From Candidatus Aenigmatarchaeota archaeon (lineage in GTDB: Archaea; EX4484-52): a stretch of DNA of 63,412 bases. The DNA is taken from assembly GCA_023137195.1 (NCBI GenBank), contig JAGLPV010000044.1:1-63412 (forward strand), written 5' to 3'. The notes below the pieces were generated by a model that made no database searches, was not told the origin of the DNA, and saw nothing but the letters and a program-made list of their open reading frames with translations. Of this stretch, positions 1 through 63,412 are shown one piece after another. The translations under genes were made by a program, and so were the position numbers. How positions within the stretch are numbered: position 1 is the stretch's first letter; every line of letters starts with the position of its first letter.

Positions 1-2
1 CT

Positions 3-284
3 ACGTTGATGCACAGCGAAGTTGCGGATATTATTAAATATGCGCTGGATAAGGAGTTCTTAAAGAGCAGAAAAATGCTGATGAGCCTGATGATTGAGAA
101 AGGAGTCAGTGGGTTTGAGATAATACGGGCGATAAACAGGCATGTCTGGAGCATTGATATTGAAGATGAGATGAAGATAAAGATAGTGAAACTTCTGGGG
201 GAATTTGAGTTTAGGATTGCTGAAGGGGGAAGCGAGGATATACAGATAGAGGCGTTTTTGGCTAATCTGGCTGATTTGAAGTAA
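3..284 (+). CDS. rfcS: Replication factor C small subunit, C-terminal fragment
   Basis: This is the 3' end of a clamp-loader small subunit; the reading frame is open to the window edge, so the AAA+ ATPase part lies outside. The visible 93 or so residues match the helical collar domain of archaeal RFC small subunits: a segment on shortening and merging of replication intermediates (ALDKEFLKSRKMLMSLMIEKG), then GFEIIRAINRHVW, and the typical ending FRIAEGGSEDIQIEAFLANL. The full protein would load PCNA onto primed DNA. The collar mediates pentamer assembly. The TTG/ATG codons at 6-11 are internal, because the frame continues upstream. A perfect hairpin follows at 306-325. Confidence 0.8.
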   Translation, partial: TLMHSEVADIIKYALDKEFLKSRKMLMSLMIEKGVSGFEIIRAINRHVWSIDIEDEMKIKIVKLLGEFEFRIAEGGSEDIQIEAFLANLADLK

Positions 285-305
285 TAATATTTATGTAATT
301 TTGTT

Positions 306-325
306 CCATAAAATGAGTTTTATGG
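306..325. terminator. Perfect 8-bp stem-loop between rfcS and the RNA ligase gene
   Basis: CCATAAAA and TTTTATGG pair perfectly around a 4-nt loop. The element lies 22 bp after the rfcS stop and 20 bp before the RNA ligase start. It could end rfcS transcription or act on the next gene. No T-run follows directly, so the terminator call is tentative. Confidence 0.35.
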
Positions 326-344
326 AGTTGTGCCATAGAAGAAT

Positions 345-1025
345 ATGAAATTAAATGATGATATCAAAAAGCCAATAGACATGCCAAAACTCCACAGTCC
401 GTTTAAGAGAAGAGAAATTGACGGAGAATATGTTTGCGTGCCGGAAATTGATGATGACTATAGGTGGGTTTTTACTTCTCAGGCAATAGCAATAGAGAAA
501 ATGGACGGGACAAATGTAAGCATAATTGTGGATGGAGAAAAAATAACTTCGATTTATAATAGGAAAAATTTAATAGATATGTGGAAAAAAGGGAACAAAA
601 GGTTTACAGAAGGTATTTTGGAGTCAATTGATCGCGAGGATTTTCTGCCAAATAAAGTTCAGGATGGGCAGTATTTTGGAGAGCTTTTGGGTCCGCGCAT
701 TAATGGCAATCCGTATGAATTAACTCAAAATTTATGGATTCCTTTTTCTGATATGAGTAAAAGATTAAGGTTTAAATTCTGGGATGATTTTGTCTGCGGA
801 CTTGACGGGAAGTCCGATGAAGAGATTTATGAGAAAGTAAGCGATGTTTTCAAAGGGTTGTGGAGTCTTTACAAACGGAAAAGGCGCGTTAAGGGAGATG
901 TTGATGAAAATACTGGATTTGTTGGTCTTGCGGCAGAAGGCATTGTGTTTTATAATGAAGAGACAAACCAGATGGGAAAATTGAGAAGAGATATGTTTGA
1001 CTGGTGGAAAGAGAGGAGGCATTAG
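345..1025 (+). CDS. RNA ligase family protein (Rnl2-like nucleotidyltransferase)
   Basis: This is a covalent nucleotidyltransferase of the RNA ligase fold, expected to be adenylated on lysine and to seal RNA nicks. Motif I is EKMDGTN with nucleophile K52. YNRKN near residue 71 fits motif Ia, GQYFGELLG near 108-116 fits motif III, AEGIVFYN near 198-205 fits motif IV, and KLRRDMF near 213 fits motif V. At 226 residues it holds only the catalytic domain, without the C-terminal domain of T4 Rnl2. It stands alone between rfcS and an ATPase gene, with no RtcB, polynucleotide kinase or CRISPR genes nearby, so the substrate is unknown. A capping-like or DNA ligase activity cannot be excluded. Confidence 0.72.
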   Translation: MKLNDDIKKPIDMPKLHSPFKRREIDGEYVCVPEIDDDYRWVFTSQAIAIEKMDGTNVSIIVDGEKITSIYNRKNLIDMWKKGNKRFTEGILESIDREDFLPNKVQDGQYFGELLGPRINGNPYELTQNLWIPFSDMSKRLRFKFWDDFVCGLDGKSDEEIYEKVSDVFKGLWSLYKRKRRVKGDVDENTGFVGLAAEGIVFYNEETNQMGKLRRDMFDWWKERRH

Positions 1026-1362
1026 TGATTGGTCATTTGTAGTGCATAAATTATATTGTGCGTTGTAGTGCACATATTAACCTTTAATTATGATTAAAGG
1101 TTTTGGTATAAAACTGTTAATTGTGATTAAGGGTTGTTGTTTGGGATGTATTTTTAGAGTAGGAATAATATTGTATTTTTCTGTTATTTATCATTTGTGT
1201 GTGACAAAAATAGATGGATTTGTCATTTATGAGTAGAATGGTTTGGTTGGAATGTGGCGTTTTTGGCTATATTTCTTTGGATAATAACCATACTCCACCC
1301 GGCTTATTTTCCGAAAATAAGACGACTGAAACCTTTTTAAATTCTAATGTTAATAATATTGT
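1026..1362. other. Intergenic region with a strong hairpin
   Basis: No credible gene is present in this 337-bp gap. A perfect 10-bp stem (AACCTTTAAT / ATTAAAGGTT, 4-nt loop) sits at 1079-1102 and probably ends the RNA ligase transcript. The phrase TTGTAGTGCA occurs twice just before it. The far end supplies the promoter for the DUF4143 ATPase: TTTTTAAAT lies about 25 bp before its ATG, which suggests a leaderless mRNA. Confidence 0.5.
1079..1102. terminator. 10-bp perfect stem-loop downstream of the RNA ligase
   Basis: The arms AACCTTTAAT and ATTAAAGGTT pair perfectly around TATG and are followed by a short T-rich stretch. The position, 54 bp after the RNA ligase stop, fits a transcription terminator. 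Confidence 0.5.
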
Positions 1363-2655
1363 ATGAATAAAGAATATGTAATACGGCTCATACAAACATT
1401 CAATCCACAATGGACCGGCAAAAAGACAAATACTCCTGAATTTAAGAGAGAAATTCACGAGAAAATCAACAAATACCTCAATAAAAAACAAATCATTGCG
1501 CTGACAGGGATGAGACGAGTCGGAAAAACAACAGTAATGAAACAATTGATGGCAGATATGCCTCAAAAAAAATGCATTTATTTTTCTTTTGATGAAACAG
1601 ACCTACAATCCAAAGAAGTCCTGAATTTTGTCATAAATTACTTCATCAATAATTTTGACGCCAAATATTTGTTTTTTGATGAAATACACTACATTCCAGA
1701 CTGGCAGGGAATATTGAAAAGATATTATGATACATCAAATTTAAAATTCATAATTTCCGGTTCTGCTTCCCTGCATATAAGAAAAGGAAGGGAGAGCCTT
1801 GCCGGCAGAATCATGTATTTTCACCTGCCTCCTTTGGAATTCAGGGAATTCCTGGCATTGAACAAGGAGAAACTTGCATTGAAAGGAAATTTAAAACAAA
1901 TTTATGAGCAAACATTGCCGAGGAAAGAGTTCTTTGAAAAGCAGTTTAAGGAATACATCTACAAAGGTGGGTTCCCGGAAATTGCATGTGAAAATGATGA
2001 AGAATACATCAGGAATTACATTAAAGAAATGGTTGTCAGGAAAATTGTACTTGAGGACATACCTGAAATCATGGAAATAAAAAGAAAAGATGCATTGTAT
2101 GATTTATTTAAATTTGCATGCAAGGAAAGTTCAAATATCTTTGAAATAAATAATTTAGCAAATATGCTTGGCATGAATGCAGAGACAGTTTCAAACTACC
2201 TAATTTACCTGAAATTGTCTTATTTGATAAAAATCTCAGAGACCTATTCAAAGAGTATTGCAACAAGAATAAAGAAAAACAAGAAAATATATGCAACTCA
2301 TCCGTGCATTGCTTTTGCTGTTTTAAACTATGGGAAAAATATTTTGGATGTTGAGCAGTTAGTAGGACAATATGTAGAGACGCTGTTTGCTGAAAAGTTT
2401 TTCTGGAGAAGCAAGGAAAAATACGAGGTGGATGCAGTTATTGAAGGGCAGGATGATGAGTTGTTGCCTATTGAAATCAAATACAGGAATCGGATTGTCA
2501 AAAATGACCTGAAAGGTCTGTTAAAATTCTATGATAAATTCAAATGCAAAAAAGGTATTGTTGTTACTAAAGATTATTTAAAAGAAGAAACCATTGACGG
2601 CAGGAAAATTCAATATATTCCGGCATGGCTGTACTTGTTAAAAAGTAAGAAATAA
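1363..2655 (+). CDS. AAA_14/DUF4143 family ATPase
   Basis: This is a P-loop ATPase of the large family annotated as 'ATP-binding protein, DUF4143'. The Walker A motif GMRRVGKTT lies at residues 49-57 and the Walker B-like YLFFDEIHYI near 102-111. An arginine-rich sensor segment (SGSASLHIRKG) follows. A winged-helix-like stretch sits near 250-290. The C-terminal DUF4143 part contains EVDAVI and, 10 residues later, PIEIKYR, the D...E-x-K pattern of the degenerate PD-(D/E)xK fold in this family. The cellular role of the family is not established; members are common in archaea and anaerobic bacteria. It is a single gene, with no toxin or transposase beside it. The length, 430 residues, is typical. 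Confidence 0.8.
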   Translation: MNKEYVIRLIQTFNPQWTGKKTNTPEFKREIHEKINKYLNKKQIIALTGMRRVGKTTVMKQLMADMPQKKCIYFSFDETDLQSKEVLNFVINYFINNFDAKYLFFDEIHYIPDWQGILKRYYDTSNLKFIISGSASLHIRKGRESLAGRIMYFHLPPLEFREFLALNKEKLALKGNLKQIYEQTLPRKEFFEKQFKEYIYKGGFPEIACENDEEYIRNYIKEMVVRKIVLEDIPEIMEIKRKDALYDLFKFACKESSNIFEINNLANMLGMNAETVSNYLIYLKLSYLIKISETYSKSIATRIKKNKKIYATHPCIAFAVLNYGKNILDVEQLVGQYVETLFAEKFFWRSKEKYEVDAVIEGQDDELLPIEIKYRNRIVKNDLKGLLKFYDKFKCKKGIVVTKDYLKEETIDGRKIQYIPAWLYLLKSKK

Positions 2656-2992
2656 TATGTTGGTCCGGGCAATATACGATATAATTGGCAATTCAAAGAG
2701 AAGTAGAATTATAAATGGGTGCAGGGGTTGTGAGTTTTATAGGCATTGATTGATGAGATTCTCTATTTTTCTGAGCACAGCATTTCATCACAACATTTAT
2801 AAAAATAATTGCCCATTATGCTTATGTTTCAAAACAATATTGCAAAAATAGTCTATAATTTGAAAATTGAAGCATCACTGACAAATTTATTCGTGTTATT
2901 GTTATTATAAAAACGTGTATTATTTTTGATAAATACACATTTATTTTTAGTAAAAGAATGGTTTGTTTTGTAATTAAAAAAAGGAGATAAAA
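2656..2992 (+). promoter_or_regulatory. Long leader region of the leuA-ilvE operon
   Basis: The gap holds no gene. Two archaeal TATA-like boxes are visible: TTTATAAAAA at 2796-2805 and TTATTATAAAA at 2902-2912. They would give 5' leaders of roughly 165 and 60 nt. A 7-bp inverted repeat GTGTATT/AATACAC at 2915-2938 lies at the expected start site of the second promoter and could be an operator. A Shine-Dalgarno (AAAGGAGA) precedes the leuA ATG, so this gene is not leaderless, unlike many others here. No known riboswitch was recognised. Confidence 0.45.
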
Positions 2993-4510
2993 ATGGTAAA
3001 AAGAAATATTGAGATATTTGACACAACGCTAAGGGATGGCGAGCAGTCGCCAGGTGCAACGCTTACAATAGATGAGAAATTAAAGATTGCTCACCAGCTG
3101 GCAAAGTTAAATATTGATACAATGGAGGCAGGGTTTCCCATTGCATCGAGTGATGATTTTGAGGCAGTTAAATTGATTGCGCAGAATGTTGAAGGTCCGT
3201 ACATCTGTGGGCTTTGCAGGACTGTTGAGGCGGACATTCAAAGGGCATGGGATGCTGTAAAACATTCCAACAAGCCGTGCATACATACATTTATTGCGAC
3301 TTCAGATTTGCATCTTCAGTATAAACTTAAGAAGACGAGGGAAGAGGCTTTAGAGATGGCAAAGAAAGGAGTCAGGTTGGCAAAGAGCTTTACTGACAGG
3401 GTGGAGTTCTCGGCAGAGGATGCGTCGAGGACAGATAAGGAATATCTATGTGAAGTTATTCAGGCAGTAATAGATGAAGGTGCTGTTGTTGTGAATATCC
3501 CTGATACTGTTGGTTATTCCCAGACTGAAGAATTCGGCGATTTGATAGATTACATCAAGGAAAATGTGGAAAATATTGATGATGCCATCATAAGTGTCCA
3601 TTGCCATAATGATATGGGTTTGGCTGTTGCAAACTCGCTTGAGGCAGTTAGGAGAGGTGCAGGACAGGTTGAAGGGACGATAAACGGGCTGGGAGAGCGT
3701 GCGGGAAATGCAGCTCTTGAAGAAGTCATAATGAATTTCAAGACGAGACCGGATTATTTTGATTGCGATACTGGCATAAATACAACAGAAATATATCCTA
3801 CGAGTAAGATGGTAGCAGAGCATACAGGAATCAGCGTCCAGAGAAACAAGGCAATTGTCGGGGAAAACGCGTTTGCGCATGAGGCAGGAATACACCAGCA
3901 CGGGATGCTGTCGAATCCACTTTGCTATGAAATAATGAAGCCCGAAGATGTCGGTAAAAAAACACAACTGGTGTTTGGGAAGCATTCAGGAAGGCATGCT
4001 GTTGAAAATGGGTTGAAGAAACTTGATTATGAATTCAACCAGGAGCAGTTGAACAAAATAACGCAGAAAATAAAAGACCTTGCGGATAAGCAGAAGACTG
4101 TGCTGGAGGATGACATAATTGCAATAGCAGATTATGAACTGAACAAGTCATCGAAGAAACCCAAAGTTGTGCTTGAAGAGCTGGCTGTTATGACAGGGAA
4201 TAAAATTACACCGACGGCAATTGTAAAGGTCAATGTTGAAGGGAAGCAGAAGATAAGTACTGCGTATGGTATTGGTACGGTTGATGCGGCGACAAATGCG
4301 ATAAGAAATATTCTGGACTCTAATATAAAGTTGAAAGAGTATAATTTAAAGGCAATTACCGGTGGGACAAATGCGCTTGCGGATGTGTCATTGACATTGA
4401 CGGATAGTTTGGAAAAAGAGTACAAGGCAAGGGCAATAGATGAGGATATTGTTATGGCGTCGGTTAAGGCAGTAATAAACGGCATGAATAAGATGGAGAG
4501 AAAGAAGTGA
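2993..4510 (+). CDS. leuA: 2-isopropylmalate synthase (LeuA family)
   Basis: This enzyme condenses acetyl-CoA with 2-oxoisovalerate, the first committed step of leucine synthesis. The HMGL-like TIM barrel opens with [13 protein letters not shown] near residue 12. It carries the metal-binding [12 protein letters not shown] (about 204-215) and the substrate-site stretch [13 protein letters not shown] LeuA-type C-terminal regulatory domain begins near residue 390 and contains GTGTVDA-like and GGTNALADV segments. The 505 residues match bacterial-type LeuA and exceed the usual length of citramalate synthases without the domain. Citramalate or homocitrate synthase cannot be fully excluded, but coupling to ilvE favours leucine. 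leuB, leuC and leuD are not in the window. The start is supported by an AAAGGAGA site. Confidence 0.88.
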
Positions 4511-5475
4511 TTAAAATGGCAGAAGGATTAGATGCAGTAAAGCAGGAAAAAATATGGATGAATGGGAAACTTGTCAGATGGGATGATGCAAAGGTGCATG
4601 TGTTGGCGCATGGTCTTCATTATGGTTCAAGCGTGTTTGAAGGGATACGTTGCTATGACACGAAAAATGGCGTAGGAATATTTCGTTTAGAGGAACATAT
4701 TGACCGGCTTATGGATTCAGCAAAAATTTATTGTATGGATGATATAGGATATTCTAAAGTGGATTTGGTTGATGCGTGCAAGGAAGTAGTCAGAACAAAT
4801 AAATTGAAAAGTGCTTATGTTCGTCCTATAATATACAGAGGATATGGCGGTCTTGCTGTCATTGCAAAAGAGAGTAAAATTGAAGTGAGCATTGCGGCAT
4901 GGCCATGGGGCGCATACCTGGGAGAGGCGGCGTCTACTGGTTTGAGCGTGAAGGTAAGTTCATGGACAAAACTTGCACCAAATACTATGCCTTTTTTAGC
5001 TAAGGCAGGGGCCAATTACATGAATTCGCAACTGGCAGTTATGGAGGTTGTACGTGATGGTTATGATGAGGCAATATTGCTGGATAATGAGGGATTTGTT
5101 TCTGAGGGAAGCGGAGAGAATCTGTTTTTGGTTAAGGATGATGTGATTTACACACCGACAATTGCTTCTTCGATACTTAATGGCATTACAAGAAAGTCAG
5201 TCCTTGCGATTGCGAAAAAGTTTGGCTTGAAAATAAGGGAAGATAAGATACCAAGAGAGATGCTCTATATTGCAGATGAATTATTTTTTAGCGGGACAGC
5301 GGCAGAAATATCAGCAATAACTTTTGTTGACAAGATAAAAGTTGCAGAAGGGAAAGTTGGTCCGGTGACGAAAAAGATAAGGGATGAATTTTGTAAAGTG
5401 ATTCAGACGGGAGAGCCGAAGGAATGGTTTAGTTTTATCCACAGGAAGACACAGAACCCACAGGAACCGATTTAA
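4507..5475 (+). CDS. ilvE: Branched-chain amino acid aminotransferase
   Basis: This PLP-dependent class IV (fold type IV) transaminase interconverts branched-chain 2-oxo acids and amino acids, completing Leu/Ile/Val synthesis. Diagnostic features are the N-terminal LAHGLHYGSSVFEGIR, the RPIIYRGYGG stretch and the PLP-binding region with SEGSGENLFLV near 200 and LNGITRKS. The GTG at 4507 overlaps the leuA stop; an ATG at 4516 (MAEGLDAV) is an equally good start. The gene is translationally coupled to leuA. The last dozen residues are encoded by CCACAG-type repeat DNA that continues past the stop, so the C-terminus appears to have been extended or replaced by repeat sequence. Confidence 0.9.
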   Translation: MIKMAEGLDAVKQEKIWMNGKLVRWDDAKVHVLAHGLHYGSSVFEGIRCYDTKNGVGIFRLEEHIDRLMDSAKIYCMDDIGYSKVDLVDACKEVVRTNKLKSAYVRPIIYRGYGGLAVIAKESKIEVSIAAWPWGAYLGEAASTGLSVKVSSWTKLAPNTMPFLAKAGANYMNSQLAVMEVVRDGYDEAILLDNEGFVSEGSGENLFLVKDDVIYTPTIASSILNGITRKSVLAIAKKFGLKIREDKIPREMLYIADELFFSGTAAEISAITFVDKIKVAEGKVGPVTKKIRDEFCKVIQTGEPKEWFSFIHRKTQNPQEPI

Positions 5476-5512
5476 TCCACAGATTACACAGATTCCACGA
5501 GATTATTTCTTC
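5440..5512. repeat. CCACAG/CACAGA short repeats at the 3' end of ilvE
   Basis: Several copies of (T)CCACAG or CACAGA(A/T) follow one another at 5446-5505, starting inside the ilvE coding end and crossing the stop. A related run (AATCCACAGA...AATCCACGG) occurs at 63234-63262, near the other end of the window, so the motif is dispersed in this genome. Confidence 0.5.
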
Positions 5513-5598
5513 TTGTAAGTTCCTGTGTGTTATTCAATAAAGTTGAATGTGTAAAATATCTATAGAATATAGGAGAAAATTAGTTTATTTTCTTAGTC

Positions 5599-5640
5599 AA
5601 CAATCCTGAATTTTCTCTGACAGGACTGTTTTTTTGTTTT
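5599..5640 (+). terminator. Intrinsic-type terminator of leuA-ilvE
   Basis: The arms AACAATCCTG (5599-5608) and CAGGACTGTT (5621-5630) form a 10-bp stem with one A/C mismatch and a 12-nt loop. The second arm runs directly into a T-rich tract. It lies about 120 bp after ilvE and before the homoserine dehydrogenase gene. Confidence 0.6.
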
Positions 5641-5698
5641 TTATTGATTTTTTGCAAAAATTATTTAACCTTTTTGGCACTATATAGGGGGGTATATT

Positions 5699-6664
5699 AT
5701 GAAAGTAGGAATTATTGGTGTAGGAAATATTGGTCTGGAGCTTAGAGGAAAATTAGGGTTATTGGATTGGGATGTTGAATTTGTTTTAAAGTCAGATGGC
5801 GTTTACAAAAATGAGCAAAAAATTGATGTTCTTGAAAACTATCTTAGTTATTGCGAGAGTGTAGATGTGGTGTTTTTGGCGATTCCTACTTCGGATGACG
5901 GGAAAGTAGCTTCTGACTATATTTATAATATCGTAAACAAAAATATTCCTGTGGTTACTTGCGAGAAGGGAGCGTTGTCTAATTACTATTCGCGGTTGGA
6001 GCCATATTTGGATAAAATCGGGTATAGTGCTTCTGTAGGCGGAGGAACGAGATTATTGAACTATGCCGAGACGATGATGAGCGAGGATGTTACGAGTATG
6101 CATTTGATAGTGAACGGGACTTTGAATTATATTTTTGAACAAATGTCAAAAGATGAAAGTATAGGAGAGGCAGTTAAAAATGCACAGAGGTTAGGGTATG
6201 TGGAGCCAGGGGCTACTGATATTTTGGATATTATAAATGGAGAGGCATGTTCTGATGTGCCTATGAAAATTTCAATATTGCACAATGTTTGCGGGTTGGG
6301 GAAACCGATAAAGGCGAAGGATATAAAAGTGAAAAAAATAAGCAAAATTGAGTTAGAGCAGTTGATAGATGAAGCTCACCTCAGGAGGTATGTTGTGTCA
6401 TTTAGAAAAAATTTTTTAGAGGAAGACGGTGTTATTGGAGGGTTTGTTTATAAGGCAGGCGAGTGGAACATTTGCGCGGGTTTTAAGGATATTTCTAAAA
6501 ATAAGATATATATGCAGTTGAAATCTTCAGAGGTGAACAATGCGATATTGATTACAAAAGGAGTTTACAATGCAGATGGCATTTATAAATTGAAAGGACC
6601 TGGTGCGGGTGCGGGACCTACGACGTCTTCCATGATAAAGGATGCAATGACTTTTTTTAAATAA
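5699..6664 (+). CDS. hom: Homoserine dehydrogenase
   Basis: This enzyme reduces aspartate-4-semialdehyde to homoserine with NAD(P)H, feeding threonine and methionine synthesis. The Rossmann motif GIIGVGNIG opens the protein. The catalytic domain is marked by VTCEKGAL near 89-96, VNGTLNYIF near 138-146, and a GYVEP...DI segment; the conserved acidic and lysine positions around DVPMKISIL are present. The 321 residues correspond to the short archaeal form without an ACT domain. A G-rich stretch GGGGGG lies 8 bp before the ATG and acts as an unusual ribosome-binding site. Aspartate kinase follows 20 bp downstream, a logical operon because the two enzymes are consecutive-but-one in the same pathway. 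Confidence 0.85.
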   Translation: MKVGIIGVGNIGLELRGKLGLLDWDVEFVLKSDGVYKNEQKIDVLENYLSYCESVDVVFLAIPTSDDGKVASDYIYNIVNKNIPVVTCEKGALSNYYSRLEPYLDKIGYSASVGGGTRLLNYAETMMSEDVTSMHLIVNGTLNYIFEQMSKDESIGEAVKNAQRLGYVEPGATDILDIINGEACSDVPMKISILHNVCGLGKPIKAKDIKVKKISKIELEQLIDEAHLRRYVVSFRKNFLEEDGVIGGFVYKAGEWNICAGFKDISKNKIYMQLKSSEVNNAILITKGVYNADGIYKLKGPGAGAGPTTSSMIKDAMTFFK

Positions 6665-6684
6665 ATAATAAATTTTGATTTGAT

Positions 6685-8049
6685 ATGATTGTTGCAAAAT
6701 TCGGAGGGAGTTCGCTGGCAGATACTCAAAGGATAATTAATGCTGCTAAAATTCTCCTGGAAATAAAGGGAGAAAGTGAAGTTGTGTCTGTTGTGTCTGC
6801 TGTGGGAGATACAACGGATTTTCTTATTGATGCGGTAAAAAATGCAGGAAAAATAGATATTGAAAAAACTGTTGATGAATTGTATTCTAGTCATCATAAG
6901 ATTCTTGGGCAAATCAAGACGACGATTGATGAAGAGGATGAAAAGAAATTAAAATCATTTTGCAGTTCGGTTAAACAGAGACTGGTTTTGGTGAATCAGC
7001 AGGGTATGGCAAAACCAGAGGATATCGACTATATTGGAGGGTTTGGAGAGAAGTTCTCTGCGTTTTTTTTGTCGTGTGCAATAGAGCAATTAGGTTTTAA
7101 GTCAGTTGTTCTCCAGGGGGATGATAATCTTATATTTACGGATGATAATTTTAATAATGCAGATGTTTTCTTTGACAGGACAAATGATGCTTTGAAAAAT
7201 AAGATTGCGCCTTTGTTGAAAGAAAATATTGTTGTTTTTACCGGCTTTGTCGGGACGACTTTAGATAATAGGACAACAACACTTGGGCGGGGTAGTTCTG
7301 ATTATATTGCATCTATTATTGGTGCGGCGCTGGATTCAGAAGAGATTCGAATTTATACAGATGTGGATGGAATAATGACAGCAGACCCGAGAATAGTGAA
7401 GAGAGCAAAGACAATATCAAAAATGGATTTCAATGAGATGAGCGAACTTGCAACGTTTGGCGCTCGTGTGCTTCATCCGAAGACAATTGAACCGGCAATG
7501 AAAAAAGATATCTGCGTGAAGGTGATTAATTCATTTAATCCGTCTTCTTTTACAGAAATTTTTAGAAAAAATACTAAAGGCAATACAACTGTAAAGGCAG
7601 TATCCTCAAATAGAGATATTACGATTCTTAATATTAATTCAACAAGGATGCTTAATAGTTTTGGTTTTATGGCAAAGGCATTTAATATTTTTCTGGAGGA
7701 AGAGGTTTCTGTTGACATGGTGTCAACTTCAGAGGTAAATATTTCTTTATCTATAAATAAATGTGTTTCGGAAGAAAAAGTACAAAAAGTAGTTGATAAA
7801 TTGAGTGTCTTTTCGTGCACTACTTTAGAAAAGAATAAGGCGATTATTTGTGTTATTGGAGAAGGGCTAAAGCACAGGCATGGCGTTGCAGGGAAAGTAT
7901 TCTCAATCATGGGAAATAATAAGGTCAATGTCGAGATGATTTCGCAAGGGGCGTCTGAGATAAATATAGCATTTGTTGTGGATAATAAAGATGAGAAAAA
8001 AGCAGTTATTGCTTTGCATGATGAATTGATAAATGGTTCAGACAATTAA
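6685..8049 (+). CDS. lysC: Aspartate kinase with tandem ACT domains
   Basis: This kinase phosphorylates L-aspartate to aspartyl-4-phosphate, the entry to lysine, threonine and methionine synthesis. The N-terminal motif VAKFGGSSLAD is diagnostic. The amino-acid kinase core continues with TGFVGTT...TTLGRGSSDY near 193-211, IYTDVDGIMTADPR near 232-245 and ARVLHPKTIEPA near 261. Two ACT domains occupy about residues 310-454 and would allow feedback inhibition. The gene follows hom by 20 bp and shares its transcript. The length of 454 is normal for archaeal/bacterial enzymes. A hairpin at 8048-8070 ends the unit. Confidence 0.92.
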   Translation: MIVAKFGGSSLADTQRIINAAKILLEIKGESEVVSVVSAVGDTTDFLIDAVKNAGKIDIEKTVDELYSSHHKILGQIKTTIDEEDEKKLKSFCSSVKQRLVLVNQQGMAKPEDIDYIGGFGEKFSAFFLSCAIEQLGFKSVVLQGDDNLIFTDDNFNNADVFFDRTNDALKNKIAPLLKENIVVFTGFVGTTLDNRTTTLGRGSSDYIASIIGAALDSEEIRIYTDVDGIMTADPRIVKRAKTISKMDFNEMSELATFGARVLHPKTIEPAMKKDICVKVINSFNPSSFTEIFRKNTKGNTTVKAVSSNRDITILNINSTRMLNSFGFMAKAFNIFLEEEVSVDMVSTSEVNISLSINKCVSEEKVQKVVDKLSVFSCTTLEKNKAIICVIGEGLKHRHGVAGKVFSIMGNNKVNVEMISQGASEINIAFVVDNKDEKKAVIALHDELINGSDN

Positions 8050-8072
8050 AAATCATGCGGTTTGATTTTTTT
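8048..8072. terminator. Terminator hairpin between convergent lysC and alaS
   Basis: AAAAATCA pairs with TGATTTTT around a 7-nt loop and runs into a T tract on the plus strand. Because A- and T-runs flank it on both sides it could serve both the lysC (plus) and alaS (minus) transcripts. Confidence 0.6.
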
Positions 8073-8133
8073 TACGGAATTGTCTAAACTTCTACAAAAG
8101 AGTGGGAGTTTATACACAATGAAAAAGGCACAT

Positions 8134-10551
8134 CTAATCACTGCGCTTGATTTCCTTCTTCATTTTTTTTATTTCTTTTCTTAGTTTTTTCCATTCTTCG
8201 AAGAATCTTTTTGCTGTTTTTGGAATATGCTCTTTTTCGACATTTAGGGTTTGGCAGCATTCATTTAATATTTCTTCCTGCTGGCGTATGTATTTTAGAG
8301 CGGAATTCCCGGAAGTGAAAATTAATCTTACCACACCGTCCTGTATTTTTTTTTGATCTATTATCTTGATGAATTTTAGTATTCCTGTCCTGTCAACATG
8401 TGTTCCGCCGCATGCTTCTATGTCGATGTCGCCTGTTTTTATGATTCTTAATTTTTTCTGAGGAATTGCGCCACCCTGGTATATTCCAAAGCCGTATTTT
8501 TCTTCTGCGATGTTTCTCATTATGGTGTCTATTTTAACAGGGATGTCTTTGTCGATTATGTTGTTTGCGATGTCCTCTATTTTTTGCAGTTGTTCTTTGG
8601 TCAGCAATTTGTAATGGGTGATATCCAGTCTTGCTTTAGATTCGTCTTTATAGGCACCACACTGCCAGATGTGTTTTCCAAGTACTGTTCTTGCTGCGGC
8701 GTTGATTATGTGCGTTGCGCTGTGGTTAAGGGTGAGGTTTTTTCTCCTGTTGAAATCTGTTTTCAGGCAAACATTTTGTTTTGGCTTAAGGGTTAATTTT
8801 TTGTCTAATACATGGACAGTGACTCCGTTTATGTTTAATGCATCCACGATGTTTGCCAGTTTGTTTTTATTTTCGTCATAGAGTTCTCCATTGTCGTGTT
8901 CCTGACCACCGGAAGTTGCGTAAATACAGGTCTTATTGCAGATAAGGAAATTGTTTTTGGAGATTAATACCTGGCTTTTTGTTTCTATATTGGTCCAGTC
9001 AAGTGCATAGGTTTTGATTGTTAATGGCATGTTTTTTATTAAGTTTAGCATATCAGGGTCTTTGACCTTTGTTTTAATAGCATCATTTATTTGCGATAAC
9101 CTGCCGTAGAATCCTTCCGGGATTGCGTTGATTAGCTTGTTCTTTTCGAGTTCCCTTAGGTCTATTCCTTTTGACTGGTAGAGGATAGATAGTTCTTTTT
9201 CTTCAATAGTTCTGTCTTTGTATTTTTTTTTCAACCGTGAGATTATCTCTTTTGTTTTTGTTTTCTGGGTTTTATATTTTTCTTCCTCGTTTTTTATGAT
9301 TTCTTCAATATCATCTAAATTTTGTTTTAGGGTAGGGTATTGACTTTTGAGGTAATCTTTGTGATTTTCCATGATTGAGAGGAAATCAATGTCTAAATCG
9401 TATTTTTCGGATAAGCCCATGGCGCGTCGGTAAAGTAGTCTTAGGTTGTATCCGCCGCCTGTGTTGGAGAACAAAGCCCCGTCGGATAGTGCCATTAGAA
9501 TAGTTCTGCTGTGGTCTAGTATAGCGTAGACAGCTGATTTTTTCAGGATGGTGGATTTTAATTGAGATTCATCAATGTTTATTTTTTTGGCTATTTCTCC
9601 CCATAAATGCGGTGAATTTTCATTTTCGTCGAAGTCAAATATTCCGCTGTAGGGCATGAAAGAAGACATTACTTCTTTTTCTTCATTGGAATAAGAAAAG
9701 AGACCCTTGTTTTTTAGGTAATTGATTTGTTTTTCAAATACTACATCGTAGCTTGTATTTTTGCTGTTGCCGTACCATGCGATTCGCTCCTGTCCAAGAC
9801 CCATGTCGAGTACGTTGATGTCCAAGGGTTCGGGTTTGCCACCAGTTATGTCGTATTTCATATAGACCTGGTTTGCCAGTTCCAGTCCCCCGGAGAAAAA
9901 TTCCATTGAAGCACCCATGTTTCCGCCGCCAGCCCAGCTGTCTTCGTGGATGATTAAATCCTCTGTTTTAAAGCCGATATCTACGAACCAGTCGAAGAGA
10001 TCGCAGAAATAATCTGCCTGCCTGTAATTTTTTTCATTTTCAAAAGCGTGTTGTCCTATCATTACAAAGCCGGTGTAATGCCTTCCGGTAATGCCAACAT
10101 TGTCGATGTCTGAAAATCTCAGGCAAAATTGAGGGACAGTCAATGGGTTTGCAGGGGGTTCTATTTCCCCGTTTACGACATATGGCTGGAAATCGGCGAT
10201 GGAGGCGATTGTAAAGTCAAGGTCTTCTCTCCATCTTGCTACGGTCGGGTATGCCCGTATAGGAGTATAATTTCTTTTTTTTAAGAATCCTGAAAATTTT
10301 TTCCAGACATCCAGGTATTCTATTGGTTTTATGGTTTTTTTGTTTATGAATTCATATTTTCCACGGCATTCTGCATCGCCACAGACATCAATATCTGAGT
10401 CAAGAGCCCAGAAATATGTTTTGCATACTTTGCATTGTTTCCTGGTAAAACCCTTGTTTTTCAGGACATCAACAGGATAATATTTGGACGGGCTTTTTTG
10501 TGCTTCTGTCTTAAATTGTTTTTTTATTTGTTTTTCAGCATTAGTTGCCAT
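8134..10551 (-). CDS. alaS: Alanyl-tRNA synthetase, archaeal type, lacking the C-Ala domain
   Basis: This synthetase charges tRNA-Ala and clears mischarged Ser/Gly. An archaeal N-terminal zinc ribbon (C40-x2-C43, C57 and C62 region) precedes the class II catalytic core, which includes the RFSDIDNVGITGRHYTGF stretch. The editing domain carries HSATH near residue 600 and CGGTH near 705, so its zinc site is intact. The protein stops at 805 residues in a lysine-rich helix (EEWKKLRKEIKKMKK...), where archaeal enzymes normally continue for about 100 more residues into the C-Ala oligomerisation domain. No further frame continues downstream. A TATA box (ATTTAAATA) about 25 bp before the ATG suggests a leaderless mRNA. 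Confidence 0.93.
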   Translation of the reverse strand: MATNAEKQIKKQFKTEAQKSPSKYYPVDVLKNKGFTRKQCKVCKTYFWALDSDIDVCGDAECRGKYEFINKKTIKPIEYLDVWKKFSGFLKKRNYTPIRAYPTVARWREDLDFTIASIADFQPYVVNGEIEPPANPLTVPQFCLRFSDIDNVGITGRHYTGFVMIGQHAFENEKNYRQADYFCDLFDWFVDIGFKTEDLIIHEDSWAGGGNMGASMEFFSGGLELANQVYMKYDITGGKPEPLDINVLDMGLGQERIAWYGNSKNTSYDVVFEKQINYLKNKGLFSYSNEEKEVMSSFMPYSGIFDFDENENSPHLWGEIAKKINIDESQLKSTILKKSAVYAILDHSRTILMALSDGALFSNTGGGYNLRLLYRRAMGLSEKYDLDIDFLSIMENHKDYLKSQYPTLKQNLDDIEEIIKNEEEKYKTQKTKTKEIISRLKKKYKDRTIEEKELSILYQSKGIDLRELEKNKLINAIPEGFYGRLSQINDAIKTKVKDPDMLNLIKNMPLTIKTYALDWTNIETKSQVLISKNNFLICNKTCIYATSGGQEHDNGELYDENKNKLANIVDALNINGVTVHVLDKKLTLKPKQNVCLKTDFNRRKNLTLNHSATHIINAAARTVLGKHIWQCGAYKDESKARLDITHYKLLTKEQLQKIEDIANNIIDKDIPVKIDTIMRNIAEEKYGFGIYQGGAIPQKKLRIIKTGDIDIEACGGTHVDRTGILKFIKIIDQKKIQDGVVRLIFTSGNSALKYIRQQEEILNECCQTLNVEKEHIPKTAKRFFEEWKKLRKEIKKMKKEIKRSD

Positions 10552-10625
10552 AAAATCATAAAATATAGGATTGAATATTTATTTAAATATTGGTATTTGC
10601 TAATTGAAGAGTTTTGTTGAATATG

Positions 10626-10634
10626 TTTATATAT
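10626..10634 (+). promoter_or_regulatory. TATA box of the secretion ATPase gene
   Basis: TTTATATAT is centred about 24 bp before the ATG at 10654. With the usual archaeal TATA-to-start distance, transcription would begin at or next to the ATG, so the mRNA is probably leaderless. Confidence 0.6.
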
Positions 10635-10653
10635 TTTATGTTCTTTAATATAT

Positions 10654-12588
10654 ATGTCTCATTTTACCGATGTAATTAAGAAAATGAAAAGGAAGAAGGA
10701 TGAAGATGAAAAGACAACGGTAGTTGGAAGAAGATCAATGTTCAATACTATTGGTTTGATGAAAAAGGCATCTGTCTTGTTGAAGGAAAAGGAAGAAAGG
10801 GAAAAACAGGAAAAAATGCCCCGTATAAATGTGTGTGGTCAGGATTCGGGTTATTTGCCTTCCGGGTACGGAGGTTCATTTGGAGGCGGAGCAAATAGAG
10901 GGGCGGCAGGCGCAACCAGAAAACCAAAATATGATAAGGCATTTTCTATAAGTATGAATGAATTAATACCTGATGAAATCAAGTATAAATCTAATATCAG
11001 AAAAAAGGAGATGAACAGGATTTTTGTTGATTTCGACAAGAAGGGCAAAGATAAGGAAACTATAAAATCTATTAATGAGAGTTATGCGTTGAAACAAAGG
11101 CATTTGGAGGATGTTTTGTCGATAAATGCATATTGTAATATAAAATTTGATGAAAGTGCGAACTGTCTTATGTACAATGTTTTTGAGCCAACATTGAGCC
11201 CGGATGACGAAAAAGAGATAGTAAAAATAAAGAAATATTTTGAGGAAATGATATCTATTCATTTTGATGGGTTAAGGACTACTACTGCGATTGAATTTGT
11301 CAAGAAAACGCTCATGTCATGCATTGAAAAATTTGGTTTGAATATATCGAAGGAAAAAATAGAATTATACAAATATTATTTATTCCGGGATTTTATCGGT
11401 CTTGAATCAGTAGAGCCCTTGCTAAATGACCCGCATATTGAAGATATAAGTTGTGATGGTATAAATATTCCTATTTTTGTTTTTCACAGGAATCCTAAAT
11501 ATGGCTCTCTCCAGACAAATATTGTTTTTAAATCAAAGAAACAGCTGGATGTTTTTGTTATGAAACTTGCCCAGAGATGCGGCAAGACAGTGTCTGTGGC
11601 AAATCCATATTTTGACGGTGCATTGAATGATGGATCAAGAATCCAGGCGACACTGGCAACAGATGTTGCAACACGTGGTTCGAATTTTACAATAAGAAAA
11701 TTTCTTAAAGATCCTATCACACCGATTTTTTTATTGAAGTATAAGACCATAGATATTTATACTCTGGCGTATTTATGGCTTTTGATAGAGTACAATACGT
11801 CTGTTCTTGTGGTGGGCGGTACAGCATCAGGCAAGACATCTTTATTGAATGCGTTATCTTTGTTTATCCGTCCCGAGCAAAAGATTATTTCCATTGAGGA
11901 TACAGCAGAGCTTCAGTTGTCTCATCCTCACTGGGTGGCGGAAGTGTCAAGGGAAGGTTTTGAGACTGTTGCAGGGCATGAAAAAAAAGTCGGCGAAGTG
12001 GCGATGATGGACCTGCTTAAGGAAGCATTAAGGCAAAGACCAGATTATATTCTTGTGGGAGAAGTAAGGGGAGAAGAAGCTACAATATTGTTTCAGGCAA
12101 TGGCGACAGGGCATAGTGGTATGGCTACAATCCACGCAGATACGATGGAGCGGCTTGTAGACAGGATTACTTCAAAACCATTGAGCATTCCTGTTGCTCT
12201 TTTAGAAACTCTGGATATGATTGTTTTTATAAAGCGGCTAAGATACAAGGATAATTTTGTAAGAAGAATAAGCAATATATATGAAATAGAGGGTTATGAT
12301 AAGCCAAACAATACAATCCTCTCGAGGAAAACGTTTGAGTGGGATGCTGTCGAGGATGTGATTAGTCCAAAGGAAGAATCTATATTACTGGGGAATATAT
12401 ATACTCAAAAAGGGATAGACAAGGAAACAATACAGAATGAGATTAAGAAGAGGGCCAGAGTGTTGGGATACATGGAAAAGAAAAACATAACCTATTATAA
12501 AGATGTAGCAAAAATAATAAATAAGTACTATATTGATTCCGATGCTTTGATAGATAAGATTAAGTCTATTGAAGAAGGGAGCGAATAG
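10654..12588 (+). CDS. Type II/IV secretion system ATPase (ArlI/TadA/GspE-like)
   Basis: This cytoplasmic hexameric motor powers assembly of type IV pilus-like filaments or secretion. The C-terminal half has Walker A GGTASGKTS near residue 388, an Asp box IEDTAEL near 413, Walker B-like ILVGEVRGEEA near 466 and the His box GHSGMATIHADT near 484. The first 250 residues are a charged N-terminal region with a glycine-rich stretch near 70-90. At 644 residues it is longer than ArlI and resembles the archaeal TadA-like ATPases. Normally a TadC/ArlJ membrane partner is adjacent; here none follows, and a candidate partner lies 48 kb away at 60770. tRNA-Leu starts 9 bp after the stop. Confidence 0.85.
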   Translation: MSHFTDVIKKMKRKKDEDEKTTVVGRRSMFNTIGLMKKASVLLKEKEEREKQEKMPRINVCGQDSGYLPSGYGGSFGGGANRGAAGATRKPKYDKAFSISMNELIPDEIKYKSNIRKKEMNRIFVDFDKKGKDKETIKSINESYALKQRHLEDVLSINAYCNIKFDESANCLMYNVFEPTLSPDDEKEIVKIKKYFEEMISIHFDGLRTTTAIEFVKKTLMSCIEKFGLNISKEKIELYKYYLFRDFIGLESVEPLLNDPHIEDISCDGINIPIFVFHRNPKYGSLQTNIVFKSKKQLDVFVMKLAQRCGKTVSVANPYFDGALNDGSRIQATLATDVATRGSNFTIRKFLKDPITPIFLLKYKTIDIYTLAYLWLLIEYNTSVLVVGGTASGKTSLLNALSLFIRPEQKIISIEDTAELQLSHPHWVAEVSREGFETVAGHEKKVGEVAMMDLLKEALRQRPDYILVGEVRGEEATILFQAMATGHSGMATIHADTMERLVDRITSKPLSIPVALLETLDMIVFIKRLRYKDNFVRRISNIYEIEGYDKPNNTILSRKTFEWDAVEDVISPKEESILLGNIYTQKGIDKETIQNEIKKRARVLGYMEKKNITYYKDVAKIINKYYIDSDALIDKIKSIEEGSE

Positions 12589-12596
12589 AACAATCC

Positions 12597-12679
12597 GCAG
12601 GGATAGCCAAGCGGTCAACGGCGGCAGGCTCAAGACCTGTTCCTGTAGAGGTTCAAGGGTCCGAATCCCTTTCCCTGCA
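12597..12679 (+). tRNA. tRNA-Leu(CAA)
   Basis: A 7-bp acceptor stem GCAGGGA/TCCCTGC, D-stem GCC/GGC, anticodon stem GCAGG/CCTGT with loop CTCAAGA (anticodon CAA), a long variable arm with stem CCT/AGG, and a 5-bp T-stem AAGGG/CCCTT are all visible. The discriminator is A73, and CCA is not encoded. The long variable arm and A73 fit leucine; the tRNA reads UUG. The T-loop reads TCCGAAT, with C where U55 is nearly universal, which is odd. Confidence 0.9.
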
Positions 12680-12742
12680 TTAAAGGTGAGCGAACAAAGG
12701 AATTTGTCCTAAAGAACAAATTCCGCAGTGAGTCGCCTTTAA
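12680..12742. repeat. Nested inverted repeats directly after tRNA-Leu
   Basis: An outer stem TTAAAGG (12680-12686) / CCTTTAA (12736-12742) encloses a perfect 9-bp stem GGAATTTGT (12699-12707) / ACAAATTCC (12716-12724). It starts one base after the tRNA end. It could be a terminator, a processing signal or part of a small RNA. Confidence 0.5.
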
Positions 12743-12788
12743 CCTTGAAAAGCGCGGTAAATTATGTAAGTCCAGCGATTTTCATGGT

Positions 12789-12827
12789 ATTTTTCTGCAT
12801 ATAATTTTTGTAAGACTGCAGAAAAAT
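12789..12827. repeat. 11-bp hairpin in the tRNA-Leu downstream region
   Basis: ATTTTTCTGCA pairs perfectly with TGCAGAAAAAT across a 17-nt loop. The arm core TTTTCTGC recurs in the hairpin at 14743-14780. The word GATTTTC occurs on both sides, near 12777 and 12848. No protein is encoded between 12680 and 12882. Confidence 0.5.
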
Positions 12828-12882
12828 GTCGTAAGCGTAAGAAACTGATTTTCACATAAATTCGTAAAAACGAAAAACAAAT

Positions 12883-13365
12883 TCAATAATTTTCCATTGC
12901 TTTAAGTAACATGCATTTTTCCGCAGCTTTTGTCCTTCCAAAAGGTGCAAGATTATTGCATATATTCATCTGGATTTCTGAAACAGACTCTTCATCCATA
13001 GAAAGATAGGTTTCAACAAGCCCAAATGCTTCATAATTTATCTCTAAATTATTTGACTCTTCTTCATATAAATACACGAACGGACCATATTCCTCCACGA
13101 AATTATAAATTGCATCTTTAGAGGAAGTGCATGATTCATCACATATAGAAGGATAGTTTAGTGTCAGGAGAGAACCTCCATGAGAAAACAATAAATATTT
13201 TTGCTGTTCTGTCAACTGTTCTATAAGATGCGGATTTAACGGGAGTTCTGCTGGTTTTGTCCCGGAAGAATACAGCATAGCTCCGCCAACCAGAGATAAA
13301 ATAAATAATACACCAGTAAAAATAACACCTATTTTTACAATTTTGTCTTTTTGTTTTTGTCTCAT
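12883..13365 (-). CDS. Small membrane-anchored protein of unknown function
   Basis: This 160-residue protein is not recognised. A basic N-terminus (RQKQKDKIVK) precedes one hydrophobic segment at about residues 11-31, so the remaining acidic domain is predicted to face outside the cell. That domain contains about five cysteines (CDESC in the middle, C near 138 and 151), which could form disulfides. The gene is transcribed divergently from pgi, with only 50 bp between the start codons and a shared palindromic TATA box. Thus the two genes may be co-regulated, but nothing ties the protein to sugar metabolism. Confidence 0.6.
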   Translation of the reverse strand: MRQKQKDKIVKIGVIFTGVLFILSLVGGAMLYSSGTKPAELPLNPHLIEQLTEQQKYLLFSHGGSLLTLNYPSICDESCTSSKDAIYNFVEEYGPFVYLYEEESNNLEINYEAFGLVETYLSMDEESVSEIQMNICNNLAPFGRTKAAEKCMLLKAMENY

Positions 13366-13384
13366 AGTTATTTATCTTTGTATA

Positions 13385-13394
13385 TATTTAAATA
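13385..13394. promoter_or_regulatory. Palindromic TATA box shared by two divergent leaderless genes
   Basis: TATTTAAATA is a perfect palindrome centred 24 bp from the ATG of the minus-strand anchored protein (13365) and 26 bp from the ATG of pgi (13416). Each distance is the archaeal TATA-to-start distance, so a single TBP site may serve both directions, with TFB orientation choosing the gene. Confidence 0.55.
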
Positions 13395-13415
13395 GTTTTC
13401 TTATACATTAATTTT

Positions 13416-14210
13416 ATGGTATCATTGGATTTATCTGGGATTAATCTTCGTTTTGATGAGGAAAAAAAGAAATTGATTTTAATAGATCAGAATGTGGAGA
13501 AAGAATACGAGCCGAATTTGAGAAAATTGAAAGACATGAATGAGTTGTTTTTCGATTCTGCGATTTCACAGGATCCGGATACTATTTTGTATTATATGTT
13601 TAGAAATGTTTTCAAAAAGGAAAATGAAAAAGCGATTGCGGAGAATAAATTGAGATATGATGTTACGATAATTCCCCCTAATACAATTGGCGGCGAATAC
13701 ATCAAGACAGCAGGGCATTATCATCCTGTAGCAAAAGACGGGCTGTCTTTTCCTGAAATATACGAGGTTCTTAGTGGAGAAGGATTGTTTATGCTCCAGA
13801 AAGAAAGTAATTTTGCAGGGAATAAAAAAATTAAAGCAGTGTTTGTTCTTGGGAAAGAAGGAGATTTAATATTCATACCTCCAAATTACGGGCATATTAC
13901 AATTAATGTGTCAAAGGATACTTTGTGCATGGCGAACTGGGTATCTTCTGCATTTGAATCAGTTTATGGCAATATTAAAGAAAAGAAAGGAGGGGCATTT
14001 TATATATTAAAAAGAGACCCTATTGGTTTTAAACTGGAAAAAAACAGCAATTATGATGAATTCAGCAAGCAATCTGTTTTTGCAACACCAAAAAAGGCAG
14101 ATTTCTTTGGCTTTCCGGATAAGACTCCGATGTATGAATTCCTCAAGTCTCCTGAAAAATTGTCGTTTTTGAATGATCCTACGGTTTGTCCTGATTTAGA
14201 TTATGATTAG
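13416..14210 (+). CDS. pgi: Glucose-6-phosphate isomerase, cupin (archaeal) type
   Basis: This metal-dependent isomerase interconverts glucose-6-phosphate and fructose-6-phosphate; it is unrelated to the bacterial/eukaryal enzyme. The cupin metal ligands are visible: H101 and H103 in TAGHYHP, E114 in FPEIYEV, and H160 in PPNYGH. The second cupin motif GDLIFIPPNYGH follows the family pattern. The protein is 264 residues, longer than the roughly 190 of typical archaeal cupin isomerases, with an extra C-terminal tail (residues about 200-264) of unknown role. The start is probably leaderless. It overlaps the GtrA-like gene by 8 bp. Pgk and a PfkB kinase at 46.5-48.7 kb could act in the same sugar pathway. 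Confidence 0.85.
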   Translation: MVSLDLSGINLRFDEEKKKLILIDQNVEKEYEPNLRKLKDMNELFFDSAISQDPDTILYYMFRNVFKKENEKAIAENKLRYDVTIIPPNTIGGEYIKTAGHYHPVAKDGLSFPEIYEVLSGEGLFMLQKESNFAGNKKIKAVFVLGKEGDLIFIPPNYGHITINVSKDTLCMANWVSSAFESVYGNIKEKKGGAFYILKRDPIGFKLEKNSNYDEFSKQSVFATPKKADFFGFPDKTPMYEFLKSPEKLSFLNDPTVCPDLDYD

Positions 14211-14703
14211 TTTGGAGTTACTTTTTAAGATGGCGTTTAGTACACTAAAGGTATTTCAAAAATTGCCGGAAAAAACAAGAGATACCCTTGGTCAACTATA
14301 TAAGTATTGTTTTGTCGGGGGAATTGCGGCGGTGGTTGACATTGCCTTTTTTGTTTTTTTGGTGAATCAGTTTTCAATGGATTATCGGTTGGCTGTATTT
14401 TTTAGTTTTTCGTTAGGTGCTCTTACTAATTTTGTAATGTGCAATGCTTTTGTATTTGAGCGCAAGTCTTTGTCTGTTTTAAGGGCATGGGTAAGACATT
14501 ATATGTCTACTTTTGGCGGTCTTCTTGTGAATGAAGTTGTAATTATATTTCTCGTTGAGGTTATGTATTTTCAAAGTCTATTGTCGGCAAAAATAATTGC
14601 AACACTATGCGCATTTATGGTTAATTTTTTCTTTGTTAAATATTATGCATTTAATGATAAGGTTGGGTTGATGGGAAAAAATTATAACAAAACACATAAA
14701 TAA
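14203..14703 (+). CDS. GtrA-like polytopic membrane protein
   Basis: This four-helix membrane protein belongs to the GtrA/DPMS family, whose members help move polyprenyl-linked sugars or support glycosyltransferases at the membrane. The first helix contains YKYCFVGGIAAVVDIAFF, followed by a helix with SFSLGALTNFVMCNAFVF (the family N-F/W-x-x-F pattern), then two more helices near 105-125 and 130-150. The length of 166 is typical. Its start codon lies inside the end of pgi, so it is translationally coupled; a physiological link to hexose phosphate is possible but not shown. Confidence 0.78.
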   Translation: MISLELLFKMAFSTLKVFQKLPEKTRDTLGQLYKYCFVGGIAAVVDIAFFVFLVNQFSMDYRLAVFFSFSLGALTNFVMCNAFVFERKSLSVLRAWVRHYMSTFGGLLVNEVVIIFLVEVMYFQSLLSAKIIATLCAFMVNFFFVKYYAFNDKVGLMGKNYNKTHK

Positions 14704-14873
14704 TCATAAAAGTTTCCCCTACGCAAAATACTACTTTTAAGCTTATTTTCTGCTTATACTTTATTCACAGCAGAAAATAATACAAAGATATAATATCTGT
14801 ATTTAGATAGCATTTATGTATTTTGCTAGTATATCACGCCACATTACTTGCCTTACTTTTGTGCCGTGATATA
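14701..14873. repeat. Structured intergenic element, copy A
   Basis: Three modules are visible. A core at 14701-14741 (TAATCAT...ATACTACTTTTAAG) is followed by a perfect 12-bp hairpin TTATTTTCTGCT/AGCAGAAAATAA at 14743-14780. Then TAGCATTTATGTATTTTGC leads into a 13-bp imperfect hairpin, ATATCACGCCACA (14831-14843) / TGTGCCGTGATAT (14860-14872). All modules recur at 21979-22121, but there the core is inverted and sits inside the last hairpin. No protein-coding potential was seen. Confidence 0.65.
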
Positions 14874-14902
14874 GTTGGAAAATAGGATTGTGGTTTTGAT
14901 TG

Positions 14903-15451
14903 CTAATTATCAAAACAATCTTTAAACTCGCAGAACAATTTGCTTAGTCTTTCCTCGTTTTTGGAAAAAGAATGATTCAGGATTTCTGTAATTTTTTCCA
15001 GTTCATTTTCATTTACGAGCAATTTATTTTTGTACTTTGCAGGGATTTCAATGACGTCTTCTCCTTTTAATTGTATGAAAATTCTTGGTTCTATTTGGAA
15101 TATTGCGCATTTTTTTAATCCCTGTTTTTTTGCAAGGACAAGCAGTTTTTGGGCACAGTCGATGTCTTTGGTGTAAATATGCAAAATGAATGGCAATTGT
15201 CTTATCCAGATGATGCCTTCATTTTCTTTTTTTAGGGCATCGTGGAGTTGGGTTTTTTCTATTTTTTCATGGTGTTTCATAATCCATGCATGTGTTTTTT
15301 TGCTTATCTTTAAGTCAGATGCATCTACTGTGATTCTTCCATAGCAGGATGAGGTGGTGTAAAAGAGGTCTGTATTGTTTATTGCATTTAGGAAAGGGAT
15401 TATTTTTTTATCTACTAATTCTTTTTCTGTGGCATAGATTAATTTGGACAT
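14903..15451 (-). CDS. taw3: tRNA(Phe) wybutosine-derivative methyltransferase Taw3/TYW3 family
   Basis: This protein belongs to the TYW3 family, which methylates the N-4 position of the wyosine intermediate at G37 of tRNA-Phe. The hallmark is the N-terminal AINNTDLFYTTSSCYGRITV segment near residues 23-42, matching the family's TTSSCxGR motif. SAM-dependent activity is inferred from family data. At 182 residues it is of normal length. Its partner enzymes (Taw1, Taw2) are not in the window. It is divergent from nreA, with about 190 bp between them that include a 9-bp hairpin. Confidence 0.75.
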   Translation of the reverse strand: MSKLIYATEKELVDKKIIPFLNAINNTDLFYTTSSCYGRITVDASDLKISKKTHAWIMKHHEKIEKTQLHDALKKENEGIIWIRQLPFILHIYTKDIDCAQKLLVLAKKQGLKKCAIFQIEPRIFIQLKGEDVIEIPAKYKNKLLVNENELEKITEILNHSFSKNEERLSKLFCEFKDCFDN

Positions 15452-15605
15452 TGCATTCGACTTTTCTTTTTCGAATATAAGTACAATGGCATAATAGTTT
15501 TTTTATAGTTAAATCTATTATATTTGTTGTATATTCAACCATAAATAAAATTGCGAATTTCAACCATTTCAAAAGCAATTTTATGTGGGTGAATATGCTA
15601 AGAAA

Positions 15606-15634
15606 ACACAACTGATTCGAAAAAACAGTTGTGT
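15606..15634. repeat. 9-bp perfect hairpin at the start of nreA
   Basis: ACACAACTG pairs with CAGTTGTGT across an 11-nt loop. The right arm overlaps a GTG codon (15631) in the nreA frame and ends 11 bp before the ATG at 15646. It could be an operator or could mask translation. It also argues that the ATG is the true start. Confidence 0.5.
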
Positions 15635-15645
15635 TTGAATACATT

Positions 15646-16890
15646 ATGCCTTACTCTAAAAACTGTCTTATCTGCAAAGGGAGCAATCCTCAAAAGTATT
15701 GCAACAGGAAATTCTGCCCGTTGATTTCAAAATCAAAGATTTATGACAATGTCAAGAAAGGCATCAAAAAAGAGTCGTTTAGCGGGAATGCTCCTGCTCC
15801 TTTTATTGGTCGTTATAATTATCCGAATATCAATGTGGGGATTTTATCGACTACTTCTGAAGATGAGGATTCATGGGAATATGATTTTCCGAGGCACTGG
15901 GCGCAAAGTGATTATGATGAAGAGAAGGTAATGGGGTTTCGGACAGGTCTTGTCAATTCAAGGGCGCAGTCGTCGGTGAAGTCGGATGAAAAAATAGTGG
16001 AGCTTGCTAGGGAGGTTGCAATGGCTCTCGTTGCTCCTGAAATGGAGATAAACCTTCAAAAAGTGCCGTCTTTTTCATTTAATCTGGATTCTTTTGCTGC
16101 ACCTACTGGTCCTGTTGCGGATATGAAGAGTGCAGAGATTACTTCTAATATAAAGACAAGTCATAAGATTGAGAGAGTTATTGACGATACTGATTTGAAG
16201 GCTAATTTGGCGATGAATGAGTTGTATGAGAAAAATTTTGATGAAAATACAATAAGCAAAATTCTTAGTGTGGGGAGTTTGGGTGTTGGGAGAAGGCGGA
16301 AGCTTGTCCCTACCCGATGGTCGATAACTGCAACAGATGATATGCTGTGTAAGAAAATAATGTCCGGGATAAAGAATAATGATTTGGTTAGTGATTATAG
16401 GATGTATTCGGGTAATTATATGGGTAATTACTATTACATAATGTTTTTGCCTTCCTGCTGGTCTTTTGAATTGTTTGAGACTTATGCTTCAAATGCGTCG
16501 TTTAATAAAACAGGTATGTCTCAATATACGACAGATTATGAAAATTATAATGGGAGGAAAGACTATGCAGCGGAGTGTACAGGAGGGTATTATGCTGTTC
16601 GGTTTCCTGTGGCAGAGAAGCTGAAGTGGTTGAAGCGGCAGGCAGGGGTGCTTATATTTCGGTTTATTACTGATGAATATACTATGCCTCTTGGGGTTTG
16701 GGTGTGTCGTGAAAGTGCAAGAAGGGCGTTGAAGAGTAAGCCGATTTCTTTTGATTCTAAAGAACAGATGCTGAATTATGCAGGGAAAGTTGCAAAGATG
16801 AAGTTTGGGTATGATGTTGGCGGGTTGGTTGGGAAGAGTAGGTTGTTGAAGGAAATGAAAACGCAGAGTCGGTTGAGTGAATGGATGTAG
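15646..16890 (+). CDS. nreA: NreA-like PCNA-interacting DNA repair protein
   Basis: This belongs to the archaeal Nre family (DUF650/DUF651), implicated in repair of alkylation/crosslink damage through binding the sliding clamp. An N-terminal four-cysteine cluster C-x2-C...C-x4-C (CLICKG, YC, FCPL) fits the family zinc finger. The middle contains RAQSSVKSDEKIVELARE and, later, RKLVPTRWSITATDD and FLPSCWSFELFE, conserved family segments. The protein ends in QSRLSEWM, a C-terminal PIP-like motif (Q-x-x-L-x-x-W-aromatic/aliphatic) for PCNA binding. I chose the ATG at 15646 rather than the GTG at 15631, because the latter lies in a hairpin arm. Confidence 0.8.
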   Translation: MPYSKNCLICKGSNPQKYCNRKFCPLISKSKIYDNVKKGIKKESFSGNAPAPFIGRYNYPNINVGILSTTSEDEDSWEYDFPRHWAQSDYDEEKVMGFRTGLVNSRAQSSVKSDEKIVELAREVAMALVAPEMEINLQKVPSFSFNLDSFAAPTGPVADMKSAEITSNIKTSHKIERVIDDTDLKANLAMNELYEKNFDENTISKILSVGSLGVGRRRKLVPTRWSITATDDMLCKKIMSGIKNNDLVSDYRMYSGNYMGNYYYIMFLPSCWSFELFETYASNASFNKTGMSQYTTDYENYNGRKDYAAECTGGYYAVRFPVAEKLKWLKRQAGVLIFRFITDEYTMPLGVWVCRESARRALKSKPISFDSKEQMLNYAGKVAKMKFGYDVGGLVGKSRLLKEMKTQSRLSEWM

Positions 16891-16898
16891 TTAACATT

Positions 16899-17003
16899 GG
16901 AATTTAACGAAGTTTGATTTTTCCTCGTGAAGCCGAAGGCGGAACAGAGCTGGAAAATCAAATTTGGGAAAAATGCGATTCGAGCATTTTTCCGTTAAAT
17001 TCC
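16899..17003. ncRNA. Possible structured RNA: predicted three-way junction
   Basis: An outer 11-bp stem GGAATTTAACG (16899-16909) / CGTTAAATTCC (16993-17003) encloses two others. One is TTTGATTTTTCC (16913-16924) / GGAAAATCAAA (16952-16962), one base bulged, with a GCC-GAA-GGC mini-hairpin in its loop. The other is a perfect 9-bp stem GAAAAATGC (16968-16976) / GCATTTTTC (16984-16992). The last arm abuts the outer stem. The nested pairing is strong, but an RNA product is inference; it could be a DNA-level mobile or border element. Confidence 0.45.
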
Positions 17004-17081
17004 TGTTAGCCGACCCGACGACTAGATGGGGGAGAGCACAGCGGGGTCGAGCACCGTAGCCGAAGGCGAGGAGCGGAGAAG

Positions 17082-17095
17082 TTTTCTTACTGCCG
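17082..17095 (+). repeat. Left inverted repeat flanking the restriction-modification module
   Basis: TTTTCTTACTGCCG here matches the reverse complement of 20394-20407 exactly. An additional 7-bp word, GTTAGCC, lies outside it at 17005-17011 and is inverted at 20412-20418. Spacing between the two words differs on the two sides. Confidence 0.5.
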
Positions 17096-17199
17096 AAAAA
17101 TTAGATAGGTGCCGTAGTTTTTACTTACTTTAACTATAAATCTCTGCGAAGCAGACTAAGTGTCCTTTAGAATCTGGACATTCGTAAAAATTAGTTAGT

Positions 17200-17210
17200 T
17201 TTATATATTA
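17200..17210 (+). promoter_or_regulatory. TATA box of the GHKL ATPase-methyltransferase operon
   Basis: TTTATATATTA is centred about 27 bp before the ATG at 17232. The position predicts a leaderless mRNA for the restriction-modification pair. Confidence 0.55.
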
Positions 17211-17231
17211 TTCCTATTTATATTCTTTATT

Positions 17232-19205
17232 ATGGTCAATTATAAACTTTCTATTAGCATGAGTATACTAGAAAATTTAGGACTTAATTTGTATAGTAGC
17301 ATCCCAGCAGTGATTGCAGAAGCTATTGCTAATTCATATGATGCGGATGCTGAACGAGTTGATATTGATATTGACCCTAAAACTAAAACAATAACCATTA
17401 CTGATGACGGGCATGGAATGACTGAGAAAGAATGTAATGACAGATATCTTCTCGTAGGATATCATAGAAGAGATGTAGGCGAAATTGAAACTCCAAAACA
17501 TCATCGACCTGTTATGGGTAGGAAAGGAATTGGCAAGTTATCTCTTTTTTCCATAGCTAAAAATATTGAAATCCATACCATCAAATTAGATAAAGATGAA
17601 AAGAAAATTGTTGAGAAAAATGGATTTATTATGGATAGGGACACCATAATTGATGATATTAAAAAAGATGGAGTTAAAGAGAGTAATGGCTGTGATTTGA
17701 CCTCCGTAGATCCAAAAAATATTGAAATTGAGAAAGGTACTAAGCTAATTTTAACAAAGTTGCAAAAGGATATCTCCAAAACAGAATTATTTCTGAGAAA
17801 AAGATTAGCAAGAAAATTTATTATTCTTGGGAAAAAATATAAATTCAGAGTTTATATAAATGGAAAAGAAATTGCATTGAGTGATAGAGATTATTTCTCA
17901 AAAATCCAGTATTTGTGGTTTTTTGGAGATCATGGAAAAAAATGTGTGAAAGAATGCAAGAAATTAGATAATAAGAAAGAGATTTCTAGTGAAATTGTTT
18001 TAGCAGATGGTACAAAATGTGCTGTGGGGGGGTGGATTGGCACAGTTCATGAAAGGAGTAATTTAGAAGAAGGAAATAATACAATAATAATTCATTCAAG
18101 AGGAAAATCTATTCATGACAATTTACTTACAAATATTGATAATAGTGGATTTGTTACTAAATATTTAATTGGAGAAATTAAGGCGGATTTTTTAGATGAT
18201 GACAATAAGGAAGATATTACTACAAGTGATAGGCAGAAGATTCAAGAAAACAATGAAAGATTTGAAAAGATAAAGGAATTTGTTGAAGAAATTATTAAAA
18301 AGATTAGGGTTCAATGGCAATCTTGGCGTGCAGAAGATGCTACTATAAAAGCTTGTCAAATCCCAGCAATTAAAAAATGGTTTGGATCATTAAAGGGAGA
18401 TAATAAAAAATATGCTAAACAATTGTTTGGAAAAATAGATAGGTTTCCAACTGAGGATATCACTTATAAAAAAGAAATATATAAAAATTCAATCATAGCA
18501 TTTCAAACATTGGCGATAAGAGATAATTTAAGCAAATTGGATAATATAAATTCCTCCGAACATATAGAAACTTTTATTAATATATTGGGTGAAATGGATC
18601 AACTTGAATCAGCTCATTATTATGAAATAATCCGAAGTCGTATAGGAATATTGAAAAAATTTGAAAATTTGGTTGATGGTAAGGTAAAAGAAAAAGTATT
18701 GCAAAAATATATTTTTAATCATCTTTGGTTGTTAAATCAAACTTGGGAAAGAGCCAATGTTATAAGTAAGCGTATGGAAGAAACGATTATAAAAGGCATT
18801 CGGAATATAAAGTTCACAGAAAAAGAAAAATTAGCAAGGGCTGATATTCAGTATAAAACTGTTGCTGGAAAGCATGTTATTATTGAATTAAAAAAATATG
18901 ATGCTTATGTAAATTTACATGATTTACAAAAGCAAGTTAACAAATATAAAAATATTTTACTTAAAATATTGAAAGACGTATATCATATTAAAAATCCAGA
19001 AATAGAAATTATATGTCTCTTGGGGAAAAAACCAGGACCTTTAGAAATGACTGAGAAAGAAATTAAAGAACATCTTAAATTAGAAGACGCTAGATATATT
19101 ACTTATGATGAACTATTAGAAGAAGTGACTATGGTTTATGGAAGTTATATTGAAAAAAATAAGGAATTAATTGAAATTCAAAATCTTATTGGAGATCTAG
19201 TATGA
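17232..19205 (+). CDS. MORC/MutL-like GHKL ATPase fused to a PD-(D/E)xK-like nuclease domain
   Basis: The N-terminal GHKL ATPase has the N-box EAIANSYDADA (30-40), the G1 box DDGHGM (58-63) and the G2 box GRKGIGK (96-102). These fit the MORC/MutL-like ATPases predicted by comparative genomics to work in restriction-modification operons. A linker and alpha-helical middle follow. Near residues 537-553, ADIQYKTVAGKHVIIELKK shows D537, E551 and K553 spaced as in PD-(D/E)xK nucleases. The protein is thus a predicted ATP-driven, dimer-clamping endonuclease. Its stop overlaps the ATG of the methyltransferase gene (ATGA). The sequence looks more AT-rich than neighbouring housekeeping genes, which fits horizontal transfer. 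Confidence 0.75.
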   Translation: MVNYKLSISMSILENLGLNLYSSIPAVIAEAIANSYDADAERVDIDIDPKTKTITITDDGHGMTEKECNDRYLLVGYHRRDVGEIETPKHHRPVMGRKGIGKLSLFSIAKNIEIHTIKLDKDEKKIVEKNGFIMDRDTIIDDIKKDGVKESNGCDLTSVDPKNIEIEKGTKLILTKLQKDISKTELFLRKRLARKFIILGKKYKFRVYINGKEIALSDRDYFSKIQYLWFFGDHGKKCVKECKKLDNKKEISSEIVLADGTKCAVGGWIGTVHERSNLEEGNNTIIIHSRGKSIHDNLLTNIDNSGFVTKYLIGEIKADFLDDDNKEDITTSDRQKIQENNERFEKIKEFVEEIIKKIRVQWQSWRAEDATIKACQIPAIKKWFGSLKGDNKKYAKQLFGKIDRFPTEDITYKKEIYKNSIIAFQTLAIRDNLSKLDNINSSEHIETFINILGEMDQLESAHYYEIIRSRIGILKKFENLVDGKVKEKVLQKYIFNHLWLLNQTWERANVISKRMEETIIKGIRNIKFTEKEKLARADIQYKTVAGKHVIIELKKYDAYVNLHDLQKQVNKYKNILLKILKDVYHIKNPEIEIICLLGKKPGPLEMTEKEIKEHLKLEDARYITYDELLEEVTMVYGSYIEKNKELIEIQNLIGDLV

Positions 19206-20146
19206 GATTTATAGACTTATTTGCGGGAATAGGTGGATTTAGGATAGCTTTAGAAAGCTTCGGACATTCTTGTGTTTTTTCTTCCGAAATTGATAAATTT
19301 GCAAGACAAACATATTCTGCAAATTTTGGTCATACCCCTCATGGAGACATCAAAAAAATAAAAGTGAATCATATCCCTAAACATGAAATACTCTGTGCTG
19401 GATTTCCTTGTCAGCCATTTAGTATTTCAGGTAAACAAAAAGGATTTAATGATATAAGGGGGACTCTTTTTTTTGATATAATTAGAATTACCAAATACCA
19501 CCAACCCAAATTGATTCTATTAGAAAATGTAAAAAATCTTGCATCCCATGATAACACTAAGACCTTAAATAAGATTATATCTAAATTAGATTATGTAGGA
19601 TATGATGTATTTCACAAAATTTTAAAATCTAGTGATTTTGGAGTTCCCCAAGCAAGAGTACGTATTTATTTTGTATGTTTTAGAAAAGATTTAAGTGTTA
19701 AAAAGTTTATATTCCCAAAATCTAAAAATAGAAATGTGTTCTTAAACTCGATAATTGATAAAACTGAGACATCTCCAGAATTTTTAATTAAAAGAGATGA
19801 TATTAAAATTTTTCCTAAAAAACTTCACACTAATATAACGGGTCTTATAAAAATTGGGGCAATAAATAAAGGTCGGCAAGGGGAAAGAATATATAGTATT
19901 GAAGGTTATGCTCCAACCCTCTCTGCAACAGGAGGAGGGCCTGCTGGAAAAACTGGAGCATACTTGATAAACAATAGAATAAGAAAGCTAACTCCCAGGG
20001 AATGTGCAAGTATACAAGGTTATCCTAAAAAATTTAAAATTCCAGTATCCAATAATCAATCATATAAACAGTTTGGAAACTCTATTTCTATTCCGGTTGT
20101 GAAAGCTATATTAAATGAAATTCAAAAAATCCCACATATTTATTAG
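19202..20146 (+). CDS. dcm: DNA (cytosine-5) methyltransferase
   Basis: This is a SAM-dependent C5-cytosine methylase. Motif I DLFAGIGGFRIAL lies at 5-17, the catalytic GFPCQPFS motif IV at 67-74 (C70), ENV motif VI at 108-110, QARVRIYFV motif VIII near 152-160, and the closing QFGNSISIPV motif X. The target-recognition region between motifs VIII and IX (about 165-245) is short, so the specificity should be a simple site. At 314 residues it matches small type II methylases. The start overlaps the GHKL ATPase-nuclease stop by 4 bp, so the two are a coupled restriction-modification pair. No separate specificity or Vsr gene was seen. Confidence 0.93.
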   Translation: MRFIDLFAGIGGFRIALESFGHSCVFSSEIDKFARQTYSANFGHTPHGDIKKIKVNHIPKHEILCAGFPCQPFSISGKQKGFNDIRGTLFFDIIRITKYHQPKLILLENVKNLASHDNTKTLNKIISKLDYVGYDVFHKILKSSDFGVPQARVRIYFVCFRKDLSVKKFIFPKSKNRNVFLNSIIDKTETSPEFLIKRDDIKIFPKKLHTNITGLIKIGAINKGRQGERIYSIEGYAPTLSATGGGPAGKTGAYLINNRIRKLTPRECASIQGYPKKFKIPVSNNQSYKQFGNSISIPVVKAILNEIQKIPHIY

Positions 20147-20462
20147 ATTCAAAAATTACATTTAGAAAACATATTTTGTAAAGCAGAACGTATTAAAAGT
20201 TTATAAATGAAATATTTTTTTAAGACCGCTTTTTTTTGTTTTCTCTCTCTAAAGTAAGCAAAAATTTAGGCGAATGTAATGAGCCGCTAAATTAATGTTA
20301 TGTTTAGTAGCTTTGCTATTGAAAAACCGTTTTTCTCTTTCTTGATTTAACGAAGGTGCCCATCTCGTTTGATTCTCGGTTTACTTCCATGGGCGGCAGT
20401 AAGAAAATTTTGGCTAACACCTATTGGGCGAATTGTTTGCACTAAAACATAAAAATCCAAAC
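20147..20462. other. Gene-free right border of the restriction-modification module
   Basis: No coding region is supported here. GCCCAT (20358-20363) and ATGGGC (20389-20394) pair. The 14-bp CGGCAGTAAGAAAA (20394-20407) is the exact inverted copy of 17082-17095, and GGCTAAC (20412-20418) inverts GTTAGCC at 17005-17011. These paired words flank the two-gene module like terminal inverted repeats. Confidence 0.5.
20394..20407 (-). repeat. Right inverted repeat flanking the restriction-modification module
   Basis: CGGCAGTAAGAAAA is the exact inverted partner of 17082-17095. The module between them carries only the GHKL ATPase-nuclease and methyltransferase genes. Confidence 0.5.
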
Positions 20463-20613
20463 AAAGCAAACAATCCTCCTTTCTTAATCATCTTTAGCAT
20501 AAATACATTTTCCATTTCCTGCTCTTCCAGACTTAATCTTATTTTTGAGATATTTTCTTCCAGTCTCGACAGGAGAATGAATTCAAGTGCGTTAACCCTT
20601 CTTTTTGTTTTTT
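20463..20613 (-). pseudogene. Detached 3' end of atpD (partial duplicate)
   Basis: This segment aligns without gaps to 22122-22272 (offset 1659), with 11 mismatches in 151 bp by my count. It encodes the last 40 or so residues of ATP synthase subunit D (RRVNALEFILLSRLEENIS...) but has no upstream part and no start. The native stop is mutated, so the frame runs on (KKGGLFALFG). It lies 25 bp after the alarmone synthetase stop. It is best read as a displaced gene end left by integration, or as one half of a direct-repeat pair. A plus-strand frame across it is a shadow. Confidence 0.85.
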
Positions 20614-20638
20614 ATTTGCTCATTTATTTTTAGTCTCT

Positions 20639-21706
20639 TTAAGAATATTTATTTAGAATTTTATTAAGATAAGTGATAAATTCCTTGGTGTCTAAAAAAT
20701 AATTAGGATATGCTTTTTTTAAGTCTACTGCTGTATCTGCTCCAACTAAAACAACATCATATTCTTTTTTACCATAAATTTTTTTCTCAGCATTTGCATA
20801 ATCTTTTATTGCTTTCTCTTCTTGTCGTTTCGAATATGCAGAGATTGTTAATCTTTCCAGGACAGTATCTAATTCTAATAAAAAGAAATGTAAATTTTTT
20901 TTGTTTTTTAAATCATCAAAAAGTTTGATTGATTTGGTCCAACTTTCCATTTTAGTTCTTACATTCAATTCTTTTTCTTTTTCTTTAATTAACAAATAAA
21001 GTTCTTTCTCATCATCCAGGGTATTTGGTATTGAGGGGCAACCTTCTATTTTTGCAAATGCAGAACTCATTAATTTAAAAAAAACTTTCCATTTTTCTTC
21101 CCCTTCATTTGATTTTATTGCCTGACCTGTAAAAAAACCAACTGTTTCAACTGCCGTCGCCCAGATATGTTGTAATTTTGATCTAATTTGCACTTCAATT
21201 AATAAGCCATTATATATTTTCTTTCCTTTATCGCTGTTATACTTGTAAATCAAATGTATGCTTCGGTATCCATCTTTTTTTGGATTAGAGATATAATCTT
21301 TTTCATTTACTTTTTTATGTTTCAAATCCCCTTTAATATAATGGTCGTGGTAAAGTTTTTTTGCTAATTGAACATTTGACATTACTACCCTACATCCAGC
21401 AATATCCTGCATTTGTGTAAGTTTCATCGTTGCTTTATTGTCGCCGTATTTCCTATTGAGTTTTTTTATAATTGATGGAACACGCTTAAGTCTTTGAGCA
21501 GATAATGCATTTTTATCTATTTTTTCAGAAACTCGTTTTAACCTTTTTTTAAAAATATGCATGGGATAGCTATGTGCTGCTCTCCAATTACTCAATATTT
21601 CTAAAGCACAATTTTTATTTTCTTCTGATTCTTTATTATTACGCAAAATAATTCCTGCAGAATCAGTTTTTGACTTTGAAAATTCTTTAGGATTTATTAT
21701 CTTCAT
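20639..21706 (-). CDS. RelA/SpoT-domain (p)ppGpp synthetase-like protein
   Basis: This protein has a nucleotidyltransferase domain of the RelA/SpoT family. Signature segments are RVPSIIKKLNRK, MQDIAGCRVVM near residues 104-114, NPKKDGYRSIHLIYKY near 145-160 and LIEVQIRSKLQHIWATAVE near 175-193; the catalytic E-x-Q is intact. There is no HD hydrolase, TGS or ACT domain, so it resembles a stand-alone small alarmone synthetase or toxic SAS, with a C-terminal region (about 230-355) of unknown role. Archaea generally lack RelA/SpoT, so transfer is likely. The gene is bracketed by two copies of the atpD 3' end, and phased repeats lie upstream. No antitoxin gene is obvious. Confidence 0.85.
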   Translation of the reverse strand: MKIINPKEFSKSKTDSAGIILRNNKESEENKNCALEILSNWRAAHSYPMHIFKKRLKRVSEKIDKNALSAQRLKRVPSIIKKLNRKYGDNKATMKLTQMQDIAGCRVVMSNVQLAKKLYHDHYIKGDLKHKKVNEKDYISNPKKDGYRSIHLIYKYNSDKGKKIYNGLLIEVQIRSKLQHIWATAVETVGFFTGQAIKSNEGEEKWKVFFKLMSSAFAKIEGCPSIPNTLDDEKELYLLIKEKEKELNVRTKMESWTKSIKLFDDLKNKKNLHFFLLELDTVLERLTISAYSKRQEEKAIKDYANAEKKIYGKKEYDVVLVGADTAVDLKKAYPNYFLDTKEFITYLNKILNKYS

Positions 21707-21728
21707 AGCAATATAAAGAACATGTTAG

Positions 21729-21737
21729 TATTTAAAT
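21729..21737 (-). promoter_or_regulatory. TATA box of the alarmone synthetase gene
   Basis: On the minus strand ATTTAAATA is centred about 27 bp before the ATG at 21706, predicting a leaderless mRNA. The nearest repeat part-copy (CCAATTGCGCAG) sits just upstream, where the BRE and activator or repressor sites would lie. Confidence 0.55.
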
Positions 21738-21740
21738 GTT

Positions 21741-21918
21741 TCCAATTGCGCAGTAACGATTTAAAATCGATGTCAAGTTGCGCGGTTTGCGGAAATTGCT
21801 AAAAATGGCTAAAATGGGCTCCAGATGGCATTATTATGGTAAAAGTTAATATTGGCGATTATTCTAATGTCGAGTTGCGCGGTTTGTAGAAATAACTTGT
21901 GTCGAGTTGCGCGGTTTT
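21741..21918. repeat. Phased TGTCGAGTTGCGCGGTTT repeats upstream of the alarmone synthetase
   Basis: Full copies begin at 21771, 21868 and 21900, with TGTC(A/G)AGTTGCGCGGTTT nearly invariant. A part-copy CCAATTGCGCAGT begins at 21742. Copies are 32 bp apart (part-copy to first, second to third), and 97 bp separate the first and second, close to three 32-bp steps. The first two share extended similarity for about 30 bp. Three helical turns of spacing suggest binding sites for one protein on the same DNA face. There are no regular spacers, so it is not a CRISPR array. Confidence 0.6.
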
Positions 21919-21978
21919 GAAAAAAATTATTTTAAATGATAGAAGGGAGAGTTTAGTTCTATTTATAGCAAAACACAT

Positions 21979-22121
21979 TAGCATTTATGTATTTTGCCAG
22001 TATCACGCCACATACTTGCATTTTGTTCTTGTTGCACAAATGTGATGAGACAAGAACAAAATCTTAGAAGTAGTATGGATTGTAAGGAAACTTCCATGAT
22101 TACTTTTGTGCCGCGATATAG
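21979..22121. repeat. Structured intergenic element, copy B (rearranged relative to copy A)
   Basis: TAGCATTTATGTATTTTGC is followed by TATCACGCCACA (22001-22012), whose partner TGTGCCGCGATA lies at 22107-22118. Between them are a perfect 13-bp hairpin ATTTTGTTCTTGT/ACAAGAACAAAAT (22020-22062) and a core (22063-22102) that is the reverse complement of the copy A core at 14701-14741. The element ends exactly where the atpD-derived repeat begins. Confidence 0.65.
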
Positions 22122-22272
22122 AAAGTAAATAATCATCCTTTCTTAATCATCTTCAGCCTAAATACATTTTCTCTTTCCTGCTCTTCCAGACTCAATCTTA
22201 TTTTCGAGATATTTTGTTCCAGTCTCGGCAGGAGAATGAATTCAAGTGCGTTAACCCTTCTTTTTGTTTTTT
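22122..22272 (-). repeat. Direct repeat (intact copy) covering the 3' end of atpD
   Basis: This is the intact partner of 20463-20613, in the same orientation, with 11 mismatches in 151 bp. Together they frame the alarmone synthetase and its control region, as left and right attachment sites would frame an integrated element. Confidence 0.75.
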
Positions 22273-22750
22273 CTATCTCAATCAACAATTTCCTGAGTGT
22301 TGTTTCAATCTCAGCGGATTCTATTATTTTTTCAAGAAGGCATTCATATTGTCTTGAGGCGCTGTCCAGTCTTGCGGAACCTTCAACAAGGCTGTAGCCT
22401 CGTTCATATATGCTTTTGCATATCTCGCCCTGTTTTGTTATTTTTGGCACTTTTACACCCATGAGGTTTTTGGTCTCGATTTCAAGAGGGATTTCTTTTA
22501 GGTAAAGGGCTGCTGTTTTTATTGCAATTCCGCCGTCGTGCATTTCTGTTGTTTTCATTTTTTCCTGGGCAACTGCGTACAATTCAGACATTTGGCTCTT
22601 CTGTCCTTTGGCGTTTTCCAGGATTTTGAAAAACTCCATTATCAGACCGTCTCTTTTCTTTTTCAAGAGACTGTAGCCGTTTTTTGCCAGTTTGTATTGC
22701 TTTTTTAATTTTAGCAGTTCGCTTCTTGTTGCTTTTACATCTATTGCCAT
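22133..22750 (-). CDS. atpD: A-type ATP synthase subunit D
   Basis: Subunit D is the long antiparallel coiled coil that forms the central rotor shaft and couples A3B3 catalysis to ring rotation. The N-terminal helix TRSELLKLKKQYKLAKNGYSLLKKKRDGL and the C-terminal helix ending RLEQNISKIRLSLEEQERENVFRLKMIKK are typical of the family. At 205 residues the length is normal. It is the last gene of the ATPase operon, 6 bp after a carbonic anhydrase gene. Its final 140 bp are duplicated at 20463-20613, which marks this gene end as an integration point. Confidence 0.9.
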   Translation of the reverse strand: MAIDVKATRSELLKLKKQYKLAKNGYSLLKKKRDGLIMEFFKILENAKGQKSQMSELYAVAQEKMKTTEMHDGGIAIKTAALYLKEIPLEIETKNLMGVKVPKITKQGEICKSIYERGYSLVEGSARLDSASRQYECLLEKIIESAEIETTLRKLLIEIEKTKRRVNALEFILLPRLEQNISKIRLSLEEQERENVFRLKMIKKG

Positions 22751-22756
22751 AATAAC

Positions 22757-23416
22757 TTATTTTGTAAATATGTTCTCCTTTAATTGAGTGTTTGTGATGT
22801 TTTTTATCAATTCGTGACCTGCAAGTGTTTGCCTGTCTTTTTGCCCGTTTATGTTTATTATGTATGTGGTACTGCATTGGTTTTCATCGTATGCGCCGGA
22901 TGTGTCGCATACGCATCCTACGACACAGAGGCTGTCGCTGTTGATTTGTTGGGCGTATTGTTTTGTTATTTTTTCAACAGAGTCATTTACATTGTCCTCT
23001 ACGCATTTTATGTGGTCGTTAATATCGGTGAAAGTGTTTTTTATTGTGGATAATCTCTTTTTTATCGCTTCTGTTTCATCGTCAAAGTTTCCTGTTGCGG
23101 CTTTTACTGCGCCGCAGTCGGTGTGACCCAATATTACTACGACAGGGATTTTGAGGTGTTGTATTGCGTAATCGATTACTGCATCTGAGTCCGAGGAGGT
23201 GTTTCCTATGTCTTTTCCGACAAATACATTGCCCATCATGTCTTCGAGATTTCCATAGAGTGCAAGAGGCATTCTTGAATCAGAGCAGGTTATGAGGGCA
23301 ACTTTTGGTTTTTGACCGCTTGTGTGTTGGTTTAGCAGTTCCTGTTTTTCTTTTGCTATCCTGCTGTTGTTTTCCAGCATTTGACAAAAAAAATCATAGG
23401 CTTCCTGTTTTGACAT
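22757..23416 (-). CDS. Beta-class carbonic anhydrase
   Basis: This zinc enzyme interconverts CO2 and bicarbonate. The beta-class ligand pattern is complete: C44-x-D46-x-R48 in CSDSR, then H98-x-x-C101 in GHTDC, with the GHTDCGAVKAA signature. The fold's N-terminal helix and the DAVIDYAIQHLKIPVVVILGH strand-helix are evident. At 219 residues the length fits. The unusual feature is its position: it lies inside the A-ATPase operon, between subunits B (12 bp away) and D (6 bp away), on the same strand. The product is predicted to be cytoplasmic. A link between bicarbonate/proton supply and the ATPase is inference. Confidence 0.88.
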   Translation of the reverse strand: MSKQEAYDFFCQMLENNSRIAKEKQELLNQHTSGQKPKVALITCSDSRMPLALYGNLEDMMGNVFVGKDIGNTSSDSDAVIDYAIQHLKIPVVVILGHTDCGAVKAATGNFDDETEAIKKRLSTIKNTFTDINDHIKCVEDNVNDSVEKITKQYAQQINSDSLCVVGCVCDTSGAYDENQCSTTYIININGQKDRQTLAGHELIKNITNTQLKENIFTK

Positions 23417-23428
23417 ACTATATTTATT

Positions 23429-24811
23429 TTATTCCTCCTTGATTTGCTTGTAATATTTCTTTTTTGTGTCTGTTGATATTCTTGTCAGTTCATCCGAGGG
23501 AATAGTTCCCAAGAGTTCCCATGCGAGGGAAAGCGTTTGTTCTATACTCCTGTTTTCATTAAAGCCCTGCTTTACAAATCTTTCTTCAAACAGGTCTGCG
23601 AATTTAAGCAGTCTCTTGTCTTTATCACTTAGAGATTCTTCACCCACAATTGCGACCAGACCTCTTAAGTCTTTTCCTTCTGCGTAATTTGCGTAAAGCT
23701 GGTCTGAAACTGCTTTGTGATCATCTCTTGTTTTTGTTGCTCCTATACCGGAGTTCATAAGCCGTGAGAGGCTTAGAAGAACGTCGATGTTCGGGTAAAT
23801 GCCTTTCCTGTGGAGTTCCCTGTCCAGTACCACTTGTCCTTCTGTAATATAGCCCGTTAGGTCAGGGATAGGGTGGGTAATATCATCGCCGGGCATTGTT
23901 AATATCGGCATCTGGGTTACACTTCCTTTTTTGCCCTTTATCATTCCTGCTCTTTCGTAGATGGATGCAAGGTCGGTATACATGTATCCGGGGTATCCTC
24001 GTCTACCTGGTATTTCTTCTCTTGCGGCACTCATCTGTCTTAAGGATTCACAGTAATTTGTAATGTCTGTCAATATTACTAGTACGTGCATGTCTTTTTC
24101 ATAGGCAAGATATTCTGCGGCGGTCAGAGCCATTCTTGGGGTGACCAGTCTTTCTACCGCGGGGTCGTTTGCCAGGTTTAAAAATACAACTGAACGCTTT
24201 AGGGCGCCTGTGCTTTCGAATTCTTTGATAAATTTATGGGCTTCCTCGTTGGTGATTCCCATCGCGGCAAAGACTACTGCAAATTCTTCTTTCTGGTCTT
24301 TTACCTTTGCCTGTCTTGCAATCTGTAGCGCGATATCGTTGTGAGGCAGTCCGCTTGCAGAGAAGATAGGTAGTTTTTGTCCTCTTACAAGAGTATTCAT
24401 GGTATCTATTGTTGAGATTCCTGTCTGTATAAAATCAGCAGGAGATGTTCTGGAATATGGGTTTATCGGGTCTCCGTTGATGTCCATTTCTTTTTCTGCA
24501 ATTATTTCCGGTCCTTTGTCCATAGGCAGTCCCCTACCGTTAAAGATTCTTCCAAGTATATTATTGGAAAGACCGAATTTCATTGTTTCGCCTAAGAATC
24601 TTATTGATGCGGTTTTGTCGATTCCACTTGTTCCTTCAAAACTCTGGATTACAACCAAATCCTTGGAAGTGTCCAAGACCTGTCCTAGTCTTATGTCGTC
24701 TTTTCCTACTTTTATCTTTACGATTTCACCATAGCTCACCAAGTGTGTTTTTTCTACAAATAAAAGATTTCCTTTTATGTTTTTTATTGTTTTATATTCC
24801 TTGTAACTCAT
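23429..24811 (-). CDS. atpB: A-type ATP synthase subunit B
   Basis: This is the non-catalytic, regulatory nucleotide-binding subunit of the A1 head, alternating with A in the hexamer. The sequence shows the family's N-terminal beta barrel, [28 protein letters not shown] (degenerate P-loop region, lacking GKT), [13 protein letters not shown], and [16 protein letters not shown] near 340-355, a B-subunit hallmark. The 460 residues are typical. It lies 9 bp after atpA and 12 bp before the carbonic anhydrase gene. It is soluble and membrane-peripheral. Confidence 0.95.
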
Positions 24812-24820
24812 AATATCACC

Positions 24821-26584
24821 TTATATATTTTCAACCAGCTCCTTTAGTTCTGCTTCTATCTGTTTTTTTACGTTACTAAGCACTTTTTGGTAATCTTCAT
24901 CAAATTTAGCCTCGGATATCTTGTTTCTTGACTCAATCGAGACTATGTCCTTTGCCCGCACTCCCTTGTCCAGGGTTTCGTAGGCTTTGTCTGCTACCCA
25001 CAGGATTGTTTCGAGTATTGCTTTTGTCTTGTCCAGACTGCTGAATGCATCTGTTTTGTGGAAGGCATTCTGCTGTAGGAAGAATTCTCTTAAAAGACGT
25101 GCAACTTCTAATGTAACCTGCTGTTTTTCCGGTAATGCGTCACTTCCGACCAGTTGTACAAGTTCCTGGAGTTTTTCTTCTTCCTGCAATATTTTCATGG
25201 ACTCGTCGTTTAGTTTACTCCAGTCTGAGGATACATTTTTATTGTACCATGGGTCCAGTGTATTTTTATAGAGACTGTAGGATTGCAGCCAGTTTATTGA
25301 AGGGTAATGTCTCCTGCTTGAAAGCTTTGCATCCAGAGCCCAGAACACTTTTACGATACGCAGTGTGTTTTGTGTGACCGGTTCGCTGAAATCTCCTCCC
25401 GGAGGGGATACTGCGCCGATTACTGTAACACTTCCTACTTCATCATTTAGGCTGACACATCGTCCTGCTCTTTCATAAAATTCTGCGAGTTTTGAACCAA
25501 GGTAAGGAGGATATCCTTCTTCTCCCGGCATTTCTTCTAATCTTGAAGAGATTTCTCTCATTGATTCTGCCCAACGGCTGGTTGAGTCAGCCATCATAGA
25601 TACATCATATCCCATATCCCTGAAATATTCTGCTATTGTAATTCCTGTGTATACGCTTGCCTCTCTTGCCGCTACCGGCATGTTTGAGGTATTTGCAATC
25701 AAAACTGTCCTGTTCATCAATGGCTTTCCTGTTTTTGGGTCTTCGAGTTTAGGGAATTCTGTCAATACTTCTGTCATCTCATTTCCACGCTCTCCGCACC
25801 CGATGTAAACTACTATTTCTGCATCGGAGTATTTTGCCAAAGATTGTTGGGTTACTGTTTTTCCTGCTCCGAAAGGTCCAGGGATTGCTGCTGTTCCTCC
25901 TTTTGCCAAGGGAAAAAGAGCATCTAAAATTCTCATTCCTGTAATTAATGGTATTTCAGGAGGTAATTTGTCTTTTGTCGGACGAGGGTGCCTGATTGGC
26001 CATCTTTGCATCAATGTTATTTTTTCTCCGCTTTCCAGTTCACAAACAACATCTTCTACTTTGAATTTTCCTTTGTTTATTGATTTGACTGTTCCTTTTA
26101 TTTTTGGAGGAACCATTACTTTGTGGACTATTGTTTCTGTTTCCTGCACAGTTCCGATTATTGCTCCTCCTTCAACAGCATCTCCATTTTTGACTGTCGG
26201 GACAAAATCCCATTCTTTTTCTCTGTTCAGGGAGTTTACGACAGCTCCTCTTTTTATGAATTTTCCTGTCTTTTTTTCAAGTTCAGGTAGAGGTCTTTGG
26301 ATTCCGTCATAGATGGATTTCAACAAGCCCGGTCCTAATTCTACACTCAATGGGAGTCCTGTGTTTTCCACTACTTCTCCCGGCTGGATGCCGCTGGTCT
26401 CTTCATAAACCTGTATAATTGTTTTATCTTCTATTATCTGGATGACTTCACCGATAAGTTTTTCCTTACCTACTCTTACAACATCATGCATTCTTGCGCT
26501 TAAGCCCTGCGCTGTAATAACAGGTCCGCTTATCCTGTAAATCTCACCAATTTGTTTTGTTTCCATAGTTCTCTCCTCAATCAT
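24821..26584 (-). CDS. atpA: A-type ATP synthase catalytic subunit A
   Basis: This is the catalytic subunit of the A1 head. The P-loop GPFGAGKT lies near residue 238, followed by [15 protein letters not shown] and [29 protein letters not shown], the family signature. The 'non-homologous region' typical of A/V-type A subunits is present between about 115 and 190. At 587 residues it is full length. The ATG overlaps the stop of atpF by 4 bp. No intein interrupts the P-loop, as it does in some archaea. Confidence 0.96.
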
Positions 26585-26892
26585 TCTTTTAATAAATCTA
26601 CTCCAATTGCTTTTTTTATCATTAATCTCAATGAATCATCCTTTTCTTCTTTTCCCGATAATACGACAAATATCGGGGAAACTGTCATCATCATCTTTTC
26701 CTTTATGTCGGCTTTTAATTCATTATAAATTTCCGCCTCAATTATTACAAGACCTATTTCTTTATTGCCCAGCAGAGTTCTTGCTGTCTTGTTTGCTTCA
26801 TCTTTCTTTGAAACATTAAATGACTCTTTAATCCCGCATAGATTAAAGCCTATTGTAAATTTCTCACTTCCCAATGTTGCTATATTGTACAT
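26581..26892 (-). CDS. atpF: A-type ATP synthase subunit F
   Basis: Subunit F is a small central-stalk protein that binds subunit D and modulates ATP hydrolysis. At 103 residues it has the CheY-like fold pattern of the family: an opening strand, IGFNLCGI, then [17 protein letters not shown] and [11 protein letters not shown]. Position between C and A and the 4-bp overlap with atpA support the call. Confidence 0.82.
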
Positions 26893-26897
26893 ATTTC

Positions 26898-28004
26898 TTA
26901 AATCACCAAATATTGTCTTATCTCTTCATCGTTAAGATTGTATTTTTTGCCGTTTGAGATTGCCAGGATATTCTTTCGTTCAATTTCTTTTTGAACCAGG
27001 TATCCGACTACAACCTCTGCTGAAATGTTTTTTACACCGAATATTTTTCTTGCTTTTTCTAATTTCATTTTCTCCATCAGGCATTCAAGCAATTCGATGT
27101 CTTTTTTTTCTATTGTTTCCTTTAATGCATCCATGTATTCTTTTTCCCATTCTGCGTTAGCAAGAAGATCGAAGCATTCGTCAATGTCTTTGCTGTCTGC
27201 AAGTTTCACTATGAGTTCTCCGATATTAGAAAGTCTGTTGGGTATAAGCATTCCTGTTATTTTTTCTTTTTCGATGTTGTTGTTTTTTAGTTTCAGAACA
27301 TTTATTATGTTCTTGGCACCCACAATAGTATAAACATAATCTCTCAATTCTGCTCTTTTGTTGGAGATAGAGCTGAATGTTTCTGTCAGGTTGATGTAAT
27401 AATACATATCAAGCATATTTTGAATTTCAACTGTATTTTTCTCCTTGAACAGGGTCATCAATACTTTTTTTGCTTTTTTATCGATTTTTATCGATTTGAA
27501 AAAATCTGCCTCTGACGGGCGGGTGTAATAAGAATAGAAAGATTCGTATGTCATCTCGCCGAAAGGAATAAGATATTGTTTGATTTCTTCAAAATCCATA
27601 TTGTTTATTTTTCCCAGAACAAAAAATTTTACATTGTTCAAATAATAATGCTTGAACAGGGCAGATAAAATCAAGTTCAGCCCAGGATAATCTCTTGAAT
27701 ATTTTATGAATTCATTGCATTCCCGAGCGGTGTTGTATTTCATTGCCGCTTCAATGAGCATATTTTCCGGGACTGTTGCGGACAGAGCAGTTATTGCTTC
27801 TGTGTATGTTTTCTTCTTCAGGTAATCTGCAATCTCGTAAGGTCCGTCCATTTTCATCAGCCGTTCATAATCCTCTTTTTTTAACAGGCTTCCTTTCCTG
27901 TACATTATTTTGGCGTAAAAATAAGGATAGTCATTTAGAGATATTTTTTGGGTCAATGAATCGTCAAACAACATGTCTTTTGCATTTTCATTTATTAGTT
28001 TCAT
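26898..28004 (-). CDS. atpC: A-type ATP synthase subunit C
   Basis: Subunit C (the V-type d homologue) is the funnel that sits on the rotor ring and links it to the D/F shaft. The 368-residue, all-helical protein shows the family's repeated pattern, with YFYAKIMYRKGSLLKKEDYERLM near the start and LRDYVYTIVGAKNIINVLKLK near 228. The C-terminal Y-N-L-N-D-E-E-I-R ending resembles other archaeal C subunits. It sits between E and F, the standard order. Confidence 0.82.
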   Translation of the reverse strand: MKLINENAKDMLFDDSLTQKISLNDYPYFYAKIMYRKGSLLKKEDYERLMKMDGPYEIADYLKKKTYTEAITALSATVPENMLIEAAMKYNTARECNEFIKYSRDYPGLNLILSALFKHYYLNNVKFFVLGKINNMDFEEIKQYLIPFGEMTYESFYSYYTRPSEADFFKSIKIDKKAKKVLMTLFKEKNTVEIQNMLDMYYYINLTETFSSISNKRAELRDYVYTIVGAKNIINVLKLKNNNIEKEKITGMLIPNRLSNIGELIVKLADSKDIDECFDLLANAEWEKEYMDALKETIEKKDIELLECLMEKMKLEKARKIFGVKNISAEVVVGYLVQKEIERKNILAISNGKKYNLNDEEIRQYLVI

Positions 28005-28013
28005 AAATTGCTC

Positions 28014-28574
28014 TTATTTTATTTTCCCCATTATTGCAGACATTATTTTTTTTTCAAACATATTCGACAGGCTGTTTAAAGATAAATCCAGTATAATGGT
28101 CTTGTCTTTGTTTTGTGCGATTATCCCGAAATCCATTTCTTTGTCTTCTTCTACCCTGATATTTTTTTCTATGTTTTTTAGTGTTGATACATCTGTGGCG
28201 GAAGTATAAATGACAGAAATGTCCTTTATCTCTTTTTTTGCTATCAAAAGAAGGTTTTGAAGTATTTCTTCTCTTTTTGATCCGGTTATTGTTTTTATGT
28301 TTTCTCTTAGTTCCAGGTATACTTGTTCTAGCATTTCTTTTTTGTTTGTCAGTATTATTTTTTTTGCTTCCTGTTCATATTCGTAGAGTTTTTCTTTTTT
28401 CTTTGACAGAGCCTGCTCTTTTGCGTTTTCTTCTATTTTTTTTGCTTCATTTTTTGCGCAATCTATCATTTCCTTTGCTTTTTGCTCTGCCTGTTTTTTT
28501 GCATTTGCAATTATGTCTTTTTCTTCTTTCAGCGCATCTTCTGTTATGCCGTCTGTTAAATTATTTTCTTTCAT
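28014..28574 (-). CDS. atpE: A-type ATP synthase subunit E
   Basis: Subunit E forms the peripheral stalk with subunit H. The first 100 residues are a charged coiled coil (IIANAKKQAEQKAKEMIDCAKNEAKK type), followed by a globular C-terminal part with EILQNLLLIAKKEI. The length of 186 residues is normal. The spacing to atpC is 9 bp. An AGGAGG-like site precedes the ATG (plus-strand CCTCCTT near 28583). Confidence 0.8.
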   Translation of the reverse strand: MKENNLTDGITEDALKEEKDIIANAKKQAEQKAKEMIDCAKNEAKKIEENAKEQALSKKKEKLYEYEQEAKKIILTNKKEMLEQVYLELRENIKTITGSKREEILQNLLLIAKKEIKDISVIYTSATDVSTLKNIEKNIRVEEDKEMDFGIIAQNKDKTIILDLSLNSLSNMFEKKIMSAIMGKIK

Positions 28575-28618
28575 TTCACATGCCTCCTTAAGCGATTACT
28601 GCTAATGATACTTATTTT

Positions 28619-28834
28619 TTAATGTGCGTTAAGTATCATTATCGAGACAATCAAACCAAATATTACTATGGTTTCCGGCAGTACAGTCATTATAAGACCT
28701 TTTCCGAAAAACTTCTCGTTTTCTGACATTGCACCTACTGCTGCAACTCCTATTTTCGCTTCTGCGTATCCTGCTGCAACTGCGCATATTCCTACGCCGA
28801 TTGCTGCTGCTATTGCTGTTATTGGTTCTACCAT
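28619..28834 (-). CDS. atpK: A-type ATP synthase proteolipid subunit K (c ring)
   Basis: This is the rotor-ring subunit that carries ions across the membrane. The 71-residue, two-helix hairpin starts MVEPITAIAAAIG, directly after an AAGGTGA ribosome site; an upstream in-frame extension to 28915 is not needed. The ion-carrying glutamate is E54 in LPETIVIFG. A second glutamate, E25 in GYAEAKIG, lies in helix 1 where many rotors have Gln; GYAE is known from other archaeal rings. Na+ or H+ specificity cannot be decided here. The ring is of the single-hairpin type. Confidence 0.93.
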   Translation of the reverse strand: MVEPITAIAAAIGVGICAVAAGYAEAKIGVAAVGAMSENEKFFGKGLIMTVLPETIVIFGLIVSIMILNAH

Positions 28835-28871
28835 TTTATTCACCTTTATTTTTAATAAATATGATTGCTTT

Positions 28872-30692
28872 TTATTTCTTTCCAAAGGGTTTGTATTTTT
28901 CTCCCCCTCCTTCATAGAATTTAGTAAAAAATTCTACGTAATGCAGTCTTAATGTATGTATGAATGGACTGAGTATGCCCAGAGCGATGTTGAATCCATG
29001 ACCTGTTAATAATAATAAGATGCCTGCCACTATGCCCATTGTGCCGGCGGACATTAGAGTAAGTGCCTGCTCATTTACCAGGATTGCAAGGTATGCTGAT
29101 GCAAGACCAACTGCCATAATACGCATGTAGGATAATATATTTCCTAATAGTCCGGGCAGTTCTATGAGACCATTTATGCTTTCTGCTTTGTAGATTAAAG
29201 CAATGCTTAGGAATGCTAAAAATCCACCTATGTATTTTTGGTTTAAAAAAATCAAAGCTAGTCCTACCTGGAGACTCATCCATGCAAGGGCACCCACCAT
29301 GTGCGTATAGTTTTTGTGTTTGTAGTGCTTTATTGCAGATAAGACATATCCTATATTTACATGAAGAATTCCTACGCCGATGCACATAAGCATCAATGTG
29401 TTTATTTCATGAATCCTGTGAAAGTAAGGGGTTAGTTTAATGATTCCGAAAATGCTTTCTGTCCCGAAAAACTCAGCGAAAATGAAACCGAATATTGCTG
29501 ATGAAAGTCCGCATGAGGACAATATTTTGGAAATATCTTCTGCTCCTTCCATCTTTTTTTTTATAATATATGCTATTGCCATTATTACAAGTCCATATCC
29601 TATATCTCCAAGCATTAGTCCGAATAAAATAGGAAATGTAAATGCCATTATTGCTGTTGGGTCTATGGAGTTTGCTTTTGGTAATTCATAGAAACCCAGA
29701 AGAAAGTCATAACTTTTGACAGATTGGTCGTGCTTTAAACAGACCGGTGCATCCTGGTCGGCTTTTTTAAATTCAATATAAATGTCTTTTAGTGTGGATA
29801 GTTTTGCTTCAAGTAATTTTATGTCTTTTTCAGGAACCCAGCCGGAAATATAGATTGTGTTTTTTGTCTGCCCGAAATACAGTCCACTTCGTTTTTTGCA
29901 GACCTGTTGATTTAAAAGTGCTCTTAGAGAAAAAATCTTGTTTTTGTTCCTTGCGAAAAAATCAAGTCCTTCCTGTTTTAGTTTTGCTCTTGTTTTTGTT
30001 AGGTTTGATTTTTCATTTGTAAAATATTGGATTATTTTATCGATATTTCCTGTGTTTGCATCACTGAATAATTGGAGAGCAGAAGATAATGTCCTTTCTT
30101 TTGCATGGTATGTTGAAAGCAGGTTTGTGATTTCTGTTTGTGATTTATGAGGGTAAACAATAATGAAATCATTTGATTTTTCTGAAGAGTAAAGGACAGT
30201 ATTTTTCATTGCCTTGACTTTTGATAAAATGGTTTTTGCATCAAGGGAAGAGGCAAAAAGGATATTGAAATTCTTAAAGTCACCGAATACATCGATATTT
30301 GAAACATTAATCTGTTTTAATTCTTCTGCCTGTTTTATTGTGTTGTCCAGGTCAATTGATTTCTCTGTTATCTTTTCAATTTCTTTTATGTTGTCGATTT
30401 GTTTTTCAATCAAAGGAAAATAGGTCTGTGCATTTACCGGAACTGTCTCATAATTTTCTTTTATCTTTGATTTTTCCATTACAAGATTGATAGCAGATGT
30501 GAGTTTTAGATATCGTGCTGTTGAGGTTTCTGCGCTGTCTAATGGAGTTGATAAATCAACAAAATCAATTTCGCGGTTGTATTTTTTAAAATGAAGCATT
30601 TTTAGAGAATAGAGCAAATCTATTATTTTTGCCTTGTTCTTCCTGTTAGTGAATATCTCAACTTTCTTCATTTCTACAGGGTACAAATTCAT
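28872..30692 (-). CDS. atpI: A-type ATP synthase subunit I (a)
   Basis: This is the stator membrane subunit that provides the ion half-channels. The cytoplasmic N-terminal half (about 1-330) has coiled-coil arms; the C-terminal half has roughly seven to eight membrane helices, including FPILFGLMLGDIGYGLV near 352-368, a strong family signature. LGNILSYMRIMAVGLASAYLA near 520 contains the conserved channel arginine. The 606 residues are typical. It lies 14 bp after atpH and ahead of atpK. It is the largest integral membrane protein of the operon. Confidence 0.93.
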   Translation of the reverse strand: MNLYPVEMKKVEIFTNRKNKAKIIDLLYSLKMLHFKKYNREIDFVDLSTPLDSAETSTARYLKLTSAINLVMEKSKIKENYETVPVNAQTYFPLIEKQIDNIKEIEKITEKSIDLDNTIKQAEELKQINVSNIDVFGDFKNFNILFASSLDAKTILSKVKAMKNTVLYSSEKSNDFIIVYPHKSQTEITNLLSTYHAKERTLSSALQLFSDANTGNIDKIIQYFTNEKSNLTKTRAKLKQEGLDFFARNKNKIFSLRALLNQQVCKKRSGLYFGQTKNTIYISGWVPEKDIKLLEAKLSTLKDIYIEFKKADQDAPVCLKHDQSVKSYDFLLGFYELPKANSIDPTAIMAFTFPILFGLMLGDIGYGLVIMAIAYIIKKKMEGAEDISKILSSCGLSSAIFGFIFAEFFGTESIFGIIKLTPYFHRIHEINTLMLMCIGVGILHVNIGYVLSAIKHYKHKNYTHMVGALAWMSLQVGLALIFLNQKYIGGFLAFLSIALIYKAESINGLIELPGLLGNILSYMRIMAVGLASAYLAILVNEQALTLMSAGTMGIVAGILLLLTGHGFNIALGILSPFIHTLRLHYVEFFTKFYEGGGEKYKPFGKK

Positions 30693-30706
30693 TTTATATT
30701 ACCTTT

Positions 30707-31036
30707 TTATTTTAATTTTAGTAACTCTTCTGTAAAAATGTTTCCTATGGCATCTTTGTTTTTTAGTATCTTAGATTGGTAGGATTCTATTTCCTGTCTT
30801 GATTTTTTCAGAAGTAGTTCGCCTTCTTTTTTTGCTTCGTTTTCTGCTTCGAGAAGCATTTTTTCAGAGTTTGATTGGGCGGTTTTTAATATCTTGTTTT
30901 TTTCAGAGAAAGCTTTCTGTTCAATGTCTGATGTTGTTTTGTTGGCTTTTTTACTTGCCGAGTCGAGTATATCATCTGCTTTTTTTTCTGCTTCTCTTAT
31001 CTTCATTAAAATAGAGTCATTATTTGTTTGTTTCAT
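30707..31036 (-). CDS. atpH: A-type ATP synthase subunit H
   Basis: Subunit H is a coiled coil that pairs with E in the peripheral stalk. The roughly 109-residue sequence is almost wholly a charged heptad pattern (IREAEKKADDILDSASKKANK and so on). I chose the ATG at 31036 (MKQTNND); an in-frame start four codons upstream is possible. It is the first gene of the operon and is divergent from the uS14 gene across about 60 bp, where the operon promoter must lie. Confidence 0.75.
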   Translation of the reverse strand: MKQTNNDSILMKIREAEKKADDILDSASKKANKTTSDIEQKAFSEKNKILKTAQSNSEKMLLEAENEAKKEGELLLKKSRQEIESYQSKILKNKDAIGNIFTEELLKLK

Positions 31037-31096
31037 TCTAATAATCAATCCTATTAATGCGAAATTAATAAAAAGCTATCGTACAATACAACTTAT

Positions 31097-31327
31097 ATGG
31101 CTTCAGATTCAACAAAAATGATGAAGATGTTTACATCAAAACCGTCAAAGATGCTTAATTTTAAGAATCATAATCTTAAGAAACCAAGAAAATATGGTTT
31201 GGGGAATAGTGTCTGTAGGAGATGTGGATATCAGGGAATGGGAATGATAATGAAATATGATCTTCATTATTGTAGGAGATGCTTTAGGGAAGTTGCTACT
31301 GAACTGGGGTTTAAAAGGTATTCTTGA
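31097..31327 (+). CDS. rps14: Small ribosomal subunit protein uS14 (zinc type)
   Basis: This protein binds 16S rRNA in the head of the small subunit. The zinc site is C-x2-C (VCRRCGYQG) and C-x2-C ([11 protein letters not shown]), and the ending LGFKRYS is diagnostic of the archaeal/eukaryal S14/S29 type. The frame opens at 31097 with 76 residues, about 20 more than most archaeal homologues; internal methionines (M8, M9, M11, M19) are alternative starts. An A/T-rich box near 31064-31074 fits a leaderless start at 31097. It is an isolated ribosomal gene outside the usual spc cluster. Confidence 0.88.
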
Positions 31328-31420
31328 TTTTTTGGTTAACTACAGAACATATAAGAATGTGGTAGTTCTTTGTTTTTTTGTAGTTAGTATATTGGTGTAG
31401 ATTTATATTTAATTTTATTG

Positions 31421-34400
31421 TTACTCCCAGACATGCACTGAAAACACTGCCGGTCCAAACATCCAGGGGGTTTTGCCTATATAGTACTCGTAAGTTTCTA
31501 CGTTACCCATAGTTATGCCGTATTGTTCCAGGAAAAGTCTTAGTCTTTCTTTTGCATCTTCTGTCGCCGCCGTCTGGTTGGAGAATACTTCTCCATAGCC
31601 AACAGAGCCAGGAACCTTGAATGTATATATCATCCTGTTGTCCGGGGATGTGTTGGTGGGCGTTAAGTAATTAATTCCTGTGTTCATTTGGATTGAGAGG
31701 TTTTCCCCCTGGATAACTACGTTGGAAGGAATGTTGACTATATATGGATCTCCAAGTAAGCGGTATTCTGGTCCATAATCGCTTAAATTATATATTTTCT
31801 GCCAGCCTGAGCCGTCTGAGTTGTTTATGTAGACTCTGTCTGTCCAGTAATCTGAAGAATAGGATGTGACTCTTGCATCCAATACAGTTATGCCGGAGGG
31901 AATAGGATAGGTCTTATTTTTCTGGTTTTCTATAATCCCTCCAAATTCTTCCCTATCGACAGTGACTGTCACTTCCTTGTATTTTATTTCTTCTGCAGTT
32001 GGAGTGTGGTTGAAATAGATGTATGAGTCAGGATAGAGTGTGTTGTTTGCGCTTCCTTCAAATTCCATTAGCTGTGTGACATAACTGAGGTTAACCATGC
32101 TTTCGGCGATTTCCAAGTATATTTCTTTTAGTTCATCTGCATTACTACTCTGGTAATATTTTGGACAGTATGTTGAATTTGTTCCTTCCAGCCAGTCAAC
32201 TGCTGTGCAGTCCCAGCATGCAATTTTTCTTAATGTATTTTGACCACCTACATCTGGTCCGAAAGATACAGCGTATACCTTTATGTTGTATTCTCTTGCG
32301 TCACAAGCAGCCTGTATTGCATGATCCTGGGGGTCATATGTTGTATCTCCGTCTTGGTCATGGTCTGAGACAGGATCCATACTACAATGCGTTCCGGCTT
32401 CTCCATCAGACATAACAAGCATAGCCCTTTCTATTCTATCTGTTTCCACTTCTATTTTAGTTAATTCTATTTGAAGATCGAATTTCGCACTGTCAGAATC
32501 ATTGTTGTTTAGTTTTACAGACACAATATTTTTTCCTTCAACCAGATACGACAAGGGGATTTTAATATTTCCTTTTATTTTTACATCATCAATATAAAAT
32601 CGCTCTCCATCATCTCCGGATCTACATCCGAACCTGACAAGAAAATTGCTGATTTTGTTGTATCCGGATAAATCTATTTGTGCATGACGATATGTGTGAT
32701 CGTCATCATTGGTATCATAATATGCAACATCATGCCAACTGCCATCCCATACTCTTACATTAGCATATTCCCAGGATTCGAAATTGCTTGGACCAAGCCT
32801 CCACCAGTAAGATAATTCCGGATCGTCATATTGCGTTAAATCTACTGTAGTTTCCGCATACCCGTAAGAGTCCATGTCCCGGAACACAAGAACATCTGTT
32901 CCGTTGTAGGCAGGATAGTATCCTTGATTTGCCATTATATATACTTCCTGCCAGGTATCATCAATGAACCAGTAACCTGGTGCTGTATTGATGTCATTTC
33001 CGTCAATTTTGATTGCTCCTGTTCCATAGTAAGTTTCAAAGCCATCATAAAATGTGTTATTTTTCGGTCGGTTCCAATAAGTTGCCTTATGTTCTGCGGT
33101 CTCCTTATCAATTAGATAATTATTTATATAAATCTCTGCATTATCGTCAGAAAGAACATAAAGCAATGTTTCCTGAATATCTGATAAGTTATTAATTGTG
33201 AAATGCTTTCTGAAGTAATAGTTTCCATTACTTGATTCATGTTTAAATTCCACTAAATCAAATTGAGTGGATGTAGTTTGGTTGTGTTCGCCAATTAGTT
33301 TGATTTTAACCTTATTGTTGCCGGACAAATAATTATCCTCATTATCTGTTATATTACAATAATAATAAGACCACACTCCGGGATTTATTGTTTTATTTTC
33401 ACATAAGCCATATTCCCATTTGCTGTTTGCATAATCAAAAACAGATATGTCATAATAGGATGTTGTGTTTGTTTTTACTTTTATTTTTACGGATATGTTG
33501 TTTGGATTGTAGATTGGATCAGATGTAAACTCAATTTTTGTCATATGTTCGTCCCGGGTTCCAGTTATTGCAATATCATCAACATAAAATCTCTCATCAT
33601 CCCAACTCGATTTGCATCCGAACCGGACAATAAAATTACTGATTTTGTTGTATCCGGATAAATCTATTTGTGCATGACGATAGGTGTGGTCATCATCATC
33701 ATAATTGTAATATGCAACATCATGCCAACTGCCATCCCACACTCTTACATTAGCGTATTCTCCATAATCAAAACCATTTGGACCAAGCCTCCACCAGTAA
33801 GATAATTCCGGATTGTCATATTGCGTTAAATCTACTGTAGTTTCCGCATACCCGTAAGAGTCCATGTCCCGGAACACAAGAACATCTGTTCCGTTGTAGG
33901 CAGGATAGTATCCTTGATTTGCCATTATATATACTTCCTGCCAGGTATCATCAATGAACCAGTAACCTGGTGCTCTATTGATGTCATTCCCGTCAATTTT
34001 GATTGCTCCTGTTCCATAGTAAGTCTCAAAGCCATCATGAAAGGGACTAATGGGAGGCATACTTTTAATATCTAAGGATATACCATTTTCTGTATATGTG
34101 TTCTCTTTTGTTCCGCTGGTATTTGTACCAGTTATTATTGTGTAATTAAATATATGATTCTTGATATATGACGTGTCGTAATTATTGCCTATGTCTGTGT
34201 TTATATTGGGTGCATATGCGACATTTTCAAATCCTAATATTGCGTTGCCTGAACTCCATGTTGTGTCGTTGTAATTTAGTTCTTTCCAGTTTCTTCCATT
34301 GCCGTCGTTAGGGGGGTCGGTTAAAGGGCAATCTTTATTGTACGACCAGTTGCTTTTGTTTTCAATCAATAATGTCTTTATTTCGGTTATATTTGGTGGT

Positions 34401-35968
34401 GCCATATGTGCGGTTAATAATTCATTTGCTTTGTTTATTCCACAACAAATACATGTTAACGACGAATCATCGTATGTGTTTATTTGATTTGTAAGACTTG
34501 TTTTATCTGTAGAAAGATCGTGTGTTTGGCTTACTGACGTACTAAAAGAAACTAACCCAATTTGGTTGCTTGTTGCATTTAACATAGCATTAACAAAATC
34601 TTTATCTACACACTTTGCTATACTGAGTCTTCGTGTATCAGATAGATTAAGATTGGGATCATTACATGATCTATCTGTTCCATCTACTGTATTGTCATAT
34701 CCAATTCTCCAGTCCATACTTCCACTAACATCAGTAATCAATACAGCATCTGTAGCACCATACCCTCCTTCCTGATTAAAACTCCCTTCAATATATCCAA
34801 ACCGTATGGGAATTGTATTAGAACTTAACATATTATAATCCAGTCCTGAAGAAGACAGTAAGGTACTTAGATTTCCTTTATCAATAGAAATACTCTGTTC
34901 TCCCGTACCATTGCTTTGGAAAACAGTTGCATTTGCAATCTTCAAATAGATACTGGTGTTGGATATGTTGTTGTAATAATGCAAAAATGCTGTCATGTTG
35001 TTGAGTTGCCCCGGAACAAAAAAAGAAGAATAAATATTGAATACTCCATCTATGCCGGGAAAATTATATTTATTCTTTGGTGGAGCCGTGTTTAGTTGTG
35101 TTGTATTATAGGATACTTTAATGAATCCTCCCCCTATATAACTTCTTGTCAGATTGTTAGATAAAAAGACAATATGGATGTTGTTTTCATCGGGTTGAAT
35201 ATATGAGAGATATGTCGGATTTGTAATATTGGCTTTTAGATTTGCGCGAAGACTTGTCTGGCTTGCATTTCTAGAATAGTTGCCTGAATAATTGTTGTTT
35301 ATATATATTGTGAAATTGTCTCCTGTATTCATTTCCAGATTTATTTTCTTTACTGTGTCTACATCTAATGGCATAGTAAATGTCTTTGTAATATTTCCCT
35401 GACCAATGAACCCTCCAAAATACAGATATTTTGATGTTTCTTTGCTGATTTCCATGATTGTTGACCTTGCAGTATATCCCTTGAACGGGACATTTTCCTT
35501 GTATCCGGAGATTATCCTGGAGGCAGAGGTTATTGTTCTTGCATTGTGGTAGCCTGTGCTTGAATTATAGAGTATCGTGCCTCCTGCATCATCAATGTCT
35601 TTTACTTTAATGGTATATTTTCTGTCTGGCGGAAGAAGAGGCGAAAAAGTTTCTTTGGTTATATTTTCAATATACTCTGTCTGGTTGACAGACCATAGCA
35701 GTCCGCAAATATCAACCAACGTCTTGTTTTTGTCTTCATCTTCCAGGTGGGTTTCGTTTATCAGTGCGTCGACGAATGTATCGTTGAGGTCGCTTAATTT
35801 TGTAAGGGACAATATCTGCATTGCATCTTCTGCGTTGAAGTACATGTCTTTATAGTGGATTGTGTCATAGGAATCAAGAGTGGGCAGTTGGAAAAGAACG
35901 ACAGATCCCAGTAAAAGAAAGACGAGCGCAAGGGTTGAGTCCATTGTAAAGAAAAAACCTTTTTTCAT
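31421..35968 (-). CDS. Giant surface vWA protein with pilin-like N-terminus (paralog 1)
   Basis: This 1515-residue protein starts MKKGFFFTMDS followed by a long hydrophobic segment (about 12-28), like a class III (prepilin-like) signal. The rest is rich in N-x-S/T sequons and predicted extracellular. A vWA domain begins near 408 with the MIDAS motif DVSGS (about 411-415). Its later strand MLVMSDGEAG comes only near 1185, so roughly 650 residues are inserted into the fold. The insert carries two near-identical jelly-roll-like domains (FYDGFETYYGTGAI...). The last 230 residues are shared with the downstream-strand paralog at 36004. The function is unknown; adhesion or filament tip capping is inference. 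Confidence 0.75.
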   Translation of the reverse strand: MKKGFFFTMDSTLALVFLLLGSVVLFQLPTLDSYDTIHYKDMYFNAEDAMQILSLTKLSDLNDTFVDALINETHLEDEDKNKTLVDICGLLWSVNQTEYIENITKETFSPLLPPDRKYTIKVKDIDDAGGTILYNSSTGYHNARTITSASRIISGYKENVPFKGYTARSTIMEISKETSKYLYFGGFIGQGNITKTFTMPLDVDTVKKINLEMNTGDNFTIYINNNYSGNYSRNASQTSLRANLKANITNPTYLSYIQPDENNIHIVFLSNNLTRSYIGGGFIKVSYNTTQLNTAPPKNKYNFPGIDGVFNIYSSFFVPGQLNNMTAFLHYYNNISNTSIYLKIANATVFQSNGTGEQSISIDKGNLSTLLSSSGLDYNMLSSNTIPIRFGYIEGSFNQEGGYGATDAVLITDVSGSMDWRIGYDNTVDGTDRSCNDPNLNLSDTRRLSIAKCVDKDFVNAMLNATSNQIGLVSFSTSVSQTHDLSTDKTSLTNQINTYDDSSLTCICCGINKANELLTAHMAPPNITEIKTLLIENKSNWSYNKDCPLTDPPNDGNGRNWKELNYNDTTWSSGNAILGFENVAYAPNINTDIGNNYDTSYIKNHIFNYTIITGTNTSGTKENTYTENGISLDIKSMPPISPFHDGFETYYGTGAIKIDGNDINRAPGYWFIDDTWQEVYIMANQGYYPAYNGTDVLVFRDMDSYGYAETTVDLTQYDNPELSYWWRLGPNGFDYGEYANVRVWDGSWHDVAYYNYDDDDHTYRHAQIDLSGYNKISNFIVRFGCKSSWDDERFYVDDIAITGTRDEHMTKIEFTSDPIYNPNNISVKIKVKTNTTSYYDISVFDYANSKWEYGLCENKTINPGVWSYYYCNITDNEDNYLSGNNKVKIKLIGEHNQTTSTQFDLVEFKHESSNGNYYFRKHFTINNLSDIQETLLYVLSDDNAEIYINNYLIDKETAEHKATYWNRPKNNTFYDGFETYYGTGAIKIDGNDINTAPGYWFIDDTWQEVYIMANQGYYPAYNGTDVLVFRDMDSYGYAETTVDLTQYDDPELSYWWRLGPSNFESWEYANVRVWDGSWHDVAYYDTNDDDHTYRHAQIDLSGYNKISNFLVRFGCRSGDDGERFYIDDVKIKGNIKIPLSYLVEGKNIVSVKLNNNDSDSAKFDLQIELTKIEVETDRIERAMLVMSDGEAGTHCSMDPVSDHDQDGDTTYDPQDHAIQAACDAREYNIKVYAVSFGPDVGGQNTLRKIACWDCTAVDWLEGTNSTYCPKYYQSSNADELKEIYLEIAESMVNLSYVTQLMEFEGSANNTLYPDSYIYFNHTPTAEEIKYKEVTVTVDREEFGGIIENQKNKTYPIPSGITVLDARVTSYSSDYWTDRVYINNSDGSGWQKIYNLSDYGPEYRLLGDPYIVNIPSNVVIQGENLSIQMNTGINYLTPTNTSPDNRMIYTFKVPGSVGYGEVFSNQTAATEDAKERLRLFLEQYGITMGNVETYEYYIGKTPWMFGPAVFSVHVWE
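32583..33051 (-). repeat. Duplicated jelly-roll coding unit, copy 2
   Basis: This 469-bp segment matches 33573-34041 at a constant offset of 990 bp (exactly 330 codons). The central 230 bp or so (32811-33044) are nearly identical, differing at only a few bases. It encodes one insert domain of the vWA protein. Confidence 0.85.
33573..34041 (-). repeat. Duplicated jelly-roll coding unit, copy 1
   Basis: This is the partner of 32583-33051. The reading frame is maintained through both copies. High nucleotide identity points to recent duplication or ongoing gene conversion. Confidence 0.85.
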
Positions 35969-36003
35969 ATAATTAATTAGGATACAAAAATATATAAATG
36001 AGT

Positions 36004-39000
36004 TTATTCCCAGACATGCACTGAAAACACTGCTGGTCCAAACATCCAGGGGGTTTTGCCTATATAGTATTCGTAGGTTTCTACGTCACCCAGGGTTATG
36101 CCGTATTGTTCCAGGAAAATTCTTAGTCTTTCTTTTGCATCTTCTGTCGCTGTTGTCTGGTTGGAGAATACTTCTCCATAACCAACAGAGCCGGGAACCT
36201 TGAATGTATATATCATCCTATTGTCCGGGGAGGCTCCTGTAGAGTTTATAGGATTGAACCCAGTATTCATCCTGATAGAAAAGTTATTTCCTGGGATAAC
36301 AAGGTTGGATGGGATGTGGACTATATATGGGTCGCCCAGTAGAGGGTATTGTAATCCATAGTCGCTTAGGTTATATGCTTTCTGCCAACCTGAGCCATCT
36401 GAATTGTTTATGTAAATACTATCTGTCCAGTAGTCGGACGAATACGAGGTGACTCTTGCATCCAGTACAGTTATGCCAGAGGGGATAGAATATGTCTTGT
36501 TTTTTGGGTCTTCTATAGACCCCCTGAATTCTTCCCTGTCGATAGTCACTGTTACTTCCTTATACTTAATTTCCTCTGTGGTTGGAGTGTAGTTGAAATA
36601 TATGTATGAATCCGGGTAAATTATTACATGGGTGTATGTTCCTGTGATATTCAATTTCTGGGTATTGTAACTTATCATTGTATTTGCGATGTCCTGATAT
36701 ATCTGCTTTAGTTCATCTGCATCATTGCTTGAACGGTATATGCCGTGTCCACAGTCTGCAATACCCCGGAGAGTTAACTCATCTACTGTACTTCCAAAAC
36801 CAACAGCATGGGATATTATCCCGTAATTTTCATAAGCATAGCATGCAAAGTCTATTGCCTGCTGTTTTGCCTGGGTATCAGGACAATTCCAGATAGGAGG
36901 ATAACAATAATTTGCCCCTCCATCACTCATGACAAGCATTGCCTTATTTCTTGAGTCATCGAAAGAGTCAAGTTTCATGTCGAATCTTGTGGAGCCAATG
37001 CTGTTGTATAATACAGTGGCCAAAATATTCGTGCCTTCTTTAAAATAAGACCTGTCGATTAGTTCAATGCGATTCCAGTATTCTGCATCATGATTTGGTC
37101 CGGGATCTGAGTCAATTAGTTGCCCGTTTAGATATATATCAGTCATATCATCTGATGTGACTTTAAGGAATCCTCTTCCTACTTTGTTCATGTCATCTAT
37201 CGTGAAATTTTTCCTGAAGTAATAATTATCTGTTCCGTTTCTTATTTCTACGAGGATATCATCGAACCTGAAATAGCCCCATTCATCTACTCTATTTGCC
37301 TGTAATTTCCCGCCAATATCAAGGTAATATACTCCTTGTCCTTCAATCCAGGGAGTTATATCCTGCGTTGTAGATGTTGGAGGAATATCAATATCCGGGT
37401 TAATTCTATAATTTATTTCAGGAGATGTATCTCCCCCGGCACTTGATTGTTCTGTTCCGAGCCAGTGGACGCCGGTAGTAGGGCTTGTCCATTGAGCTTT
37501 TATCCAGACTTCATCACTGTCTTCAAAACGGGCATTGCCGTCCCATTCGTATTTGAATGATAATCTTGCTGTACCATTAGCAGATAATATAGCATGCATG
37601 TCCGGCGTTATGTTTATCTGAATGCCATATGCTCCAGAGCAATCATTATTAGTGCATCTGTTTCGTGCAGGAGCACCAGTTCTCGTGTCAAATTCCAGCA
37701 TTTCATTTGCAACCAGGTTGTAGTCTATATTGTCGTCATAACCATAAGGTCCGACGTTGTTCTGTGGGTCATAATCCCAGCCGTCATCCCCCATATTCCA
37801 TCCGAATGTGTTTGCTGTCGAGTTGTATCCTGTCTCAAAACTTACAGGAATTGTGCTTTGGTTATCGTCCCAGAGGTTAGCATAAGTTGTATTTCCGTTG
37901 CTGCCCCCTGTTGCAATCTCTGTTGTTACCGGTATTGAACCGGTGCCGTTTCCAAAAACAGCATTTCCTGTTGACCAGTTTGTCTGGAGGGTGTAGTTGT
38001 AGTCATACCATCTGTTCCCGTAGCTGTCGTCCGGCGGTTCTGTAGTAAGGAAACTGTCATTGTAATACCATGTGCTTCCATTGTTCATAATCGTCGTTAC
38101 ATTAATTGTGGTAAGAAGCATGGCTGTTGAGTCTGCTATGCCGCAGGATATGCATGTCGCTCCCAAGACATGGTCATAACCAGTGATTTTTGTCTGCAAT
38201 GTTGCATTGTTTTGAGTAAGGTATATTGTTCGGCCATGGTCTGTTTGTGTGCCGTATGCTATGAGTCCTACTTTTTGACCTTCATTATTTAAAATCGTAT
38301 TTACGAATTCTTTATCTGCTATCTTGGCAACTGCCATACGCTCCTGGTTTCCCGGCTGGACATCGGAAGTACTCATGCTCCCGGATAAATCTGTAATCAA
38401 AACAACATCACTGCCGTCACTTAGTCCTGTCAGATTCTTTATGCCCATCCGGATTGGAATTGTTCTGGAACTCAACGAGTTATAGTTTAGTCCCGAAGAA
38501 GATAAATTTGCACTTATCTGTCCTTCAGATACATAAATAGTTTGTTCTCCTACGCTCTTGTTGGTGAAGATAGTTGCATTTGCAATTTTTAAATATACTG
38601 TGCCGTTTGTGTTGTTTGTGTCATAATGCAAAAATACTGTCATGTTGTTGAGTTGCCCCGGGACGAAAAAGGAGGAATATATGTTGAACATGCCGTCTAT
38701 ACCAGGAAAATAATATTTTTTCTGCGATTCTGCTGTATTGAGCTGGGTTGTGTTGTATGATATTTTTATGAATCCTCCGCCGATATATTTTTGGCTTAAT
38801 TCATCTGACAAAAAGACAATACTTATGTTGTTTTCATTGGGTTGAATATATGAGAGATATGTTGGATTTGTAATATTGTATTTTAGATTTGCGCGAAGAC
38901 TTGTCTGGCTCGCATTTCTAGAATAGTTGCCCGAATAATTGTTATTTATATATATTGTGAAATTGTCTCCTGCATCCATTTCCAGGTATATTTTTTTTAT

Positions 39001-39630
39001 CGTATCTATATTAGAGGGCATAGTGAATGTTTTTGTAATGTTTCCCTGTCCAATGAACCCGCCGAAATAAAGGTACTTTGACGTTTCTTTGCTGATTTCT
39101 TTGATAGTTGACCTTGCAGTATATCCTTTGAATGGGACATTTTCCTTGTATCCTGAGATTATTCTGGAGGCAGAGGTTATTGTTTTTGCATTGTAGTAGC
39201 CTGTGTTGGAAGCGTATATTGTGTTACTTTTATTGATGTCTTTTATGTTGATTGCATATTTTGTGCCTGTCTGGAGAAGAGGTGAAAAAGTTTCTTCTGT
39301 TATGTTTTCAATGTAGTCTGTCTGGTTGACAGACCATAGCAGTCCGCAAATATCGATCAAAGTCTTGTTTTTGTCTTCATCTTCCAGGTAGGTGTCGTTA
39401 ATTAGTTTGTCCACGAAGGTGTCGTTAAGGTCGCTTAATTTTGTGAGAGATAGTATCTGCATTGCATCTTCTGCGTTGAAGTACATGTCCTTGTAGTGGA
39501 TTGTGTCATAGGAGTCATGCGAGTATAGTTGAAAAAGTACAGTGGCGGCGATCAATAAAAAGGAGAGTGCAATAACAGAATCAAATGTAAAGAAGAAGCC
39601 TTTTCCTCCACAATGAGTATTATTTTTCAT
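36004..39630 (-). CDS. Giant surface vWA protein with pilin-like N-terminus (paralog 2)
   Basis: This is the 1208-residue tandem paralog of the protein at 31421. It starts with GGKGFFFTFDS and a hydrophobic segment (about 17-34). The first 350 and last 200 residues are closely similar to the paralog, including DSYDTIHYKDMYFNAEDAMQ and the ending GKTPWMFGPAVFSVHVWE. The vWA MIDAS motif DLSGS is near 417-421, and MLVMSDGGA comes near 902. The insert between them (about 500-880) differs from that of paralog 1 and contains its own beta-sandwich-like domain. Many N-x-T/S sequons indicate an extracellular protein. It lies 35 bp upstream of paralog 1 on the same strand, so they may be co-transcribed. 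Confidence 0.75.
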   Translation of the reverse strand: MKNNTHCGGKGFFFTFDSVIALSFLLIAATVLFQLYSHDSYDTIHYKDMYFNAEDAMQILSLTKLSDLNDTFVDKLINDTYLEDEDKNKTLIDICGLLWSVNQTDYIENITEETFSPLLQTGTKYAINIKDINKSNTIYASNTGYYNAKTITSASRIISGYKENVPFKGYTARSTIKEISKETSKYLYFGGFIGQGNITKTFTMPSNIDTIKKIYLEMDAGDNFTIYINNNYSGNYSRNASQTSLRANLKYNITNPTYLSYIQPNENNISIVFLSDELSQKYIGGGFIKISYNTTQLNTAESQKKYYFPGIDGMFNIYSSFFVPGQLNNMTVFLHYDTNNTNGTVYLKIANATIFTNKSVGEQTIYVSEGQISANLSSSGLNYNSLSSRTIPIRMGIKNLTGLSDGSDVVLITDLSGSMSTSDVQPGNQERMAVAKIADKEFVNTILNNEGQKVGLIAYGTQTDHGRTIYLTQNNATLQTKITGYDHVLGATCISCGIADSTAMLLTTINVTTIMNNGSTWYYNDSFLTTEPPDDSYGNRWYDYNYTLQTNWSTGNAVFGNGTGSIPVTTEIATGGSNGNTTYANLWDDNQSTIPVSFETGYNSTANTFGWNMGDDGWDYDPQNNVGPYGYDDNIDYNLVANEMLEFDTRTGAPARNRCTNNDCSGAYGIQINITPDMHAILSANGTARLSFKYEWDGNARFEDSDEVWIKAQWTSPTTGVHWLGTEQSSAGGDTSPEINYRINPDIDIPPTSTTQDITPWIEGQGVYYLDIGGKLQANRVDEWGYFRFDDILVEIRNGTDNYYFRKNFTIDDMNKVGRGFLKVTSDDMTDIYLNGQLIDSDPGPNHDAEYWNRIELIDRSYFKEGTNILATVLYNSIGSTRFDMKLDSFDDSRNKAMLVMSDGGANYCYPPIWNCPDTQAKQQAIDFACYAYENYGIISHAVGFGSTVDELTLRGIADCGHGIYRSSNDADELKQIYQDIANTMISYNTQKLNITGTYTHVIIYPDSYIYFNYTPTTEEIKYKEVTVTIDREEFRGSIEDPKNKTYSIPSGITVLDARVTSYSSDYWTDSIYINNSDGSGWQKAYNLSDYGLQYPLLGDPYIVHIPSNLVIPGNNFSIRMNTGFNPINSTGASPDNRMIYTFKVPGSVGYGEVFSNQTTATEDAKERLRIFLEQYGITLGDVETYEYYIGKTPWMFGPAVFSVHVWE

Positions 39631-39710
39631 ATAGGTTTAATAGCAGATAAATATATAAATTAAAAATTATCCGGAAGCATAACCTGAAAAGTTCATCTAT
39701 AGGAACAATA

Positions 39711-40811
39711 TTATATTATTTCTATAGCATATTTTTTTTGAACCATAACCTGCATAATGCTGTCTGCTGCATTGTTTGAGGAGGGGATAATTACCACAGT
39801 ATCCCTGAACTCGCTTGGATAATCAGAGTCATTGAAAAAAGACAGATTAAGTTTTGTATCTTGAGTTATTTTTGAATTGTAAATGCTGTTTTCAAGAGAC
39901 GGCGTCATTTCTTTTGCGCCCCTGTATTGACTGTATTTTTTGTCGCAAAACAACTTATATGCTTTTAATTCTTTTTTTGAAAAGAGGGCAATAGCTATAT
40001 TTGGAAGGCTTTCCTGTATTTTTTCCCCGTTAAACGCAATCGCGCCAATTTGCTTTTCCTTTCTTTTTCCCATCAAATATGCAAACCGGTATGGTCCGCC
40101 AAGAAAAATATCTGTGCTCTTTATTGTAAAAAGATCAAGATGGGTTCCTTTTATATTTCTTTTATATTCTTTTCCTTCAGAATAGCACAACAAATCAGGT
40201 GTTTTGTTTGCGTGGAAAGCGGCTTTTTTGCTGATATCCCTCAATTCATCAACATGTTCAATATTTTCGCTAAAAATGCCTTTCTCATAAGCAACAAAGA
40301 GCTCTCCGGTAAAAAGGTTAAGTACAAGAGAATATTTAATCATGCGATTCTTTATCAATGTCAGTGAAGAAGTGCATGTCCTAAGTTCTGCTCTTTTGGC
40401 TTCTGAATCAAACAGAGCCCCCATACTTTCATATTCGGTGATGCCTTCATTTATCCTTTTTTCAAGATAAGCCGAGTTATCTATTGGATCGCTTATTATT
40501 AGCGGGCAATTGCTGTTTATTTTTCCTTCTCCTATTTTGCCTTGTTCTTCTGTAATTATAATTCCTTTTTGGTTATAAATATCCATGAACAATTTTTCAT
40601 GCCCGTAACATATTGCTTCTTCAACAACAGCATCAAAAAAGCGTGTATCTTTTTTCTCTTTTTTTATATAATGATTTCTTGCCGTTTTCTTCATTTCATC
40701 CAAGCCGGCTTTTGCTTTGTTAAGAGGAAGTTTTCTTAAAATATTATATGCAGAAGACATTACTCTGATAGAGCCATTGAGCATTTTTATGTCTTTATTA
40801 TTCAGATACAT
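39711..40811 (-). CDS. Divergent inositol monophosphatase/FBPase-superfamily protein
   Basis: The motif ITEEQGKIG followed by LIISDPIDNSAYLE (about 87-118) matches the metal-binding EE...DPxDG(S/T) signature of Li+-sensitive phosphatases, except that Asn replaces the Gly. A clear WDxAAG second motif is missing; STDIFLGGPYRFAYL near 235 may be its divergent equivalent. Activity as a phosphatase is therefore uncertain. The ATG at 40811 is used (an in-frame TTG lies at 40823). It begins 12 bp after the phosphohexomutase-like gene, so the two form an operon and probably act on the same sugar phosphate. At 367 residues it is longer than typical IMPases. Confidence 0.55.
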   Translation of the reverse strand: MYLNNKDIKMLNGSIRVMSSAYNILRKLPLNKAKAGLDEMKKTARNHYIKKEKKDTRFFDAVVEEAICYGHEKLFMDIYNQKGIIITEEQGKIGEGKINSNCPLIISDPIDNSAYLEKRINEGITEYESMGALFDSEAKRAELRTCTSSLTLIKNRMIKYSLVLNLFTGELFVAYEKGIFSENIEHVDELRDISKKAAFHANKTPDLLCYSEGKEYKRNIKGTHLDLFTIKSTDIFLGGPYRFAYLMGKRKEKQIGAIAFNGEKIQESLPNIAIALFSKKELKAYKLFCDKKYSQYRGAKEMTPSLENSIYNSKITQDTKLNLSFFNDSDYPSEFRDTVVIIPSSNNAADSIMQVMVQKKYAIEII

Positions 40812-40823
40812 CCTGATACACAA

Positions 40824-43013
40824 TTAGTCCCCGTTCTGGAACTCTCTTAATAGAGTTAACGCTTTTTCCTGGCATGTCCTGTAAGTCTCCATGGAAATCT
40901 TCTCTTTAAATTTAGGCGTCAAATTACCATTATATGCCGCTATGGTCGTTGCATACTCTGCACAGTTATTTTTGTCTTTGCCTGCGCTGTATCCTTTGAC
41001 TATAGCATCTGTTCCTGATTTTCTTATCTCTACAAATTTGTCTGTGAAATTAAAATAAGTTCCGTCACCGACGAAGAATATGTTTTTGAGATTATTAAAA
41101 TCCAGTTGCGGCAGGGCTTCTGAGAGTATCTCTCTTGCCTGCCCTATATTTATATCCCTGCTTTTCAGGCAAAGCGCTATGCTCAAAAAGAAATTGTCTG
41201 TCATGTCTCTTTTTCTTTCCCCTTCTGCCTTGGATTTTTTCAGCTCTTCCGGATCAGGATTGCTTTCATTGTAAAATCTTATATCTTTCCTTATGTCGTA
41301 TCTTTTTTCTATTTTATATTTGTCAAATATTTCTTCAAGATAATCTGAGAGCATTTTTTTGTCTTTGTATAACTTTGCCATCATTGCAGCAACTATTATT
41401 GACGCTTCGCCTGCGCTTTTTTCCCGCATAGCTATTGCAACTTGCCCCATCCTGCTTTTTATCAGTTCTTCAGGTCCTGTTATCATCCCGCCGCTTTCTT
41501 CTCCGGCAAAGAGCAGTCTTGGCTGTACCCCGAGATTGATTTGATTTGAAAATATATCTGTAATTATAACTTCCTCTTTCGGTGATTTAAGTATTTGCTT
41601 TTCTACTTTCTTCATTACATTTGCTATTTCCTTGAATCCTACAGGAACATAAATGACTTTTACATCCATCTTTTTTGCCCATTCAACCCATGATGCTGCA
41701 GAAGGCGTTGTTGTTATTATAAATCTTGGATGATTATCCCATAGGCCTTCTTTTTGGAGTCCGGATGCATGAAAGTCCAGGGTAAGTAAAAAGGACTGGT
41801 TAGGAGTATAAAAAGTAAATATTTTTTCATTACTGATTTTCAGGTAAGGAATTCCCAGCGCATTTATTTTCTTCTCTCTTTGCATGGGCTCTACCTGCCC
41901 GAGAACTATTCTGTCGCCGTCGGGGTCAACCATGATAATACTACTTCCCTGCGGTTTGTCTTTTAGGAGTTCTTCATATCCTAATGTCTGAGTAACTTCT
42001 TTTATCGTTGTATCGCACCCATAATCAAAAAACTCCTTTTTCCCGCTCAAAGGATTGTGCATGACTTTTCCAATGCCGTGGTAAAAAGGATCTTCTTCTG
42101 CATTATTCCAGAGAAAGACTTTTTCAATACCGAACTTCTCGAATATAGGGAGCATAATATTATGCATGCAGCCGCCGACACATTCGTAAATTATTTCAAA
42201 TCCGTTGTTCATCTCTTTTTTAATCAAATCCAGGTTTGCCTGTGTAGCTATTCCTTTTTTGAGGTAATCTACATACATATCTATCCCGTCAAAATCTTCC
42301 AAAATCAGCGAAGAGTCAGATGCAGACAATTCAATATCAAAGCCCTCTTTCTCTGCTTTTTCTATAATGTCCTCGATTTTTTTTACAAACTTTGCAGACA
42401 TTTCCGGCACAAACTGGCTTCCCTGACCGTCTAAATCTTTTGTCGCTGTCTTGCTGCTCATCGCATGGCTGCTCGTCACATATTCCCCGCCATCATAGTC
42501 CAGCATAAATATCAAAAATGAAGTCATCCAGATGGATGTCCGCATTTGGTTGAAAGGAATGTGCGTTTTTATTCCCTGTGCTGCCTGTATTCTTTTTATG
42601 ATGTCAATATACTCATCTGTGTTGTACCTGACTTCGCCTGAACAAATTTTGTTTATCTGCCTGTTTGTTATATGCTCTTTTAAGACCATGGCTTTTCCGA
42701 GTGTGGCCAGTGCTATGCCTAATTGATTTAGTGGGTACCTACTATCCCAGGGATAGAGAATATTTTGAGCCCCTCTTATCCCGGCGGTTGATACAAGAGC
42801 TTCTTTTTTGTAATTTTTAAACCATTCCTTTAATCTCCATTTTTTGATTTCATCTTTTGCAATATGGATTTTAAATGAGCCATGATTGTCTAAATCAAAT
42901 ATCCTGTCTTTCTTTATTTGCTCAGGAGTATGAGCGTCAATTTGCTTAAAATATTCTCTCTTAAGGGCATCTATTTCTTTGCCCTTGAAATCTTCTGATT
43001 TTGTAGCAATCAT
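40824..43013 (-). CDS. Large phosphohexomutase-like protein
   Basis: The four-domain alpha-D-phosphohexomutase pattern is visible but stretched to 729 residues, against about 450 usually. The phosphoserine loop is YVTSSHAMSS near 177-186 (normally TASHNP). The metal loop DPDGDR is near 363, the sugar-specificity loop GEESGG near 504, and the phosphate-binding loop RKSGTDAIVKGYSAG near 664. All key catalytic residues are thus plausible. Extra sequence lies before and within domain I and between domains. Substrate (glucose-, mannose- or glucosamine-phosphate) cannot be told. The IMPase-like gene follows at once. Confidence 0.75.
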   Translation of the reverse strand: MIATKSEDFKGKEIDALKREYFKQIDAHTPEQIKKDRIFDLDNHGSFKIHIAKDEIKKWRLKEWFKNYKKEALVSTAGIRGAQNILYPWDSRYPLNQLGIALATLGKAMVLKEHITNRQINKICSGEVRYNTDEYIDIIKRIQAAQGIKTHIPFNQMRTSIWMTSFLIFMLDYDGGEYVTSSHAMSSKTATKDLDGQGSQFVPEMSAKFVKKIEDIIEKAEKEGFDIELSASDSSLILEDFDGIDMYVDYLKKGIATQANLDLIKKEMNNGFEIIYECVGGCMHNIMLPIFEKFGIEKVFLWNNAEEDPFYHGIGKVMHNPLSGKKEFFDYGCDTTIKEVTQTLGYEELLKDKPQGSSIIMVDPDGDRIVLGQVEPMQREKKINALGIPYLKISNEKIFTFYTPNQSFLLTLDFHASGLQKEGLWDNHPRFIITTTPSAASWVEWAKKMDVKVIYVPVGFKEIANVMKKVEKQILKSPKEEVIITDIFSNQINLGVQPRLLFAGEESGGMITGPEELIKSRMGQVAIAMREKSAGEASIIVAAMMAKLYKDKKMLSDYLEEIFDKYKIEKRYDIRKDIRFYNESNPDPEELKKSKAEGERKRDMTDNFFLSIALCLKSRDINIGQAREILSEALPQLDFNNLKNIFFVGDGTYFNFTDKFVEIRKSGTDAIVKGYSAGKDKNNCAEYATTIAAYNGNLTPKFKEKISMETYRTCQEKALTLLREFQNGD

Positions 43014-43274
43014 ATTATCTTATATGTATGTTGTATTTTTAACTTTATTTGCAGCATTATGAACTTATTTCTATGTCCTGAATAAATATTTCCTTCTCAT
43101 CCAGTCCCACAAAGCAATTATCAAAATCCATATCTCTCTCTGCCATAAAATGTTATGAATAAAATCAAAATACTTTATTCTATAGAATAATGAACAAAAG
43201 CAAATGTTGTTGTAAGTCAGATAACGTTTGCAAAAAATATTATTGCACTGCCAATCAACATCGCCCTGAATTTT
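43014..43274. other. Intergenic region with two possible tiny ORFs
   Basis: On the minus strand, 43057-43146 could encode a 29-residue acidic peptide (MAERDMDFDNCFVGLDEKE...) just before the phosphohexomutase-like gene. On the plus strand, 43190-43339 could encode a 49-residue peptide with cysteines in KCCCKSDNVCKKYYC, overlapping the end of the eS1 gene. Neither has a clear ribosome site or recognised homologue. A short palindrome ATTCTATAGAAT lies near 43176-43187. Confidence 0.3.
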
Positions 43275-43856
43275 TTATTGAACTTCAATCTTTCTTACAA
43301 TCATTTCCCTGCATGGGTATGTTTTCTTCAGGTGTTTGACTGTATCTGCCTGTAGTTTTCCTGTATTTACCATGGGTAAAAATGCTTCTATTGTCTTGCT
43401 TGAAGCTGCTGTTTTTTCCAGTTCTTTTTTTATTTCAGCCCTTAGAGCGTGTTTAATTGCTGATGAAACCCGGTTTGCTGTAAGCACAATTGTTTTTACC
43501 CTTATTTTTGCATTATCAAGAGTCAAGGTTTCGATGTTGTCTATTCTTGAAAAACCTCTTCTTACTGCCATTATTATCTGATTTTTGTTGACTTCCTGTC
43601 CCATGTATTCTGTCATGCAGATATTTCCTTCAGTTATTTGGTTTAATTTTAATTTTAGGTTTATATTGTGGTCTCTTACATTTTTGGTTAGAGTACCTAA
43701 AGATATTAATAGGGTTCTTCCCAATGGGCTTTTGTTTTTCATGCAAACTGTATGCCCTATTATTTCATTACCTAAAAAAGCCGGTGGCTTTATGGGAATC
43801 CATTTTTTTTTTAGCCAGGTATCTTTAAATTTTCCATCTGTTTTTTTTTTAATCAT
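43275..43856 (-). CDS. rps3ae: Small ribosomal subunit protein eS1 (S3Ae)
   Basis: This 30S protein is shared by archaea and eukaryotes. The N-terminal KDTWLKKKWIPIKPPAFLGNEIIGHT, then GRTLLISLGTLTKN and KLKLNQITEGNICMTEYMGQEV follow the family pattern, as does the ending PCREMIVRKIEV. The protein is about 193 residues. I chose the ATG at 43856 (MIKKKTDG), because GGTGA lies about 10 bp before it; an in-frame GTG at 43871 overlaps that site. It is divergent from the uS13 gene. Confidence 0.87.
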   Translation of the reverse strand: MIKKKTDGKFKDTWLKKKWIPIKPPAFLGNEIIGHTVCMKNKSPLGRTLLISLGTLTKNVRDHNINLKLKLNQITEGNICMTEYMGQEVNKNQIIMAVRRGFSRIDNIETLTLDNAKIRVKTIVLTANRVSSAIKHALRAEIKKELEKTAASSKTIEAFLPMVNTGKLQADTVKHLKKTYPCREMIVRKIEVQ

Positions 43857-43933
43857 TGCTATTGTTATCACCGTTGGTCTTGTATTTTTGTATTTAACTA
43901 ATTAAGAATAATTAACTACTTTTTTAAATCTTT

Positions 43934-44527
43934 GTGTTATCAGCTATTAACGAGTTAAACAGGTTGATTAAACTGGCAAAGAAAAAAGAAGTAGCAAAGG
44001 AGACAAAAAAGACAGGAGTAAAGAAAACAAAGAAAGTAGAGCAGACAGTTTCGCATTATCAATTGGGTGGCGTAAAAGGATCCAGAGCTGTTGCTTTTGA
44101 GTCAATTGTCCGTATTTTAAGAACAACATTAGATGGATCAAAGCCGGTTAAAATGGCATTGATTGGAATAAAAGGGATTGGTTATAATTTATCTGTCGCA
44201 ATATGCAGGACAGTCGACATTGATGAAAATAAGATTTTAAAAGAGTTGTCTGAAGAAGATATTAAAAAAATAGAAGATGTTGTAGAGAATGCAGATAAGC
44301 ACATGCCTGCATGGATGTTGAACAGACAGAAAGATTATGAAACCGGAGAGACAACACATATTTTTGGTCCCCAGATGACAATAAAATTAAGAGATGATAT
44401 TTCAAGATTAAGAAAGATTAGGGCTTATCGAGGAATAAGACATGAATTAGGTCTTCCTACGAGAGGTCAGAGAACAAAGAACTCCTTTAGAAAACATAGT
44501 GTTGTTGGAGTTGCTAAGAAAAAGTAA
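43934..44527 (+). CDS. rps13: Small ribosomal subunit protein uS13
   Basis: This head protein of the 30S subunit contacts the P-site tRNA and the 50S subunit. LIGIKGIGYNLSVAICRTVDI, PAWMLNRQKDYETGETTHI and YRGIRHELGLPTRGQRTKNSFR are diagnostic. At 197 residues it is about 45 longer than usual, owing to a lysine-rich N-terminal extension (residues 1-50, KKKEVAKETKKTGVKKTKK type). The start is probably the GTG at 43934, since no ATG exists before the conserved part. It heads an operon with uS4 and uS11. Confidence 0.92.
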   Translation: MLSAINELNRLIKLAKKKEVAKETKKTGVKKTKKVEQTVSHYQLGGVKGSRAVAFESIVRILRTTLDGSKPVKMALIGIKGIGYNLSVAICRTVDIDENKILKELSEEDIKKIEDVVENADKHMPAWMLNRQKDYETGETTHIFGPQMTIKLRDDISRLRKIRAYRGIRHELGLPTRGQRTKNSFRKHSVVGVAKKK

Positions 44528-44539
44528 ATGAGTGATTAA

Positions 44540-45199
44540 ATGGGAGATTCAAGAAAATTAAAAAATCATTTTTCGTCTGTAAGGAGACCTTATGATGTGG
44601 CAATGCTTGAAGAAGAAAGAGAATTGAAAAAAAAATACGGCATAAGGAGAAAAAGTGAACTCAGGAGAATGGAGTATATTTGGAAAAATATAAGGCAAAG
44701 GGCAAGAAGGCTTATTGCAGAGAAAGACAAGGCAAAAACAGAGCTTCTATTTAACAAAGTTGATAGTCTGGGTCTGTGCCCGGGCGAAAAATCGCTTGAA
44801 AATATACTTGGAATGAAACTGGTAGATGTACTGGACAGGAGATTTCAGAATGTATTATGCCGATTGAATCTTGCAAATACACCTATGCAGGCAAGACAAT
44901 TTATAGTGCATAAGCATGTAAAGATTAACGGGACGATTATATTCTCTCCTAATTATATTGTGAAGAAAGAGGAAGAAAACAATATTGTTGTGGATGAAAA
45001 ACTAACAAGAGGAGATGCTACTATTGATTCGTCAGCTAAGCCCGTCGAAAAAAAAGAGGTTGCTGTAGAAGAGAAAAAAGAAGAGGCAAAAGAAAAAACC
45101 GGCGAAAAGAAAGAGGAAGTTAAAGAAGAGCAAAAGATAGAGAAAAAGGATGAATCGGCAGAGAAGGAAGGAAAAACAGTAAAAGAGGAATCAAAATGA
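44540..45199 (+). CDS. rps4: Small ribosomal subunit protein uS4
   Basis: This primary rRNA-binding protein nucleates 30S assembly. The archaeal pattern is clear: [31 protein letters not shown] near 17-47, then an S4-type RNA-binding domain with [36 protein letters not shown]. After residue 155 comes a tail of about 65 residues made almost wholly of Lys and Glu ([17 protein letters not shown] type), probably disordered. Its stop overlaps the uS11 start by 4 bp. Confidence 0.93.
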
Positions 45200-45594
45200 G
45201 CGAAACAAATGATGAAAAAACAGGCATTATATATTTATTCAGTAGTGGAAATAACACTATTATTCATATTACCGACATTACGGGAGCTGAGACAATAGCC
45301 CGTTGCAGTGCAGGGTTGGTTACAGATAAAAGCAGGTTAAAAGGTTCTCCATACCCGGCTATGAAAGTTGCAAAAATTGTTGCTCAAAAAGCACTTGAAA
45401 AAGGAGTAAGAAAGATGTATCTGAAGGTTAGGGCACCAGGAGGAATAAAATCAAAAATCCCGGGAAAAGGAGCTCAACCAGCAATAAGAGCATTGATACA
45501 AGCAGGATTAAGAATCATCCGGATAGAGGATGTGACCCCTATTGATTACGACAGTATGAGAAAGAAAGGCGGTCGAAAGGGAAGGAGAGTATAA
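45196..45594 (+). CDS. rps11: Small ribosomal subunit protein uS11
   Basis: This platform protein binds 16S rRNA near the mRNA exit. The sequence runs [31 protein letters not shown], then [51 protein letters not shown] and the ending GGRKGRRV, all typical. The 132 residues match the archaeal length. In other archaea RNA polymerase subunit D usually follows here; in this genome eS28 follows instead, 2 bp downstream. Confidence 0.96.
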
Positions 45595-45596
45595 TT

Positions 45597-45791
45597 ATGG
45601 CAGATACAGTTCCCTCAGAAGTATTGGAAGTATTAGAGCATGCGGAGACAAAAGGAGTTACAAAAGTGAAATGCATAATACTTGAAGGAGAAAATAAAAA
45701 CAAGGTGCTTGTACGAAATGTAGTTGGTCCTATCAGGAAAAAAGACATCATAATACTTCCAAAGATTGATGTTGAATCAGGAAGGAGATAA
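45597..45791 (+). CDS. rps28e: Small ribosomal subunit protein eS28
   Basis: This short OB-fold 30S protein is specific to archaea and eukaryotes. The sequence KVKCIILEGENKNKVLVRNVVGPIRKKDIIIL and the closing ESGRR fit the family's RNV-GPVR-GD pattern, with KKD replacing the usual GD. The 64 residues are normal. It lies between uS11 and eL24 in a single co-directional unit. Confidence 0.85.
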   Translation: MADTVPSEVLEVLEHAETKGVTKVKCIILEGENKNKVLVRNVVGPIRKKDIIILPKIDVESGRR

Positions 45792-45803
45792 AGGTGAATA
45801 GTT

Positions 45804-45995
45804 ATGAAGTGTAATTTTTGTTCAAAAGAATTCAAAAACAAGGGTCATTTGTTTGTAAAAAATGACGGGTCAAAATATTTTTATTGCAGTTCGAAGTGCA
45901 TGAGAAATGCAAAGATTAGAAATCCTCGGAAAACGAGATGGACCGGGACTGCGATTGAAGCTAAAAAGCAAAGGTTGGAGCAGATTAAGAAGTAG
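45804..45995 (+). CDS. rpl24e: Large ribosomal subunit protein eL24
   Basis: This zinc-binding 50S protein is marked by C-x2-C (CNFCSKEF) and C-x3-C (YCSSKCMRN), followed by NPRKTRWTGTA. An AGGTGA site lies about 10 bp before the ATG. The 63 residues match the archaeal family. In many archaea eL24 follows eS28 in an L7Ae-S28e-L24e operon; here that pair has been joined to the S13-S4-S11 cluster. Confidence 0.92.
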   Translation: MKCNFCSKEFKNKGHLFVKNDGSKYFYCSSKCMRNAKIRNPRKTRWTGTAIEAKKQRLEQIKK

Positions 45996-46051
45996 TAATT
46001 GTTAGACGAAATGCTCACTAAAAAGGGTAAAAGAATAACAGAAAACGAAAA

Positions 46052-46456
46052 ATGGTAACTAAAAACCATAAAAAGAAAAGTCCGAAACTAAAACCCATCG
46101 GTAGAGGTAAGAAGCGAGTGCGGATAATTCGAAAAGATGGAGTGGAGCAGAGCTATCAGGTCGGGGGGAAGAAACTAAAGAAAAGAACAATCTTAGGTAC
46201 GTGCCCACTTTGCAAAGAGCCAGTATATTTAAGACATAAAATTAAAAGAGATTTCTTTAGAAATATTAAAAAAATACCCCTATGGACAGAAATAGCTTAC
46301 AAGTATTATCATATCGAGTGTGGAGAATTAAAGAAAAGAGGTATACATACTCTTACAAATACTGAATCGGGTATTGAAGCTAAAGCATCTATTCCATATA
46401 TAAAAGGATTAAAGGCAAAAGTATACTCAAGGAAGAGAGGATGCTCATATAGATAA
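46052..46456 (+). CDS. Basic zinc-finger protein of unknown function in the ribosomal cluster
   Basis: This 134-residue, strongly basic protein is not recognised. The first 50 residues are Lys/Arg-rich (NHKKKSPKLKPIGRGKKRVRIIRK). A probable zinc site follows: C-x2-C in GTCPLCKEP near 50-53 and H-x2-C in YYHIEC near 87-90. The C-terminal part has no clear motif and ends SRKRGCSYR. Co-direction with the ribosomal genes and its composition suggest an RNA- or ribosome-associated protein, but that is inference. It follows eL24 by 56 bp. Confidence 0.65.
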   Translation: MVTKNHKKKSPKLKPIGRGKKRVRIIRKDGVEQSYQVGGKKLKKRTILGTCPLCKEPVYLRHKIKRDFFRNIKKIPLWTEIAYKYYHIECGELKKRGIHTLTNTESGIEAKASIPYIKGLKAKVYSRKRGCSYR

Positions 46457-46482
46457 AAAGATATCTGAGGATTATACGAGTA

Positions 46483-47499
46483 TCAAACCCTACTCTTCCT
46501 AATTTTAAGAGGGTATTTTTTCATTTGTTTTAATGCTTCATCCCATGTCAAAAGAATGTCTTTTGCACCGTAATTTTGTATTACTGATTCTGAATTTATT
46601 GTTGCCATGTGGAGTGCGAAATCAAGAGGCTTGTTGTTGGCGATTGCCGCAACCAAAGTTGATGCAAATGCATCTCCTGCGCCTGTTCGTTCCAGTGCTT
46701 TTATTTGGGCATGGGGCTCAAATTCATACAATATATTTCCATCATAAGTATATGTTGTGTGTTTGCCATCTGTTATGCAGACGATATCAGGACCCATATG
46801 CCTTATTTTTTTCATTAAATCAATCATATTTTTTCTTGAGTTCTTATCGTAAAATTTCCCGGCTTTTTCCGGGTTCTCTTTAGAATCAATGCCTAAGACA
46901 AGTCCTATTGCTTCTTCTTTATTAAATATGAGCATCTTTGTGTTCTTTATTATTCTGCCCAGTTCATTGCGGTGTTCTTTTATCTGGTAAAAACTTGGGT
47001 TAAAGGCAAGGTTTATGTTGTTCTTTTTTGCAAAATCACTTAGTTTAATCTGGGTCTTGAAAGCATGACCCATCATCGAGCAGAAATAAAACCATCTTGT
47101 CTTGAGTTTGGTCAAATCTATGTCTTTGGTTGTCATTTTGTTGTTTGCTCCTTTGTAGGTCAGGATTGTTCTGTTGTGTTCTTTTGTGTCAAGAATAATA
47201 GAGTAATCATTCATGTCATCTGTTATCTTGCCTACAAATTTTATTTTTTCTTTTTTGAGCAGGTCGATGATGTCTTTTTTGAAATGGTCTCCTATGTTTC
47301 CGAGGTATGCTGTTTTTAGTCCCAGTCTTGCAAAGGATACTGCTGTGTTTGTTCCTCCTCCACCAATGAAGAACTGGAGGTTTTCTACTGTCAGTTTTGC
47401 GCCGACAGGATAGGATATTCTATTTTCCCGCTCGGCAATGTTGGTGTCCACAAATGTGTCTATTGTTGCAGAGCCCATTGTTATTATGTCGTATTTCAT
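46483..47499 (-). CDS. PfkB/ribokinase-family sugar or nucleoside kinase
   Basis: This cytoplasmic kinase transfers phosphate to a sugar or nucleoside. The N-terminal GGGGTNTAVSFARLG near 47-61 is PfkB signature 1; the C-terminal ERTGAGDAFASTLVAAI near 272-288 is signature 2, with the catalytic Asp in GAGD. Length (338) is typical. Substrate is not readable from sequence: fructose-6-phosphate, ribose derivatives, fructose and nucleosides are all used by relatives. It starts 1 bp after the pgk stop, so it is co-transcribed with pgk, which makes a role in central sugar metabolism plausible. Confidence 0.82.
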   Translation of the reverse strand: MKYDIITMGSATIDTFVDTNIAERENRISYPVGAKLTVENLQFFIGGGGTNTAVSFARLGLKTAYLGNIGDHFKKDIIDLLKKEKIKFVGKITDDMNDYSIILDTKEHNRTILTYKGANNKMTTKDIDLTKLKTRWFYFCSMMGHAFKTQIKLSDFAKKNNINLAFNPSFYQIKEHRNELGRIIKNTKMLIFNKEEAIGLVLGIDSKENPEKAGKFYDKNSRKNMIDLMKKIRHMGPDIVCITDGKHTTYTYDGNILYEFEPHAQIKALERTGAGDAFASTLVAAIANNKPLDFALHMATINSESVIQNYGAKDILLTWDEALKQMKKYPLKIRKSRV

Positions 47500-47500
47500 A

Positions 47501-48700
47501 TTATTTTTTTAATTTATTTACTTTTGGCGCATTTTTTAATGCCTCTAAGCCAGGAAGCTTCTTTTTTGATAGGTAATTGAGCATTGCTCCGCCGGACAGG
47601 CAAATATGGCTGAATCCTTTTATTTTGAATTTCAGTATTGCATCAGATGTGTGTCCGCCCCCGACAAAGGAATATGCTTTAGATGCGGCAATTGCATTTA
47701 ATATGGATAAAGTTCCTTTTTGGAAATTCTTGTCTTCAAAACTTCCAGGGGTTCCTTTCAGGAAAATTGTCTTTGCATTTTTGATTATTTTTACATAATT
47801 CTCTATTGTTTCCTGTCCGATATCGAATATTTCATATGTGCTTGGAAATTGATTTAGTTTTAGTTCGAGGCGTTTGTTGTTGTTTTTTACTGCAAAGTCT
47901 ACCGGTGTTTTCATGTTGTGTTTTTTTATCATTTGCCTTAATTTTTTGTTTGGAGTCAAACCCCTGTTTTTCAGGTATTCTGACTGCGCCCCGAAGTCAA
48001 ACCCCTGCGAGGTCAGGCAGTTCTGTCCAAATAAGCCACAGCAAAGAGTGTGGTCAACGTCGTTTCTTGAGGCAATAAGGTTCATTGGTTCTTCTGGTTT
48101 TGCTCCGCCGAAGATAAATACAGCAGGGTGCTCTATTTTGTCGAATTTTGAGAGGGCGGTTAATTCTTTGTTCAGCAATGGTCCGGCATAGGAAGGGAGT
48201 ACTTTTGGAAATTCTGCCATTGAAGTGTGCGCCCGGTGGCAGTTTGAGAATGCGTCATTTACGTATATGTCTGCTAAGGGAGCCAGAGACATTACAATCC
48301 GGTTTTGTTTGATGTCTTTTGGCGGCTTTTTTTCTTCATCAAAAAATCTTAAATTTTCCAATAGAATTGCCTGTCCTGGTTTTAATTTTATGATTGCTTC
48401 TTTTGCAATTTTTCCAATAATATCAGGAATGTATTTTATTGATGTGTGTTTGCTTATCAAATCAGCATGCTCTTTTAAATTGGTAAAGTCTTCGCCGCCT
48501 TTCCTTCCCTGGTGGGCTAGCACAACAAGCTTTGCTTTTTTTTGCTTTAGGGTTTTTATTGTCTTGATGTGCTCTAAAATTCTTTTTGAGAGTTCTACTT
48601 TGCCTTCTGAAATTGGGCTGTTTAAGTCAACCCTCAGTAGAACAACCTTGTTTTTTAAATCAATATTTTTATAGCTTGGGTGTGGAGAAGTTTTTATCAT
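47501..48700 (-). CDS. pgk: Phosphoglycerate kinase
   Basis: This enzyme interconverts 1,3-bisphosphoglycerate and 3-phosphoglycerate with ADP/ATP. The N-terminal KVVLLRVDLNSPIS, VVLAHQGRKGGEDF and ILLENLRFFDEE segments form the 3PG-binding half. FIFGGAKPEEPM and the C-terminal FVGGGHTSDAI (about 346-356) form the nucleotide site; His replaces the usual Asp after GGG, as seen in archaeal enzymes. The 399 residues are normal for archaea. It is followed directly by the PfkB kinase. Confidence 0.92.
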   Translation of the reverse strand: MIKTSPHPSYKNIDLKNKVVLLRVDLNSPISEGKVELSKRILEHIKTIKTLKQKKAKLVVLAHQGRKGGEDFTNLKEHADLISKHTSIKYIPDIIGKIAKEAIIKLKPGQAILLENLRFFDEEKKPPKDIKQNRIVMSLAPLADIYVNDAFSNCHRAHTSMAEFPKVLPSYAGPLLNKELTALSKFDKIEHPAVFIFGGAKPEEPMNLIASRNDVDHTLCCGLFGQNCLTSQGFDFGAQSEYLKNRGLTPNKKLRQMIKKHNMKTPVDFAVKNNNKRLELKLNQFPSTYEIFDIGQETIENYVKIIKNAKTIFLKGTPGSFEDKNFQKGTLSILNAIAASKAYSFVGGGHTSDAILKFKIKGFSHICLSGGAMLNYLSKKKLPGLEALKNAPKVNKLKK

Positions 48701-48731
48701 ATCATTAAATATACAATTAATGTTTATATAT

Positions 48732-49730
48732 TTATTTTATTTTTCTCTTCATTTTTAGTAGGCTTAAGAACATCAATCCCATCGATAAGAATATTGTCGG
48801 AACTTCAGGGATTGCTGTTAAGGGGAGTAGATCTTTGTTGTTTCCCACGGGAAGATTATGAGGAGTGTCTCCAAATCCATCGCCATCTGAGTCAGCACCA
48901 TTGTAGTCTGAAAAATAATTTCCTCCTATGTATAATCCGCCAACTATGTTTGGTCCTGTTGAATTTGTTGTGTTCCAGAAATTGTTGCATATATCTACGG
49001 CATTGTTTGTATTGTTCAGGCGATTGTTGTAGATGAGATTGTTGTAGGCGTTGGATGTAGTTATACCTGCCAAGTTATTTGAATTTATGGTGTTTCCCAT
49101 AATTGTATTTTTGTCGGAGTAAGATATATAGAGTCCTATTTTTTTGTTATCCTTAATTGTATTGTGATTAATAGTATTGTTATTGGAGTAATACATATAT
49201 ATCCCTTGGAATTCATTTGAATTTGCATTGTTATTTTCGATTATATTTGTATCTGCATCATGTAGGAGTATTCCGCCAAGATAGTTGTTTTCGTTTGCAA
49301 TGTTGTTTTTTATTGTGTTGTTTTCTGCTAAATGCAAGTATATGCCACCCTTCCTATTGGAGTTTGCGGTGTTGTCTGTGATAACGTTGTTATTTGCATA
49401 TTTTAGATAAATTCCATAATCCCAGTTCGTGGAAACACAGTTCTTTATTATGACATTTGTGTTTGTTGAAGAACTTCTTTTTACCTGGATTCCATAAGTA
49501 TTTTGTGTTAAAATGCCGTCAATTGTGTGTCCCCGGCAGTCAAGAACGACGTTGTTTGCTGTAATATCCAGGCATATTGTATTGCCTGAATTTATTATGT
49601 CAGCAGTCAAATAATAAGTTCCTTGGGAATTTATCGTTGTGCACGAAGAAATTGGTGTGGCTGCACTTACCATCTGCAAGAGCATAAAATTAATTATTAA
49701 AACTGTTAGGACAAATATTGTTTTTTTCAT
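48732..49730 (-). CDS. NosD-like right-handed beta-helix surface protein with PEVPT tail (1)
   Basis: This is a predicted secreted, cell-surface protein. An N-terminal signal peptide (MKKTIFVLTVLIINFMLLQ) precedes about 250 residues of short parallel beta-helix repeats of the NosD/pectate-lyase type (NNVITDNTANSNRKGGIYL, NNTIKNNIANENN and so on). The C-terminus is IPEVPTIFLSMGLMFLSLLKMKRKIK: a Pro-rich motif, a hydrophobic helix and basic residues, as in archaeal PEF-CTERM sorting signals. The ATG at 49730 follows AAGGTGA. A TATA box at 49833-49843 supplies its own promoter. The ligand or substrate is unknown. Confidence 0.8.
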   Translation of the reverse strand: MKKTIFVLTVLIINFMLLQMVSAATPISSCTTINSQGTYYLTADIINSGNTICLDITANNVVLDCRGHTIDGILTQNTYGIQVKRSSSTNTNVIIKNCVSTNWDYGIYLKYANNNVITDNTANSNRKGGIYLHLAENNTIKNNIANENNYLGGILLHDADTNIIENNNANSNEFQGIYMYYSNNNTINHNTIKDNKKIGLYISYSDKNTIMGNTINSNNLAGITTSNAYNNLIYNNRLNNTNNAVDICNNFWNTTNSTGPNIVGGLYIGGNYFSDYNGADSDGDGFGDTPHNLPVGNNKDLLPLTAIPEVPTIFLSMGLMFLSLLKMKRKIK

Positions 49731-50103
49731 TTTATTCACCTTATATTTTGGATATAAAACTAAAAATTCCGCACATGAATTCGCAGGATTTTATCGCAAA
49801 TATCACTAATTGTTACTATTGTATAGTGGTAACTTATATAAAGATTTCTTATTTAGTAATAAAATAAATTAGTCTTTTTTTTATTGCATACAAAGTATGC
49901 ACATGTTGTATAATATATATTTTTGTATGCATTAAAAGCAGTATGTTAGTTCTTAAATTAGGGATATATGGTTTGTGGATGTAAAATTTAGAAAAATAGC
50001 AGTTGGGAGATATTTAAGAAAAATAAGAAAAAGTTTTCACGAAGGTGTCTGACTTGTATGTAAATATAGTTTGTGCCCATAGAGGGGCGACAAACAGGAT
50101 TGT
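49731..50103. other. Intergenic region with promoter for the first beta-helix protein
   Basis: This 373-bp gap contains the minus-strand TATA box CTTTATATAAG (49833-49843), giving a leader of about 80 nt. A 7-bp hairpin TGCATAC/GTATGCA follows near 49894. The word ATGCATTAAAAG near 49928 recurs at 63313 in the last intergenic region. No coding sequence was seen. Confidence 0.5.
49833..49843 (-). promoter_or_regulatory. TATA box of the first beta-helix protein gene
   Basis: On the minus strand the sequence reads CTTTATATAAG. It lies about 105 bp before the ATG at 49730, so this gene has an untranslated leader and uses the AAGGTGA ribosome site, unlike the leaderless genes. Confidence 0.5.
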
Positions 50104-51309
50104 TTAATTAATTTTCCTTTTTATTCTTACTAGCGACAGAAACATTAGTCCCATAGACAGGAATATTGTCGGGACTTCAGGGATAGGAAGGTAATCTTGG
50201 CTATTTCCACCAGGTATATTGTATGGTATATCTCCAAAACCATCTCCGTCTGTATCCGTAAAATTATAGTCTGAATAGTAATTTCCTCCTATGTATGGTC
50301 CGCCAATTATATTTGGTCCTGTTGAATTTGTTGTGTTCCAGAAGTTATTTCCGGAATCATAGGCATTGTTTGTGTTGTTCATGTAATTGTTGTATAGTTG
50401 ATTACTGTTTGAAGAATACAAATAGATGCCGTAATTATTATTTGAGTTTGCAGTGTTGGAGGAAAGAATGTTGTTGCTCGAATACCACGAGGAGATGCCA
50501 TGGTTATTATTTGAATTTGCTGTGTTGCATGAAAGAATGGTGTTATCTGAATACCACAAGTAGATGCCGTGGTAATTATTTGAGTTTACAGCGTTGTCTG
50601 AGAGGGCATTGTTGTCAGAATGAAACAAGTAGATGCCACCATAATTATTTAATCCCTCGTAATTATTTGAGTTTGCGGTGTTATTTAGAATGTTATTGTT
50701 ATCTGAATACTCCATGCGGATACCCTGGTATTTATTTGAGTTTACTGCGTTGCCTGAAAGAATGTTGTTGCTTGAAGAATATAGATGGATGCCTTCACCG
50801 TTTAGGTTTACAGTGTTATTTATGATACTATTGTCATTGGCGGAAGAATATGCTCGTATACCATAAGCATTATTTAATACGGTGTTTGTTGAAACAGTAT
50901 TATTGTTTGAATTCATTATATGGATGCCATACATATTATGAAATGCATTGTTATTTAGAAGCAGGTTGTTGTTTGCCTTTTTTAGATAAATTCCATAATA
51001 CCAATCTGTTACAACACAGTTCTTTATAGTAATATTTGTATTGGATTGCGAATTTCGATTTATGTAAATTCCAGAGCTACTGGTCGAATCCACTCCATCA
51101 ATTATATTATTTTTACAGTCTAAAACAACATTGTCTGCTGTTATGTTTATGCATGTTGCATCAGTGGAATTGGTTATGTTCAATCTTAGATTATATACCC
51201 CGCTTGTGCTTATTGTTGTGCATGAACCGATAAGATGGATAGCATTAGCATTTTGCACAAGCAAAAGGCATGTTATCAAAACAGTTATTGTAATTGTTGT
51301 TTTTTTCAT
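50104..51309 (-). CDS. NosD-like right-handed beta-helix surface protein with PEVPT tail (2)
   Basis: This is a paralog of the protein at 48732, with about 401 residues. It has a signal peptide (KKTTITITVLITCLLLVQNANA), then about 300 residues of NosD-type beta-helix rich in the repeated unit ANSNN-x-GIYLWYSDNN, and the tail IPEVPTIFLSMGLMFLSLVRIKRKIN. The helix repeats are more regular than in the neighbour, consistent with recent expansion. The ATG at 51309 begins 2 bp after the stop of the upstream protease-like gene, so the two are likely co-transcribed. An in-frame start 12 bp upstream overlaps that stop. Confidence 0.8.
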   Translation of the reverse strand: MKKTTITITVLITCLLLVQNANAIHLIGSCTTISTSGVYNLRLNITNSTDATCINITADNVVLDCKNNIIDGVDSTSSSGIYINRNSQSNTNITIKNCVVTDWYYGIYLKKANNNLLLNNNAFHNMYGIHIMNSNNNTVSTNTVLNNAYGIRAYSSANDNSIINNTVNLNGEGIHLYSSSNNILSGNAVNSNKYQGIRMEYSDNNNILNNTANSNNYEGLNNYGGIYLFHSDNNALSDNAVNSNNYHGIYLWYSDNTILSCNTANSNNNHGISSWYSSNNILSSNTANSNNNYGIYLYSSNSNQLYNNYMNNTNNAYDSGNNFWNTTNSTGPNIIGGPYIGGNYYSDYNFTDTDGDGFGDIPYNIPGGNSQDYLPIPEVPTIFLSMGLMFLSLVRIKRKIN

Positions 51310-51310
51310 T

Positions 51311-53653
51311 TTATTCGCCAAACTTATTTTTTATTCTGAGCATTGACAAAAACATTAGTCCTATTGACAGAAATATTGTCGGGACTTCCGGTATCACCAT
51401 CAGAGGATAATTGTCCTGGTTGTTTCCTGTTCCTGTAATGTTATATGGCGTATCTCCGAATCCATCTCCATTATTGTCTGTTCCATTATAGTCTGAAAAA
51501 TAATTTCCGCTTATGTTTTGTCCGCCTACGATATTTGGTCCAGGTTGGATTGTTCCTGTGTTCCAGAAAGTGTCCCCTCCATCTTCTGCATTAATGGTAT
51601 TGCCCGAGAAGTAGTTGTTGTAAATTAGGTTTGGATTGTCGCAACTGGGTGTAATAGAAAGACCATTATCATTGAGGGTTATTGTATTGTCATTTATATT
51701 ATTGTTGTTTGAAGACGCTTCTAATCTTAGTCCATATTCATTGTCGTATATTTCATTATATGCAATTTTATTATGACTGCTTTTGCCAAGGAATATTCCT
51801 TTTCCTGTGTTGGAATATATTTTGTTATTCAGGATATGACCGCTGTTTGCATTATAGTATTTGATGCCGTGAGTCCAGTCGCGGATTGTGCAGTTGTGAA
51901 CAAGAGTATCGTTGTTATTAGAATAGATTCCATGAGTTGTTGTAGTTGTGTCTGTTCCGTCAATGATGTGGTTTTGGCAATATAAATTCACATTGTTTGC
52001 TGTTATTTCAATGCATCTGTCCGTATTCGAGTTAAGAATATTTCCGGTTAGGTGATATGTTGCTCCTGCTTTGTTCAATACGCTACAGTCTGATATATAA
52101 TAAGTAAGTATGTTTACATTCAGAATTCTTGTCTCAGAACTGTTTGCAATACCAAGCCCATTTTCCCAGCATTCTATATTCCAGGAATAAGTTCCATCTG
52201 GTAAATTGTGAGTCATTGTCGTTGGCGTTGCATTTACGGCATTTGTGGAACTTTCAACAGTTCCGTCTATTATGAGGTTACATGTTGAATTTTCTGAAAT
52301 CTGGTTGTATACTGTAAAATTAAATGTTGTCTTGTTGCTGTTTTCTGTGTGGTTGTTTGACGGGCTGTTTAGGACAATGCTTGGCTTTAGATTGGGTGGG
52401 TTTACAGTATCTACGTAATTGACATAATCTGTTACATTGCATTCATTGAAACCAACTTTAAAGTATCCATCTCCATTCCATGTGGAGCCCCAGCTGTTCT
52501 TTATAATCCAGTAGCTTGTTGTGTCATTTCCTGTGTCGTTGTATCCTGTTAAAACAACGGCATGATTCAAATCGCCATCTTCATTGCAACGATAAATATT
52601 ATCTCCATCAAAACCATCTCCATCACCAAAATCCATTGCAATCGGAAGAGGACCATAATCTCTTGTCCAGTTTTTGAGTTCGTCGTTTGGAAAACCATAC
52701 CAGTAGACACCATAATTACCGCCGGATAAATTCCATAACCTTGTGTTCCAGTCAGAACATCTGCCATTACAATTGCTGTTTGAAGCAGTATATGGAAAAC
52801 AGGATTCATCAGAAATTCCATCCTCTTTTATATAATCAAGAGCCAAAATTTCATTTCCACCACCACAATCTCCACAATAATTACAACAGCTGGAAACAAG
52901 ATATTGCTCTGCTAAATCCGGATTTAATAGTGAATTATCCTGATTGATATTGTATTTTGCCTCTACTGCTCCATTAGCAGAAAAAGCCCAGCAACTTCCG
53001 CAACTTGCCTGATCCTTTACAGGACTCATCCAGTCTTCATTATTGTGAGTTCTCCAGTCATAATAATCGTCGTCGTTAGTGCCAATCTTAAGAGAAGAAA
53101 CGCTCAAAGAATTATCTTTGATTTCCTTTGCTTTTGTTAAATCCGGCTTGAAATTCGGTCTGCTTATTTTTTCATCTAAACTCATCATTTCTGTCATAGA
53201 GATTATGTTATATTCATCGACGAAATTGGAGGTAGTAGTTGTAAACTCTTTGTTTTTGGGAACGCATACAGCATGCTCCAGAGAATAAGAATTTCCTGTT
53301 TTTACTGTTTTGATGTCATAACCCTGCTTTGCACAATAAGAGAATTCCTGCCCGGTCTTGCCGTTGAAAAAATCCCATGCATTGAATTTTGCATTGTTTG
53401 AAACGATGCAGACTCCTTCCTGTTCTCCATCACCGTTTGTTTTTACTTCGTAATTATAACCCATCTCTGTGCAGTAAACTGCCGATGGATTGGACATTCC
53501 AAAAGATATGCCTGATGAAAATATCATTATGCAAATTACTGCCACTAACCCAAACAATAGATTTTTTAGGTGTCCTGAAGCATCACTTGAAAAAGAAAAA
53601 ACTTTTCGTGTTTTTTCTGCATTAAATCCTGTTTTTACTATTCTGTTTTCCAT
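51311..53653 (-). CDS. Papain-like (C1A) protease with DUF333-like and beta-helix domains and PEVPT tail
   Basis: This 780-residue surface protein has a hydrophobic N-terminal segment near 33-52. SNPSAVYCTEMGYNYEVKTN near 56 resembles the DUF333 (NPAxVYC...) module, with a second related repeat after it. The C1A peptidase core has Gln-Cys in DQASCGSCWAFS near 213-224, His in LNHAVVLTGY near 365, and Asn in IKNSWGSTWNGDGY near 385, so the catalytic set is complete. A linker with an immunoglobulin-like segment (about 425-510) leads to NosD-type beta-helix repeats (about 530-745). The tail PEVPTIFLSIGLMFLSMLRIKNK matches the two neighbours. It heads the three-protein set. Confidence 0.85.
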   Translation of the reverse strand: MENRIVKTGFNAEKTRKVFSFSSDASGHLKNLLFGLVAVICIMIFSSGISFGMSNPSAVYCTEMGYNYEVKTNGDGEQEGVCIVSNNAKFNAWDFFNGKTGQEFSYCAKQGYDIKTVKTGNSYSLEHAVCVPKNKEFTTTTSNFVDEYNIISMTEMMSLDEKISRPNFKPDLTKAKEIKDNSLSVSSLKIGTNDDDYYDWRTHNNEDWMSPVKDQASCGSCWAFSANGAVEAKYNINQDNSLLNPDLAEQYLVSSCCNYCGDCGGGNEILALDYIKEDGISDESCFPYTASNSNCNGRCSDWNTRLWNLSGGNYGVYWYGFPNDELKNWTRDYGPLPIAMDFGDGDGFDGDNIYRCNEDGDLNHAVVLTGYNDTGNDTTSYWIIKNSWGSTWNGDGYFKVGFNECNVTDYVNYVDTVNPPNLKPSIVLNSPSNNHTENSNKTTFNFTVYNQISENSTCNLIIDGTVESSTNAVNATPTTMTHNLPDGTYSWNIECWENGLGIANSSETRILNVNILTYYISDCSVLNKAGATYHLTGNILNSNTDRCIEITANNVNLYCQNHIIDGTDTTTTTHGIYSNNNDTLVHNCTIRDWTHGIKYYNANSGHILNNKIYSNTGKGIFLGKSSHNKIAYNEIYDNEYGLRLEASSNNNNINDNTITLNDNGLSITPSCDNPNLIYNNYFSGNTINAEDGGDTFWNTGTIQPGPNIVGGQNISGNYFSDYNGTDNNGDGFGDTPYNITGTGNNQDNYPLMVIPEVPTIFLSIGLMFLSMLRIKNKFGE

Positions 53654-53772
53654 TTTATCAATAATTTAACAATTAGTTTATTTAAGCGTAGATAAATTTA
53701 AATATCTATTCTGTGGTTAAAAGCCAGTTTATATGGTTTATAAGCTATTTTAAAAGATACATGTTTTATTCA

Positions 53773-54780
53773 TTAAAATCGTCCGTCTATAACATGTCCG
53801 CAGAATTTGCATTTTGAATTAACAATATTGTTTTCTTCTATTAGGTATCTGCTTCTTTTTATTATTGTTTTTTTGCAGTTTGGGCAAATTGTGTTTTCTC
53901 CGTCTTTCGTATCTGTGTTGCCAATATACACATATTTTAGTCCTGTATCAAGAGCTGTTTGTTTTGCTTTTATTAGGGTTTCCGGGTTGGTTGGGGGAAT
54001 ATCAGCCATTTTATAGCACGGGAAAAATGCAGAAATATGGAACGGGACTTCTGCGCCCAGTTCCTGTCTAATAAATGTTGCGATGTTTTTCATCTCTTCG
54101 GGGGAGTCGTTTTTTGTTGGGATGATAAGGGTTGTTACTTCAAGCCAGATGTTTGTTTTTGCGACCAGTTTTAATGAGTCAAGGACACCGTCTAATTTTG
54201 CCCCGACTATTTTGGAATAAAATTCCTTGTTGAATGATTTTAAGTCTATGTTGATTGCGTCTAAATAGGGTTTGATTAATTCAAGAGTTTCGGAAGAAAA
54301 ATACCCGTTGCTTACAAATATGTTTTTTATGTTGTTTTTTTTGGCAAGCTTCATGCAGTCGAGAGCGTATTCTGCAAATATTGTCGGCTCATTGTAGGTG
54401 TATGCTATTGATTGGCAATCGTGTTTTTTTGCAAGTTCTATGATTTCCTCTGGTGTTATGTCTTCCTGCGGGACATTGAAACCTTCTTTTGGTGCTTGAG
54501 AAGAAGTGTAGTTCTGGCAAAATAAGCACCTGAAATTACAGCCGATTGTTCCAAAGGACAGAACCGGAGTGCCGGGATAAAAATGAAACAGGGGCTTTTT
54601 TTCTATTGGGTCAATTCCAATGCCTGTTGTTTTCCCCCAGACAGTAGAATATAATACTCCTTTTTTGTTTAGCCTTACGCCGCAAATTCCTGTTTTGCCT
54701 TCTGGAATCATGCAGTTATGGCGACACAAATGGCATTGTATAAAACTGTTTTTTTTCTCCCACAAAATTGCTTTTTTCAT
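53773..54780 (-). CDS. amrS: AmmeMemoRadiSam-type radical SAM protein (PflA-like)
   Basis: This radical SAM enzyme is of the COG1180 type. The N-terminal CHLCRHNC...GICGVR, the cluster motif GCNFRCLFCQNY (C-x3-C-x2-C, near 80-91), and a C-terminal zinc ribbon (CPNCKKTIIKRS...CKFCGHVIDGRF) match AmmeMemoRadiSam-system radical SAM proteins rather than true pyruvate-formate-lyase activases. At 335 residues the length is normal. The AMMECR1 and Memo partners are not adjacent. The substrate is unknown in the family as a whole. The TATA box ATATATAAAT about 25 bp before the ATG suggests a leaderless mRNA. Confidence 0.82.
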   Translation of the reverse strand: MKKAILWEKKNSFIQCHLCRHNCMIPEGKTGICGVRLNKKGVLYSTVWGKTTGIGIDPIEKKPLFHFYPGTPVLSFGTIGCNFRCLFCQNYTSSQAPKEGFNVPQEDITPEEIIELAKKHDCQSIAYTYNEPTIFAEYALDCMKLAKKNNIKNIFVSNGYFSSETLELIKPYLDAINIDLKSFNKEFYSKIVGAKLDGVLDSLKLVAKTNIWLEVTTLIIPTKNDSPEEMKNIATFIRQELGAEVPFHISAFFPCYKMADIPPTNPETLIKAKQTALDTGLKYVYIGNTDTKDGENTICPNCKKTIIKRSRYLIEENNIVNSKCKFCGHVIDGRF

Positions 54781-54862
54781 ACATTTATATACATTTAAGA
54801 TTTATATATTGTTAGGGAAACAGACCAATACAATTTTAAAATTCTCCTGAAATTAATATTAT

Positions 54863-55822
54863 ATGAGATTTCCTTTCTTCAAAACAAAAAAACAAATGCC
54901 TGTACCTGTATCTAAAGAAGAAATGCAAAAAGAAAAAATTAAGGATGCTCTCAAGAAACTAAGAAAAATAGAGATTAAAACAAAAAATCCCGTTGACTCT
55001 CTTTTTTGCGGTGCATATCACTCTGTCTTTAAAGGTAGAGGTATTGAATTTAGTGAAGTCCGGCAGTATTGCCCCGGCGATGATGTCAGGTCTATTGACT
55101 GGAATGTCAGCGCAAGGATGAATGATATATATATCAAGGAATTTACAGAAGAAAGAGAATTGAATGTTGTTATTCTTTTTGATGTTTCTGCAAGCAGTAA
55201 TTTTGGTTCAGGGTATGACACAAAGAGAAATATTGCTGCTGAAATTATCGCATCTGTGGTGTTTTCTGCAATAAAGAACAATGACAGGGTTGCTTTGTGT
55301 TTGGCGACAAACAAGATTGAAAAATACATAAAATTTGGAAAATCAAGAAAACACGCGATGCGGATTTTAAGGGATCTGCTTTTATTTGAGCCAAAGGAAA
55401 ATACGACGGATCTTGTTCCGGTCATAAAATCATTGTTTTCTATCTTAAAGCAAAAGAGCATAATATTTGTTGTATCTGATTTTATTGGAGATCTGGATAA
55501 ACTAAAGATGCCGATGAGAATTCTTGGGATAAAGCATGATGTTGTAGGGATTGCATTAAATGATGAGAGGGAGAGAGTTTTCGAGGATTATGGAATTGCA
55601 GTGTTTGAGGATTATGAGACAGGAGAACAGGTTACGATAAATACAAATGATGAAGTTTTTAGGGAGAATTATAAAAAAATCACAAATGAGCATTACGACA
55701 AACTGTGCGATATGTTTAAAAAAAATAAGGCAGGTTTAATATTATTAGATGCCAATAAGAGCTGGCAGACGTCGTTGATAAAGTTTTTCAAGGCAAGGGG
55801 GAAAAGTAGAAAATGGATTTAA
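54863..55822 (+). CDS. DUF58 domain-containing protein
   Basis: DUF58 proteins typically pair with vWA membrane proteins and a MoxR ATPase. The core segment SVFKGRGIEFSEVRQYCPGDDVRSIDWNVSAR near 54-85 is diagnostic, followed by a vWA-like strand VVILFDVSASS near 106. There are no membrane helices, unlike many DUF58 proteins. The function is not known in archaea; a chaperone-like or assembly role with MoxR is proposed for the family. It overlaps the vWA gene by 10 bp. No MoxR gene is next to it. Confidence 0.85.
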   Translation: MRFPFFKTKKQMPVPVSKEEMQKEKIKDALKKLRKIEIKTKNPVDSLFCGAYHSVFKGRGIEFSEVRQYCPGDDVRSIDWNVSARMNDIYIKEFTEERELNVVILFDVSASSNFGSGYDTKRNIAAEIIASVVFSAIKNNDRVALCLATNKIEKYIKFGKSRKHAMRILRDLLLFEPKENTTDLVPVIKSLFSILKQKSIIFVVSDFIGDLDKLKMPMRILGIKHDVVGIALNDERERVFEDYGIAVFEDYETGEQVTINTNDEVFRENYKKITNEHYDKLCDMFKKNKAGLILLDANKSWQTSLIKFFKARGKSRKWI

Positions 55823-56778
55823 GATTTATACATTATGCATGGCTTGTCGCGGCATTTGTAGTTTTGGTTGGAGGATATTTTCTGTTTAAGTATATTGAAA
55901 AAAACAAGAAGAAAACTGCGGTGAAATTTAGCAGTATTTTTTTCCTGAAAAAAGCAGCAGGGGAAAGTCATATAAAAAAGATGAAAAGACGGCACAATAT
56001 GATTTTTTTCATGGAAATATTTGTCGTGGTGCTTTTGCTGGTTTCTCTTGCAGATCCTCATCTGCCTTTGAAGCAGTCGAAAAAAGGGATTAATATTGTT
56101 CTTGTGATTGATACTTCAGGGAGTATGAATGCGCAGGACTATAAGCCAAATAGACTGGAGTCTGCAAAAAAGGCAGCTTCCACACTTTTAGAACATCTGA
56201 AGCCGGAGGACTATGTTGGCATTGTTACGTTTTCTTCCGGCACAAGAACTGTGTGTTACCTGACTCCACAGAAGAGCAGGGTGGAGGAAAAGATGGATTC
56301 AATAAAAACTGCTGAAGGACAGACTGCTGTTGGTGATGGTTTGGCTCTAGGGGTGGAGATGGTCTCTAGCATTCCTAACAAGAAGAGAGTGGTTGTGCTT
56401 TTGACTGATGGTGTGAGTAATACCGGGATTTTCTCCCCGGGTGATGCGGCAAAGTTGGCAAAGACAAACAAAGTACAGGTGTATACGATTGGTCTTGGCT
56501 CAGACCAGCCAGTCATACTTGGTCACGACTGGTTTGGAAGACCGCAATATGCTGAACTTGACGAGGCGACATTGTTGTCGATTGCAAAAGAGACGGGCGG
56601 GACATATTATAAATCTGTGGATGATAAAACATTGAACCAGATATATGATTCTCTTCCAAAAGAGATAGAGAGGGAAAAGGAAGATGTATCTGTCAAGAAC
56701 TGGGCAATTGGTTTGGCAATAGTTGGTTTGCTTGTTATATTATATATGAGGTATGGGAAGAAGAGGATTTTGATTTAA
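55813..56778 (+). CDS. BatA-like membrane vWA protein
   Basis: A membrane helix lies near 9-27, a second near 57-80, and a third near the C-terminus (about 295-313). The vWA domain between them has the MIDAS motif VIDTSGSM near 97, then T in SSGTRTV and D in LTDGVSNTG. The layout matches BatA of MoxR-associated aerotolerance operons. The start lies within the DUF58 gene, so they are translationally coupled. Its predicted role is a metal-dependent protein-binding module at the membrane; the partner is unknown. It converges with thiC with no gap. Confidence 0.83.
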   Translation: MDLRFIHYAWLVAAFVVLVGGYFLFKYIEKNKKKTAVKFSSIFFLKKAAGESHIKKMKRRHNMIFFMEIFVVVLLLVSLADPHLPLKQSKKGINIVLVIDTSGSMNAQDYKPNRLESAKKAASTLLEHLKPEDYVGIVTFSSGTRTVCYLTPQKSRVEEKMDSIKTAEGQTAVGDGLALGVEMVSSIPNKKRVVVLLTDGVSNTGIFSPGDAAKLAKTNKVQVYTIGLGSDQPVILGHDWFGRPQYAELDEATLLSIAKETGGTYYKSVDDKTLNQIYDSLPKEIEREKEDVSVKNWAIGLAIVGLLVILYMRYGKKRILI

Positions 56779-58056
56779 TCAAGATTCCTTCTCATCGTAA
56801 ATCTTAAACACACAAAAAGGACCGCACATTGAGCAATAATCTGCTTTTTTTAAATCCGGGTTTTTTTCGCATTCCTGCCTTCGTAATTCAAGAAATTTCT
56901 TTTTGTCGATTGCGCATTCTGACATTTCCTGCCAGTTTATTTCTTCTCTTGCATGAGCCATTTTATTGTCTCTTGAAATTGCTTGTTTGTTTCCCTTGGC
57001 AATGTCTGCGATATGGGCGGCAATTTTTGTTACAACTACTCCTTCTCTTACATCGTCAATATCGGGCAGACCTATGTGCTCTTTTGGAGTGACATAGCAG
57101 AGGAAATCTGCTCCTTTTGATGCTGCTAAAGCTCCACCTATTGCGCAGGCGATGTGGTCGTATCCTGTTGCAATATCCGTCGGGAGGGGACCGAGCACAT
57201 AGAAAGGAGAATTATTGCAGTATTTTTTTTCCAGTTCCATATTTTTTTCTATTTCGTTCAATGGAATGTGACCTGGTCCTTCAATCATTACCTGCACTCC
57301 TTTTTGTCTTGTTCTTTCTGCTAGTTCTCCCAGGATTTTGAGTTCATGAATCTGGGCTTCATCTGTTGCATCAGCAATGCATCCCGGGCGCATCCCGTCG
57401 CCTAAACTTATGGTGACATCGTATTTTTTTGCAATTTCCAGGATTTTATCATAATTCTCATACAAAAAATTTTCTTTTTGGTAGTATTTCATCCATGCTA
57501 ACAAAAAACTTCCCCCACGACTGACACATTTCATGAGTCTTTTTTTTATCAAAGGAAATATTGCTCTTGTTAGTCCGGCATGAACTGTTGCAAAATCAAC
57601 ACCGCTTTTGGCGTGCTTTTCAAAGACTTCAAGATAGGCGTCTATGTTGAGGTTTTCTACACTGCCTGCCTCTATCAGCGTCTGGTATATTGGAACAGTA
57701 CCAATAGGTACGGTACAATTTTCAATTATTCTATTTCTTATGTCCTCTACATCATTACTTGTGCTCAAATCCATCATTGTGTCTGCACCGGCTTCGACAG
57801 CTGTTTTTAGTTTTAGCAGTTCGTTGTCTAAATCAGACTTTGATTGGGATGTTCCTATATTTGCATTTACTTTTATTGTCAAATCTTTGCCGATTCCGAT
57901 TGCATTTAAGTTTTTGTGATTTATATTTGCAGGGATTACAATTTGTCCTTCTGCTATTTTGCTTCTCAGAACGTTAATATCTATGTTTTCTTCTTTTGCA
58001 ACTGTCTTCATTTCTTCTGTTGTTTTATTTTCCAGGGCATATTCTATTTGTGTCAT
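56779..58056 (-). CDS. thiC: Phosphomethylpyrimidine synthase (thiamine pyrimidine synthesis)
   Basis: This radical SAM enzyme converts aminoimidazole ribotide into HMP phosphate for thiamine. The sequence shows NLNAIGIGKDLTIKVNANIGTS, the GVDFATVHAGL segment, RGGSFLLAWMKYY, SLGDGMRPGC, EGPGHIPL and the C-terminal cluster motif CSMCGPFC (C-x2-C-x4-C type). The 425 residues match the archaeal short form. No TPP riboswitch is visible in the 48 bp before it. It is the third gene of a purA-FAD dehydrogenase-thiC run, which links the AIR branch point to purine synthesis. Confidence 0.94.
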   Translation of the reverse strand: MTQIEYALENKTTEEMKTVAKEENIDINVLRSKIAEGQIVIPANINHKNLNAIGIGKDLTIKVNANIGTSQSKSDLDNELLKLKTAVEAGADTMMDLSTSNDVEDIRNRIIENCTVPIGTVPIYQTLIEAGSVENLNIDAYLEVFEKHAKSGVDFATVHAGLTRAIFPLIKKRLMKCVSRGGSFLLAWMKYYQKENFLYENYDKILEIAKKYDVTISLGDGMRPGCIADATDEAQIHELKILGELAERTRQKGVQVMIEGPGHIPLNEIEKNMELEKKYCNNSPFYVLGPLPTDIATGYDHIACAIGGALAASKGADFLCYVTPKEHIGLPDIDDVREGVVVTKIAAHIADIAKGNKQAISRDNKMAHAREEINWQEMSECAIDKKKFLELRRQECEKNPDLKKADYCSMCGPFCVFKIYDEKES

Positions 58057-58104
58057 AATATTCTTCCTTTGAATTATATGTTAGGAATCTTTTAATAAAA
58101 TAAG

Positions 58105-59484
58105 TTAATTTTTTATCTTTTTGATTAGTCCGTCAGCTGCAAGTATTCCTGTTGCAGATGCGTTGATTATGTCGCGGCTCAAACCCGCACCATCTCCTGC
58201 AACAAAAAGATTATCAATGCTTGTCTGGAGTATCTTATCGACATCAATTTTGATAGAATAGTATTTTATTTCAGGGGCGTACAATAGAGTGCTGTCTGAA
58301 TAAATTCCTGTAATTAAGTTGTTCAACTGTTTTAGAGCATCAACAATATCTGTCATGATTCTCCCAGGGAGTATCATGGATACGTCTCCTGCTGTAAATT
58401 CTTTCAATGTCGGCGATACTAAATTGTTTTGCAGGTATTCTGCTCTTGTCCTGCGTCCTTTGAGTAAATCTCCCAACCTTTGCAGTGTGACTTTTCCTCC
58501 GCCTGTGGTGGTTGCAAGTTTGGCGATGTTTTCACCGTAGTCATTTGCATTTTCTAATGGCTCGGTCAGGAGGACATTTATCAGTAAAGCGAAATTTGTA
58601 TTCTGTGATTTTTCGTATTTTTTTGAATGCCCGTTTACGCCAATATAGTTGTCATATGTTTCCTTTACAACAAAACCAGATGGATTGGTGCAGAATGTTC
58701 TTGCAAAATCACCGTATGTTTTTGTTGCGATGTGAAGTTTTGGGTCATAATTTATTGATGTTATTTTTCTCATTATGCTGTCGCTTGTTTCAACGCGTAC
58801 GCCGATATCAATATATGAATAGTGTTTTTTTACTGAATGTTCTGTTGCTATCTGGTTCATTGTTCTTTGACCACTCCTACCCAGTGCAAGGACAACAAAG
58901 TCGGCGCAAATATTTATGTCTTCCTCACCATTTGAGAGGATTACTCCTCCGACAATTTTTTTGCCTTTTTCTTCCCTGACAATTATGTCCTTTACTTTTT
59001 TTTCGAGAATGAAATCCACGCCTTTTTTAATCAGGTCTTTTTTGAATTTAAAAATTACATCGGGCAGTCTGTCTGATCCAATATGCTTCTGGATGATAGG
59101 AATGTATTTTATATCGCACTGGGCGGCTTTTGTCTGGAGTTCAATTACCTCTTTTGCATCCAGTGCTTTTTTTACAGGAGCCCCGTACTTGACAAAAACT
59201 TTGTCTACGGTATCTATCAATTCATTTGCATGATCTTCGCTGAGGCAATAGTCTGTTAAATTTCCGCCGATATAAGGAGATAAATTAAGTTTGCCATCAC
59301 TTTTGCATCCTGCTCCGCCAACGCCTTCTAAAATATCGAGTCCCTTGTTTTCTCTCTTGAAAACATCTTTTCCCTTGTCCACAACAAGAACTTTTAGCTT
59401 TGTTTTTTCTGCTAGTTCGTGTGCGCAAAATAATCCCGCGGGTCCTGCGCCTACTATAACACAGTCGTATTTTTTATCTAACAT
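58105..59484 (-). CDS. FAD-dependent dehydrogenase (COG2509 type)
   Basis: This flavoprotein opens with the dinucleotide-binding motif DCVIVGAGPAGLFCAHELAE and has the FAD-binding ADFVVLALGRSGQ and the C-terminal LFVAGDGAGLSRDIINASATGILAADG. It resembles uncharacterised archaeal/bacterial FAD-dependent dehydrogenases of COG2509. The substrate is unknown. The start overlaps the end of purA by 7 bp, and thiC follows 48 bp later, so it may belong to the same operon. At 459 residues the length is typical. Confidence 0.8.
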   Translation of the reverse strand: MLDKKYDCVIVGAGPAGLFCAHELAEKTKLKVLVVDKGKDVFKRENKGLDILEGVGGAGCKSDGKLNLSPYIGGNLTDYCLSEDHANELIDTVDKVFVKYGAPVKKALDAKEVIELQTKAAQCDIKYIPIIQKHIGSDRLPDVIFKFKKDLIKKGVDFILEKKVKDIIVREEKGKKIVGGVILSNGEEDINICADFVVLALGRSGQRTMNQIATEHSVKKHYSYIDIGVRVETSDSIMRKITSINYDPKLHIATKTYGDFARTFCTNPSGFVVKETYDNYIGVNGHSKKYEKSQNTNFALLINVLLTEPLENANDYGENIAKLATTTGGGKVTLQRLGDLLKGRRTRAEYLQNNLVSPTLKEFTAGDVSMILPGRIMTDIVDALKQLNNLITGIYSDSTLLYAPEIKYYSIKIDVDKILQTSIDNLFVAGDGAGLSRDIINASATGILAADGLIKKIKN

Positions 59485-60728
59485 ATTATTGTTTCTTCTC
59501 TTTTTGGTCCAACCGAGATAATCTCTATTGGAACTTTTAACTGTTTTTCTATAAAATTAACATACACCTGGACCTTTTCAGGCAGTTCCTCTCTTTTTTT
59601 TATTTTGCTCAGGTCAACATCTTCAAAGCCGTCAAATTCCTGATATATTGGTTCTGCATGTTTTAGTTCTTCTAAATTATCAGGGAAAATATCTGTGGTT
59701 TTGTTGTTTATTTTGTAGTGAGTGCATATTTTTATTTTCTTTAAGCCTGAGAGGACATCGAGTTTTGTGAGTACGAGAGAGTCTGCAGAATTGAGTAAGA
59801 CTGCCCTTCTCATTAGAGGTAGGTCAAACCACCCGCATCTTCTTGGTCTTCCTGTTGTTGTGCCGTATTCTACGCCGACCTTCAAGAAATGTTCCCCGTC
59901 ATTATCAAATAATTCTGTCGGGAAATAACCTTCGCCGACTCTGGTTACGTATGCTTTTGTGATTCCTGTTATCTTCATATCTTTTGGGAAAAAACCGCAT
60001 CCACAGCAAAGGGCTCCGCTTAATGTGTTTGAGGAAGTGACAAATGGATATGTCCCATGGTCAACATCTAAGAAACATCCCTGGGCTCCTTCAAAAAGTA
60101 TTTCTTTGTTTTCTTTTATCTTTTCGTCTAAATATACTCCTGTATCGCAGACATATTTTTCCAGGAACTTTCCATATCCGGAATACTCCCTGAAAATATT
60201 TTCTGCATATTCTTCAATATCATCGTATTTGATTAATTTTGCTTTTGAAGATAAATTTTCTTTTATTTTTTTCATCAATGTCTTTTCATCAATAAGATCA
60301 TACATCCTTATTGCATTGCTCCTGTTGACTTTATCAGAAAAGCATGGTCCGATTCCTCTCTTTGTTGTGCCTATCTTTTTTTGCCTTTCCTCTTCCTGCA
60401 ATCCATCCAGTTCTATGTGATAAGGCATGATTACATTCGCCCTTCCGCTGATGCGCAGGCGGACTTGATCAAACATTTTTATTTCATCTATAAGAATTTT
60501 TGGGTTTAGGACACAGCCGTTTGCTATGATTAAATCCTTGCCGTAAACTGAGCCGGAAGGAATCAAATGAAGTTTGTATTTTTTTGAATTGGCTACAATC
60601 GTGTGACCTGCATTATCTCCGCCATTGTATCTTATAACAACATCTGCATCGTTGGAAAAAAAATCAACTATCTTGCCTTTTCCTTCATCCCCGAACTGCA
60701 TTCCTACGATAGTTCTGATATTATTCAT
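59478..60728 (-). CDS. purA: Adenylosuccinate synthetase
   Basis: This enzyme joins IMP and aspartate with GTP on the way to AMP. VGMQFGDEGKGKIVDFFSNDADVVIRYNGGDNAGHTIV is the GTP-binding and catalytic N-terminus. GTTKRGIGPCFSDK, FEGAQGCFLDVDHGTYPFVTSSNT and TTTGRPRRCGWFD are further family blocks. The 416 residues are close to the bacterial length and longer than the compact (about 340) archaeal form. It is the first gene of the run with the FAD dehydrogenase and thiC. Confidence 0.94.
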   Translation of the reverse strand: MNNIRTIVGMQFGDEGKGKIVDFFSNDADVVIRYNGGDNAGHTIVANSKKYKLHLIPSGSVYGKDLIIANGCVLNPKILIDEIKMFDQVRLRISGRANVIMPYHIELDGLQEEERQKKIGTTKRGIGPCFSDKVNRSNAIRMYDLIDEKTLMKKIKENLSSKAKLIKYDDIEEYAENIFREYSGYGKFLEKYVCDTGVYLDEKIKENKEILFEGAQGCFLDVDHGTYPFVTSSNTLSGALCCGCGFFPKDMKITGITKAYVTRVGEGYFPTELFDNDGEHFLKVGVEYGTTTGRPRRCGWFDLPLMRRAVLLNSADSLVLTKLDVLSGLKKIKICTHYKINNKTTDIFPDNLEELKHAEPIYQEFDGFEDVDLSKIKKREELPEKVQVYVNFIEKQLKVPIEIISVGPKREETIIC

Positions 60729-60769
60729 AACCGTTCTATTAAATAGGAGCAGTAATTATATAAATATAT

Positions 60770-61663
60770 CTATACCTGTGCCGGAGCTATTCCTCTCTCA
60801 ATCAAGATAAAACCGCCTGCAGACATAGGGAGGACAAGGATTATTATAATCAACTGCATTGTTATTATCATCTCGTTATCCATTCCACCAATGACGCTGA
60901 ATATTACGGATAGAACAATGATGAAGATAGAACCTACAATTACTGCAGTAAGGTATAGTTCTGTCAGAAGCATTATTTGACCTTCGTATTTTGTCAGTCT
61001 TATCTTATAGGAATTCATTGCTTCGGCAGTTGCTTCTTCCAGGAATTGTTTTAAATTTCCGCCGGAATCTATAGTTGATTTCATTCCCCATAGGATATTT
61101 CGGAATGTTTTTGATGGAGTGCGCTCTGCTGCATGAACAAGAGCATCATTAAAATTAATGTCCATCAATTCAACTTCTTCTACTATTTTTTTTGCCTCGA
61201 TAGAGACTTCTCCATACTCATCAAATTTGGCTATTGTTTTGAATAGGGAAACAGAAGGGTTTTGAGACCCTGCCATTATGGACAGGTATGACAGTGCGAA
61301 GGGAAGGACATCTTCTATTTTCTTGTTTCTTTCACCCCTCATCATATTAGGAATGTATAAAAGGCTGAATGAGATAAGGAATGAACTGAATAATGCCCCG
61401 AATACGCTCAAGAACAATGCGAAAAAAATATCCTGGGTGACAAGGTAAATAAAAATGCTCAAAAAAGGCGTTCCAATAACAAAGCAGACTATCCCTGCTG
61501 TTACAACAAGGCATAGGAATTCTGCCAATGTCATACCTATATTGGAAATCTGGATATCCTCTTTTAGCTTTTTAAATTCTTTTTTCTCTGAGACATAATC
61601 TTCTATGTATTTGCCAAAAAGACTATATGCGAAAGTAATTATCTGTTCCTTGAAATCTGCCAT
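60770..61663 (-). CDS. TadC/ArlJ-like type II secretion system F-domain membrane protein
   Basis: This is the platform membrane component of a pilus or secretion machine. There are membrane segments near 47-68, 73-110 and, at the C-terminus, 235-262 and 268-288. Between them lies the cytoplasmic T2SSF domain, including EDVLPFALSYLSIMAGSQNPSVSLFKTIAKF near 120-150 and GGNLKQFLEEATAEAM near 200. At 297 residues it holds one F domain, as in TadC. The matching ATPase is probably the one at 10654, but the two are 48 kb apart. It is 3 bp after the PAN gene. Confidence 0.8.
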   Translation of the reverse strand: MADFKEQIITFAYSLFGKYIEDYVSEKKEFKKLKEDIQISNIGMTLAEFLCLVVTAGIVCFVIGTPFLSIFIYLVTQDIFFALFLSVFGALFSSFLISFSLLYIPNMMRGERNKKIEDVLPFALSYLSIMAGSQNPSVSLFKTIAKFDEYGEVSIEAKKIVEEVELMDINFNDALVHAAERTPSKTFRNILWGMKSTIDSGGNLKQFLEEATAEAMNSYKIRLTKYEGQIMLLTELYLTAVIVGSIFIIVLSVIFSVIGGMDNEMIITMQLIIIILVLPMSAGGFILIERGIAPAQV

Positions 61664-61666
61664 ATT

Positions 61667-62827
61667 TTAAGCATAATAGTTCAATTGTTTTTTATTGTCC
61701 TGTTTTTTTACCTTTATTACCGCACTGTCCATGTCAGATTTGTTTAATTCAAACCTGTCGTCTCTTATGGCTGAATATCCGGCTTCTATTACAATAGAAT
61801 TTAGTTCAGCACCGCTTAAGTGCTTTGTTTTAGCTGCCAAATCATCTAAAGATACATTGCTATGAAGTTTTGTTTTTTTTGTATGTATTTTCAGTACATG
61901 CAGTCTTTCTTTTTTATTTGGGGGGTTGATTTTAATGAGTCTGTCCAGTCTTCCCGGGCGGATTACTGCTTTGTCCAGTATATCAATCCTGTTTGTTGCT
62001 CCTATTATTTTGACATCTCCCAGTGGTTTGAAGCCGTCTATTTCTGCAAGCATCTGCATGAATGTCCTTTGAACCTCTCGTTCGCCACTCGTTCCCAGTT
62101 CAATTCTCTTTGAGGCTATCGAGTCTATTTCATCAATAAATATTATGCACGGTGATTTATCTCTTGCCATCTGGAATATGGATTTTACGAATTTTGTTCC
62201 TTCGCCGATATATTTCTGGACTAGTTCAGAGCCGACAATCTCTACAAAATTTGCGTTTGTCTCAGATGCTACTGCCTTTGCGAGCAAAGTCTTCCCGCAA
62301 CCGGGCGGACCATAAAGTAAAACTCCCTTTGGGGGGGTTATCCCTATTTTCCTGAATAATTCCGGCTTTAGTAACGGGAGTTCAATCACTTCTTTTAATT
62401 CTCTCTTTTCTTCTTCCAGACCACCGATTTGGTCCCATGAGACATTCGGCTTTTCGAAAATAATGAATCGCTCTACGTCAAAATGCTTTGCCTTTCCTCT
62501 TTTGCCGATTACAGTCAATGATTTTTGCTCGATAAAAACTTCATCGTCTCTTTTTATTTTACCAGTCATCTCATCTGAAATATTTACAAAGAATTTTCCT
62601 GTGTTCAGCATAATGATTGCCTTGTCGTGGTCTATAACGTCAACGACCTTTGCGATTAAGTGGGGCATTATCTTGTATTTTTCTATCTCGTTCTGCGCTT
62701 CGAATAAATTTCTTTTTAACAGCCGGTTTTCTTCAGCTAAAATCTTAATTTTGTATTCTTCTGCCAATTGTTCCTGATTAATTGATTCCTGTCCGGAGTA
62801 TTCAATGTGCTCTGTTTCTGTTTCCAT
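61667..62827 (-). CDS. pan: Proteasome-activating nucleotidase (PAN)-like AAA+ ATPase
   Basis: This hexameric ATPase unfolds proteins for the 20S proteasome. An N-terminal coiled coil (about 20-55) and an OB domain (about 58-125) precede the AAA+ module. Walker A is GPPGCGKTLLAKAVA near 172, Walker B is IIFIDEIDSIASKR near 228, and the SRH is GATNRIDILDKAVIRPGRLDR near 275. The C-terminus ends NYYA, compatible with the HbYX gate-opening motif. At 386 residues the length is normal for PAN. It directly follows the cutA gene; the proteasome subunits are outside the window. Confidence 0.9.
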   Translation of the reverse strand: METETEHIEYSGQESINQEQLAEEYKIKILAEENRLLKRNLFEAQNEIEKYKIMPHLIAKVVDVIDHDKAIIMLNTGKFFVNISDEMTGKIKRDDEVFIEQKSLTVIGKRGKAKHFDVERFIIFEKPNVSWDQIGGLEEEKRELKEVIELPLLKPELFRKIGITPPKGVLLYGPPGCGKTLLAKAVASETNANFVEIVGSELVQKYIGEGTKFVKSIFQMARDKSPCIIFIDEIDSIASKRIELGTSGEREVQRTFMQMLAEIDGFKPLGDVKIIGATNRIDILDKAVIRPGRLDRLIKINPPNKKERLHVLKIHTKKTKLHSNVSLDDLAAKTKHLSGAELNSIVIEAGYSAIRDDRFELNKSDMDSAVIKVKKQDNKKQLNYYA

Positions 62828-62828
62828 A

Positions 62829-63146
62829 TTAGTTGCTCTTTAATTTAGATAATAATAAATCTATTCTTGTGGATTCACCTGATGTGTCAAGTATGATTAA
62901 ATCTCCTTTTTCAAAAGGAATGCGGTGCAATATCTTCTTTTTTGCTTCTTTTACCAATTCAGGACTTGTCTTTATGAGTAGCAGGTATTCTGTTTGTTTT
63001 TCAATAGAACCTATGCTTTGTTTTAGGTATGTTTTTGTTTCTATCACGTCGATATACAAAGCGAGTTTTTTATTTAACAGGAATTCTGCGAGTTTGTCTG
63101 CTTCTTCCTCGTCGTTTGTTTTTGCTAAGATTAGTTTGCAATTCAT
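62829..63146 (-). CDS. cutA: CutA-like divalent-ion tolerance protein
   Basis: This small trimeric ferredoxin-fold protein is of the CutA1 family, linked to copper or other divalent ion tolerance, although the molecular function is unsettled. At 105 residues, the pattern ILAKTNDEEEADKLAEFLLNKKLALYIDVIE, then TEYLLLIKTSPELVKEAKKKILHRIPFEKGDLIILD fits. It is divergent at the YxW region: the usual aromatic motif is replaced by LKQSIGS. It is the first gene of a run with the PAN and TadC-like genes. Confidence 0.78.
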   Translation of the reverse strand: MNCKLILAKTNDEEEADKLAEFLLNKKLALYIDVIETKTYLKQSIGSIEKQTEYLLLIKTSPELVKEAKKKILHRIPFEKGDLIILDTSGESTRIDLLLSKLKSN

Positions 63147-63412
63147 ATTATTAGTTTACTTATATTTATTATTATAAATTTAATTATATAATACTTTGGT
63201 GTCTTTGTGTTTATTATTGTTAGTTTATAGTTTTAATCCACAGAACTCACGGAATCCACGGGAAATTTTTTTATTGTATAGAAATTATGTAATTGGCGTA
63301 TAATGATTTCTATGCATTAAAAGTAGTGATCGGAGTAAGACTCTTTTATTGTGTATGAACTTATATCTTATGCGGGAGTTTAGATACTTTAACTTGAGAA
63401 TTCCCCACAGCT
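63147..63412. other. Terminal intergenic region with dispersed repeats
   Basis: The last 266 bp hold no supported gene. AATCCACAGAACTCACGGAATCCACGG-type DNA lies at 63235-63261 (in parts; compare 5473-5505). ATGCATTAAAAG with a following TAGTGA lies near 63313, matching 49928. The window ends in CCCCACAG. The minus-strand promoter of cutA must lie at 63147-63190. Confidence 0.4.

Follow-up and report, generated by a model that had tools for sequence, protein, structure and literature searches.

Which DNA site does a restriction nuclease police when the methylase encoded beside it is of a class that its relatives do not usually keep? This question is raised by two adjacent genes of an Aenigmatarchaeota archaeon, found in a stretch of 63,412 nucleotides (contig JAGLPV010000044.1) that was analysed as a whole and is called the window here. 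Both genes lie on the plus strand and begin with ATG: R (17232..19205, 657 aa) encodes an ATPase-nuclease of the paraMORC3 or BbrUII/HgiDII family (recognized by NCBIfam NF050001, PADLOC and PF13589), and M (19202..20146, 314 aa) encodes a C5-cytosine methylase of the M.HhaI type, the stop codon of R and the start codon of M sharing 4 bp (ATGA). An earlier, sequence-only reading had given the same coordinates and overlap, and had proposed a restriction-modification (R-M) system with a MORC-like ATPase-nuclease. The proposal is supported here, but systems of this kind have already been described (paraMORC3, PMC2292703; NF050001). As judged from the sequences, the departure is in the partner M, which is of the HhaI/GCGC class and not of the usual HgiDII type, a point that the earlier reading had missed.

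The cassette and its surroundings

A candidate archaeal TATA box, TTTATATA, was read from the sequence at 17200..17207 (plus strand), about 28 nt 5' of the R start codon; if it is used, a leaderless R transcript would follow. A scan for sigma-70 promoters gave nothing better than shuffled sequences. The two genes are bracketed by an inverted repeat of 17 nt (left arm 17079..17095, right arm 20394..20410), the arms of which are complementary at 16 of 17 positions, and its 14-nt core has no further occurrence in the window or in the stretches of the genome that were retrieved. The GC content of the cassette is 29%, versus 36% for the window. The cassette, with boundaries that we infer, looks like a horizontal acquisition. 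Its neighbours are a gene for an archaeal Nre protein (15631-16890) and, based on a reading of the open reading frames, genes for V/A-type ATPase subunits (23429-26584), and the gene content of the contig is archaeal.

Two other repeats were recognized in the window. Three near-identical copies of GTCGAGTTGCGCGGTTT occur at 21760-21920, just upstream of a RelA/SpoT-like gene (20639-21706, minus strand), and these may possibly be regulatory sites. A tandem repeat with a unit of 69 bp, in 2.5 copies and with 81% matches, is found at 50424-50596.

An ATPase-nuclease of the paraMORC3 family

R scored 674.6 bits against the NCBIfam model NF050001 ('BbrUII/HgiDII family restriction enzyme'; equivalog cut-off, 550), and also matched the Type II REase model of PADLOC (REase_II, 1e-87) and Pfam HATPase_c_3 (PF13589, E = 2e-18). 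An identity as MutL was rejected, with 32 bits against an equivalog cut-off of 180 and a match confined to residues 26-68. Relatives of R were gathered from genomes, viral contigs, plasmids and phages, and amounted to 137 in total, of which 115 remained after dereplication with a score of at least 300 bits. The paraMORC3 family was defined as GHKL and S5 ATPases with a C-terminal RE-fold domain bearing the residues E-D-ExK, and its genes are linked to C5 methylases, patchy in distribution and laterally mobile (Iyer et al. 2008, PMC2292703). All of these domains are recognized in R. Its ATP-binding motifs, which the sequence-only reading had already pointed out, are intact and genuine: the N box (E30, N34 and D37; 17319..17345) and the G1 box (D58-x-G60-x-G62; 17403..17417) are invariant in all 137 relatives, as are the four residues G96, K98, G99 and G101 of the G2 box or ATP lid (MGRKGIGKL; 17514..17540), all three boxes being on the plus strand. 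A structure model of R made from 89 aligned sequences had a mean pLDDT of 87.8 (34.5 for the single-sequence model), and its best structural neighbours by Foldseek were the ATPases TRAP1/Hsp90, MORC3 and MORC2; about 400 residues were aligned to the Hsp90 and MORC ATPase modules, which we take to cover the S5 fold as well. By its sequence, R is a member of the paraMORC3 family, for which the NCBI name is BbrUII/HgiDII restriction enzymes.

The nuclease domain occupies residues ~483-657 at the C-terminus (18678..19202, plus strand) and carries the E-D-ExK residues as E487 (18690..18692), D538 (18843..18845) and E552-L-K554 (18885..18893). The sequence-only reading had recognized this motif as D537 and E551-x-K553, so the motif itself was real, but the numbers were one too low and the fourth acidic residue, E487, was not mentioned. 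That reading had also held that a lack of conservation in homologues would refute it; E487, D538 and K554 are present in 115 of the 115 dereplicated relatives, and position 552 is E in 114 and D in one, which is far above chance. The PD-(D/E)xK fold that it had proposed is borne out by profile matches in the family and by the model. When the nuclease domains of family members were scanned alone, 33 of 44 matched SduA_C (best 9e-7), 18 of 44 PDDEXK_4, 10 of 44 NucS_C and eight of 44 HSDR_N, and R of the window itself matched the Shedu model (SduA_C) weakly, with an E-value of 0.009 that is below Pfam's cut-off. In the model, the C-terminal third consists of a helix (483-496), three strands (515-518, 536-542 and 548-553), a second helix (562-582) and a further strand (591-597), and this predicted order of helices and strands is that expected of PD-(D/E)xK enzymes. 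The top 50 Foldseek matches of the whole R chain were dominated by the ATPase part and did not address the nuclease fold, and a search of the PDB with a profile of the nuclease domain yielded no meaningful relative.

The methylase and its re-pairing

M matched Pfam DNA_methylase (PF00145) over its full length (E = 5e-99), and is thus the complete C5-cytosine methylase that had been claimed earlier. Its alignment with M.HhaI (PDB 10mh) gave 348 bits over residues 1-304 with 50% identity, the target recognition domain included, and places the catalytic cysteine at C70 (C81 of M.HhaI; 19409..19411, plus strand) and the target recognition loops, QGE-x10-TL-x3-GGG, at 19877..19939 (plus strand). 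The residues of M.HhaI that we take to contact the bases (Q237, E239, R240, S252 and G257, with S87 and K89) are all kept in M, and the only change among the contact residues is Y254 to T. HinP1I cleaves GCGC, and the best plasmid relative of M, in Spiroplasma citri (~55-56% identity), adjoins an endonuclease of the R.HinP1I family (PF11463, 251 bits). In GCGC enzymes, a QGE signature stands ten residues before a TL motif, and G257 is critical, whereas S252 and Y254 can be changed (PMC2413257). From the homology to M.HhaI, the presence of QGE and G257 and the position of the plasmid relative beside an R.HinP1I-family enzyme, M very probably methylates GCGC.

In contrast to this, the methylases of GTCGAC specificity bear the signature YGRx8T(LIM)x9GRxGH (PMC2413257), which is absent from M. 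Against the model of the HgiDII-type methylases M scored 76 bits (family median, 504), and it is only 22-23% identical to the HgiDII-type partner methylases; M.HgiDII is the characterised GTCGAC enzyme (cited in PMC5867850). So, although R is a full-length equivalog of the BbrUII/HgiDII enzymes (GTCGAC; NF050001), its partner lacks the GTCGAC signature and has the GCGC signature QGE, and GTCGAC specificity is therefore not expected. With regard to the paraMORC3 enzymes as described (PMC2292703), R is alike in its GHKL and S5 ATPase, its C-terminal E-D-ExK RE-fold and its linkage to a C5 methylase, but the linked methylase of the window is of the HhaI type, and downstream, instead of the HgiDII type.

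The C5 methylases adjacent to the 115 dereplicated relatives of R are of the HgiDII type in 86 cases and of the HhaI type in only three, and 26 relatives have none within 400 bases. Before dereplication, the exact GTCGAC signature was found beside 87 of the 137; in the remaining 17 relatives with a methylase, most methylases are one residue off this signature, and those of one Lachnospiraceae group are of a third kind. Only three other loci with R and a HhaI-type M were found, one in Nanoarchaeota and two in Clostridia. The Nanoarchaeota pair has the gene order of the window, with 62% identity in R and 83% in M (dN/dS versus the window copy, ~0.21 for R and ~0.10 for M), and it was recognized in that one genome only among the 371 searched in its group. 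In the two clostridial pairs (L099 and L338), M is upstream of R. The archaeal HhaI-paired enzymes are nested in the R tree among HgiDII-paired ones, and the clostridial enzyme of L099 is in a different HgiDII-paired clade (L338 being outside the tree). Inferred from these sequences, at least two methylase swaps are forced by supported branches. To our knowledge, this re-pairing of a paraMORC3 nuclease with GCGC-type methylases, found twice, has no earlier description (REBASE being outside the scope of the comparison). Three positions of R (36 Y, 304 N and 355 I) are common to the four GCGC-paired enzymes, against a null mean of 0.03. These were rejected as specificity residues, since all three are residues of AT-rich codons in AT-rich genomes, for which composition suffices, and among the residues common to the four enzymes none could be tied to a change of site.

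The family also occurs in other settings. The paraMORC3 nucleases of one clade lie within DISARM loci, without a C5 methylase, and their neighbours there are DrmMI, DrmA, DrmB and a PifA-like ATPase. A Cenarchaeum chromosome (OY282369.1) contains at least six divergent paraMORC3 genes, none of which has an adjacent cognate methylase. A pair of paraMORC3 and Dcm is carried as cargo by a P2-like phage (Escherichia phage PhiR44_1), between the replication and portal genes, and many viral contigs likewise carry such a pair.

Site specificity and alternative explanations

On balance, the pair is probably an active two-gene, Type II-like R-M system, in which M marks GCGC and R cuts DNA with unmarked GCGC. 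M, being of the M.HhaI/M.HinP1I type, would methylate the inner cytosine of GCGC in the host DNA. R would be a homodimeric GHKL ATPase that closes on DNA upon ATP binding (the ATP dependence and the dimer clamp are presumed by analogy) and would cut via its C-terminal PD-(D/E)xK domain with E487, D538, E552 and K554. Its target would be unmethylated GCGC, or a longer palindrome containing GCGC, such as incoming DNA of a phage or plasmid would carry. This implies that a nuclease lineage normally accompanied by a GTCGAC methylase has been re-paired here with a GCGC methylase and that the specificity of R has changed too. Compared with the HhaI and HinP1I systems (GCGC), M is homologous over its full length, but the place of R.HinP1I is taken by an unrelated ATPase-nuclease; a search of the host for R.HinP1I gave no match, and a control search likewise matched nowhere.

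The cleavage site of R presumably matches the site of M. No HgiDII-type methylase was found elsewhere in the host assembly (84.8% complete, such that a protecting methylase could be missing), and yet GTCGAC occurs at 50 sites in 0.99 Mb of the host, so the site of R should be one that M protects. The same numbers make it very unlikely that R still cuts GTCGAC, with the neighbouring M not its guardian and R silent or held off by something else. In favour of such an enzyme, most family-conserved positions are retained in R, and the host has mildly fewer GTCGAC sites than expected (O/E 0.76); however, cleavage of 50 unprotected sites would be lethal, and the pairing of R with a HhaI-type M recurs in other genomes. 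Counts of sites in the host (0.99 Mb) and in three relatives showed no signal of GCGC or GTCGAC avoidance. The O/E of GCGC in the host is 0.94, which counts against a GCGC-cutting R, but missing avoidance is uninformative for a recent acquisition, and the site counts support GCGC specificity neither way. GCGC is absent inside the cassette, as expected from composition and codon shuffles. The lack of avoidance, the low GC content of the cassette (29% versus 36%) and the flanking inverted repeat would also fit a decaying horizontal acquisition without activity, of which the methylase may persist alone. We consider this highly improbable, since both frames are intact, every catalytic residue is present and the dN/dS values versus the Nanoarchaeota copy are well below 1.

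R might instead have no site specificity alone and act as an ATP-gated sensor of some feature of invading DNA, with M linked but functionally separate, or an addiction methylase. The model for this is VcSduA, a Shedu protein of the reported type I-D, which has no methylase, defends by direct restriction and loses phage defence with either E27A or K557A, so that both sites matter (PMC12137116). R is like VcSduA in its GHKL ATPase and PD-(D/E)xK domain but differs in being paired with a methylase; 26 of the 115 paraMORC3 relatives lack an adjacent C5 methylase, some of them inside DISARM loci. However, R is above the equivalog cut-off of a restriction-enzyme family whose methylases bear the GTCGAC signature, its gene overlaps M by 4 bp and the pair is kept together in distant genomes, and such a sensor seems unlikely. 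Somewhat bolder, and decidedly unlikely in our estimate, is that paraMORC3 has no fixed recognition domain through which it reads its target, and that its specificity can readily be changed or is conferred by the partner methylase. One chassis would then fit the GTCGAC, GCGC and DISARM types and would police the site marked by the methylase at hand.

Other sites and enzymes of this lineage were recorded besides. The host genome has strong deficits of GGCC (O/E 0.12) and GATC (O/E 0.27), GGCC is avoided also in two genomes of the same genus, and both deficits are common to most relatives; they suggest an old R-M pressure in the lineage and, being so widely shared, were rejected as a trace of the present pair. 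A second GHKL protein of at least 725 aa, whose gene overlaps that of a C5 methylase (399 aa), is encoded on another contig of the same genome (~7300-10760). It has HATPase domains at both ends and matches no nuclease model, and is possibly a paraMORC-type R-M component with a histidine-kinase-like C-terminus.

A restriction enzyme and its methylase must agree on their site, and a re-pairing such as that of the window offers a natural experiment in the change of specificity. Our results suggest that the paraMORC3 family can change the DNA site that it polices. With two independent re-pairings and many sisters of the GTCGAC type available for comparison, it is directly testable where a paraMORC3 enzyme reads its DNA, and whether the site is set by the ATPase or by its partner, in a family that has been little studied.

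Follow-up and report, generated by a model that had tools for sequence, protein, structure and literature searches.

Integrative elements are known to enter at the 3′-ends of protein-coding genes, as e14 and phage 21 do at icd and SCC does at rlmH. The locus described here is like them in that incoming DNA regenerates the 3′-end and the old end is displaced as a direct repeat, and unlike them in its size (about 1.7 kb), its single gene, the lack of a recombinase and of a recognisable core, and the unrelated targets at which the arrangement is found. It can also be compared to the homology-facilitated illegitimate recombination described in transformation or conjugation for bacteria under selection (PMC3240628), with which it would share one homologous and one non-homologous junction; here, however, the process is read from natural archaeal scars in which DNA was added and a gene end duplicated.

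The gene carried at this locus is closest to CapRel-SJ46 and the fused CapRel toxSAS (Zhang et al. 2022, PMC9712102; 2024, PMC11578894), grouped as PDC-S33, which it matches over the full length and with which it has in common the G-loop tyrosine, the ATP-coordinating arginines, the YXXY motif and the single-gene toxin-antitoxin organisation. It differs from the known CapRel toxSAS in its archaeal host, in its distinct archaeal clade and in its upstream CCGCGCAA repeats, and the word "archaea" is absent from the main texts of the CapRel/toxSAS papers that we searched. In archaea with small genomes, single-gene defence systems have a patchy distribution, and the question addressed here is how such systems can move when no mobile element is visible.

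The 3′-end of atpD is duplicated around a single gene

The window, i.e., the whole stretch of 63,412 nt that was analysed, is contig C39 of G000, an archaeal assembly of 1.42 Mb in 57 contigs. A previous reading made from the letters alone (the sequence-only reading) had noted a 151-bp direct repeat with 11 mismatches and no gaps, and self-BLAST recovered exactly this repeat (20463-20613 and 22122-22272, 92.7% identical, E about 1e-58 to 1e-60). It had assigned the repeat to the 3′-end of atpD, and the repeat indeed comprises the last 140 nt of the PF01813 gene together with the 11 nt past its stop codon (Table 1). In agreement with that reading, nothing but one gene, its upstream repeats and a hairpin lies between the copies: in the direction of atpD come the hairpin element, then three CCGCGCAAC repeats, then a RelA_SpoT gene of 355 aa. 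The native stop is missing from the outer copy, as that reading had also stated (TGA to GGA), and this copy carries additional missense changes. A gene-end direct repeat next to a regenerated gene is the arrangement seen with integrative elements at gene 3′-ends. The A-type ATPase operon is on the minus strand in the order C-F-A-B-carbonic anhydrase-D, and the carbonic anhydrase gene (22757-23416) likewise separates atpB from atpD in the congener G003 (60% identity).

Table 1. Features of the window, in window positions, and gene-end scars (intact gene / cargo) found in the survey of archaeal genomes
Feature	Position	Strand	Evidence or remark
Type II restriction-modification pair	17232-20146	+	beyond the outer copy
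BbrUII/HgiDII-family endonuclease	17232-19205	+	NF050001, E 1.6e-202
C5-methyltransferase	19202-20146	+	DNA_methylase, E 4.9e-99
Ancestral atpD 3′ flank	20429-20462	-	orthologous to G003 C7:7174-7257
Outer repeat copy	20463-20613	-	decayed former atpD 3′-end, stop lost
Transferred module (upstream repeats, gene, about 20-nt tail)	20620-21884	-	common to G020, about 88% DNA identity
CapRel-type fused toxin-antitoxin (PDC-S33), 355 aa	20639-21706	-	PADLOC PDC-S33, E 2.5e-116
CCGCGCAAC repeat, proximal copy	21777-21788	-	near TATA-like ATTTAAATA; kept in G020
CCGCGCAAC repeat, middle copy	21874-21885	-	kept in G020
CCGCGCAAC repeat, distal copy	21906-21917	-	
Hairpin, long form of multicopy REP/MITE-like repeat	21979-22124 (about)		passenger; RNA fold z = -4.0
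Inner repeat copy	22122-22272	-	functional atpD 3′-end and 11 nt after the stop
atpD, A-type ATPase subunit D, intact	22133-22750	-	PF01813, E 4.3e-56
Scar 1: atpD / CapRel	G000 window		151 bp, 92.7%
Scar 2: purB / ParE-type toxin and putative antitoxin	G000 C4 (L165) 395-1333		168 bp, 95%
Scar 3: Eco57I-type restriction-methylase / 206-aa membrane-like protein	G000 C1:65021-68938 (L130)		118 bp, 76%
Scar 4: dph6 / 296-aa protein			58 bp, 91%
Scar 5: 231-aa gene / 80-aa weakly antitoxin-like protein			103 bp, 85%
Scar 6: RNase Z-like gene / nucleotidyltransferase and putative HEPN partner	G152 C1:141200-143108 (L180)		56 bp, 96%

The outer copy corresponds to the former end of atpD

We examined atpD and its 3′ flank in relatives of G000. 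In G003, atpD is followed by a 420-aa amidohydrolase gene and then by a more decayed remnant of the atpD 3′-end. This remnant and its flank are 81% identical over 85 nt to the outer copy and flank of the window, including the exact 21-mer TGTTTTAGTGCAAACAATTCG, of which there is one copy in G000 and one in G003, each just beyond the atpD 3′-end remnant. Since an orthologous remnant and flank are present in the congener, the outer copy is, on this comparison, the ancestral atpD end, and in both genomes atpD was separated from its old end by an insertion. The 21-mer was also considered as a multicopy att site, which was rejected given one copy in each of the two genomes. The insertions in G000 and G003 were probably separate events, since the copies are 93% identical to each other in the former and about 63% in the latter, with the two atpD genes differing by about 23%; a single ancestral insertion shared by both is unlikely on the same figures, although gene conversion could mask it. 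In G001, atpD continues into a weakly similar flank, on a contig that stops about 173 nt past the stop codon, and G002 is without atpD. A mosaic signal was sought in the atpD 3′-end and none was seen.

The window belongs to a metagenome-assembled genome that is fragmented and incomplete and contains repeats, all of which would favour an assembly artefact. However, misassembly is extremely unlikely, since the two copies differ by 7%, the outer remnant is matched by an ortholog in G003, and G152, a single-contig genome, shows this anatomy too (see below).

The gene between the copies is of the CapRel type

The sequence-only reading had called the gene an alarmone synthetase. A RelA/SpoT domain is present (PF04607, E 6e-20), but CapRel-type toxSAS with a fused antitoxin is the better name. 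PDC-S33 also includes CapRel-SJ46 itself (E 7e-87), and the window protein aligns over almost its full length with the PDB entries 7ztb/9erv (E 4.5e-49), the first of which is named as CapRel-SJ46 in PMC11782079, while the second is cited in a later CapRel paper (PMC11578894). The residues shown to be important in CapRel-SJ46 are the ATP-coordinating R79 and R116, Y155 in the G-loop, and Y352 and Y355 of the YXXY motif. Their equivalents in the window protein are R72, R106, Y147 and Y333-P-N-Y336, and these positions are kept in 26 of 26 aligned rows, among which are two rows from G049 and one from a viral contig. The protein has the RelA/SpoT-type synthetase domain of the CapRel fused toxSAS (R72, R106, Y147; PF04607) and, at the sequence level, their C-terminal antitoxin domain (YXXY and scaffold; 7ztb/9erv): in the scaffold of CapRel-SJ46 (V338, L339, A341, A351), V319, L320 and A332 are kept and A341 is replaced by G322.

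Since the match to CapRel-SJ46 is full-length and both the catalytic residues and the YXXY motif are kept, the most fitting reading of the cargo is a fused toxin-antitoxin that would abort viral infection, and not a stringent-response synthetase; its function in the archaeon is what we infer from this match. CapRel would probably be held shut by its own YPNY motif. A viral protein may then bind the C-terminal domain, leading to tRNA modification, so that translation would stop in the infected cell.

CapRel was recently transferred, and its archaeal homologs are scattered

Among 34 genomes of the phylum, PDC-S33 was found in two, G000 and G020, the latter from another family. The CapRel proteins of these two are 91% identical, compared to about 53% for AtpD, and hence, judging by this difference, the CapRel gene was recently acquired by horizontal transfer. 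Vertical inheritance of CapRel behind atpD was rejected on these identities and on the distribution (2/34 genomes). The DNA homology between G000 and G020 covers 20602-21884, with one edge adjoining the outer atpD copy, and no atpD end is present at the CapRel module of G020.

The position of this edge bears on the idea that the atpD end was duplicated in tandem and that CapRel and the hairpin arrived independently between the copies. Plain tandem end duplications do exist in G000, as on C5 (L166, 3865-4384), where the 3′-end of a likely aspartate-semialdehyde dehydrogenase gene is repeated with a 253-bp period and without cargo. However, no more than 7 nt separate the CapRel homology from the outer copy, and two events would be required at the same place in both species, and again at several unrelated loci, so that we consider this course of events very unlikely.

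Matches to PDC-S33 with E values of 1e-20 or better were found in 25 of the 371 genomes of another archaeal phylum; these genomes are scattered over 24 genera, and for three of them the match is partial or limited to a domain. A quick tree placed 23 archaeal CapRel sequences together and apart from those of phages and plasmids (SH-aLRT 94), the outlier among the archaeal sequences being G410. The divergent CapRel gene of G410 lies between two 115-bp direct repeats (L150, 1512-1626 and 2986-3099) with a GCCTAAC motif, which are possibly integron attC sites; beside CapRel in the window, no obvious attC site was seen. In G194 (C21; L148, 7831-9953), CapRel is directly upstream of an apparent ribosomal protein L3 gene cluster.

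Upstream repeats are shared by archaeal CapRel genes

The locus adds an archaeal CapRel clade with a common upstream repeat motif. Two to four copies of CCGCGCAA, in a single orientation and beside a TATA-like ATTTAAATA, are present in archaeal CapRel upstream regions (window 21770-21925; L102, L112, L114, L116 and L118). CGCGCAA was counted 28 times in 26 regions upstream of archaeal CapRel genes, compared to 0.38 expected from base shuffles, with G049 counted twice and thus 26 independent occurrences; 27 of the 28 point the same way, at regular distances from the start. There are only 40 occurrences on both strands of the examined 1.02 Mb of G000, and the exact CCGCGCAAC 12-mer is absent elsewhere in G000. 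The CCGCGCAA repeats were also considered as att or integron sites, but the same motif in one orientation upstream of other archaeal CapRel genes makes a regulatory role more likely, and the repeats are likely to form a conserved operator.

The hairpin element is a dispersed repeat

The hairpin is like REP/MITE intergenic hairpin repeats in being multicopy, hairpin-forming and intergenic; it is unlike them in its nested short and long forms, in having no transposase assigned to it and in its place as a passenger between atpD and CapRel. The short form measures about 66 bp and the long form has a second hairpin of roughly 76 bp in the loop (window 21979-22124 and 14808-14854, and G000-wide). 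G000 has at least eight copies that are nearly complete, besides many short ones; most are located in intergenic regions, often where two genes converge. Since it is one of at least eight near-full genomic copies, the hairpin is a passenger and not the cargo, and as a member of a dispersed genomic repeat family it was rejected as the driver of the insertion. An Rfam search of the region returned no family.

The scar recurs at other genes

We surveyed 2.16 Mb, made up of stretches of G000 (1.02 Mb), G152 (0.36 Mb), G003 (0.22 Mb), G194 (0.19 Mb) and the control G035 (0.36 Mb), for remnants of the last or first 60 residues of each gene within 12 kb of it, with a cargo gap of more than 300 bp; part of the reason for including G194 and G003 was a case known beforehand. 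C-terminal remnants with cargo between were found at six loci downstream of the intact gene (Table 1) and at none upstream, whereas full-size paralogs are evenly split between the two sides. The N-terminal counterpart, an upstream remnant with cargo, was not seen in the survey, and the control showed no scar. The atpD pair of G003, found by DNA comparison and too decayed to register in the survey, is a seventh scar. With such small counts (6 vs 0), the recurring scar is a supported lead and not an established rule.

Of the six cargoes, three are toxin-antitoxins and one more is antitoxin-like, the HEPN assignment in G152 being made by eye and by position with no Pfam match; two or three of the six are not recognisable as defence or toxin-antitoxin genes. 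The repeats of the different loci are unrelated in sequence and range from 56 to 168 bp. Relative to the stop codon, they end at 0, 0, 0 and -1 nt at four of the six loci and at +11 and +13 at the remaining two. At the Eco57I locus, the C-terminal pattern is retained in both copies, and each copy runs into the beginning of the gene that follows it; both junctions have the look of natural operon overlaps. Of 58 differences between copies, 29 are synonymous; under a null in which the inner copy is constrained and the outer one free, this gives P = 0.002 when flat and P = 0.08 with a rough transition weighting, and the synonymous excess is hence only suggestive. We searched the literature on gene-end duplications of this kind and found no paper matching all terms.

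Donor DNA with a gene end could account for the scar

The anatomy is best accounted for if CapRel came beside atpD on DNA bearing the atpD 3′-end of a close relative, and homologous recombination left the displaced old end, a course of events that we consider rather probable. The incoming DNA would consist of the atpD 3′-end of the relative and the CapRel cargo. A crossover within the shared gene end would give atpD the incoming end and place the cargo behind it, and the old end of the recipient, together with its flank, would be pushed to the far side and decay there. The route that we infer would be either a single crossover, the incoming DNA being a circle, or two junctions of which one is homologous and the other illegitimate. 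Where the CapRel module joins the outer copy, both partners have the same run of six A (read by eye), as in illegitimate joining.

The same repeat could have arisen as a target-site duplication, if the cargo entered a staggered break in the atpD end, repair doubled the 151 bp and the outer copy then decayed. At atpD, it is mostly the outer copy that carries the polarised changes, a pattern also expected from simple duplication followed by decay, and this, together with the weak synonymous excess (P = 0.08), counts against the donor gene end. However, repeats ending within 1 nt of the stop codon at four of the six loci favour a donor gene end with cargo over target-site duplication, and such endings would be expected because donor and recipient are alike only within the gene, whereas nothing would make a duplication of the target stop at that point. 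Moreover, both Eco57I copies look functional and are 24% apart, and the class of N-terminal remnants with cargo upstream was not seen. We therefore regard target-site duplication as distinctly improbable.

The sequence-only reading had proposed an integrated mini-element at atpD with no integrase visible. An insertion with a regenerated end and a displaced old end is indeed present, CapRel is horizontally acquired and the slot holds a different gene in G003; the dedicated element is the part that found no support. Such a site-specific element would carry CapRel and a replacement atpD 3′-end and would use a recombinase in trans, comparable to e14 at icd and SCC at rlmH, in line with the use of the atpD slot twice with different cargo and with the end of similarity near stop codons. 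However, CapRel is the only ORF between the repeats, and no recombinase gene was found there or among the neighbouring genes identified. The 11 mismatches over 151 bp leave identical stretches inside the repeat and no recognised core at its edges, and the G020 module is without an atpD end. Since the repeats elsewhere are unrelated in sequence and length, there is also no common recognised site. A site-specific mini-element is thus rather unlikely, and homologous recombination of donor DNA, which fits the anatomy better, is favoured. It counts against this route that no genome in the donor state, with atpD-CapRel but lacking the second copy, was found.

More tentatively, it is possible that toxin-antitoxin and defence genes in DPANN-like archaea spread as minimal "homology-addressed" cassettes, made up of the cargo and the 3′-end of a housekeeping gene, which would be able to enter any genome that has this gene through host recombination, restore the gene precisely up to the stop codon with no dedicated recombinase, and leave the displaced end behind as a scar. 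With this scar, i.e., a lone foreign gene followed by a displaced gene 3′-end, such movement can be counted in any genome, and the scar would indicate both the insertion site and the direction of transfer.

Elsewhere in the window (31421-39630 and 48732-53653), large surface-type genes lie in tandem and have shared segments that are 71-90% identical.
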